In this document: piece by piece, positions 1 through 38,929 of the stretch
Layout of the letters: each line of letters opens with the position of its first letter
How positions within the stretch are numbered: position 1 is the stretch's first letter
Source of the DNA: Thermodesulfobacteriota bacterium
GTDB lineage: Bacteria; Desulfobacterota; WTBG01; CAIYCZ01; CAIRTM01
Length of the DNA stretch: 38,929 nucleotides
NCBI GenBank assembly: GCA_028282925.1
Contig: JANQGV010000026.1
Coordinates: 1-38,929, forward strand
Direction of reading: 5' to 3'
Program-made: the position numbers and the translations under genes
Notes under the pieces: model-generated
Databases searched by the model: none
What the model was told of the DNA's origin: nothing
What the model saw: the letters and a program-made list of their open reading frames with translations, nothing else

Positions 1-610
1 CATGCGAATCATGGAGATCAGCTACAAAGACCGCATGAAGCCCTATGACTCGTGGTTCTGGATGCCCTCGATCCGTCGAATCCGGCGTCGTTCCACCACA
101 GAGCGGCAGGATGCTCAGGGCGGAGCCGATTTTTGCGCCTATGATAATGATGGCTGGGACGGTCCGGTGCAGATCAACAAATACAAATACCTTGGCCGGA
201 AAGATTTGTTGCTGGCACGGCATACAGATGTCGATAAGCTTGAACACACGCCGGGGGATTGTCTGTTTGACGGCACTGAGCGTGAGCGGATCAAGGTGCA
301 TGCTGTTGAGGCCGTCAACCAGGACCCCAATTTTTTGTACACAAAAATGATTTGGTACCTGGACCCGGAGACGTGGGTGATGCTCTATTCGGACCGGTAT
401 GACCGGCGGGGGAAGCTGTGGAAGGTGATGGACCAGTTCGGCTACATAGGCAAGGGGTATCAGGGAATGGATGTGGCTCATTTTAATTCCAACCAGATGA
501 TCGACGTGCAGCGGATTCACTCCACCGGTGCCGTATCACGTCAGGAATTCGGCAAGCAGTTCCCGCCACGGATGTTTACGCTGCAGTACCTGCAGAAACG
601 CGGTTACTAG
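1..610 (+). CDS. DUF1329 family protein, 3' part (5' end outside window)
   Basis: The reading frame is already open at the first base and ends at the TAG at 608-610, so only about the last 200 residues are present. The part seen has the features of the C-terminal half of DUF1329 proteins, which are exported proteins with a LolB/LolA-like fold: a segment DSWFWMPSIRRIRR near the start of the visible part, then a charged YDNDGWDGPVQINKYKYLG stretch, and later WYLDPETWVMLYSDRYDRRG followed by LWKV. Family members are often found beside RND exporters or outer-membrane proteins, but the precise role is not established. The ATG at 2 is probably internal, not the start. A repeat fragment begins at the base after the stop and an intrinsic terminator follows at 701-732. 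Family assignment is fairly secure; function is unknown. Confidence 0.75.
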   Translation, partial: MRIMEISYKDRMKPYDSWFWMPSIRRIRRRSTTERQDAQGGADFCAYDNDGWDGPVQINKYKYLGRKDLLLARHTDVDKLEHTPGDCLFDGTERERIKVHAVEAVNQDPNFLYTKMIWYLDPETWVMLYSDRYDRRGKLWKVMDQFGYIGKGYQGMDVAHFNSNQMIDVQRIHSTGAVSRQEFGKQFPPRMFTLQYLQKRGY

Positions 611-633
611 GAGGCTGCCGGAGAACGCCCGAC
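611..633 (+). repeat. Fragment of palindromic 3'-end repeat (left end only)
   Basis: The sequence GAGGCTGCCGGAGAACGCCC directly follows the DUF1329 stop codon and matches the left end of the larger palindromic repeats at 4284 and 6522. No matching right half is seen here, so this is a decayed or truncated copy. Confidence 0.5.
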
Positions 634-700
634 AGCTTGTGTTGGACGCACTGTTCGTTCCATAACAGGGGCCGCCGGACGGATGAAAACAATGTGATAC

Positions 701-732
701 AAAAAAGCCCTCTATATGCAAGAGGGCTTTTT
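701..732 (+). terminator. Intrinsic terminator after DUF1329 gene
   Basis: AAAAAAGCCCTCT and AGAGGGCTTTTT form a strong stem around a 7-base loop, followed by a T run. It lies about 90 bases after the stop codon of the upstream gene. The A run on the other side means it could also stop transcription coming from the right. Confidence 0.85.
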
Positions 733-821
733 CCTCCGGGGGATTAATTATTGTGCTTTTAAAACCATGGCTTTCAGCCGTGCGTCTCTAATAGCTTTGA
801 ACGATTCGGGGTGGATATGTA

Positions 822-1050
822 TATAAGACGCTGCGCGTCTTCTACCCCCTTTCTTTGTCCGCCCCAAAGAAAGGGGGGAAAGAAAGGGCGCCCTGCAACT
901 TGTCCCGCCGAAAACGGCGGGATACCCTCACGGCACGATTTCAGTCGGCGGGTCAACAAACTCGCCCCTGAGAAACGGGGCTCAAACATGTCGACCCTTA
1001 TTTCCTCCTGAAACCGCTGCACTCGGCTGCGCTGCAATGGGACTAGGAAA
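822..1050. repeat. Dispersed structured repeat, copy 1
   Basis: This block is repeated near the end of the window (38754 onward) in the same orientation, with long identical runs such as CGCCCTGCAACTTGTCCCGC and CACGATTTCAGTCGGCGGGT. It holds a chain of local inverted repeats: CCTTTCTTT with AAAGAAAGG, CCCGCCG with CGGCGGG, and GCCCC with GGGGC. Open reading frames across it on either strand are short, lack a good ribosome site and resemble no family I recognise, so it is treated as a non-coding dispersed element. Its right edge is set from the end of the AAACCGCTGCACTCGGCTGCG segment and is approximate, because the second copy is cut by the window end. Confidence 0.8.
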
Positions 1051-1119
1051 GCCCGTTACTCATCAACGGTAATTACTTTTAAAAATCAATGCTGCATTTA
1101 ATAGTATGGTGATTGTCAG

Positions 1120-1163
1120 GCACCCCTTTGGGGTGCTTCCTAATACCTCGCCCTACGGGCGAG
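1120..1163 (-). terminator. Two hairpins just after the PKD lipoprotein gene
   Basis: CTCGCCC-TAC-GGGCGAG (1147-1163) is a perfect 7-bp stem starting 5 bases after the lipoprotein stop codon on the minus strand. A second stem, GCACCCC-TTT-GGGGTGC (1120-1136), follows. Neither has a long U tract, so they could be terminators or transcript-end stabilisers. Confidence 0.5.
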
Positions 1164-1168
1164 TATAG

Positions 1169-1516
1169 TTACTGTACTGTGACCGTGACTGCTTTTGACA
1201 GCGATCGGTTTGCAGCGGTGAATACCGTAACGGTAATGGTGTATGTGCCGGATTTTTTGTATAAATGCGATGCCGGGAAGTATGCATGTCGATCAATGGT
1301 GCCGTCGCCCCAGTCCCATTGAATCCGTGTTACCGGTGCAGTGATGCCGCCGTTTACGCTCACCTCCAGATCGAATATCTCCGGGGTGTTGACATTGAGT
1401 TCTGCAGCAGTGGCTGCCTGTTCATCGGGAGTGTTGCCGCAGCCGGCAACACCCATATGCAGTACGCTCAACACGATCAGTACGGTATATACATACGGTT
1501 TTGTTTTACCTGCCAT
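1169..1516 (-). CDS. Small lipoprotein with a single PKD domain
   Basis: The 115-residue product starts with a basic n-region and hydrophobic stretch (about residues 6-25) ending in the lipobox GVAGC, so it is probably lipidated at the cysteine and held at a membrane. The rest is one PKD-type immunoglobulin-like domain, shown by the signature IQWDWGDGT and, further on, YKKSGTYTITVTV. PKD domains mediate protein or carbohydrate contacts outside the cell. No catalytic domain is attached, which is unusual because PKD domains are mostly modules of larger surface proteins. The gene lies 33 bases after gloB on the same strand and may be its distal operon partner. The binding partner is unknown. Confidence 0.7.
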   Translation of the reverse strand: MAGKTKPYVYTVLIVLSVLHMGVAGCGNTPDEQAATAAELNVNTPEIFDLEVSVNGGITAPVTRIQWDWGDGTIDRHAYFPASHLYKKSGTYTITVTVFTAANRSLSKAVTVTVQ

Positions 1517-1549
1517 TGATGCCCGCCTTTTTTATTGTTAATCCATTCG

Positions 1550-2293
1550 TTAGAAAACATCTTTGCGTTTGCGCAGTTCGGCAAAAACCGTCACCGGGTC
1601 AGTGCAATCCAGGGCCAGGGCGCGCTGTAAATCTTTATCAGTCGTTCTTAGAAAAGGGTTGAGTGCACGTTCTTCCTTCAGCGTTGATGGAATCGTTGCT
1701 TCTCCCCGTGCGGTTGCCTGTCGGGCCTGTTGCAGTTTGTCTGCAATGTCCTGGTTGTCCGGCTCTATTGATGCGGCAAACAGGTAGTTATCAGCCGTAT
1801 ACTCATGACCACAGTACACAAGGGTTTCCGATGGCAGGGCCGCAAGTTTTTGAAGCGATTCATGCATTTGCGCGGCAGTGCCTTCAAAGAGGCGCCCGCA
1901 CCCCCCGGAAAACAGGGTGTCGCCGGTAAAAAGCATCCCGGGTGCGTAGAAACAGATATGGTCCGTGGTGTGGCCGGGTGTTGCTATAACCTGTATGGTT
2001 GCGGTTCCGCATGCAACAGTATCGCCTTCGGCAACCGTCCGGGTGGCCGGTTCCCGGGACCCCTGGGCCCTTACTACGGCACACCCGGTTGCCTGCTGAA
2101 CGGTCCGGGCACCGCCGCAGTGGTCGAAGTGATGATGGGTAAGCAGCACCGCTTCGAGGGAGGCGCCGGTATCGTGCAGTGCCTGTAATACCGGCCGGGC
2201 CTGTCCCGGATCAACGACAAGGGCACAGCTTCCCTGCAGCAGAAGGTAGCTGTAATTGTCGGCCATGAGCGGTATGGTTATAACCTGTATCAT
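1550..2293 (-). CDS. gloB: Hydroxyacylglutathione hydrolase / glyoxalase II-like metallo-beta-lactamase protein
   Basis: The 247-residue protein has the metallo-beta-lactamase fold. The metal motif THHHFDHCGG (about residues 52-61) is the glyoxalase II form of THxHxDH, and later metal ligands fit ATPGHTTDH, FTGDTLFSGGCGRLFEGT and YCGHEYT. The C-terminal helical part with NPFLR matches the substrate-binding domain of glyoxalase II, which hydrolyses S-lactoylglutathione or related thioesters in the cytoplasm. Length is typical for bacterial GloB. It begins 17 bases after the flavin-reductase-like gene, so the two are probably cotranscribed. Many anaerobes lack glutathione, so the true thiol substrate could be another low-molecular-weight thioester. 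Confidence 0.85.
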   Translation of the reverse strand: MIQVITIPLMADNYSYLLLQGSCALVVDPGQARPVLQALHDTGASLEAVLLTHHHFDHCGGARTVQQATGCAVVRAQGSREPATRTVAEGDTVACGTATIQVIATPGHTTDHICFYAPGMLFTGDTLFSGGCGRLFEGTAAQMHESLQKLAALPSETLVYCGHEYTADNYLFAASIEPDNQDIADKLQQARQATARGEATIPSTLKEERALNPFLRTTDKDLQRALALDCTDPVTVFAELRKRKDVF

Positions 2294-2310
2294 AAAAATG
2301 CAAACCTGTA

Positions 2311-2841
2311 TCAGTCGCAGCAGTAGACCGTTGTGCCGCTGACTGCAAGCACTTCGCCGTAGTAGATGCGATGATAGTCGCTCTCTTTATAAAAGGCGTC
2401 GATTGCGGTATCGATGAATTTTTCCGGATCAAAGTCGTCCCAGTATGTTTTGCGGCATTCAATAATCAGTTCGGCTTCTTTAAAAGAAGGGGCGGTGACC
2501 TGTGTGGAGGAGGAAGGGGTGAGTCCCGCCTCGGCTATTTTATCGCCGTCACGTCCTGATTTCGATCCCAGGAGTTGCAAAGCGGGCCGCAGTTCCTCCG
2601 GCAAAACGCTCAGGGTGAAGGTGTCGTGTTTTTCCATGAATTGAAAGGTATGCCGTGAGGGCCTGACAACCACCTGGGCAAAGGGCTTGCCCCACATGGT
2701 GCCGAAGCTGCCCCAGCCGACGGTCATGGCATTGTATGTTCCGTTGGTGAAATTGCCGCTGCAGAGCACCAGCCATTTTTTGGACCAGAGAGAGTGAGCT
2801 TGTGTCATAAAAGAATCTACGGGTATTGGTTTCCGCTGCAT
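2311..2841 (-). CDS. Flavin reductase-like / FMN-binding split-barrel protein
   Basis: The 176-residue protein resembles the flavin reductase-like domain family (flavoredoxin / DIM6-NTAB type). Visible features are a core NGTYNAMTVGWGSFGTMWG, where the family typically binds FMN, followed by VVVRPSRHTFQFME and TFTLSVLP, which are characteristic strands of the barrel. In sulfate reducers such proteins act as flavoredoxins or NAD(P)H:FMN reductases in the cytoplasm, but no partner is identified here. The ATG at 2841 is preceded by AGGAGG at a spacing of 9 bases, which fixes the start. It sits between nikR (72 bases upstream) and gloB (17 bases downstream). Confidence 0.75.
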   Translation of the reverse strand: MQRKPIPVDSFMTQAHSLWSKKWLVLCSGNFTNGTYNAMTVGWGSFGTMWGKPFAQVVVRPSRHTFQFMEKHDTFTLSVLPEELRPALQLLGSKSGRDGDKIAEAGLTPSSSTQVTAPSFKEAELIIECRKTYWDDFDPEKFIDTAIDAFYKESDYHRIYYGEVLAVSGTTVYCCD

Positions 2842-2913
2842 GTGAACGTGCCTCCTGTTATTGCTCTATATAGGTGTTTGTATTTAGTTTCAGTGCTTGT
2901 ATCTTTTCTTATG

Positions 2914-3330
2914 TCACGCCAGGTTTTTTCCGGTTGTTGCCATGGACAAGGCACAATGCTTGACGCCCCGAGCGGCCTTCAACAGTGCGGCCAGTTTTTC
3001 GATGTCGCGCGGGTCCCCTTTTGTGACGATAATTTCCAGGCAGTTGTGGTGGTCGAGATGGATATGCTGGGTTGAGATAATAATGTCGGGCGAGGTGTGC
3101 TGAATGTCGGTCAGCTTCGATGAAAGCCCGGGTGTATGATGATCGTACACCAGTGATATGGTGCCGGCCACTTCACGGCCCGCCCGCCATTCAAGCCGCA
3201 CCAGTTCATCACGTATCAGGTCGCGGATCGCCTCGGAGCGATTGGAATACCCTTTTGTTTTGATGAGATTGTCGAAACTGTCAAGCAGCTGTTTGTCGAG
3301 CGAAACTCCGAAACGAATGAGTGATGACAT
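2914..3330 (-). CDS. nikR: Nickel-responsive transcriptional regulator NikR
   Basis: The 138-residue protein has the NikR layout: an N-terminal ribbon-helix-helix DNA-binding domain (about residues 1-45, RFGVSLDKQLLDSFD and SNRSEAIRDLIRD) and a C-terminal ACT-like metal-binding domain. The high-affinity Ni site H-x-H-x5-C is present as HIHLDHHNC, and the additional histidine from the other subunit fits DIQHT. NikR represses nickel uptake when nickel is plentiful. No nickel transporter, hydrogenase or Ni-CODH gene lies close by, so its targets are probably elsewhere, apart from possible autoregulation through the dyad at 3394-3422. The start is supported by GGGGAG at a spacing of about 7 bases. 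Confidence 0.92.
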   Translation of the reverse strand: MSSLIRFGVSLDKQLLDSFDNLIKTKGYSNRSEAIRDLIRDELVRLEWRAGREVAGTISLVYDHHTPGLSSKLTDIQHTSPDIIISTQHIHLDHHNCLEIIVTKGDPRDIEKLAALLKAARGVKHCALSMATTGKNLA

Positions 3331-3393
3331 CAGGTTTCTCCCCTAACGGTAAAGCATTTTTCACGGTTGCAGTTTTTAAAAGTAACAAACATT

Positions 3394-3422
3394 TGCAGGC
3401 AAGTCAAATAGGCTTCCCTGCA
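3394..3422. promoter_or_regulatory. Spaced dyad TGCAGG-N17-CCTGCA, candidate NikR operator
   Basis: Perfect 6-base inverted half-sites separated by 17 bases lie 64-92 bases upstream of nikR and upstream of the divergent PilZ gene. The geometry is close to the 6-N16-6 layout of the E. coli NikR operator, although the half-site sequence differs. This is a candidate only. Confidence 0.3.
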
Positions 3423-3445
3423 TAGATGTCGATTTTATGTAACGC

Positions 3446-3472
3446 TTGACGTTAAAACTGATATATTATATT
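3446..3472 (+). promoter_or_regulatory. Candidate sigma-70 promoter of PilZ gene
   Basis: TTGACG (3446-3451) and TATATT (3467-3472) lie 15 bases apart, about 65 bases before the preferred PilZ start at 3539. The spacing is short and an overlapping TATATT lies even closer, so this is a moderate candidate. Confidence 0.4.
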
Positions 3473-3538
3473 GACAAAAGTATAAAAAAACATAAAGTAA
3501 AAGCATACAAACTGTTCTACGATCATACGGGGGTTGCT

Positions 3539-4282
3539 ATGTTTCTTGATAAACAGGAAGATATTGAATCCGTATTGCTGCTTACGCAGTTGCAGGATAT
3601 TTCCATTACCGTAACGTTGCGGGGTGTCGACGAGGTGTTCACTTCAACGTTTGAAGAAATTGCGACCGAAATAGACGGCAGGCCGACCCTGCTCATTAAT
3701 CCCCTCTCGCCGAGTCTCGGCAACAAACTTGTTGCCGCCGTACGGTTGATGAATATTGAATTTACGCTTCCGGACCCGACAGCGAAAGAAAAGCAGAATA
3801 CATATAATTTTAATGCCAATTTTATACGAAAAGAGAAATTTGAAGATAAGCCGGTTATTCGCATTTCGTTCCCGGAAAAACGGCGCTACAACCGTGTGGT
3901 TCCCCGTCCGGACCAGCCCATTACGCTTACCGTCGATTCCCCGAGCGGCCCCACTTCCCAGTATCTGGTGAATGTGAGCGAGGGAGGAGTCGGTTTCTAT
4001 ACCAATTTTGACGAATCGGAGCTTGAAAAAGACAAACACCTGCATATACAGTTGCAGTTCGCCGACGGCACCCAGGTCGACACAAAAGTCGTCCTGCGAT
4101 GGATTTCACGCTTTGATACCCCGATGACCATCGAGGGCATCAACTATTTCTGTTTTTGCGGTGCCGAGTTTCTTGAGATTGAGCAGGACAAGCTTGACTA
4201 CATTATACGCTATGTCCACCAGCGTCAGGAAGAACAATTGCAGGCCCTGATAAATGATGAATCGCAATGGACCGATTTCTAG
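3539..4282 (+). CDS. PilZ domain protein, YcgR-like
   Basis: Read from the ATG at 3539 the protein has 247 residues. Residues about 1-110 look like the N-terminal YcgR/flagellar-brake-type domain. A PilZ domain follows with both c-di-GMP-binding motifs: RRYNR (RxxxR, about residues 115-119) and NVSEGG ((D/N)xSxxG, 145-150). The frame is open back to a TTG at 3446, but that codon has no ribosome site and coincides with a -35-like box. The ATG at 3539 has a GGGGG run shortly before it and is preferred. The expected role is to bind c-di-GMP and alter motility, adhesion or secretion. A large palindromic repeat begins 2 bases after the stop. Confidence 0.8.
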   Translation: MFLDKQEDIESVLLLTQLQDISITVTLRGVDEVFTSTFEEIATEIDGRPTLLINPLSPSLGNKLVAAVRLMNIEFTLPDPTAKEKQNTYNFNANFIRKEKFEDKPVIRISFPEKRRYNRVVPRPDQPITLTVDSPSGPTSQYLVNVSEGGVGFYTNFDESELEKDKHLHIQLQFADGTQVDTKVVLRWISRFDTPMTIEGINYFCFCGAEFLEIEQDKLDYIIRYVHQRQEEQLQALINDESQWTDF

Positions 4283-4283
4283 C

Positions 4284-4584
4284 AGGCTGTCGGAGAACGC
4301 CCATCTCCTGCGTTGCGCTTACCTTTCGTCACTGCAGCGTACTGTTAGTCCCAAAACAAACGAAGAATTCTACTGCGGCTGCCGAAATACCTAAATCTCC
4401 AGCCTGTACTCCCTTCAGCCTCATCAACGTACGGTTGAGTACGATTCTTCGGCTTCCGATGCGTGCAGTCTGTATCTCCAGGCATTTCGACACCCTCGCT
4501 ACGAATCCTCGCTTGATTTGAGACTACCGCGCTTCATTCCTCATGGTTTCGCGCGCCTTGTATCTGAACATTCTCCAACAGCCT
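4284..4584 (+). repeat. Long (301-bp) palindromic repeat after the PilZ gene
   Basis: The ends AGGCTGTCGGAGAA and TTCTCCAACAGCCT are imperfect inverted copies. Inward pairs continue: GTTAGTCCCAAAACAA with TTGATTTGAGACTAC, CGAAATACCTAAATC with the TCTCCAGGCATTTCG region, and a centre CAACGTACGGTTG near 4431. The outer 60 bases on each side match the 125-bp repeat at 6522-6646, which lacks the inner part. It starts 2 bases after a stop codon and has no coding potential. Confidence 0.75.
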
Positions 4585-5062
4585 ATCTTTGCGAAAGTAT
4601 TCCGACAGGCTTCTAGACCATTAGTACCCTCCGTTCTTATTTAGTAAGTAGAGCATTTTTCACAACAAGCGTCTAAAAACAATGTGCATTTCCCTGGACA
4701 TCGCTCCAACATACTGTATCCGAATACGGGTTTTTTTTGTGTATTCTGCCTTTTTTACCTCATTTTTTTACGCATATTACCCAACACTTGTCAAAAAACC
4801 GACTCTTTTTGATAAAAATGTCCCGTGGGACCAAAGACCGCAGTTGGGGGAGGGCGTGTCGGTTTTTTGTTGAAAATAAACAAAAAACATATAGTTATGC
4901 TTTGTATGGCAAGGGTGAACGGCTTTTTGTGCCTCGATTCTATGCGATTTAGTATTAAGGTATGGTGTTTGCATGTATTGTTAACTATTCATTCGGTGAA
5001 TAGTTGCAGGGACAGGATCATCGGTTAATCGATATAGTTGTTCATTGTAAGGGAGGGTGACA
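4585..5062. other. Intergenic region before the PilZ-methyltransferase gene
   Basis: No gene is supported in these 478 bases. A stray repeat-like piece (CCGACAGGCTTCTAG) is near 4602. The remainder is AT-rich with several T and A runs and presumably holds the promoter of the downstream gene. Short open frames near 4682-5028 have no ribosome site or recognisable product. Confidence 0.6.
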
Positions 5063-6514
5063 ATGATGCTGCAGATGCCAAACGATTCAATCATAACACA
5101 TCTGCCGGACCGCAGGGTAAAACCGTTTATTCGTTCACGAAAACGAACAAAATTCGACAGGCGAACCTCTTTTCGGGCCGGGTCCGGCATTCTTGCGTTA
5201 GTGCAGTCCGGAGATGCAACTGTCGGGGGCACCCTGGTCAATATCAGCGATTCCGGGGCCTGTATTGAGCTGCCGCAAAGCGAAACCCGTGATGTTTCTG
5301 TGGTGCAGGTGGGCATACCGTTGCTCCATAACAAAATTATCAACTGTGAGACTGCCTGGAGTGATACCAGGAGAGATACCGCCTCGGTCCGGTTCGGCAT
5401 AAAATTCATCGGGCTCAACGGCAATGATAAAGCCCACTTACGTAAACGTATATTGCTTAATGAGCAGATTCTTTTGCAGCATGCCGAGGATGTCGCGCAG
5501 AAAGCAGACGATGTCGCGCAGCAGCAGGAAATTAAAACATTTTTTCTGATAGATGTCAGGAAAGCGTTGGAACATCTGATCGAAATTGATGCATCCGTTG
5601 CTCATTCGGCCCACGCCGATGAACTTGCGACACGCTGCAAGGAAGCCCTCGACCAGCTTGCAGAAGCGGGTGATGCTCTGGACACAGTGCTGGATAACCC
5701 GTGTATCACAAAAGACATTAAGCAGCGGGTTCGTGCGCTGCTGGGGCACTTCCTGTACCAGTCGCAGGTATTCCGAAGGGCGCTTGAAAAACCGCGCGGC
5801 TATCCGGGGGATTACCAGATGCTGGAAATGGCGTACGATAACCGGGAAGTATCAAACGGTATCGGCTACTATCTTGACCGCTACGGACTTGACCGGCCCT
5901 ATTCCGAGGCAATCCGCAAACGCAAGGACATGATGCGTGATATACTCCAATCCTACATCACAAACAGCCCATGCCGTGATTTGAAGATTTTAAACCTGGC
6001 TTCGGGAGCCTGCCGCGAGATCCGCGAGCTGCTGAACGAGTCCGTACCGTGCACCAGGCACGTCGACCTCAAATGTATCGACCAGGATGAAGAAGCCATA
6101 GCTTTTTCACATAACAAGCTGGCTGACCTCGATACCGGCCACATGGATATTGATTTGATCAAGGGTAATATTTTACGGCTTGAAGAGTTGGACCTGGGCG
6201 GTGACAACAGCTTCGACCTGATATACAGTATCGGTATTGCCGATTATCTGCAGGACCGGATGCTTACAAAGATATTCCAGGATTGCTACCATAAGCTGAA
6301 AAAAGGCGGTAAGCTGGTGATCGCGTATAAAGATAGGGAACGAAACAAGCCGTTGGCATTCAACTGGTACGGTGACTGGAACTTCGTGCCCCGCAACGAA
6401 GAAGAGTTGCTGGACATGATTTATGATGCAATGGGTAAAGACAATATTTCCATACATATTACCCGGGAGAGTACGGGGATTATATTTTTTGCCGATATAA
6501 CCAAAGAACGGTAG
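5063..6514 (+). CDS. PilZ domain - SAM-dependent methyltransferase fusion
   Basis: The 483-residue protein joins an N-terminal PilZ domain to a class I SAM methyltransferase. The PilZ part has a basic RKRTKFDRR segment and NISDSG ((D/N)xSxxG, about 60-65). A helical linker of about 130 residues follows, then a PRGYPGDYQML motif near residue 250 and a methyltransferase fold with LKILNLASGACRE as the probable SAM loop, LKCIDQD as the acidic end of strand 2, and FDLIYSIGIADYL. The GYxGDY motif and layout resemble proteins annotated as extracellular factor (3-hydroxypalmitate methyl ester) synthesis methyltransferases, as in Ralstonia quorum signalling. The substrate cannot be read from sequence. 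The ATG at 5063 is 6 bases after GGGAGG; the upstream in-frame GTG at 5057 abuts it and is unlikely. Confidence 0.78.
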   Translation: MMLQMPNDSIITHLPDRRVKPFIRSRKRTKFDRRTSFRAGSGILALVQSGDATVGGTLVNISDSGACIELPQSETRDVSVVQVGIPLLHNKIINCETAWSDTRRDTASVRFGIKFIGLNGNDKAHLRKRILLNEQILLQHAEDVAQKADDVAQQQEIKTFFLIDVRKALEHLIEIDASVAHSAHADELATRCKEALDQLAEAGDALDTVLDNPCITKDIKQRVRALLGHFLYQSQVFRRALEKPRGYPGDYQMLEMAYDNREVSNGIGYYLDRYGLDRPYSEAIRKRKDMMRDILQSYITNSPCRDLKILNLASGACREIRELLNESVPCTRHVDLKCIDQDEEAIAFSHNKLADLDTGHMDIDLIKGNILRLEELDLGGDNSFDLIYSIGIADYLQDRMLTKIFQDCYHKLKKGGKLVIAYKDRERNKPLAFNWYGDWNFVPRNEEELLDMIYDAMGKDNISIHITRESTGIIFFADITKER

Positions 6515-6521
6515 GGGGTAG

Positions 6522-6646
6522 GAGGCGACCGGAAAACGCTCATCTACTGCGTTGCATGCTTCCCTCGTCGCTGCGATGTACAACTACGTACACCTCACTC
6601 CTCGGGATTTCATGCGCCTTGTATCTGAACATTTTCCAGCCGCCTC
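6522..6646 (+). repeat. 125-bp palindromic repeat after PilZ-methyltransferase gene
   Basis: The ends GAGGCGACCGGAAAA and TTTTCCAGCCGCCTC are imperfect inverted copies, with the centre GTACAACTACGTAC near 6584. The arms match the outer arms of the 301-bp repeat at 4284-4584 (shared CTGCGTTGC, CTCGTC, GCGCCTTGTATCTGAACATT). It starts 8 bases after a stop codon. Confidence 0.75.
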
Positions 6647-7155
6647 AATAGCTTGTTGGTAAGATTCTATTTCTTCCATTGTAATCAGCCTGTTGGTTTG
6701 CAGAATCCTTTGCTTTATTCCGGACTCATGCGCCTCACTTCTTAAGGCTTTCGCGTGCCTTCGGCAGTCTCAACGCTTGCCGGTAAGACATTGTTACCTT
6801 CATAGCAACTTTTTTGTTTCTTACCATTAGGCCCTTTCATTTTTTCTATTGATCCCGCATGTTTTAGATAAAAAAACATACTTTTCCGGTCGGAAATCCC
6901 CCCTTTCTTTTTTCAGGCATTCCTTTGAGGTGTTGCTTTTTTTATGGCTAAAATACAATAATTTACACGGATATGCGTATGCCTGGCGTTTAGTATGGCC
7001 TGCAACTTTCGATACTTTTCGTGATTATCGATATTTTTGATAATTTAAGTTTTTTTATATAGTTCCGATAAATAAACCTTGTTAACCAAATCAGGGTAGC
7101 TGTTTAGTCGCTGGAACCATTAACCGGGATATCGTTGTAGATCAATAGTGTGCCT
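6647..7155. other. Intergenic region with degenerate repeat, before hybrid kinase
   Basis: No gene is supported. GCTTGTTGGTAAGA (from 6650) and GCTTGCCGGTAAGA (from 6776) are near-identical direct copies. Between them is a stretch with CATGCGCCTCACTTCTTAAG and TTTCGCGTGCCTT that resembles a decayed right arm of the palindromic repeat. From about 6800 the sequence is AT-rich and probably contains the promoter of the kinase gene. Confidence 0.55.
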
Positions 7156-9096
7156 ATGAAGCAAAAGGCGGCATCAGAAAGGAAGAACGATTCCATCCTC
7201 TCCTATGCCGGGATGAAGATGCGTGAAATGGGACTGAATGTCCTTACGCTTTCCTTTCCTTCCGAGACGGAGAAGGCGTTCATCGATTTCTATTATGCCA
7301 ATTCCCTCAAACAGCTGCGATTTTACCTTGGGCTGGCAATCGTCTTTTTTATGCTTTTCGGCCTGCTGGATGTGTTGATGATCCCCGGGGTTCCGGTCGA
7401 GCTTTGGAGCATACGCTACGGCTTTATCTGCCCGGGGCTGATTTTGTGCCTGCTGGTTTCCTTTACCCGTTTTTTTAAGAAGTTTATGCAGCCCACCCTC
7501 ACTTTTTTTATGCTGCTGACCGGGGTGGGAATTATTATGATGATTGCAGTTGCGGATCAGCCGGTGAGTTATTCGTACTACGCCGGTCTCATCTGCGTGC
7601 TTATGTACGGGTATACCTTTATCAGGATCCGGTTTGTCTGGGCGACCCTGGCCGGCTGGCTGCTCGTAGCCATGTACGAAATGGTTGCGGTGCTGGTGTG
7701 CAAAACCCCGTACCTGATTCTGGTCAACAACAGTTTCTTCTTCATCAGCGCCAATATCATCGGTATGCTGGCTTGCTACTCCATTGAGTACTACGCCCGC
7801 AGGGATTTCCTGATGGCGCGTCTGCTTGAAGAAGAACAGAACAAAGTGATGGCCGCGAATCTGGCCCTTGAGCACCGGGTGGAAGAACGCACGGCCCAGT
7901 TGCTGCAGGCCAACAAAGATTTACAACTGGAAATGGAAGAACGCCAGCGGGCTGAACACAGCCTGATTCAGGCCCAGAAGATGGAGGCGATCGGCACCCT
8001 TGCCGGGGGTATTGCCCACGATTTCAACAACATTCTAACCGCCATTATGGGATACGCCGAGATAGGGCTTTACAAAAAGAACCTGAAGCCGGAAAAGATA
8101 AAATACAGTTTTCAACAGATTTTTCAGGCCGGAGGGCGGGCCAAAGATCTGATCAAGCAAATCCTGACCTTCAGCAGACGAGAGGAACAGGAGCAGGTGC
8201 CGGTGCATGTGGGCAGCATTGTCAAGGAAGCGGTCAAGCTGATAGAAGCCACTATTTCTAAAGCGATTGAGATTCGGCTGGATATTCGTTGTGAGTCCGA
8301 CCTGGTGCTTGCCGACCCGACCCAGGTGCACCAGGTGGTGCTGAACCTCTGCACGAATGCCGCCCATGCCATGAAGGAAAACGGCGGTTCCATGCATATC
8401 GTTCTTGATGAACTGCCGGAGCGGACGGGTCAGGTTGCAGACCTTCAGGGGGACGCCTTCCTGGAGCTCAGTGTGCGCGACACGGGCGTCGGCATGCAAA
8501 GCGGGCTTATCGACAGGATATTCAACCCGTTTTTCAGCACCAAGGGAAAAGATGAAGGTTCCGGCATGGGCCTGTCTGTTGCCCACGGCATTGTAAAAAG
8601 CTGCGGGGGCAAGATCTCGGTTGAATCGGAGCCGGGCAAGGGCTCCTGCTTTCATGTTTACCTGCCCATGATCGAGAGGGTAGAAGACGCACGGGTTGAG
8701 GGTGAGGTGCAGCTTCCCAGCGGCACCGAGACTATTTTGTTTGTGGATGATGAACCGCAACTGGTTGACGTGAGCCGCGAGATGCTGGAAGAGTTCGGGT
8801 ATACCGTAACGGTAAGCACGGACGCGCTGCATGCCCTTGAAACCTTTCGTTCGAATCCCGAGCAGTTCGACCTGGTGATAACCGACAAGGTAATGCCCTG
8901 CATGAACGGCTTTGATCTGGCCCGCGAGTTGTTTCAAATAAAACCTACCATCCCCGTTATTCTCTGTTCCGGTATCGATGATCCTGAGGATGTGGCGGTT
9001 GCGAAATCGATCGGAGTCAAGGAACTGATCGTTAAACCGTTTGTGATGCATGAAGTTGCGGAAACGATCAGGTATGTCCTGGACCATCGTATGTGA
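7156..9096 (+). CDS. Membrane-bound hybrid histidine kinase with C-terminal receiver
   Basis: The protein has about 646 residues. Residues about 55-215 are hydrophobic and form roughly six membrane helices with short loops, so the input domain is intramembrane. A coiled coil (220-270) leads to a HisKA domain with [11 protein letters not shown] (His about 288), then a HATPase with NLCTNAAHA (N box), DTGVGM and [12 protein letters not shown] receiver domain ends the protein, with FVDDEP, phosphoacceptor Asp about 577 in LVITDKVMP and the conserved Lys in VKPF. No output regulator lies next to it, so phosphate probably passes to a protein encoded elsewhere. The ATG at 7156 is preferred over the in-frame GTG at 7150, but neither has a clear ribosome site. 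The ligand is unknown. Confidence 0.88.
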
Positions 9097-9154
9097 CGCG
9101 GGGACCTCACCGGACACTTTAAGCAGTGTTGAGACCGACGGTCGGAGAGGAACT

Positions 9155-10003
9155 ATGACTGGAGCGTACCGTTTACGTTGCTGGTGTATACTGGCAGCAA
9201 TTATTTTGTTTACGGCCGGTTCTGCCGTTGCCGGGGAACCGGCGGAAGAGACGAAAAAGAAGTCTTTTCGTGTGCCGTTTTTCGACGGCATCAAACTGCA
9301 GTCCACCAATATTTATCCCAAGCTGACCAATGCCAACCATGCCATCCATGAAATCAATACATGGACCGGCACCAGCCTGCGCGACTGGGATTCAATATGG
9401 GTGCAGTCCCTTGATATTGTACTCTGGAAGGATCTTTCGAGATATTTCAAGATGGACGTTGCCGTTGCAGGGTCCACCGGATCTCTGCTGTCGTCCAGTG
9501 CTGCCTTCAAAGGCACTGCTTTCGATACCGATGTACGCATGCGGCAGCGATATTCGGCCCTGGCTTTCTGGACCAATATCTATTTTTATCCGCTGACGAC
9601 CAATTATAAAGACGTATACTCATCCGGGAGAGTTTTCGAGCCGTTTGTGGGTGCCGGACTCGGTTATACCTTTTTCAGAAGCGAGGCGGTTTTTAAGTTC
9701 CGCAAGCAGAACAGGCTGTATAACCGCGTGCGCAGTAACTGGAACGGCGACGAGTGGGCCTATAAGATGCTTGCGGGGTTTAATGTGAACCTGGGTGCGA
9801 TCAGTCCCTCATATAACGGGTGGATTATAACCTGCACCGCCTTCCAGGTATGGAACCGGCTTAAAGGGCATGCGAAAGTCCACGGAACCGACGGCCTGAA
9901 AGTGTACAATCGCCCCGTTCCCATGGATATTACCATGCGGCGCAACATTGATATTGATCTGACCGGGCAGTACTATTCCATTGCTATCGGCCGTTATTTT
10001 TGA
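9155..10003 (+). CDS. Outer membrane beta-barrel protein
   Basis: Read from the ATG at 9155, which follows GAGAGGAAC, the product has 282 residues. It begins with a signal peptide (hydrophobic CILAAIILFTAGSAVA, cleavage probably after AVA). The mature part has alternating polar/aromatic strands such as YSALAFWTNIYFYPL, FEPFVGAGLGYTFF and YYSIAIGRYF, and ends in phenylalanine, the usual C-terminal residue recognised by the BAM machinery. This points to a small outer-membrane barrel of unknown function. The in-frame codons upstream overlap the kinase gene and are not used. A small CCGAC-G-GTCGG dyad at 9135-9145 lies just before the ribosome site. Confidence 0.72.
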   Translation: MTGAYRLRCWCILAAIILFTAGSAVAGEPAEETKKKSFRVPFFDGIKLQSTNIYPKLTNANHAIHEINTWTGTSLRDWDSIWVQSLDIVLWKDLSRYFKMDVAVAGSTGSLLSSSAAFKGTAFDTDVRMRQRYSALAFWTNIYFYPLTTNYKDVYSSGRVFEPFVGAGLGYTFFRSEAVFKFRKQNRLYNRVRSNWNGDEWAYKMLAGFNVNLGAISPSYNGWIITCTAFQVWNRLKGHAKVHGTDGLKVYNRPVPMDITMRRNIDIDLTGQYYSIAIGRYF

Positions 10004-10040
10004 GCTTGTCCGGTACAGTGTTTAAGGATCTTGGAAACAG

Positions 10041-10073
10041 AAAAGCGGGAGTGGAGCACCCCCGCTTTTTTCT
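10041..10073. terminator. Bidirectional intrinsic terminator
   Basis: AAAAGCGGG and CCCGCTTTTTT form a stem with an A run on one side and a T run on the other, between two convergent genes. It can serve both. Confidence 0.85.
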
Positions 10074-10098
10074 TTCTGGAACGTATATCTACAGCAGA

Positions 10099-10848
10099 TT
10101 ATAAACCGGGCATGAAGTCGATAATAGCTGTTGCAATCTCATCGGTCTGTTCGGCTCTGGTGATGGTTGCTGCATTATCCCCTGATGTATCGGGTGTGTA
10201 GTAGCCGAACTGCGAGTGATTGCCGCCCACGATTTCGTAAAATTCCGCGTCAGCGGGCAGATGGGCAACCGAAGCCTGAATTTCTGCCAGGGTTGTCAGG
10301 CCGTCATTGGTACCGTAGATTGAAAGGACCGCAAGTGATGTGCCGTCCAACCGGTAAGAATCCGAAGGGTATGATGCCAGAAGGATAACACCATCTACCT
10401 TGTTCTGGTTGCTTTCGGCATAGTTACAGGCCATGACACCGCCCAGTGAGTGGCCGCTGATGGCCCAGGTGCCGATATCATCGATTTTATCGATGACTTT
10501 ATTGGCGCGGTTATATCCCAGCAGTGCCAGATCCAACGGCATGGGTACCAGGGCTACCAGATAGCCGTTTTGGGCCAGTTCCGCAGCCAGCACGGCATAT
10601 GAACGGACATCGACATTGGCACCGGGGTAGATGATGATACCTTTTGTGGGAGTTGTATTGTCGGGCTCAAAGGTGTGGAAATCGTTGGCCCACTGCCATA
10701 CCCAGTGTGCATTTACAACATAGCCGGTTCCGCCATCCATGGCATCCAGGGCCTCATTCATGGGATTGCTGCCAAAGGGGCTCCCGGCAAAGGCGACACC
10801 TGCAGTACACATTGAAACGATAACCAGTAAAACAGTTTTCTTAATCAT
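10099..10848 (-). CDS. Exported alpha/beta hydrolase
   Basis: The 249-residue protein has an N-terminal signal peptide (KKTVLLVIVSMCTAGVAFA) and an alpha/beta hydrolase fold. The nucleophile elbow GHSLGG puts Ser at about 134. The acid is probably Asp about 182 in YGTNDGL, and the histidine about 211 in GGNHSQFG. IIIYPGANVD fits the oxyanion region. This set matches the Abhydrolase_5-type family of exported esterase-like proteins; the substrate is unknown. GAGGGGA before the ATG at 10848 supports the start. It is convergent with the barrel gene and shares its terminator. Confidence 0.85.
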   Translation of the reverse strand: MIKKTVLLVIVSMCTAGVAFAGSPFGSNPMNEALDAMDGGTGYVVNAHWVWQWANDFHTFEPDNTTPTKGIIIYPGANVDVRSYAVLAAELAQNGYLVALVPMPLDLALLGYNRANKVIDKIDDIGTWAISGHSLGGVMACNYAESNQNKVDGVILLASYPSDSYRLDGTSLAVLSIYGTNDGLTTLAEIQASVAHLPADAEFYEIVGGNHSQFGYYTPDTSGDNAATITRAEQTDEIATAIIDFMPGL

Positions 10849-11477
10849 GACGTTCCCCTCATCTTTTTTTAAAGTTTTTTTGTTCCATTGATATAAAAAT
10901 CCTGCTACTGTTCACCTCCTTTCCGTTTGTAAATACACCACTCTGTTTGGTGCTGGTATTAATGACACAGATTATATTTTGACGGCATAATTGTCAATTG
11001 AAAAATAAGGCAAATACCTACTTTAAATTAAAGCATAATACTATTATGAATGCGATACAAAATAAAATAAAATATAATATTTGATTAAAAATAAATTACA
11101 AAAAAACATGAAATAATATTTTAAAAGCAGGTAAATAATGTAGGTAAAAGAACTCAATAAAATTATTGATAGGAAATTAAGACTGAAAAAGTAGGGAAAA
11201 GCCTTAATCAGGGAAAGATCAAAAAAACCATACTTATTAAAGCGTACGGCAAACCGTATAAAGGCATTGACTGTTACTATTTACTCTACCAGGGCAAATA
11301 CAAAGCCTACTGAGCCATTATTTATTACTGTTGTTCAAGAGGCGAAATTTTTAGATACAACCCGCTCATGTGGATTTTTTCCCCATCAGAAAGTATGTTC
11401 TCTTGAGATTTATCAAAAAATAACTATACATAACAAAAGAAAGCATCTGATGATTATCTTGTGCGATATGTAATTGT
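10849..11477. other. AT-rich intergenic region between hydrolase and PAS kinase genes
   Basis: These 629 bases separate divergent genes and are visibly more AT-rich than the genes, especially 10960-11240. Possible sites are TACCTAC (near 11017) facing GTAGGTA (near 11141), and a TACGG-CAAA-CCGTA hairpin near 11245. A 68-codon open frame at 11267-11473 has no recognisable product and atypical composition, and is not called. Confidence 0.6.
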
Positions 11478-13007
11478 ATGACTGTTCGTCGAAAGCAAAA
11501 AAAGGCGTTTGTTTCAACCGAGACGGATACGGCCGCGATATTTCAAGCTGTTGCCGAAATGGCGGATGTGGGTATTTTTGACGTCAGTCTTGAATCCGGG
11601 ACACTCATCGATTGCAACCCGGCATTTATAAAAATACTGGGGTATGAACATAAGAAAGAAGTGATGCAGCTTGATGTTCAAAAAGACCTGTATGCCGTGT
11701 CTGAAGATGTACACTGTCTGCAAAGGCTGCTGAAACGGGAAGGCAGTGTTACAAAACATGAAATAGCTTTAGCCGGCAAGAGTGGGGCAGCCGTGCCTGT
11801 GTTAATAACGGCAAAGGTGAGCAGAAACGAAGGGGGAGACATTATCGGCTACCAGGGGCTTGTCATTGATATATCCGAGCGGCTGACTATCGAGCATGAT
11901 CTGAAGGAAAAGTACGGCTTCCTGACAAGCCTGCTGGAAAGCTCGGTTGACTGTATTGTGGCGACGGACAGGAAGGGTATCATTATCTTTTTCAATAAAG
12001 CCGCTGAAAAGGTCCTTGGATACCGGGCCGATGAAGTCATCGGTTCATATCACATCAGCCGTCTCTATTCCCTGGCAATGGCAAAAGATATTATGCATAA
12101 GCTGCGCAGCAATGATTACGGCGGGCGGGGCAAGCTGGATCAGTTTCGTTTCAGCATGTACGGCAAAGACGGCGTGGAGATTCCGGTAAGCCTATCCGCT
12201 TCCATTGTGTATAAAGACGCACAGGAAATTGCAACCCTGGGCATTTTCACCGACCTGCGCGAGAAACTGAAAATGGAAAAAGAACTTCAGGAGACCCAGC
12301 TCAGGCTGCTCCAGGCCGAGAAAATGGGGTCGCTGGGCAGCCTGGCCGCAGGCGTGGCCCACGAAGTGAACAATCCGCTGGGCGGCATTCTTATCTATGC
12401 CAGCCTGTTGCAGGAAGAGTTTGAAGCGGTTGGTGATCCGCGGGTTGAAGAGATGAAAAAAATTGTAGATGAAACGACACGCTGCAAAGAAATCGTCAGG
12501 AGTCTGCTTGAGTTCGGGCGTCAAACCGAATCGAGATTCGAGCCCATGGATATCAATAAGGCCATCCTGGACGGGCTCTTTTTCCTGGAGAAGCAGGTTA
12601 TTTTTCATGATATCAGGATTATCAAAGCGCTTGATCCTGATGTGCCTTTTGTGCAGGGTAATCCCAATCAGCTCAAGCAGGTTTTTATGAACATTATGGT
12701 CAACGCAGCAGAAGCAATGTCTGATACCGGCGGGCAGCTGACCATCACAACCGGAAAACGAAAAGACGGCACCTCTGTTTTCATTTCTTTTAAAGATACC
12801 GGCCCGGGAATACCACCGAACATTCATTCAAAAATATTCGATCCTTTTTTTACGACCAAAGAGGTCGGCAAGGGAACCGGCCTGGGACTGAGCACTTCAT
12901 ACGGCATTGTTCAAAGCCACCACGGTACCATAGAGGTCAAAAGCAAAACAGGGAAACATACAGTTTTTACCATCATACTGCCCCTTGTCGACAGGCGGAA
13001 GGTATAG
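11478..13007 (+). CDS. Cytoplasmic PAS-PAS sensor histidine kinase
   Basis: The 509-residue protein has no membrane segment. Two PAS domains (about 22-135 and 145-262) show the usual signatures GTLIDCNPAF...LGY and VATDRKGIIIFFN...VLGY. The kinase core follows: HisKA with GSLAAGVAHEVNNPL (His about 295), and HATPase with NIMVNAAEAM, DTGPGI, FDPFFTTK and GKGTGLGLS. The NNPLGG form is typical of kinases that pair with NtrC-type activators, and exactly such a gene starts 2 bases after its stop codon. It probably senses a cytoplasmic redox or metabolic signal and phosphorylates that regulator. The PAS ligand cannot be read from the sequence. Confidence 0.9.
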   Translation: MTVRRKQKKAFVSTETDTAAIFQAVAEMADVGIFDVSLESGTLIDCNPAFIKILGYEHKKEVMQLDVQKDLYAVSEDVHCLQRLLKREGSVTKHEIALAGKSGAAVPVLITAKVSRNEGGDIIGYQGLVIDISERLTIEHDLKEKYGFLTSLLESSVDCIVATDRKGIIIFFNKAAEKVLGYRADEVIGSYHISRLYSLAMAKDIMHKLRSNDYGGRGKLDQFRFSMYGKDGVEIPVSLSASIVYKDAQEIATLGIFTDLREKLKMEKELQETQLRLLQAEKMGSLGSLAAGVAHEVNNPLGGILIYASLLQEEFEAVGDPRVEEMKKIVDETTRCKEIVRSLLEFGRQTESRFEPMDINKAILDGLFFLEKQVIFHDIRIIKALDPDVPFVQGNPNQLKQVFMNIMVNAAEAMSDTGGQLTITTGKRKDGTSVFISFKDTGPGIPPNIHSKIFDPFFTTKEVGKGTGLGLSTSYGIVQSHHGTIEVKSKTGKHTVFTIILPLVDRRKV

Positions 13008-13009
13008 CA

Positions 13010-14374
<1,365 letters not shown>

Positions 14375-14383
<9 letters not shown>

Positions 14384-14407
14384 TTCCCCAATGGGGATTA
14401 TTCCCCC
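14375..14407. promoter_or_regulatory. Tandem GGGG-N7-CCCC palindromes, candidate activator sites
   Basis: GGGGAATAATTCCCC (14375-14389) is a perfect palindrome, and GGGGATTATTCCCCC (14393-14407) is a close copy 18 bases further on. They lie about 120-165 bases upstream of a sigma-54-like promoter, the usual place for enhancer-binding protein sites. An alternative is a terminator hairpin for the regulator gene, but no T run follows. Confidence 0.5.
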
Positions 14408-14525
14408 ATTACATTCTTGCCGCTATACCGCACTGATTTTACGGTCCCACCTGCAAAAACATACAACGGTTCGTTAAAGCTCATCTTTTTGCCGGGAGAT
14501 ACCATCGGCATACGGCTGTAGCCTG

Positions 14526-14541
14526 TTGGCACATGTTTTGT
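14526..14541 (+). promoter_or_regulatory. Sigma-54-like promoter (-24/-12)
   Basis: TTGGCACATGTTTTGT fits TTGGCAC-N4-TTGC-type promoters with GG and GT exactly 10 bases apart; the -12 element is GT rather than GC. Transcription would start near 14553, leaving almost no leader before the ATG at 14556, which is a weakness of this call. Confidence 0.5.
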
Positions 14542-14555
14542 AATTCTCATAAGAC

Positions 14556-14969
14556 ATGACCAGGGGTGAAAAAATTCTTATAGTCGATCACGATACCAAA
14601 ACGGCCAAAAAGCTCTACAGGCTTTTTGATCAACAGGGTTTCAAAGCAGTTGTAACCGAGCGGGCCACTGCCGCTATTCGCATACTCCAGCAGGAATGTG
14701 TATCGGTACTTGTGCTTGATGTAGGAATAGTTGATATGGCCTGGCAGGAAGCAATACCTATTATCCGAGGGCTTGACAATGCACTGCCTATCATTATGAC
14801 AGCCGGTGAAAATACACCCGAACTGGAAACCAGCATACTGCATCAGCATGTTTTTTATTATCATGTGAAATCGTTCGGGACAGATGATTTGATGCTGGCG
14901 GTGCGGAGTGCGGTCGAGAAGTCCGCACGGCAACGCCAAAGAAAAAACAGACACAAGGAGGCCACATGA
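14556..14969 (+). CDS. Stand-alone receiver domain protein heading the Met/Hdr run
   Basis: The 137-residue protein is a single CheY-like receiver with a short basic tail. Visible features are ILIVDHD (acidic pocket with His between two Asp), a probable phosphoacceptor Asp at about 55 in VLVLDVGIVD, IIMTAGE, and Lys about 105 in VKSF where VKPF is usual. The replacement of the neighbouring proline and the basic tail (KSARQRQRKNRHK) are mild departures from canonical receivers. Its stop overlaps the next start (ATGA), so it is translationally coupled to the metF-like gene. It may relay phosphate from the neighbouring kinases or bind a protein of the complex. No ribosome site is evident before the ATG. 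Confidence 0.8.
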   Translation: MTRGEKILIVDHDTKTAKKLYRLFDQQGFKAVVTERATAAIRILQQECVSVLVLDVGIVDMAWQEAIPIIRGLDNALPIIMTAGENTPELETSILHQHVFYYHVKSFGTDDLMLAVRSAVEKSARQRQRKNRHKEAT

Positions 14970-15832
14970 GTATTCAGGAATTGCTTGAGGTGAATCCGTT
15001 TACCATTGTTGCAGAGCTTGAACCACCAAAGGGGCCTGATGCGACGGAATTCTGTGATATTGCGGCATCATTGAAAGGGAGGGCGCATGCGCTCTATGTG
15101 CCGGAAATGAAGGGTGCTGTTATGCGCATGGGCTCTCTTGGAGCGAGTGCGCTTTTGAAACAGCAGGGCATAGAAACTATTGTGAACCTGAACTGCAGGG
15201 ATCGTAACCGGCTGGCCTTGCAGGCGGATATGCTCAGTGCAGCGGCGTTGAAGCTCGATAATATACTTCTGAACCGGGGCGATGAAGTTTCAAGTGGAGA
15301 TCATATTGATGCACAACAGGTGCATGATCTTGATGTAGATGCCCTCGTTGCGTGTGCCCGGAAAATCGAGCGTGGTGTCGACCTGGCCGGTAATGATCTG
15401 CAGGGGACCGCCACCTTTTGTCTTGGTTCGGAAGTGAATATCGGTCTTGCCGGCGGTGCCCTTGAAGTGGAAATGCAGAATCTGGAAAAAAAGATCCGGG
15501 CCGGAGTGCAGTACTTTTTCACCCAGCCGACCTACGATCCGGATTCCTGTCGCAGTTTTCTGGAAAAAGCTGCATCGTATAATGTGCCGGTACTGCCGCA
15601 GGTGTGTGTTTTGAACTCGGTGGGTATGGCTCGTTTTATGACACGTCATATTGAAGGTGTCCGGATACCCGATGATGTTATCAACCGATTGGCAAAAGCA
15701 CCGGATAAGCAGCAGGAGAGCATCGCGATTGCTGCCGACACAATAATCAGATTGCGAGACATATCCCGGGGTGCTCTCCTGACAGCGGTCGGCAACCAGG
15801 AGCGCCTGGTGCGCGTTTTTGAAAAATTATAA
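14966..15832 (+). CDS. Short MetF-like (methylenetetrahydrofolate reductase family) protein
   Basis: The 288-residue protein has the MTHFR TIM-barrel signatures: AELEPPKG at the N-terminus with the catalytic Glu, CRDRNRLALQADMLSAAAL, LLNRGDEVSSGDH (flavin-contacting GD) and FFTQPTYD. It is a paralogue of the MetF encoded at 22934, with the same order of motifs but clearly divergent sequence and about 20 residues shorter. AAGGAGG at a spacing of 5 bases supports the start, and the gene overlaps the receiver gene by 4 bases. The family transfers electrons from a flavin to a folate-bound C1 unit. Here it may be a second catalytic subunit, a flavin-carrying adaptor, or act on another C1 substrate. 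Confidence 0.85.
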   Translation: MSIQELLEVNPFTIVAELEPPKGPDATEFCDIAASLKGRAHALYVPEMKGAVMRMGSLGASALLKQQGIETIVNLNCRDRNRLALQADMLSAAALKLDNILLNRGDEVSSGDHIDAQQVHDLDVDALVACARKIERGVDLAGNDLQGTATFCLGSEVNIGLAGGALEVEMQNLEKKIRAGVQYFFTQPTYDPDSCRSFLEKAASYNVPVLPQVCVLNSVGMARFMTRHIEGVRIPDDVINRLAKAPDKQQESIAIAADTIIRLRDISRGALLTAVGNQERLVRVFEKL

Positions 15833-15876
15833 GCAATAACGGCTGGAAATAAAAACAACCAAACGAGCAGGAGCAT

Positions 15877-16449
15877 ATGATGAATATCGTAAAGGGTGCT
15901 TCGTTCATTAAAAAAGGCAGGGTGTTCGACGACGTGTTTGCCTGTTATCAATGCTGTAAGTGCTCGGCAGGGTGCCCGGTAGCTTTTGCAATGGATCTGT
16001 TGCCGCATCAGATCATCCGGCATCTTATCTATCATGACACGGAAAAAGCCCTGGCATCGCATACGATCTGGATGTGTGCATCCTGTCAAACCTGCAACAC
16101 CCGATGTCCCAATGAAATAGATATAGCGGGAGTAATGGATGAGTTGCGGCACATGCATATACAGAGCGGCCGATATCCGGCAGAACCGGCTACGCCGCTT
16201 TTTCATCACACATTTCTGAATGAGATACAAAAACACGGCCGCATTCATGAACTGAGCCTGATGCAGCGCTATACCTTTAAGCGCAGAAAGCTTCCTGGAA
16301 AAGGTAACCTGCAGGATATGCTGTATGATATGAAGCTGGGCCTTAAACTGTTTTTGCGCGGTAAAATCAGCCTATGGCCCCATCGTGGTAGAAGCCGCTC
16401 AGAGGTTGCAGCCATTTTTAAACATGAGCATGGGAACAAAAAAACATGA
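15877..16449 (+). CDS. hdrC: HdrC-like heterodisulfide reductase iron-sulfur subunit
   Basis: The 190-residue protein carries two classical [4Fe-4S] motifs: CYQCCKCSAGCP (Cys 23, 26, 29, 33) and CASCQTCNTRCP (Cys 67, 70, 73, 77), as in HdrC. The C-terminal half is helical with a basic end. HdrC passes electrons between HdrA and HdrB in the cytoplasmic Hdr complex. AGGAG at 15869-15873 is 3 bases from the first ATG and 6 from the second (15880), so the second may be the true start. The gene overlaps hdrB by 4 bases (ATGA). Confidence 0.92.
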   Translation: MMNIVKGASFIKKGRVFDDVFACYQCCKCSAGCPVAFAMDLLPHQIIRHLIYHDTEKALASHTIWMCASCQTCNTRCPNEIDIAGVMDELRHMHIQSGRYPAEPATPLFHHTFLNEIQKHGRIHELSLMQRYTFKRRKLPGKGNLQDMLYDMKLGLKLFLRGKISLWPHRGRSRSEVAAIFKHEHGNKKT

Positions 16450-17297
16450 AAGTATCTTTTTTTCCAGGGTGCTCACTGGAGGGCACTGCACGGGAATACG
16501 GCGAATCGATTCAGACTGTATGCAGCACATTGAATGTTGTGCTGGAAGAACTTGATGATTGGACGTGCTGCGGGGCCAGTTCTGCGCATTGTACCAGCCG
16601 GTATCTGGCAACAGCGCTCCCCGGTCGTAATTTAGCCCTGGCGGAATCCGTCGGATCTGATCTGGTAACCCCTTGTGCCGCCTGCTTCAGCCGATTGAAA
16701 ACCGCTGTGCATGAATTGAGCGGATCAGACTCCGTTGCACGCGAATATGCTCTCAAACGTCCTGTAAATGTCAGGCACATACTTGAGTTCCTCTGCAGCG
16801 AAGAGATGGTTCAAGGCATAGAAGAGCGCATTGTCAAACCTCTTACCGGTTTGAAAGCGCTCAGCTATTATGGGTGTCTGCTGGTGCGACCGCCTAATAT
16901 TACAGAAGAGCCACACTGGGAAGACCCCCGAAGCCTTGATGCCCTCCTCATCCACCTGGGTGCTGAATGTATATACTGGTCTTATAAAACCGAATGTTGC
17001 GGCGGCAGTCTTCTGCTGACCAATGTTGATATCAGCCGGCGACTGATCGGGCGGATGCTGGACATGGCCTGTGAAACCGAAGCAGAATGCATTGTTACCG
17101 CCTGTCCCTTATGTCAGGTGAATCTCGACACGCGTCAGGATGAAATCGGTGAATTGAATAAAAAGGAGTATTCTATCCCGGTATTCTATTTCAGTGAGCT
17201 TATGGGACTGGCATTCAATGAGCCTGATGCCGGGAAATGGCTGCGTAGGCATATCGTTGATCCACAGCCGCTTCTTAAGGCAAAGGGACTCTTGTAA
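16446..17297 (+). CDS. hdrB: HdrB-like heterodisulfide reductase subunit with two CCG domains
   Basis: The 283-residue protein has two CCG (cysteine-rich) domains of the HdrB type: PGC (Cys 9) ... WTCCG (Cys 41, 42) ... PCAAC (Cys 77, 80), and YYGC (Cys 144) ... ECCGG (Cys 184, 185) ... ACPLC (Cys 220, 223). Both sets are complete, so in principle it could bind two non-cubane [4Fe-4S] clusters as in the methanogen enzyme, whose HdrB reduces CoM-S-S-CoB. Bacteria lack that substrate. In MetFV-HdrABC-MvhD complexes HdrBC is thought to pass electrons to MetV/MetF. An 83-base gap separates it from hdrA. Confidence 0.93.
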   Translation: MKVSFFPGCSLEGTAREYGESIQTVCSTLNVVLEELDDWTCCGASSAHCTSRYLATALPGRNLALAESVGSDLVTPCAACFSRLKTAVHELSGSDSVAREYALKRPVNVRHILEFLCSEEMVQGIEERIVKPLTGLKALSYYGCLLVRPPNITEEPHWEDPRSLDALLIHLGAECIYWSYKTECCGGSLLLTNVDISRRLIGRMLDMACETEAECIVTACPLCQVNLDTRQDEIGELNKKEYSIPVFYFSELMGLAFNEPDAGKWLRRHIVDPQPLLKAKGLL

Positions 17298-17380
17298 TCT
17301 GCAGCACGACATGCAAAACCGGCTTTCGCACTGTGTTTGTTTTTTAGAAACGCCGGTTGATTATACACAGGGAGTAATAC

Positions 17381-20300
17381 ATGGTTCGTAATAATCAAAC
17401 GGTACCGAATAAAAAAGACCCTTCCCGGATCGGTGCAGTCATGGTGGTCGGTGCCGGAGTGGGCGGTATTCAGGCGGCCCTTGATCTGGCTGAAAGCGGA
17501 TTCAAGGTGTATCTGGTTGAGAAAGAGTCCGCAATCGGAGGCCGGATGGCCCAGCTCGATAAAACATTTCCAACCAACGACTGTTCCATGTGTATTATAT
17601 CTCCAAAGCTGGTGGAAGTAGGGCGGCACCGTAATATTGAGACGTTGACCTGTGCCGAAGTTGAACAGATTTCAGGTAAACCGGGCAATTTTACCGTACT
17701 GATACATCAGAAAGCGCGGTTTGTTGATCTGGACACCTGCACCGGGTGCGGGGACTGCGCCAAAGTGTGCCCGGTGAGCGTAGCCAGTGAATTCGATGCC
17801 GGACTTGCTGAGCGCAGAGCCGTTTACAAGCGTTATCCCCAGGCTATACCGGGCGCTTTTGCTATCGACAAGGCCGGGATTTCACCGTGTAAGGCGGCAT
17901 GCCCGGCCGGGATTCATGTTCAGGGGTACGTTGCGCTCATAGCACAGGGGAAATATAAAGAAGCCCTGGCTTTGATCAGGAAACATAATCCGCTTCCCAG
18001 CGTGTGCGGCCGGGTCTGCACGCACCCCTGTGAAACAGAATGCACCCGATCGAAAGTGGATGACCCCATAAACATCATGGCGCTGAAGCGTTTTGTTTCA
18101 GATCGGGAAATCCTGAGTGGAGACTATGAGGTCCCGGCAATAGAGAAGGACCGGGGAGAAAAGGTTGCCATTGTAGGCTCCGGGCCGGCCGGACTTTCGG
18201 CCGCCTTTTACCTGGCTTTGGAAGGATACCGGGTTACGATATTTGAAGCCTTGTCTGAACCCGGCGGCATGCTTTCCTGGGGTATCCCTGGATACCGATT
18301 GCCCCGGGACGTGCTCAGACATGATATCGGCTCTATCCAGCGCCTGGGGGTTGAGATCAAGACAAATACTCCCATCGGGAAAGGCGTTTCAATTGATGAT
18401 CTGTTTGCCCGGGGCTTTAAATCGGTATATCTGGCCGTCGGCGCGCATGTCAGCAATAAACTGGCAATTCCGGGTGAAGATTTGAAAGGGGTGATCCATG
18501 GTGTTGATTATTTGCGGGAGATAAACGGCGGTGCATCGATATCACTTGGGAAACGGGTTGCGGTGATCGGCGGGGGCAATGTTGCCGTCGACGCGGTACG
18601 CACAGCTCTCCGAAAAGGCGCTCAAGAGGCTTTTATTATCTATAGACGCAGCCGCCAGGAGATGCCGGCCCTGGATGAGGAGATCATTGAAGCCGAAGAG
18701 GAAGGTGTGGTCATACACTATCTGGTCGCTCCAAAGAAAATAGTGGGTGAAGGCGGAAAGGTAACCGGTATTGAATGTATAAGAATGGAGCTTGGTGAGC
18801 CGGATGAAAGCGGCCGGCGTCGACCGCTGCCGGTTGAAGGTTCGGAATTTATTATTGAAGTCGATGCGGTAATTGCGGCAATCGGCCAGTCGGTTGACAT
18901 GACATGCCTGGAAATGCGTACTGATTTCACATTTTCCTCCGGAAATACCCTGCACGCCGATCCGCTGACGTATGAAACAGGTGTAAAAGGTGTGTTTGCC
19001 GGAGGTGATATGGTAACAGGGCCTGCAACGGTTGTTGAGGCGTTGGGAGCCGGGCGTGAGGCGGCAATTTCAATCGCACGATACCTGCAGGGGCTGGATT
19101 TACGGGAAGGGCGCGAAAAGGAGTATGACGTTTCCGAACCTGATGTGATCGATATGGCCTGTGAGGCCCGTAAAAAAGCAGAAAAATTGCCACCACCCGA
19201 CAGAATACGGCATTTTCGCGAAGTTCAGGCCGGATACCGTGAAGAAGATGCCGTTGCCGAGGCTGAACGCTGCTTGAGTTGTGGAATATGCAGCGAATGC
19301 CTGCAGTGTGTAGAAGCCTGTATGGCACATGCCGTGCGGCACGAAGATGTTGACAGGGAGCTGCGGGTAGCTGTCGGCTCGGTTATCCTCGCTCCGGGCT
19401 TTGAAACAACCGATCCCGGCCTCCGGGAGGAATACGGCTATCATCGCTATCCAAATGTCATTACCAGCCTGGAATTCGAGCGCATTCTCTCTGCTTCAGG
19501 TCCGTTTCAGGGGCATATCGTGCGGCCGTCGGACCAGAGCGAGCCGAAGCGTGTGGCCTGGATACAGTGCGTGGGTTCGCGTGATCCGTCCTGCAATAAG
19601 GATTACTGTTCATCGGTGTGCTGTATGTACGCCACCAAAGAAGCGGTTATTGCAAGGGAGCATTCACCGGATATAATGCCGACCATTTTTTATATGGATC
19701 TGAGGGCCCACGGCAAGGGATTTGACGGGTACTGCGAGCGCGCCCGGGATGATCATGGTGTGCGATATGTGCATTGCCAGGTGTCAAAAATCATTGAAAA
19801 GCCCAAATCAAAAAATCTGTTGATCAGCTTTATCAATGATGAAAACAGGGTATGCGAGGAGGAGTTTGATCTGGTGGTGCTGTCGGTGGGCATGAGTATT
19901 TCGGGCAACGCACAGGCGGCAGCAGAAAGGATGGGGGTTGCATTTAATACATACGGCTTTTGTCGAACTGAGCCGCTCAGGCCGGTTGCGACTTCACGGC
20001 CGGGAATATATGTGTGCGGCGCTTTCGAATCACCCAAGGATATTCCGGAAACCGTATCACAGGCGAGCGGAGCCGCCTGTGCGGCCACGGAAATGCTGGC
20101 CCGGTCACGGGATACGCTTACCGTAACCGAGGAGTTTCCACCAGAGCTGGAGACGGAGGCGGAAGAGCCTCGAATCGGTGTATTTGTGTGTCGTTGCGGT
20201 ATCAATATCGGCGGGGTGGTTGATGTGCCGTCCGTGGTTGACTATGCCAGGACGCTCCCGGGAGTGGCATGCGTTGAAGAAAACCTGTATACCTGCTCTC

Positions 20301-21844
20301 AGGATACCCAGGGTAAAATAAAACAGATTATTATGGATAACAGGCTGAACCGCATAGTGGTTGCCTCCTGCTCACCCAGAACCCATGAACCCCTTTTTCA
20401 GGAAACAATTCGCCAGGCCGGGCTGAATAAGTATCTGTTCGAAATGGCGAATATTCGCGACCAGTGTTCCTGGGTTCATATGGATTCCCCACAGCCTGCA
20501 ACCGAAAAAGCAAAAGACCTGGTGCGGATGGCGGTTTCCGCAGCCGGTTTTCTGAAGCCCCTGCATGAGCAACATCTTTCAATGCATAAAAGAGCTTTGA
20601 TAGTAGGTGGAGGTGCTGCCGGCATGACGGCCGCGCTGGGAATAGCACGCCAGGGATTTGAAGCTGTTCTGGTTGAAAAGGAGGGCGCGCTGGGCGGCAA
20701 CCTGCATCATCTGCACTATACGATTGAGGGAAGTAATACCCAGGGTTTTCTGGCTTCCCTGGTAGAGCAGGTGAGAAACCACCCGCTGGTTCGGGTGATG
20801 CTGAACAGTGAAATCGTGGATTTTACCGGATTCAAAGGGAATTTTAAAACCGGTGTGATGACGGCACCGGGCATGGCCTATCATAGCATCGAGCACGGGG
20901 TTGCCCTTATTGCAACCGGCGGCAGGGAGTATCCGCCTGATGAATATCGGTACGGGCAGGATAGCCGGGTTATGACCCAGCAGGAGTTTGAGGAAAAACT
21001 GGAACTGCAAGAAATAAGTCATCATCAATCGTCAACAGTTGTTATGATTCAGTGCGTTGGTTCAAGGATTCCGGAACGACCGTACTGCAGCCGGGTCTGC
21101 TGTGCGGCAGCGGTTAAGAATGCACTCAAGGTAAAGGAACACGACCCGGATGCACGAGTCTATATACTGTACCGGGATATGCGGACCTATGGATTTTTTG
21201 AGGAGTACTATACCCGTGCCCGAAAAGCCGGCATTGTTTTTATCCGATATGACCTTGATAACAAGCCGGAGGTGCTCAGCAACGAAAAAGGAATAATTGT
21301 TACCGTGAGAGATCCCCTTATTAATGAAAATATCAGCATTACTGCCGCAACACTGGTTCTGAGCAGTGCGGTACTGCCCAGCGATATCGACGAGCTTGCC
21401 GCCCTTATGAAGCTTCAGCGTACACCGGAAGGCTTTTTACTGGAAGCCCATATGAAGCTGAGACCCGTGGATCTGGCAACCGAAGGACTATTTTTATGTG
21501 GTCTGGCCCACGCGCCCAAGTCGTTGCCGGAAAGTATTTCACAGGCCTCGGCCGCTGTTTCACGGGCATGTACCATGCTGGCACATGACACTATTACGGC
21601 TGATGCCATGGTTGCAACGGTTGAAGAGGACAAATGTGCGGTTTGCCTGACATGCGTGCGGGTTTGTCCCTATGATGTGCCGTTTATCAACGAAGACGGC
21701 GTAGCACAGATCGATGCAGCCAGGTGTCAGGGCTGCGGATCATGTGCTGCCGAATGCCCGGGCAAGGCAATACAGTTGCAGCACTGTGAAGACACGATTA
21801 TTATCGCAAAAACAGAGGCACTTTCAGAAGAGGTGAAAGAATGA
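17381..21844 (+). CDS. hdrA: Giant HdrA: HdrA half - NfnB/GltD module - second HdrA, fused
   Basis: The 1,487-residue protein contains several redox modules in order: an HdrA-type FAD domain (GAGVGG about 24-29; PTNDCSMCIISPKLVE 64-79) with CTGCGDCAKVCP (120-131); a GltD/NfnB-type N-terminal Fe-S domain (CKAACPAGIHV 170-180; CGRVCTHPCETEC 209-221); an NfnB-like FAD/NAD(P)H module (GSGPAG 266-271; GGGNVAVD 397-404; YRRSRQEMPA 421-430; GGDMVTGP 541-548); a cysteine-rich stretch (CLSCGICSECLQC 631-643); the rest of the first HdrA half (WIQCVGSRD, YCSSVCCMYATKEA); then a second HdrA with its N-terminal VCRCGINIGG (936-945), FAD loop VGGGAAG (1075-1081), YCSRVCC, and two C-terminal ferredoxin clusters (CAVCLTCVRVCP, CQGCGSCAAECP). 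HdrA is the flavin electron-bifurcating hub of Hdr complexes; the inserted module suggests NAD(P)H as one partner. GGGAG at 7 bases supports the start. Confidence 0.93.
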   Translation: MVRNNQTVPNKKDPSRIGAVMVVGAGVGGIQAALDLAESGFKVYLVEKESAIGGRMAQLDKTFPTNDCSMCIISPKLVEVGRHRNIETLTCAEVEQISGKPGNFTVLIHQKARFVDLDTCTGCGDCAKVCPVSVASEFDAGLAERRAVYKRYPQAIPGAFAIDKAGISPCKAACPAGIHVQGYVALIAQGKYKEALALIRKHNPLPSVCGRVCTHPCETECTRSKVDDPINIMALKRFVSDREILSGDYEVPAIEKDRGEKVAIVGSGPAGLSAAFYLALEGYRVTIFEALSEPGGMLSWGIPGYRLPRDVLRHDIGSIQRLGVEIKTNTPIGKGVSIDDLFARGFKSVYLAVGAHVSNKLAIPGEDLKGVIHGVDYLREINGGASISLGKRVAVIGGGNVAVDAVRTALRKGAQEAFIIYRRSRQEMPALDEEIIEAEEEGVVIHYLVAPKKIVGEGGKVTGIECIRMELGEPDESGRRRPLPVEGSEFIIEVDAVIAAIGQSVDMTCLEMRTDFTFSSGNTLHADPLTYETGVKGVFAGGDMVTGPATVVEALGAGREAAISIARYLQGLDLREGREKEYDVSEPDVIDMACEARKKAEKLPPPDRIRHFREVQAGYREEDAVAEAERCLSCGICSECLQCVEACMAHAVRHEDVDRELRVAVGSVILAPGFETTDPGLREEYGYHRYPNVITSLEFERILSASGPFQGHIVRPSDQSEPKRVAWIQCVGSRDPSCNKDYCSSVCCMYATKEAVIAREHSPDIMPTIFYMDLRAHGKGFDGYCERARDDHGVRYVHCQVSKIIEKPKSKNLLISFINDENRVCEEEFDLVVLSVGMSISGNAQAAAERMGVAFNTYGFCRTEPLRPVATSRPGIYVCGAFESPKDIPETVSQASGAACAATEMLARSRDTLTVTEEFPPELETEAEEPRIGVFVCRCGINIGGVVDVPSVVDYARTLPGVACVEENLYTCSQDTQGKIKQIIMDNRLNRIVVASCSPRTHEPLFQETIRQAGLNKYLFEMANIRDQCSWVHMDSPQPATEKAKDLVRMAVSAAGFLKPLHEQHLSMHKRALIVGGGAAGMTAALGIARQGFEAVLVEKEGALGGNLHHLHYTIEGSNTQGFLASLVEQVRNHPLVRVMLNSEIVDFTGFKGNFKTGVMTAPGMAYHSIEHGVALIATGGREYPPDEYRYGQDSRVMTQQEFEEKLELQEISHHQSSTVVMIQCVGSRIPERPYCSRVCCAAAVKNALKVKEHDPDARVYILYRDMRTYGFFEEYYTRARKAGIVFIRYDLDNKPEVLSNEKGIIVTVRDPLINENISITAATLVLSSAVLPSDIDELAALMKLQRTPEGFLLEAHMKLRPVDLATEGLFLCGLAHAPKSLPESISQASAAVSRACTMLAHDTITADAMVATVEEDKCAVCLTCVRVCPYDVPFINEDGVAQIDAARCQGCGSCAAECPGKAIQLQHCEDTIIIAKTEALSEEVKE

Positions 21845-22269
21845 ATGATTTTCAGCCTGTTATCACAGCTTTTTGCTGTCGATACTGAGCCTATTCAGCT
21901 GCGGACCTGGCAGGGTCCATGCGACTGTCCTATCCGGTAAATATTAAAATTATCAAGGTGCCCTGCACCGGTAAAGTGGATGTTCTGTATTTGCTCAAGA
22001 TGTTTCAAAACGGTGCAGACGGAGTTTTTGTGGCCGGATGCATGGAAGGAGACTGCCATTTTCTTACGGGTAACCTCCGGGCCAAAAAGCGGGTTGAATA
22101 TGTACGAAGAATTCTGGATGAGACCGGTATCGGCGGTGAACGCATAGCCATGTACAATATGTCGGCTGCCCAGGCCACACGCTTTGTTGAAGCGGCCCGG
22201 GAAATGACGGAACGTATCCGGGAGCTTGGGCCGAGCCCGGTTAAAAAAATAATGGAGGAGGTCGGCTGA
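21841..22269 (+). CDS. mvhD: MvhD-like [2Fe-2S] subunit, probable selenoprotein (in-frame TGA)
   Basis: The frame runs from the ATG at 21841 (ATGA overlap with hdrA, ribosome site GAGGTGAAAG) through a TGA at 21886-21888 to the stop at 22267-22269. With the TGA read as selenocysteine the product is 142 residues, the usual MvhD length, and starts MNDFQPVITAFCCRYU AYSAADLAG; MvhD proteins normally have FCCxxCxYxxADLAG here, so Sec replaces the third cluster cysteine. Further ligands are Cys 42, 67 and 72 (GCMEGDC). MvhD links HdrA to a hydrogenase or formate dehydrogenase, and VhuD of methanococci is a known selenoprotein. A start at the internal ATG 21919 would drop three of the six cluster ligands. 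The gene overlaps metV by one base. Confidence 0.88.
21886..21918 (+). promoter_or_regulatory. Sec TGA codon and bacterial SECIS-like hairpin
   Basis: After the TGA (21886-21888), GGACC (21903-21907) and GGTCC (21914-21918) form a stem closing a six-base loop TGGCAG. The loop contains the GG expected in bacterial SECIS elements and lies about 20 bases after the TGA, within the usual distance. The stem may extend by flanking GC/GC pairs. Confidence 0.7.
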
Positions 22270-22937
22270 TGGTAATCGGTGAAGGAAAGCCGTTGCAGGA
22301 TGTTCTGGCAATGGTAAGCCAAAATAAAAAGATTATTGTGGCCGGATGCCGGGGCTGTGTTACGGTCTGCTGCGCAGGAGGCGAAAAGGAGGTCGGCGTA
22401 CTGTCTGCAGCCCTGAACTTGGCACGCCAAAAGGATGACAACCCAATCGAAATACACGAAGTAACCCTTGAGCGGCAATGCGATACGGAATACCTGGAGC
22501 AGGTAAGAAGTTTTATTGATGAATATGAAGCGGTTGTGTCTATTGCCTGCGGAGCCGGGGTACAGTTTATGGCGGAAATGTACAGGAAAATACCGATCTA
22601 CCCGGGCATCAACACCAATTTTATCGGTGTTACCGAGCAACAGGGAGTCTGGGCGGAACGATGCCAGGCATGCGGCAATTGCAAGCTGCATTTTACCGGC
22701 GGCATATGCCCGGTGACACGCTGTGCTAAAAGACTGATGAACGGGCCGTGCGGCGGATCAACACAGGGGAAATGTGAAGTCGACCCGGAAACAACCTGCG
22801 GATGGCAGTTGATTTATGATGTGCTGAAGGAGCAGGGACGGCTTGATAAGCTTGAGCATATTATTCCCGTATCCGACTGGTCGACCAGCCGGGACGGCGG
22901 GCCACGAAGAATTGTCAGAGAGGATTTGAAGTTATGA
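22269..22937 (+). CDS. metV: MetV, zinc/iron-sulfur partner of methylene-THF reductase
   Basis: The 222-residue protein has an N-terminal part with GCRGCVTVCCAGG (Cys 27, 30, 34, 35) and the MetV / MTHFR_C cysteine-rich C-terminal domain: CQACGNC (132-138), GGICPVTRC (144-152), MNGPCGG (158-163), GKCEV (Cys 169) and TCGWQLIYD (Cys 177). MetV forms the MetFV heterodimer in acetogens and carries Fe-S and zinc sites that deliver electrons to the MetF flavin. It overlaps mvhD (TGATG) and metF (ATGA), so these three are translationally coupled. Identification is strong; the physiological electron donor is inferred. Confidence 0.92.
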   Translation: MVIGEGKPLQDVLAMVSQNKKIIVAGCRGCVTVCCAGGEKEVGVLSAALNLARQKDDNPIEIHEVTLERQCDTEYLEQVRSFIDEYEAVVSIACGAGVQFMAEMYRKIPIYPGINTNFIGVTEQQGVWAERCQACGNCKLHFTGGICPVTRCAKRLMNGPCGGSTQGKCEVDPETTCGWQLIYDVLKEQGRLDKLEHIIPVSDWSTSRDGGPRRIVREDLKL

Positions 22938-23860
22938 CATCCGACAGTCGTCTTGAAAAAATACTGGAGGAGGGGCATTTTGCCGTAACGTCCGAATGCG
23001 GCCCACCGCGTGGAGTCGGGCCGGAAGTAATTCAAAAAAAGGGGGAGATTCTGAAAGGAGTGGTTGATTCAGTCAACGTAACCGATAATCAGACGTCGGT
23101 TGTGCGTATGTCGAGCTGGTCCGCCGGTGTGCTGCTGAAACAGATGGGAATTAATCCGGTATATCAAATGGTTACCCGTGACCGCAATCGGATTGCTATC
23201 CAGAGCGATATTCTCGGCGCAGCGTCACTGGGGATTAACACCATCCTGTGTCTTTCAGGAGATCATCAGAAGTTCGGAGATCATGAAGCTGCGGCCAATG
23301 TGTATGATCTGGATTCAATACATTTAATTCAGACGGTCAAGCTCATGCGGGATGATAAGAAGTTCCTCGGCGGCGATGAACTGAAAGGTGAACCGCGGAT
23401 GTTTATCGGAGCAGCCGCAAATCCATTTGCAGACCCATTTGAGTTTCGAGTGGTGCGGCTGGCGAAGAAGATTAATGCCGGTGCCCAGTTCATCCAAACA
23501 CAGTGTATTTTCAATATCGAGCGCTTTAAAAAGTGGATGGAAATGGTGCGGGATAGGGGTTTGCATGAAAAAGCACATATCCTGGGCGGCGTTACCCCTT
23601 TAAAATCTATCGGTATGGCAAAATATATAAAAAATATGGTTCCCGGAATGGATGTTCCGGATGAATTGATAGAGAGGATTAAGGGGGTCGAAAAAGAGAA
23701 GCGAGCAGAGGAAGGTATTAAGATATGCATCGAGACAATACAGCAAGTGCGTGAGATAGAAGGTGTTCACGGAGTGCACATTATGGCAATTGAATGGGAG
23801 GAAATGGTTCCGCGCATTGCAGATGAAGCCGGGCTGCTGCCTCGCCCGGCTGCGCAATAA
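22934..23860 (+). CDS. metF: 5,10-methylenetetrahydrofolate reductase MetF
   Basis: The 308-residue protein matches the MTHFR TIM barrel: TSECGPPRG with the catalytic Glu, TDNQTSVVRMSS, QMVTRDRNRIAIQSDILGA, LCLSGDHQKFGDHEA (GD contacting flavin/folate), GAAANPFADP and FIQTQCIFN. It catalyses the interconversion of methylene-THF and methyl-THF in the methyl branch of the Wood-Ljungdahl pathway. In an acetate-oxidising sulfate reducer the reverse direction would be used. It is the last gene of the coupled run; a 53-base gap precedes the next receiver gene. No NADH site is visible in MetF itself, in line with electrons arriving through MetV/Hdr. Confidence 0.94.
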   Translation: MTSDSRLEKILEEGHFAVTSECGPPRGVGPEVIQKKGEILKGVVDSVNVTDNQTSVVRMSSWSAGVLLKQMGINPVYQMVTRDRNRIAIQSDILGAASLGINTILCLSGDHQKFGDHEAAANVYDLDSIHLIQTVKLMRDDKKFLGGDELKGEPRMFIGAAANPFADPFEFRVVRLAKKINAGAQFIQTQCIFNIERFKKWMEMVRDRGLHEKAHILGGVTPLKSIGMAKYIKNMVPGMDVPDELIERIKGVEKEKRAEEGIKICIETIQQVREIEGVHGVHIMAIEWEEMVPRIADEAGLLPRPAAQ

Positions 23861-23913
23861 CGGCAGGGTACGCAGCTTTAAAACATGTAAACGGATGAAA
23901 GGAGGTGTTTCAT

Positions 23914-24291
23914 ATGGCAAAAATACTCATTGTTGATGATGATCCCGACCTGGTTGAATCAATTGAGAGATTACTGAAAAGTAAAAAGCATGAGGTCATA
24001 GCCGCCTATGACGGAGATGCCGGTCTGGAAAAGGTCAGGTCCGAAAAGCCGGATGCAATCATTCTGGATGTTATGATGCCCGGTAAAGACGGATATGCAG
24101 TCTGTAAGGAGCTCAAGAGCGATCCGGACTGTTCATCAATACCGGTTCTGCTGTTAACGGCGGTTGTTTCTCATATCCCGACAACGGCCTATTCGATGCG
24201 CGACGGAATGGAAATTGAAGCTGAAGATTATATAGATAAACCGGTTGAGCCCGATGAACTGGTAAACAGAGTAGAAGAACTTTTAGCCTGA
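23914..24291 (+). CDS. Stand-alone receiver (CheY-like) protein
   Basis: The 125-residue product is one receiver domain: ILIVDDDPD acidic pocket, phosphoacceptor Asp about 52 in IILDVMMPGKDG, PVLLLTA and Lys in DKPVEP. The insert IPTTAYSMRDGMEIEAEDYI is typical of receivers found beside Hdr and hydrogenase gene clusters in sulfate reducers (from memory, unverified). The ATG at 23914 is 8 bases after GGAGG; the GTG at 23905 overlaps that ribosome site and is rejected. It may act with the receiver-kinase hybrid encoded downstream. Confidence 0.88.
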   Translation: MAKILIVDDDPDLVESIERLLKSKKHEVIAAYDGDAGLEKVRSEKPDAIILDVMMPGKDGYAVCKELKSDPDCSSIPVLLLTAVVSHIPTTAYSMRDGMEIEAEDYIDKPVEPDELVNRVEELLA

Positions 24292-24375
24292 TTATCGGTA
24301 TGCTGCCGCAGGCAACCTGTTGTGTGTATGATACACGCGATGACGGTCCGGGCATATACGAAAAGGTTTGCTGTT

Positions 24376-25533
24376 ATGCAAGGTGAAGATGAAAAAAAGG
24401 AATGTGATACAATGTGCATCCTTGTAGTTGACGATGAGAAAATTATAAGAGAAGGAGCGGAATGTATTCTTGTAAAGGAGGGGTGGCAAACCGGAACGGC
24501 CGAAAACGGCCGGGAGGGGCTCAATCTCATTGCAACCGGCAGCTATCAGCTCCTGTTGCTTGATCTGATGATGCCGGGTATCAGCGGGATGGAAGTGCTG
24601 AAAAACGTCCGACAGTCATATCCTGATGTAATCGTCATCGTTATTACCGGGTATGCAACCATTGAAAATGCCGTGGAGGCCATGAAAAACGGGGCCTATG
24701 ATTTTATTGCAAAGCCGTTTACTCCCGACCAGTTACGTATTGTCGTCAGGCGTGCCTTTGAAAAAAGAGACCTGATGCTGGAAACAGAAGCATTGCGCCG
24801 GGAACGCAGGCAAAGAATGCAGGATTTCGTAAACCTTGTTTCGCATGAGCTTCGTTCACCACTCAATTCCATCCAGCAGCAGCTTTTTAATCTCCTCAAG
24901 GGGCTTGCCGGAGAAATAACCAGCGACCAGCACATGATTCTTGAGCGAGTACAGGGTAGATTGTCGGGGCTGACCGGCATGATTAAAAATCTTCTTGATG
25001 TTTCGCGGTTTGAAACAGAGCCGTTTTTGCAGAATAAGGAGCCTGTGTGTTTGAAGGAGATTGTTCAGGAAGCGGTTGAAATATGTCAGGATGATGCTCG
25101 TGAAAAAAATATAACCATAATGAATAAAGTCTCTGCAAAGGCAGCAGCGGTTGAAGCCGACAGGCAAGGTCTTGTAAGTGTTTTTGCAAACCTGGTAAGT
25201 AATGCCGTTAAATACAACAGGGCTGGAGGGACAGTACATGTCCGAAGCCGCTCAAGGGGCGCACATGTCGAAATTACGGTTGCCGACAACGGAATAGGCA
25301 TTGCACCTGATCATCTGGAACGCATATTCGATCGGTTTTTTCGCATCAGAACGGACGAAACCCGGCACGTTATCGGAAGCGGTCTGGGGCTTTCGCTTGT
25401 AAAGTCTATTATTAAGGGGCACAATGGTGGTATAGCCGTTGAAAGTGTTCCCGGAACGGGAACGGACGTAACGGTCCGCCTGCCTAAGAGCATACAGCAA
25501 TTGTCATTAAGGGCATACAGCAATTGTCATTAA
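24376..25533 (+). CDS. Receiver - histidine kinase hybrid
   Basis: The protein has an N-terminal receiver (ILVVDDEK, phosphoacceptor in LLLLDLMMPG, Lys in AKPFTP), then HisKA (VSHELRSPLNS) and HATPase (NLVSNAVKYN, DNGIGI, GSGLGLSLVKS). It has no membrane segment, so its input is the phosphorylation state of its receiver. The receiver is close in sequence to that of the NtrC-type regulator at 13010, suggesting a shared upstream kinase. Starts at 24376 (AAAAGG, 9 bases) and 24412 (AAGGA, 10 bases) are both plausible. The last 14 codons lie in a 23-base tandem duplication that has altered the C-terminus (25490-25535). Confidence 0.85.
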   Translation: MQGEDEKKECDTMCILVVDDEKIIREGAECILVKEGWQTGTAENGREGLNLIATGSYQLLLLDLMMPGISGMEVLKNVRQSYPDVIVIVITGYATIENAVEAMKNGAYDFIAKPFTPDQLRIVVRRAFEKRDLMLETEALRRERRQRMQDFVNLVSHELRSPLNSIQQQLFNLLKGLAGEITSDQHMILERVQGRLSGLTGMIKNLLDVSRFETEPFLQNKEPVCLKEIVQEAVEICQDDAREKNITIMNKVSAKAAAVEADRQGLVSVFANLVSNAVKYNRAGGTVHVRSRSRGAHVEITVADNGIGIAPDHLERIFDRFFRIRTDETRHVIGSGLGLSLVKSIIKGHNGGIAVESVPGTGTDVTVRLPKSIQQLSLRAYSNCH

Positions 25534-25535
25534 GG
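25490..25535 (+). repeat. Perfect 23-base tandem duplication at end of hybrid kinase gene
   Basis: The segment 25490-25512 is repeated exactly at 25513-25535, starting GCATACAGCAA and ending TCATTAAGG. As 23 is not a multiple of three, the second copy is read in another frame and supplies the TAA stop. It also duplicates the AAGG of the ribosome site before the ATG at 25543. Confidence 0.9.
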
Positions 25536-25542
25536 AGAATTA

Positions 25543-25743
25543 ATGGTGAAACAAAGAACCGGCGTTAAAAGTACTCTGGTGCCGACTGATATGACTGCGT
25601 TATGCAGTGCGCTTGGTGCCGGCGGCGATATAGGGTCTAATATGGATATGCTGGGGTGTGATCCGGTATTTCGGTCTGCGCCGCAGCAGTTTCTCGCAAT
25701 ATGCCACTGTAGTTGCCGAAGCATTGAACCTGTATCAATATGA
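25543..25743 (+). CDS. Small cysteine-containing ORF of unknown function
   Basis: This 66-residue frame has a good ribosome site (AAGGAG, 7 bases before the ATG) and follows the hybrid kinase gene by 9 bases, so it is placed like a real operon member. The product contains a cysteine cluster ICHCSC near its end. I recognise no family, and the codon pattern is not decisive. It could be a small protein, or a relic created with the nearby tandem duplication. Confidence 0.35.
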   Translation: MVKQRTGVKSTLVPTDMTALCSALGAGGDIGSNMDMLGCDPVFRSAPQQFLAICHCSCRSIEPVSI

Positions 25744-26325
25744 TGACAGCCCTGCAGTACAATGCTTTAAGTGTTTGGGATAGCTTATTTTCTTCTGTGT
25801 TATGGGTTGTGTAAGACGACGGTCGTAGAATGCTTTACCGCTTTTTACATTTCAAAGCTGTTGCTGAAGTTACGGATAGGGTATTTTAAATGAATCTTGA
25901 AATATAATGATAATGTATTGTAAGCTTCCACAGAGAACAGTTCTCTACAGCCGGGGGAATGAGAGAATGTCATCATCGATGCTATGTGTTTCAGAAACTG
26001 CAGAAAAAAATAAAAAATGAAACTATTTACTACCATGTATTCGTAAAATATTGTAAGCTTTAAACAATACTATTCGAAGGGTCAGACCCATTCATTACCA
26101 CTAATGCTTTTTTATTTGATGCAATCATTATCTCACGAAAATGTGCAATACCATTAGGACATGTGTTAAAATAAAAAAAAATTTTCTAAGAAAATAATCA
26201 GGTAAAAAAGCTTATAGGTCGGTATTTGCACTATAGGAACGAATACCACATAGTGTGGCCCCTAAAAGATCGATTGGAAAGGGTAAGGCGAACGGAATGC
26301 TTTACATTGAGAAGGGGTAAAACAG
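25744..26325. other. AT-rich intergenic region before sulfatase-like gene
   Basis: No gene is supported in these 582 bases. GGGTCAGACCC (26079-26089) is a palindrome, and TATTGTAAGCTT occurs twice (near 25916 and 26050). The region probably marks the end of the Met/Hdr regulatory block and the promoter of the next gene. A short open frame overlapping the start of the sulfatase gene is a shadow. Confidence 0.5.
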
Positions 26326-28461
26326 ATGGGAACAATACGGTCAACTCTTTTAGCCCCGGTTTATTGGACACTTTTTTTTATTATCGATCTTTCATTCCTT
26401 TTTATCTTCACTTTTACTCAATCAAACGGTATCGATCTGAATATTGTTCCGGCACCCGGCGAATGTCTGAAAATCATGCTCATATATCTTTGTGTGGGAA
26501 TAGTTGCCGGGTTTGCTGCCTTATTGATGTCGGTTACACTGAAAGGGCTTATTCAGGGAAAAAGCCGCTTTAATGATATTCTTGTCTTAACGGTTTCAAT
26601 AACGATTAACTGCTTGGTAAATATATATGATCTCAGCAATGCACACCATCTCCCTGCATTCAGATATCACCTGATAGCAGGAGTGATTCTGGTCCCACCC
26701 TGTGTGAAAATCTTTATGTTTATTTGTAAAGCGTTTACCAGAAATGTGTTTTTGACAGGTGTGAGTCTTTGTGTGTCGGTGGAGATATTCTGGAGTATTA
26801 TCCGCTGTTTTCCAAAAGGAGCATACTGGGGCACTGGTATGTCATTCGGATCTACGCTCCTGGTAGCCGTGTGTGTCGGGGGGGTGGTTTTTTCTTTCCT
26901 GTATTTTGTTTCTCCGCTTCTTGTGACAAGAACGAAAAGGTCTATGGTAATGCTGACAGTGATTATCTGCGCCGTCTGTATTATATACAAAAAAAACGTT
27001 GCTGAATCAGGCATCATTGAACAATCAGGCCCAAGTAATAAACAGGCAAATGTTATTCTTATTATAACTGATACTATTCGGGCGGATTTTTTGTCATCAT
27101 ACGGTTATGCAAAAGAAACAAGTTCGGTGCTGAGCGGGCTTGCACAAGAAAGTGTTGTATACAAAAATGCATATTCAACTGCGTCGTGGACATTACCGTC
27201 TGTTGCTTCGATTCTAACGGGCACATATCCCGGGTTTCATGGTGGGCATAGGGTCGAATCGGCCGGAAACATTTTCTCCGTAAATAAATTAGCCGAAGAG
27301 AATGTAACAATTGCTGAAGTTTTGCAGCAGAATGGTTATACAACCGCCGGGATTACCAGTTGTGAGTTTGTAACTGGGAAATTTGGATTTGATCAGGGAT
27401 TCGACTATTTTGATGACGCTATTTCAAACTACTGCTTTGCCTTTTTGTCCTTCGGTCTTTTGCGTTTTTTGGATGTGTTTATTCCTGTCCGGGATTATTT
27501 ATGGGCCAGCGGTTTCTATGGACATCGAATTGGAAAGCAAATAAATGAATCGGCTTTCAGGTGGCTTGAATATGCGGCACCACGTGAAAAACCCTTTTTT
27601 CTCCTTCTGCATTATTTTGACGCGCATCATCCTTATCTTCCTGAAGGTATCGGCATTTCAGACGAAACGATTCCGCTTGATATTCGCAGGCGTTATGCCC
27701 TGAACAGTCCCAACTATACCGTCCTCGAGAACAGCATTATTTACTCGGTAATCAAAGGGAAGAAAGGGTTGCTTGCCGATGAATATGCTCTTTTGACGGA
27801 AAATTATGAACGTGAAATCCAGCTTACCGGCAAACATATCGGGGAGGTGTTCGATACATTAAAGAAATTGGGATTTTACGACAACAGTATCATTATTATG
27901 ACATCCGATCATGGTGAATCATTCGGTGAACATGGACAAATGCTTCATGGTACGTCGCTCTACGAGGAAACAATCAAGGTGCCGCTGATGATTAAATATC
28001 CAAAGAAGGACGGCACAACAGGTTCTATTGACTTTCCAGTTTCATTAACAGGTATTGTGCCGACCATATTGACATATCTTGGCATTCAAATGCCACCGGA
28101 TATACAGGGCGTGGAGTTGAATAACAGTGAAGGTCAAAAAATTATTTCACAAAACTATTCTGATCCAAGCTGGAAGTACAATCAGTGGACAAAGCGGTTT
28201 GCACAAGACCTTATTTCGTTTCGATCCGGAGACTATAAATATATGAAGGCGTTCGGGGGGGAAGATGTTTTGTTTCACCTAACGGCTGATCCGGATGAAA
28301 AGCATAATATTGCCGGTAAAAATCATTTAGAACTGAGTAAGATCAAAAAAAAACTCGACGGGTACATCCGGGATCTGCAACTTGCTGATTCTTCAGTATG
28401 TCCAATTGGTGTAGACAAAAAAACCATTCAAAGCCTTAAATCCCTGGGATATATGCACTAA
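26326..28461 (+). CDS. Membrane-anchored sulfatase-superfamily protein, Thr in nucleophile position
   Basis: The 711-residue protein has about six membrane helices in residues 10-225 and then a sulfatase/alkaline-phosphatase-superfamily domain that would face the periplasm. Metal-site motifs are NVILIITDTIRAD (Asp about 249), LHYFDAHHPY (about 429-437), TSDHGESFGEHG (about 526-537) and HGTSLYEE. The CxPxR sulfatase signature is replaced by SWTLPSVASILTG, with Thr about 289 at the position of the formylglycine and Val instead of Arg. Thr nucleophiles are known in phosphoethanolamine and lipoteichoic-acid synthases of the same superfamily, so this is more likely a phospho- or glycerophospho-transferase than a sulfatase. 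Its codon use and AT content look higher than in neighbouring genes. The substrate is unknown. Confidence 0.8.
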   Translation: MGTIRSTLLAPVYWTLFFIIDLSFLFIFTFTQSNGIDLNIVPAPGECLKIMLIYLCVGIVAGFAALLMSVTLKGLIQGKSRFNDILVLTVSITINCLVNIYDLSNAHHLPAFRYHLIAGVILVPPCVKIFMFICKAFTRNVFLTGVSLCVSVEIFWSIIRCFPKGAYWGTGMSFGSTLLVAVCVGGVVFSFLYFVSPLLVTRTKRSMVMLTVIICAVCIIYKKNVAESGIIEQSGPSNKQANVILIITDTIRADFLSSYGYAKETSSVLSGLAQESVVYKNAYSTASWTLPSVASILTGTYPGFHGGHRVESAGNIFSVNKLAEENVTIAEVLQQNGYTTAGITSCEFVTGKFGFDQGFDYFDDAISNYCFAFLSFGLLRFLDVFIPVRDYLWASGFYGHRIGKQINESAFRWLEYAAPREKPFFLLLHYFDAHHPYLPEGIGISDETIPLDIRRRYALNSPNYTVLENSIIYSVIKGKKGLLADEYALLTENYEREIQLTGKHIGEVFDTLKKLGFYDNSIIIMTSDHGESFGEHGQMLHGTSLYEETIKVPLMIKYPKKDGTTGSIDFPVSLTGIVPTILTYLGIQMPPDIQGVELNNSEGQKIISQNYSDPSWKYNQWTKRFAQDLISFRSGDYKYMKAFGGEDVLFHLTADPDEKHNIAGKNHLELSKIKKKLDGYIRDLQLADSSVCPIGVDKKTIQSLKSLGYMH

Positions 28462-28749
28462 TATTCACTTCACCAACCCTCGTGTTCTGTTTCTATGTTG
28501 TCCTCAGGAGTAGAGTAATACACTTTCCAAGCTGAAGTTTTATATAATACCTGTGCTATAATTGGCTTGCTGCCTTCTTAACACTTCTTAATAATTCATA
28601 CATAAAGCCGAAAAGTAGTCTATATACATTGTAAGAGTAGCGCATTGATCAAGTGAGTCCAGAGACAATGGGTGTGTATTTTAATTTTTCAAGGTAAAAA
28701 TTGTTGTTTTTTATTAAAATTTGATTGAGATTCCTTCGGAGACCGTACC

Positions 28750-29487
28750 ATGACGAAAGGACAAATAGCTTCAGAGGATCAGGCAACAATTGTTGTTTTG
28801 CTGATTGAGGATGATCGCAGGCTTGCCGACCTTACAGCACAGTACCTGAGAAAGCATGATTTGGTGGTGATGATTGTTCACGACGGAAAGTCCGGGCTTG
28901 CTGAAGCCATGAGGGTTCGTTATGACGTCATTCTGCTGGATTTGATGCTTCCGGGCATAGACGGACTTGAAGTGTGCCGCAAAATCCGGCGGCACTCGGA
29001 TGTTCCCATCATCATGCTTACCGCCAGGGACGAAGAAGCGGACTGTGTTATGGGGCTGGAGCTCGGGGCGGACGATTATGTTACCAAGCCGTTTTCCTCC
29101 CGCGAACTGTTGGCCAGGATCAGAACCTGTGTGCGTCGCTCACGCGGCAAAACCGGGCCGGCGCACAGGGCGCTGCAGGTCGGCGGGCTCAAAATAGCCC
29201 CCGGCAGCATGATGGCAGTGCTCGACGGCATTGAGCTCGATTTAACCGCCTATGAGTTTGAACTGTTGCGGATATTTGCCGAGCGCGCGGGGCGTGTTTT
29301 GAGCCGTGAGCAGTTGCTGGATCTTGCAAAAGGAAATTCAGAGGAGTTTTTTGACCGCTCAATCGACGTGCACATTTCACGTTTAAGGCACAAGCTCGGT
29401 GATGACCCCAAAAAACCGAACCTCATCAAAACGGTTCGCGGTACGGGGTATATGTTTGCCAGTGGAGAACAGTACGATGCCGGTTAA
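28750..29487 (+). CDS. OmpR/PhoB-family response regulator
   Basis: The 245-residue protein has a receiver (LIEDD acidic pocket, phosphoacceptor Asp about 64 in ILLDLMLPGIDG, Lys about 113 in VTKPF) and a winged-helix DNA-binding domain (about 147-240, with DLTAYEFELL, SREQLL, SIDVHISRLRHKLG and TVRGTGYMF). It resembles CpxR/RstA-type regulators. The start is supported by GGAG 8 bases upstream. The kinase gene begins 11 bases before its stop, so the pair is translationally coupled. Confidence 0.93.
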   Translation: MTKGQIASEDQATIVVLLIEDDRRLADLTAQYLRKHDLVVMIVHDGKSGLAEAMRVRYDVILLDLMLPGIDGLEVCRKIRRHSDVPIIMLTARDEEADCVMGLELGADDYVTKPFSSRELLARIRTCVRRSRGKTGPAHRALQVGGLKIAPGSMMAVLDGIELDLTAYEFELLRIFAERAGRVLSREQLLDLAKGNSEEFFDRSIDVHISRLRHKLGDDPKKPNLIKTVRGTGYMFASGEQYDAG

Positions 29488-30841
29488 ACGAAGAATTATC
29501 TGGCCCAAACGGCTGATGGTACGGGTGTATCTGTTCAGCAGCGTCATGATTATTGTTTCCGCTGTTGTTTTTATATCTATTGGTAAAGCAAAAGGCGGCA
29601 GGCCGTTTTTGAAGACATCAGAGTTTGTTGTAGCGACTGTTGCTGAAAACTGGGACCAGCCATACCTCATGCAACAGGCAGCCAGTCGTGCCCCCTTCAG
29701 GCTTTCGCTGTATGATAACAATAACAAGCTTATTGCTTCTAAAAGCAGTCCTCCACTGCAACCCTTGGCGAGCCGGCAGTTGCAACGTTTGCGGGCGCAA
29801 GGGACGTACATGTACAAAGACCCTCCTCCTCACACTGCTGTTAATGTTATATATGGCGGTGAAAGTGTCGGCTATGGGCTTTATTGTCCTTTTCCCAAAG
29901 CCCCCCCCCTGTTTCTACTACATGCTGTAATGGTAGTTTTTATTATCATTGCACTTTTTTCATTTATTCTTGCACGCTCGCTTGCCGTTCCCATAGGCCG
30001 CCTTTCTGAGACGGCAGATGCTTTCGGCAAGGGAGACTTCAGTGTCAGAGCGGGCATGAAACGTAAGGATGAGCTGGGCACCCTGGCAAAAACATTTGAT
30101 GAAATGGCAGACCGTGTCAATGCGTTAATGCAGTCGCAAAGAGAACTGCTGGCCAATGTTTCCCATGAACTGAGAACGCCGATGTCGCGTATACGGGTTG
30201 CCCTTGATATTGCAGCCGAAGATGTTACCAGCCTCGATGCAAAACAATGTGCGTTGATTGCCGAAGATTTATCCGAACTGGAAGGCCTTGTCGATGACGT
30301 GTTGATTGCTTCACGCCTGGAACTCGATGCTGAAGGACGTAATGATATACAGTTGCCGCTCCGCTGTGAAACAATACTCATGAAAGATTTTATGATTGAC
30401 ATCATTGACCGATATCGGGCAGCACATGAAACACACCGGATCAAATTCTTCAACGGCACCAGTCTGCAGGAGGTTTCTGTCGACCCTGTTTTTTTGAGAA
30501 GAGTTGTTTATAATATTCTTGATAATGCAATTAAGTATTCTTCTGACGAAAGCCTTATAACAGTGCGGATGTATGACGAGCAGGATATGCAGCAGGTTGT
30601 GATTACTGATCAGGGGATCGGCATTGAAGAAAAAGAGCTGGAAAATATATTCAAGCCGTTTTACCGGACCGACCGGAGCCGGGCCCGTACAACGGGCGGC
30701 GTCGGTCTCGGGCTGACTCTTTCCAAGCGTATTATCGAAGCCCACGGCGGAGATATCTTTGTAAAAAGTATCGTGGGGTCGGGAACTACAATCGGGTTTT
30801 CGATACCCCACAATGTCAAGCGTGGTCAAGGGGCTGTGTAA
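29477..30841 (+). CDS. CpxA-like membrane sensor histidine kinase
   Basis: Read from the ATG at 29477 (GGAG 9 bases upstream, inside the end of the regulator gene) the protein has 454 residues. It has a basic N-terminus, a first membrane helix (about 17-36), a periplasmic sensor of roughly 110 residues, a second helix (about 146-167), a HAMP linker, HisKA with NVSHELRTP (His about 230) and HATPase with NILDNAIKYS, DQGIGI and GGVGLGLTLSKRI. The layout matches envelope-stress kinases of the CpxA class. In-frame codons upstream of 29477 overlap the regulator gene and are not used. A bidirectional terminator follows. Confidence 0.92.
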   Translation: MPVKRRIIWPKRLMVRVYLFSSVMIIVSAVVFISIGKAKGGRPFLKTSEFVVATVAENWDQPYLMQQAASRAPFRLSLYDNNNKLIASKSSPPLQPLASRQLQRLRAQGTYMYKDPPPHTAVNVIYGGESVGYGLYCPFPKAPPLFLLHAVMVVFIIIALFSFILARSLAVPIGRLSETADAFGKGDFSVRAGMKRKDELGTLAKTFDEMADRVNALMQSQRELLANVSHELRTPMSRIRVALDIAAEDVTSLDAKQCALIAEDLSELEGLVDDVLIASRLELDAEGRNDIQLPLRCETILMKDFMIDIIDRYRAAHETHRIKFFNGTSLQEVSVDPVFLRRVVYNILDNAIKYSSDESLITVRMYDEQDMQQVVITDQGIGIEEKELENIFKPFYRTDRSRARTTGGVGLGLTLSKRIIEAHGGDIFVKSIVGSGTTIGFSIPHNVKRGQGAV

Positions 30842-30877
30842 TACATTTCTTGATGTATAGAGAGGGTTCCGGGTACA

Positions 30878-30911
30878 AAAAAAGCCGTTACCAGCAGGTA
30901 ACGGCTTTTTA
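30878..30911. terminator. Bidirectional intrinsic terminator
   Basis: AAAAAGCCGTTACC and GGTAACGGCTTTTT form a perfect 14-bp stem closing the loop AGCA, between the convergent kinase and flavoprotein genes. Confidence 0.93.
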
Positions 30912-30935
30912 GAGTCAGAATGATGTAGTGCTTGG

Positions 30936-32267
30936 TTATGACTTCTGAACCTGTCCGATCAACTGTGACAGTACGCCCATATCGGCTGTGATAACCATGC
31001 GCATACGGTCTTTAAGGTCATCAGGAACTTCGTCCATAGCGATAAACTGCTGCATAACCATGGTGGTGAAGTCGTAGGGTGTTGCCTCGGCTTCTTCCAT
31101 GACGATGGGGTATTTCTGGGACAGGTCGAACAGGAAGTCCAGCTCTTTTACGGAGAAGAAGCGTGGGAACATAACCCGTTTCATGTAGTCGGCCATGCGG
31201 ACCGGGTTCTTGACCCATTCAAAATGGTCTTCCCAGAATTTTTTGTAGTGAGCAAAGCCTTTCTTGCCTTCCAGTTCTTCCTCGATGCAAACCGCACCCA
31301 TATAACCGGCCATTGTTGCGCTCTGGTAGAGGCATTCGAGCCAGGCGGCCGAATCGCCGACAAAAAGGATGTTGCCGTATGCCGGGTCCAGCATGGGAGT
31401 GAGCATTTCAACCATGGCGCCGCTCTTGTCAACGATTTTGGCCTTCTTGAACCATTTTGAGAAAGGGCCTTTCTTGGTAAAGTGCTCGATGATTGCTTCG
31501 CCGGTGGAGGCCGGGAGTACCGAGATTGTTTCAAGACGGTAAGCGTCTTCGGCGATGGGGCTGGGTACCATGATCAGGCCCCCGGCCATGCCGCCGAAGT
31601 TTTTTGCGCCGAAGAAGAAGCAGTCACCGCGATCATACGGCATGTCGACTCCCACCATTTCGTATTCAATGGTGGGGCCTTTGCCGAAGAACTGGCGGCT
31701 TTTGTTGGCTCCGGACACCTTAGCCATGCGGGATGAAAGACCGTCGGATGCGATCATTTTTTTGCAGGTCAGAACCCGGTTTTTCCCGTTGGTGCGTACC
31801 GTAAGGCGTACTTCCTTGTCGGACTGCTCTACGCGCAGGGCCATTGTTTCGGTCAGGAATTCAGCGCCTTTTTTCTGGGCCCACTCATAGCGGTCGGCTT
31901 TACACTGGCCGGGGTTGAACAGGTTGTAAAAAGGCTTTTTAGTTGTGGATGCCCGCCACCATTTACCGGTATCGGAGAACATGTATGAATGATACACGCC
32001 CTGCATAATACCTGTGTAATAGGTGGAGAATCCAAGCGAGTCGAAGTGCATGTAGGTCCGGTTTTCTTCGGGCTTCTCTTCTGTTCTGATAACACAATTG
32101 TTGAATGGCTGGTTTACAAAACAGTATCCGGAAGCCGTGCGGGTGTTTCGTCCGAGGTCAGGGCTTTTATCCACGCCCAGAACCTTAACACCACGTTTGG
32201 CCAGCTCACCGCAGGCCATAAGCCCGGCCGGTCCGCATCCAACCACTATCACATCATAATCTGCCAT
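30936..32267 (-). CDS. FAD-dependent oxidoreductase, FixC/geranylgeranyl-reductase-like
   Basis: The 443-residue protein starts with a Rossmann FAD motif (VIVVGCGPAGLMACGELAKRG ending in VDKS; the dinucleotide loop is GCGPAG) and has the later FAD motif NILFVGDSAAW. Between them lies a substrate-binding part as in the geranylgeranyl reductase / FixC superfamily, which includes prenyl reductases and ETF:quinone-oxidoreductase-like proteins. No C-terminal ferredoxin cluster is seen. It is the last gene of an apparent three-gene flavoprotein operon (52 bases after the preceding gene) and has AGGAGG before its ATG. The substrate is unknown; a role in oxidising or reducing a product of the two FAD oxidases is inferred from context only. 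Confidence 0.82.
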   Translation of the reverse strand: MADYDVIVVGCGPAGLMACGELAKRGVKVLGVDKSPDLGRNTRTASGYCFVNQPFNNCVIRTEEKPEENRTYMHFDSLGFSTYYTGIMQGVYHSYMFSDTGKWWRASTTKKPFYNLFNPGQCKADRYEWAQKKGAEFLTETMALRVEQSDKEVRLTVRTNGKNRVLTCKKMIASDGLSSRMAKVSGANKSRQFFGKGPTIEYEMVGVDMPYDRGDCFFFGAKNFGGMAGGLIMVPSPIAEDAYRLETISVLPASTGEAIIEHFTKKGPFSKWFKKAKIVDKSGAMVEMLTPMLDPAYGNILFVGDSAAWLECLYQSATMAGYMGAVCIEEELEGKKGFAHYKKFWEDHFEWVKNPVRMADYMKRVMFPRFFSVKELDFLFDLSQKYPIVMEEAEATPYDFTTMVMQQFIAMDEVPDDLKDRMRMVITADMGVLSQLIGQVQKS

Positions 32268-32319
32268 GTCTACGTTAACCTCCTGTTATAAATTGATTCG
32301 TAAAAAAGTATGTTCATTA

Positions 32320-33795
32320 TTATGTAAAGCAGAGTTTCCCGGGGTTTAAGATATTGTTCGGGTCTGTGTCTGCTTTGAGCTTCCTCAGCATCTGGGTGTA
32401 GTTGGCAGCCCTGGCATAGATCATGTCGGCCCAGGCTCCGTACGGACGGTCGAAATAGGCGCCGTTGTTGAGAAGGTCTGCAGAAGCTTCAAGCCAGAGG
32501 GCTTTTACCGCGTGACGGGCATCACCGCATTCGGCAGGTGAGTGCAGATCGAACTCACAGTGTACTGCACGGCCGCGCTCCAGCGGGAGCAGGAACATGC
32601 CGATGTCGCCGGTGGAATATCCGTGCTTGCCAGCAAGCTCCTGAAGGCGTTTCTCAAGCTCCGCTGCTTTCTTCAGGGGAGCTTTGAAGGTCAGGTCGTT
32701 TACAGACCCCTTATAGTTGAATTTTTTCAGTATGGACCAGGGGCGCAGCAGCTCGTTTTTCATCATGATATCCGCACCGGGAACGTTGGGCAGATTTTCA
32801 AGCAGGGGCAGGTTGACGCTGTCGCACACTTCTTTGAGCGCTTCGGATTCATAGGCTATCTTTTCTTCGGCCCGGCGGATGTTGCCGTTGATGCATACGG
32901 TGATCACCCAGGGAGGCAGCTCTTTGCGCATTGCTTCGAAATCGGCCGATGTAGAGGCTTCGGCCGGGAACTGTTCAGGAATGTTCCATCCGTCGGCACA
33001 CATTGCAGCCAGGTTGAAGCTGTTCAGGATCAGGCATTCGGTTCCGATTTCCCTGAGCTGCATGGCCTTTACCGCACCGGTGGCTTCCTCAAGGGTGTTG
33101 CAGGGGATGAAGAATAACTGCTGGTGCTTCTGGATCGGCTCTACCTGGAGAACCATTTTGATCATAATGCCGAGGGTGCCCTGGGCAGCGGTGAACATGC
33201 GGAAAAGAGTGTTGCGGATAGGTCCGCTTGGTGCGCCGGGATCACCGCCGGAGGCCCAGTTGCCGGTCCGGAAAATTTCACCGTTGGGCAGTACCAGTTC
33301 GGTATCCATGATAAGATAGTTGCCGTGCTCAAAACTGGGCGCGGCCATAACCGGGTCGCGTTCAAGGTAGCTGGTTAGAACAGAGCGTTGCGGGGGGGTG
33401 CCGAAGGGCACCATGATCCGCAGGCCTTTTTCCGTCAGGTTGTCCTGCAGTTGCTGATAGGTAACGCCCGGCTCAACGATGACATACCAGTTTTCTTCAT
33501 CGATGGAGATGATCTTGTTCATGCGCGACATGTCAAGCATGATGCCGCCCTGGTCCGGGATGGTGGCGCCATGCAGGTTCATGCCTGAGCTGTATGGAAT
33601 TACCGGGGTTTTAGTTTCATTTGCCTTGAGGATAATTGCCTGAACCTGTTCGCCGTTTTCTACATATGCAACCAGATCGGGTCTGCGGGCAGAAACAAAG
33701 CTCTGGTCTTTTGAATACGCTGCAAGGGTGGCCTCATCATCAAGGACATTGCCCTGTCCAACGATTTTTTCTATATCACTTTTTTGAACCGCCAT
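32320..33795 (-). CDS. FAD-binding oxidase (PCMH/VAO type), 491 residues
   Basis: The protein shows the PCMH-type FAD-binding domain in its first half (PVIPYSSGMNLHGATIPDQGG as the diphosphate-binding part, MSRMNKIISID, and VEPGVTYQQLQDNL) and an FAD-linked oxidase C-terminal domain ending in DPNNILNPGKLCFT. The family includes 4-cresol dehydrogenase, vanillyl-alcohol oxidase, glycolate oxidase GlcD and alkyl-DHAP synthase. It is related to, but clearly different from, the adjacent 570-residue gene, so the two may form a heteromer or act in sequence. GAGAGGA precedes its ATG. The substrate and electron acceptor cannot be read from the sequence; in an anaerobe the acceptor is not oxygen. Confidence 0.85.
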   Translation of the reverse strand: MAVQKSDIEKIVGQGNVLDDEATLAAYSKDQSFVSARRPDLVAYVENGEQVQAIILKANETKTPVIPYSSGMNLHGATIPDQGGIMLDMSRMNKIISIDEENWYVIVEPGVTYQQLQDNLTEKGLRIMVPFGTPPQRSVLTSYLERDPVMAAPSFEHGNYLIMDTELVLPNGEIFRTGNWASGGDPGAPSGPIRNTLFRMFTAAQGTLGIMIKMVLQVEPIQKHQQLFFIPCNTLEEATGAVKAMQLREIGTECLILNSFNLAAMCADGWNIPEQFPAEASTSADFEAMRKELPPWVITVCINGNIRRAEEKIAYESEALKEVCDSVNLPLLENLPNVPGADIMMKNELLRPWSILKKFNYKGSVNDLTFKAPLKKAAELEKRLQELAGKHGYSTGDIGMFLLPLERGRAVHCEFDLHSPAECGDARHAVKALWLEASADLLNNGAYFDRPYGAWADMIYARAANYTQMLRKLKADTDPNNILNPGKLCFT

Positions 33796-33851
33796 TTTTG
33801 TTTCCTCTCTCTGTAACGTTCAAAGGTTTTCTCTATAGTGCACTACCACCG

Positions 33852-35564
33852 TTAGCGTTGAATCGGGTCGAGCCCGTGCATCTGCCGCAGTTTGTTCAGG
33901 CCGGCGGCAGCCTCTTCCGGGAATGCCTCATATTCTTCCTTTGTGAAGATCTGACGGCCGGGTGCACACAGTCCATTGGGATCGAACATATCGCGGATTC
34001 CCCTGAAGAGCATGTGAGCGTTAGGGCCGACTTCGGGCATAAAAGACGTTATGGGTTCGATGGATACCCCAAGGCCGTTGGCGCCGGGGCCGAATTTGTC
34101 GGCGATGGTGTTGACGATGCCGCAGGCAACCAGGGCCTGTCCTTTTTGCAGCAGCTCGGGCTTGGTCATGTCGGGGTATACATCGGCTTCGGTCAGCCAG
34201 TAGCGGCCGCTGTGGTTGCTGGAGTAAAGAAACGGGGTATCGTCCATGCCGCCGCGGTCGGTGACATAGGTTTCCCCGAAGGTATCAATGGCTTTGGACC
34301 ATACCTGTCTGGTTTTGCGGGCCACCGTGTCTACCGGGCCGCCCAGAATGTTGGATCCGCAGTATGCGTGGCGATTCATGCGGTAGCCGGTGACGTGGCG
34401 GATGCAATCCAGGTTCCAGGGGGCCAGGGCGTACTGGACGTCGGACTTGTAGTCGCCTTCCAGGAACGTACCGCCGACTTCGGCGATGATATCACGAACG
34501 ATGTTTTCCTCATGTTCGATCTGTTTTTCGGAAACAACGCCGCCGATAATGACGTAGCAGTTATAGGGCGGAAAAAATTTGTTTTCAACGCGGTCAAGGG
34601 TCATGTCCTGGGTCTGTGAGCAGTAGTAGGCATTGTATACGCCGGTGGCGTTCAGGCCCTGACCGATTGCGGCATGGCCGATTTCGCGCAGGGCTTTCAG
34701 TTCGGTTTCAAAGTCCTCGAACTCGACCCACAGGAGTTTATAGCGCTTGGGGAAAGGGGCGGTATCGTGTTTTGCATCCATATAGGTCTGAATGCATGGG
34801 CGTCCCGCCGGGGGCTCCGGCAGTTCTTCACCACCGGGCCATGCGTGCAGTTTTACAACAACTTCGGTAACAATACCGGTGGTTCCGCCGCTGCCCCGCA
34901 CGAGGGAAAACAGGTCGGGGCCCGGGCCGTATTCCCAGAAAGTATCCATGCCGGATACGGAGTCGGAGCCGGTTACCAGTATGTCGCCGGCTGCGGTAAC
35001 GAGCTTAATGCTTACAATGTTGCGTGAAAGGGTGCCGTATTTGTGGTCTGTCTGCCAGACGCCGGCAAAAGCGCTCTGGGAGGAAAGCTTGCACAGGGTC
35101 GTTGCGAGCGGGGTGCCGCCGTTCCAGAGTCCGACCTTCATGGCATCGGCCTGAACCTGGGCGTAATCGCCATAGGCCTGTACCCGGGCCGTCATAGTGT
35201 CTTCATCTATATCGAGGACTTTGTTCATGCGGCTGACATGAATACAGAGTGTCGGCTCCGGTGTGGTGGGGCCGTTGAAGGTAATCATGCCGTTTGTAAA
35301 AGGAATAAACTTTATTTTATACCGGTTGCACACCCGAACAATCGCCTGTACCTCTTCTGTGCTCCCGGGAAGGATGATACATGCCGGGATATTGCTGGGG
35401 TCTTTTGCATGTTTCTTCAGGGTACCGCCTGAATCAACAGAAAATTTGCTGTAGCACTCAACAACAGCGCGGTCTTCAGATATCCATTCCGACCCTACAA
35501 TGTCTTCCAGTGCGGTATATACTTCAGGGGGAAGCCGGTTCGGGACACATTTCTTTTTTTCCAT
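33852..35564 (-). CDS. FAD-binding oxidase (PCMH/VAO type), 570 residues
   Basis: The first gene of the flavoprotein operon encodes a PCMH-type FAD domain (KFIPFTNGMITFNGPTTPEP, HVSRMNKVLDIDED, GDYAQVQADAM, a glycine-rich SLVRGSGGTTGIVTEVVVKL) and a long C-terminal domain ending in FDPNGLCAPGRQIFT, which resembles the end of vanillyl-alcohol oxidase and 4-cresol dehydrogenase. At 570 residues it is longer than most family members (about 460-530). The ATG at 35564 follows AGGAGTCACC. Gaps of 56 and 52 bases join the three genes. The pairing of two such oxidases with a FixC-like protein suggests a catabolic step on an alcohol, hydroxy-acid or aromatic side chain, but that is inference. Confidence 0.85.
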   Translation of the reverse strand: MEKKKCVPNRLPPEVYTALEDIVGSEWISEDRAVVECYSKFSVDSGGTLKKHAKDPSNIPACIILPGSTEEVQAIVRVCNRYKIKFIPFTNGMITFNGPTTPEPTLCIHVSRMNKVLDIDEDTMTARVQAYGDYAQVQADAMKVGLWNGGTPLATTLCKLSSQSAFAGVWQTDHKYGTLSRNIVSIKLVTAAGDILVTGSDSVSGMDTFWEYGPGPDLFSLVRGSGGTTGIVTEVVVKLHAWPGGEELPEPPAGRPCIQTYMDAKHDTAPFPKRYKLLWVEFEDFETELKALREIGHAAIGQGLNATGVYNAYYCSQTQDMTLDRVENKFFPPYNCYVIIGGVVSEKQIEHEENIVRDIIAEVGGTFLEGDYKSDVQYALAPWNLDCIRHVTGYRMNRHAYCGSNILGGPVDTVARKTRQVWSKAIDTFGETYVTDRGGMDDTPFLYSSNHSGRYWLTEADVYPDMTKPELLQKGQALVACGIVNTIADKFGPGANGLGVSIEPITSFMPEVGPNAHMLFRGIRDMFDPNGLCAPGRQIFTKEEYEAFPEEAAAGLNKLRQMHGLDPIQR

Positions 35565-36042
35565 GGTGACTCCTTTCGCTATTTCCTCTGTGCGGCTTTT
35601 TCAACACTATGCAATATATTATTAGTTTGTTTTTTTGCCTGACTTATTTAAAAGAACACCCATTATACTGGGTTCTTCCTTAGTTTACAAATAATTAGAT
35701 AGAAATACTGTAAGTCACATGATTTGTCAAGGTAATTTAAACACTTTTAGGGATACGGCACAACGCTGCACGGCGGGTTCTGCAGGCGGGGAACGATCAA
35801 ACGTTTTCCGGCTCTCTACAATGAATTTTGGAAACCGGGGCTGCTTGTAATTGTATAAAAATGATATATTATATTAGAATATGTTGTGTATGGTGATTTA
35901 TTCTTATCGTTAACAAACACCTGTTTCGCGGAGTCCTGCACCAGTGCATCAATATCGATAATCTTTTTTAAATCTTGTAAAGCAGTGTTGCCAAGTAGCC
36001 GAAGAAAACTATAGCTGGGTATTTCTATTGGACAGAGGAAAG
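35565..36042. other. Divergent intergenic region between flavoprotein operon and EAL-HDOD gene
   Basis: These 478 bases contain no supported gene. The part 35620-35740 is AT-rich and probably carries the flavoprotein operon promoter; the part near 35850-35900 likely serves the EAL-HDOD gene. I see no convincing operator. Confidence 0.55.
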
Positions 36043-37251
36043 ATGAACGTTTTTGTTGCCAGACAGCCGATTTTTGACGAGAAAAAGAATGTGCATGCAT
36101 ATGAATTACTCTTTCGTTCCGGCATAGCCAACTTTTATGACGAAAGCCTTGACGGCGACCACTCAACCTCCAAGGTCATCTCCAACAGCCTGCTGGTTAT
36201 CGGCATGGATTCTCTTACAAAAGGCAAGAGGGCTTTCATTAATTTTACTCGAAATCTGCTTGTGAAAGGGGCCCCGTCCGTTATCCCCAAAGATTTGGTA
36301 ACCGTAGAGATACTGGAGACGGTGGAGCCTGATGAAGAAGTAGTGGCCGCGTGCCGAAAACTGAAGCAGTCGGGTTACGTGCTGGCACTTGATGATTTTG
36401 TATTTGAGGAAAAATACCGGCCCCTTATCGATCTCGCCGACATTATCAAAGTTGATTTCAAGCTCACTACGGGCGATGAGCGGAAGCATGTGATAGAAGA
36501 GTGTCACAACTCCGATATCAAGTTTCTAGCTGAAAAAGTTGAAAATATCGAGGAGTTTCAGCAGGCCCAGGACCTGGGCTACAGCTATTTCCAGGGCTAT
36601 TTTTTCAGTGCGCCCGATGTTGTTTCAGGGAAAGACATTCCTTCCAATAAGCTCAATTATCTACGGGTATTGAACGAGGTCAACAAGCCGGATGTGGATT
36701 TTGAAAAGGTAGAGGACATTATCCGGCGGGACATCGCACTGTCATACAAACTGCTGCGGTTTATGAACTCGGCCTTTTTCAACTTTACGGTCAAGGTGGA
36801 ATCCATCCGGCATGCACTGGTTCTCCTTGGGGTTCGAGAAGTGAAAAAATGGATCAATATCGTGGCCCTCAGCGGCATGGGGTATGACAAACCCCAGGAA
36901 CTGCTGGTGTTGTCCCTTATCAGGGCCAGATTCTGTGAATTTCTGGCAAACAGTATGGGGATGGAAAAGCGTAACGCCGACTTTTTCATGATGGGGCTTT
37001 TTTCAGTAATCGACGGGCTGGTGGACAGGCCGATGCAGGAGATACTCTCTGAACTGCCGATCCTTGACGATATCAAAGGGGCGCTGCTCGGGGATGAAAA
37101 TATCTTCAACGATGTGTTCAATCTTGTGCTGGCCTATGAAAAGGGGGACTGGGATACAACGGCATCCTGTGCGGGCAAACTGCAGGTTGCTGAAGAAGGT
37201 TTGCCGGATTTTTTTCTCGATTCGGTTAAGTGGGCTAATATGGCTTTATGA
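36043..37251 (+). CDS. EAL-HDOD signalling protein with degenerate EAL domain
   Basis: The 402-residue protein joins an EAL-type domain (about 1-190) to an HDOD domain (about 195-400), the layout of the YuxH/CdgJ family. Motifs expected for c-di-GMP hydrolysis are altered: EAL reads ELL in AYELLFRS, and DDFG reads DDFV in LALDDFVF, while VEILE, IKVDF and the QGY of YFQGYFFSAPD remain. It probably does not hydrolyse c-di-GMP but acts as a regulator, as for related proteins controlling motility. The ATG at 36043 follows GAGGAAAG; in-frame codons further upstream lack a ribosome site. A repeat fragment starts about 10 bases after the stop. Confidence 0.85.
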   Translation: MNVFVARQPIFDEKKNVHAYELLFRSGIANFYDESLDGDHSTSKVISNSLLVIGMDSLTKGKRAFINFTRNLLVKGAPSVIPKDLVTVEILETVEPDEEVVAACRKLKQSGYVLALDDFVFEEKYRPLIDLADIIKVDFKLTTGDERKHVIEECHNSDIKFLAEKVENIEEFQQAQDLGYSYFQGYFFSAPDVVSGKDIPSNKLNYLRVLNEVNKPDVDFEKVEDIIRRDIALSYKLLRFMNSAFFNFTVKVESIRHALVLLGVREVKKWINIVALSGMGYDKPQELLVLSLIRARFCEFLANSMGMEKRNADFFMMGLFSVIDGLVDRPMQEILSELPILDDIKGALLGDENIFNDVFNLVLAYEKGDWDTTASCAGKLQVAEEGLPDFFLDSVKWANMAL

Positions 37252-37260
37252 TGGCAAAGA

Positions 37261-37281
37261 GACTGTCGGAGAACGCTCATC
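37261..37281 (+). repeat. Fragment of palindromic 3'-end repeat (left end only)
   Basis: GACTGTCGGAGAACGCTCAT matches the left ends of the repeats at 4284 and 6522 and again lies just after a stop codon (37251). No right half follows. Confidence 0.5.
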
Positions 37282-37378
37282 AAGAGATACCGCTATTGGG
37301 GCTGGCTGAAACACCTCGTGATATTCCCTGAAACAATACCCTGATGCACAAATACACCATTATGCCGGAGGGTGGTAT

Positions 37379-38686
37379 ATGGAGATGATTAAAAAGTATT
37401 TCAGGCTTGAAGAACTGGAAACCAGTATTCGTCAGGAGGTTATTGCCGGTATCACAACCTTCATGACCATGGCCTATATCATTATCGTCAATCCCAAGAT
37501 CCTTGAGGCGGCAGGGATTCCATTCGGCCCGTCCATGGTGGCAACGATCCTGAGCGCTTTTTTCGGCACCCTGACCATGGGCCTGTATGCCAAACGGCCG
37601 TTTGCTATTGCACCGTATATGGGAGAAAACGCCTTTGTGGCCTACACGGTCTGCAAAGTGCTGGGCTACAGCTGGCAGACGGCTATCGGGGCCATTTTTA
37701 TCGGCGGCGTTTTATTTACACTCCTGACCGTTTTTAAGTTTCGGTCCTGGCTCACCAACCAGATCCCGGAAAGCCTGAAAGTGAGTTTCGCGGTGGGTAT
37801 CGGTTTTTTCCTCACGTTTATCGGCCTCAACGATGCCGGTATTGTAGTGGTCGGCTCTCCAGGGGCCCCGGTGCATGTGGGCAATCTCAAGGAAACCAGT
37901 GTGCTCCTGTCGGTGTTCGGCTTCCTGTTCATCGTCTTTTTTATGATTAAAAAAATACGAGGCGCGATCCTGTGGGGCATTTTGCTCACAACGTTTCTGG
38001 CCAACCTGTCCGGGGTTATCGATCTGCCGGATGTCTGGGTGGCCGCCCCCCCATCGCTGGAGCCGATTCTCTTCAAGCTCGATGTTCTGGGCTGCCTGAA
38101 ATGGGGGTTCTTTTCGGTGATACTGACGGTCTTTGTGATGGATTTTGTGGACACCATGGGAACCCTTATCGGGGTGTCCTACAAGGCGGGCCTGCTGGAT
38201 GAAAACGGCAACCTGCCCGAGATAGAAAAACCGATGCTGTGCGATGCCCTGGCTACCATTGTGGGCTCTCTGTTGGGTACAACCACAACCGGAACCTTTA
38301 TCGAATCGGCGGCAGGCATTGAAGCAGGTGGCCGGTCCGGACTTACGGCGGTGGTTACCGCACTTCTTTTCCTGGCCGGGCTTTTCTTTGCACCGTTTCT
38401 GGCGGTCATACCGGCCTGTGCCTATGGCCCGGCGCTTATTGTGGTGGGTTTGCTGATGCTGTCGACCATAAGCAAGGCGCACCTTGATGATATGACCGAA
38501 GCGGTGCCGATTTTTGCGGTCATTACCCTGATGAGCTTCACCTACAACATGGGTATCGGGATTACCGCCGGCTTTGTGCTGTATCCGCTCATAAAGATGT
38601 TTGCCGGGCAGAAAGAGGATATTCCGCCGGGGATGTGGATTTTGGGTGGAATTTCGCTTATCTTTTTTGTATTTTATCCATACTAA
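37379..38686 (+). CDS. NCS2-family purine permease (AzgA/PbuG-like)
   Basis: The 435-residue protein is hydrophobic throughout with about 12-14 membrane segments. It has the AzgA-type family signatures: EVIAGITTFMTMAYIIIVNP near the N-terminus, APYMGENAFVAYTV, FVMDFVDTMGTLIG, and TTTTGTFIESAAGIEAGGRSG. The family imports adenine, guanine or hypoxanthine by proton symport. The substrate loop reads APYMGEN where PbuG/AdeQ-type members have APGMGLN, so substrate preference may differ. A GGAGGG run lies before the ATG. No purine-type riboswitch is visible in the 127 bases upstream. A weak hairpin with a T run follows the gene. Confidence 0.9.
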   Translation: MEMIKKYFRLEELETSIRQEVIAGITTFMTMAYIIIVNPKILEAAGIPFGPSMVATILSAFFGTLTMGLYAKRPFAIAPYMGENAFVAYTVCKVLGYSWQTAIGAIFIGGVLFTLLTVFKFRSWLTNQIPESLKVSFAVGIGFFLTFIGLNDAGIVVVGSPGAPVHVGNLKETSVLLSVFGFLFIVFFMIKKIRGAILWGILLTTFLANLSGVIDLPDVWVAAPPSLEPILFKLDVLGCLKWGFFSVILTVFVMDFVDTMGTLIGVSYKAGLLDENGNLPEIEKPMLCDALATIVGSLLGTTTTGTFIESAAGIEAGGRSGLTAVVTALLFLAGLFFAPFLAVIPACAYGPALIVVGLLMLSTISKAHLDDMTEAVPIFAVITLMSFTYNMGIGITAGFVLYPLIKMFAGQKEDIPPGMWILGGISLIFFVFYPY

Positions 38687-38700
38687 ATATTAAATGGGAT

Positions 38701-38727
38701 CCTTTTTTCCTAATCGAAAAGGTTTTT
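38701..38727 (+). terminator. Weak intrinsic terminator after permease gene
   Basis: CCTTTT and AAAAGG form a short stem with a 10-base loop followed by TTTTT, 15 bases after the stop codon. Confidence 0.4.
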
Positions 38728-38753
38728 AACGTTCCTGGACAAAATAACACTTT

Positions 38754-38929
38754 TATAAAACGCTACACGTCTTCTCCTCCTTTTCTTTGCTCGCTCCAAA
38801 GAAAAGTAGGCAAAAGAAAAGGCGCCCTGCAACTTGTCCCGCCGCCGGCGGGATACCCTCGCGGCACGATTTCAGTCGGCGGGTCAACAAACTCGCCCCT
38901 GAAAAACGGGACTCAAACATGTCGACCCT
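38754..38929. repeat. Dispersed structured repeat, copy 2 (cut by window end)
   Basis: Starting at TATAAAACGCT this block matches the element at 822-1050 in the same orientation up to the last base of the window (GTCGACCCT). Differences fall mainly in stems as paired changes and in loops; for example, the first stem is TTTTCTTT/AAAGAAAA here and CCTTTCTTT/AAAGAAAGG in copy 1. Confidence 0.8.

Follow-up and report, generated by a model that had tools for sequence, protein, structure and literature searches.

A separate clade of MetF-like proteins linked to HdrA-type MTHFR gene clusters

The operon described here encodes two MetF-like proteins, a presumed catalytic MetF (MetFL) and a shorter protein (MetFs) that belongs to a separate clade, is linked to HdrA across relatives, co-occurs with an MvhD-MetV-MetFL cluster, is altered at conserved site positions and is coupled to a degenerate receiver (RRhead). 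Judged from sequence and gene order, MetFs has in our estimate an even chance of being an accessory or regulatory subunit of an HdrA-type MTHFR with an altered C1 site. It would then be a member of the complex, would lack ordinary MTHFR activity and would exert a regulatory effect.

Layout of the operon

The window, by which we mean the whole 38,929-nucleotide stretch analyzed, is one contig (C93) of a 5.6-Mb, 324-contig genome. It holds the complete 6S-type MTHFR gene set, hdrA, hdrB, hdrC, mvhD, metV and metF, in a single run (Table 1). Because the same genome encodes acetyl-CoA synthase and formyl-THF synthetase, both on contig C185, a Wood-Ljungdahl setting is plausible.

The original prediction for this DNA described two strongly different MTHFR-family proteins, the shorter at the head of the operon and translationally coupled to a receiver domain. 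Both reading frames have the predicted lengths and share 30% identity over 286 aligned columns, and the RRhead stop and MetFs start overlap in the sequence ATGA. MetFs does lie near the operon start, but the first gene of the run is the receiver, with a histidine kinase and a sigma-54 activator upstream.

Table 1. Features of the MetFs operon and its surroundings (positions in the window).
Feature	Position	Strand	Remark
PAS histidine kinase	11478..13007	+	
Sigma-54 activator with receiver domain	13010..14383	+	
Sigma-54 (-24/-12)-like site TGGCACATGTTTTGTA, 5' of RRhead	14527..14542	+	only strict match in window
RRhead, single-domain receiver	14556..14969	+	4-nt overlap with MetFs
MetFs, 288-aa MTHFR-fold protein, separate clade	14966..15832	+	ATG start; no adjoining MetV gene in window
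HdrC-like 4Fe-4S protein	15877..16449	+	
HdrB-like CCG protein	16446..17297	+	
HdrA, 1487 aa, GltD/NfnB-like NAD(P)H-dehydrogenase insertion	17381..21844	+	
MvhD/FlpD	21841..22269	+	probable true start 21841, ATGA overlap with HdrA
MetV (PF12225 domain)	22269..22937	+	
MetFL, 308 aa, presumed catalytic MetF, MetV partner	22934..23860	+	every conserved site residue kept
RRtail, single-domain receiver	23905..24291	+	
Receiver-histidine kinase hybrid after operon	24322..25533	+	named from sequence reading, not a family-library scan

Several side observations concern the neighboring reading frames. MvhD/FlpD probably begins 26 codons 5' of its listed frame (window 21841-21918), across an in-frame TGA at 21886-21888 (context CCRY-TGA-AYSAADLAG) that is common to five relatives (L039, L047, L055, L084 and L087). 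This codon probably encodes selenocysteine; a tRNA-Sec match in the same genome scores 79.4 bits (cut-off 47), and selenocysteine in MvhD is already described from Desulfobacteraceae (PMC2702500, PMC5109826). In five Desulfobacterales relatives (L101, L109, L111, L140 and L141), an in-frame TGA interrupts HdrA at NDCxM-TGA, and the window HdrA has Cys at that place (NDCSMC); of the six loci compared, L132 had its frames mispaired. On the minus strand, positions 30936-35564 encode in a row a pair of FAD-linked oxidase-like proteins, of 491 and 570 aa, and an FAD-dependent oxidoreductase of 443 aa, all named by eye.

A separate clade with an altered site

Both proteins match the general Pfam family PF02219 (cut-off 24 bits), MetFs with 83.8 bits and MetFL with 140.3, so that tallies of MetF in anaerobes could lump altered forms together with catalytic ones. 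The structure model of MetFs (pLDDT 91) finds its best structural match in Thermus thermophilus MTHFR (1v93; Z 30.6, rmsd 3.1, 273 residues), which supports the MTHFR TIM-barrel fold; a PDB sequence search returned weak MTHFR matches only. MetFs thus has fold and catalytic Glu in common with the E. coli and T. thermophilus enzymes, but scores far under the NCBIfam equivalog cut-offs (TIGR00676, 56.6 of 293.7 bits; NF006396, 180.9 of 453 bits), a score without power to separate the two paralogues since the 308-aa MetFL also falls below the cut-off.

The genome encodes three MTHFR proteins. The third, on contig C71 immediately after a MetV gene, shares 63% identity with MetFL and 33% with MetFs. 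A protein-pattern scan of genome contigs found no relative; an alignment-based scan did, and the best 80 of its 570 matches were retained, which biases the sample toward close relatives. Removal of MetF frames below 230 or above 480 aa and of 14 identical rows (199 to 185) left 185 rows, from the relatives' loci and E. coli MetF, as input to FastTree. The tree contains a MetFL clade of 63 rows, which is the Moorella-like MetF; a looser group of 41 other MetV-linked MetF (hereafter x), with one row (L151) that was scored as MetFs and fell among x; and a clade of 80 with support 99, composed of 72 MetFs and eight cousins (hereafter s2). In this tree MetFs stands nearer to x than to MetFL. In a careful thinned tree of 35 rows, the 22 MetFs and s2 rows again group together (80/99) and x is scattered at the base; how MetFs and s2 branch relative to each other is uncertain, and monophyly of MetFs excluding s2 is neither established nor refuted (p-AU 0.52).

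Forcing the window MetFs into the MetFL clade lowers the log-likelihood by 111 units (AU test, p-AU 1.8e-6). A recent duplication of MetFL is therefore ruled out and MetFs is an old paralogue.

Site residues were compared in E. coli numbering, mapped by sequence alignment at about 20% identity to the E. coli protein. In E. coli MTHFR the pterin is bound by Gln183 and Asp120, with Glu28 serving as the acid (PMC11094777, PMC9900621); according to PMC11094777, loss of Gln183 raises the Km for methylene-H4F more than 250-fold and D120N leaves 0.3% of kcat. PMC13001107, searched for site residues, gave no match. The complete trio is present in 63/63 MetFL and 40/41 x, compared with 2/72 MetFs and 0/8 s2 (the latter keep D120 and H273 and have no Gln183). 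The two complete MetFs are that of L055 and the window copy, in which E17, D106 and Q187 correspond to E28, D120 and Q183; with these three residues kept, the window protein could still bind a pterin. Across the 72 MetFs, Glu28 is kept in 69, which is odd for a dead enzyme; position 120 is Asp in 27 and Glu in 37; and 70 no longer have Gln183, which is replaced variously by P, N, T, G or S. The catalytic Glu and GD motifs that the two paralogues were said to share are thus both found in the window copy, but only part of the clade keeps the Asp of GD. The Gln183 position offers a simple first test of altered versus catalytic MetF in most genomes.

Other positions are relaxed as well. The T59/Asn position varies among V, N, L, M and Y; the window copy has Tyr44 where 103 of the 104 x and MetFL rows have Asn, together with Asn74 in place of Gln and Leu271 in place of His. 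Fifty-seven columns are fixed at 90% or more in x as well as in MetFL; 27 of them are kept in fewer than 70% of MetFs, and the window protein differs at 19. The folate sites of the two paralogues are accordingly not identical, and the mostly incomplete trio and relaxed columns point to a changed site in the clade. The earlier argument against simple redundancy holds on both counts, descent and site, and we regard such redundancy as unlikely. Constraint of another kind persists: N81, Q86, G111, V119, S218 and M221 are invariant in all 72 MetFs and occupy columns common to MetV-type groups and absent from E. coli MetF, which may mark a retained docking or structural face. Typical of the clade itself are P46 (70/72) and K22 and G23 (all). 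Positions 165, 168, 171 and 172 of E. coli MTHFR we take to be flavin contacts; position 168 is K or R in 104/104 x and MetFL rows and mostly N, E or D in MetFs, and K172 is kept in 50/72.

Gene neighbors, co-occurrence and signaling genes

Directly 3' of MetFs stand HdrA (35 of 72 rows), a PAS kinase (16), HdrC (11) or another gene or none (10); directly 5' stand RRhead (22) and MetV (7). Of the 65 informative rows, 60 have HdrA among the next five genes downstream (seven further rows end at contig ends), the five exceptions being L057, L078, L080, L086 and L113, and MetFs overlaps HdrA by 4 nt (ATGA) in L101, L109 and L132. The RRhead-MetFs gaps of -59 and -98, and part of the HdrA gaps, stem from taking the leftmost start or from in-frame TGA codons. 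Only 22/72 MetFs have HdrB or HdrC nearby, so that many Desulfobacterales loci read MetFs-HdrA-MvhD-MetV-MetFL without HdrBC. An obligate link with HdrB/HdrC is thereby ruled out, and the expected co-occurrence of the short form with hdrC/hdrB gives way to one with HdrA. In the window a receiver, not MetV, directly precedes MetFs; a MetV partner is possible in some loci, namely those seven where MetV is directly upstream. Desulfatibacillum alkenivorans also carries MetFs (L120).

Two loci depart from these arrangements. One MAG (G013) has a single 475-aa frame that joins a MetFs, minus its last strand and with Val at the Glu position, to HdrC; this fusion, from one assembly, may be an error. 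At another locus (L049, genome G033), an x-type MetF with its own MetV takes the place of MetFs before HdrC; it carries Gly at the T59 position and His at the Q183 position and is possibly an intermediate form.

The s2 cousins adjoin other genes. In four of eight rows (L048, L064, L068 and L070), s2 is followed by FdhA/NuoG-like, NuoE-like and HdrA-like proteins, MetV and an x-type MetF; the FdhA/NuoG-like protein has 897 aa in L048 and apparently occupies two frames in L070. L041 has a similar x-type cluster upstream of s2. In L078, L080 and L086, s2 precedes a protein of roughly 670 aa, which in L078 combines MTHFR and MetV-like domains in one chain. Among these neighbors the L048 and L078 proteins were the ones scanned. 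A second MetF-like protein therefore also occurs on a second type of MTHFR cluster, and the four s2-headed clusters could represent a formate dehydrogenase-MTHFR machine.

We next tallied 58 genomes by hand, defining the cluster as a run of MvhD (at least 100 bits), MetV and MetFL. Three genomes cut by contig ends (G012, G020 and G039, of which G012 and G039 carry MetFs) were set aside. MetFs occurs in 15 of 24 genomes with the cluster versus one of 31 without it (G024), a Fisher p of 1.4e-6 when kinship is ignored. MetFs thus tends to need the cluster and the cluster does not need MetFs; because nine of the 24 cluster genomes have none, it is not essential, and a core subunit is ruled out.

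The linkage to HdrA by itself falls short of proving a MetFs complex. In the reading that we favor, an HdrA-type MTHFR would consist of HdrA, MvhD, MetV and MetF, with or without HdrBC, and would probably be electron-bifurcating. MetFs would derive from a MetV-partnered MetF. In most cases the MetV partner would have been lost, along with much of the pterin/flavin site; the TIM barrel, the Glu of the site and the motifs peculiar to MetV-type MetF would have remained. MetFs may associate with the complex, inside it or on its surface, in the vicinity of HdrA/HdrC and MetV-MetFL, and tune or stabilize it, while MetFL would carry out methylene-THF reduction (or methyl-THF oxidation).

The regulatory side of this reading draws on the signaling genes. 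The window RRhead has His as the second acid of its Mg-binding pair and keeps the phospho-Asp and Lys. Across the 22 RRhead rows the second-acid position is Pro in 16, Gln in three, His in one, Arg in one and a gap in one, so that this acid is lost in 21/21 rows with a letter; the phospho-Asp is kept in 20/22. RRtail, among the matches listed, keeps acid pair, Asp and Lys in 25/25. Thus both members of the pair at the operon head, receiver and MetF, are altered, and with two-component genes touching MetFs in many loci, MetFs may have a regulatory role. Strict sigma-54-like sites precede 7/70 MetFs runs versus 0.15 expected from shuffles, and 0/62 MetFL; most relatives' MetFs upstream regions have none. 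(Two of the 72 MetFs, L042 and L045, were dropped by choice, and one of the 63 MetFL upstream regions was too short.) In the window, the strict site before RRhead and the adjoining activator gene make sigma-54 control of the operon likely.

These same observations bear on the best-placed alternative, in which MetFs is a sensor that would bind but not convert methyl-THF, methylene-THF or a related pterin and would report the C1 state to the receiver or kinase coupled to it, which would then set operon expression or complex activity. The adjacency of RRhead and PAS kinase to MetFs, the degenerate acid pair beside an intact phospho-Asp, the retained catalytic Glu and the sigma-54-like sites all favor it. 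Against it, many Desulfobacterales MetFs stand directly before HdrA without an adjoining same-strand two-component gene, and a receiver often follows MetFL too, so the signaling genes mark the whole operon and not MetFs alone. We consider a sensor, receiver or kinase output included, unlikely though worth keeping in view.

Remaining alternatives and known systems

An active second reductase in the same complex, working on a different C1 carrier or substrate, is improbable. The full Glu, Asp and Gln set of the window protein speaks for it, as do the residues typical of the clade and the Glu at the D120 position, which 37/72 MetFs have in common with hMfr, a flavin-independent reductase (PMC11094777). 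The loss of Gln183 without a single replacement and the variable T59/Asn position are, however, unlike a new fixed site, and nothing found shows the different C1 carrier of the original prediction.

A more specific proposal, which we offer as a doubtful speculation, is that the degenerate RRhead and MetFs together form a C1-responsive clutch for an electron-bifurcating MTHFR, in which MetFs reads the methyl/methylene-pterin state and gates electron flow or complex assembly. Were this so, s2, where it precedes MTHFR clusters of the formate dehydrogenase type, would play the same part for a second enzyme system.

The flavin-transfer role also suggested earlier, with MetFs as a relay from HdrA to MetV-MetF, has the flavoprotein fold and the adjacency to HdrA in its favor; it is weakened by the lost or relaxed basic positions 168 and 172, and in the Moorella model MvhD and MetV already give the route, which leaves it quite improbable. 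Least probable is a redundant or decaying copy, to which the long branch of the window MetFs and the MAG lacking the last strand and the Glu might point, but which sits badly with retention across many lineages, with invariant residues and recurring gene order, and with the AU test.

Our search of the open-access literature found no paper on the MetFs protein and, in the text accessible there, only one case of a second MetF in such operons, that of Chloroflexi DscP3 (PMC5736913). As here, the DscP3 genome has hdrABC-mvhD-metVF and two divergent MetF (MetF_1 and MetF_2), one of them adjoined by two-component genes. Its second MetF set has its own MetV, whereas the window MetFs has none adjoining, and the MetFs clade differs from that of the MetV-linked forms. 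The X-type MTHFR of Desulfobacterales and Chloroflexi is described as MetFV with NuoEFG-like proteins (PMC8515935), a likeness to the four s2-headed clusters; no second MetF is named in the accessible part of that account, whereas the s2 clusters have one.

The closest known system is the HdrABC-MvhD-MetFV complex of Moorella thermoacetica, a 6S-type MTHFR (Mock et al. 2014, via PMC8515935, PMC6085437, PMC5736913). The literature accessible to us does not settle the way in which methylene-THF reduction by HdrA-type MTHFR is coupled to a second acceptor, nor the identity of the second electron acceptor of the Moorella complex, and an additional, conserved MetF-like protein would be a component so far missing from purification and structure work. 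HdrC, HdrB, HdrA, MvhD, MetV and MetF stand in one run in both. Unlike the Moorella complex as described, the window has an HdrA with an NfnB-like insertion and an MvhD that probably contains selenocysteine, and to a six-subunit list with one MetF it adds the MetF-like protein, two receivers and sigma-54 signaling genes.
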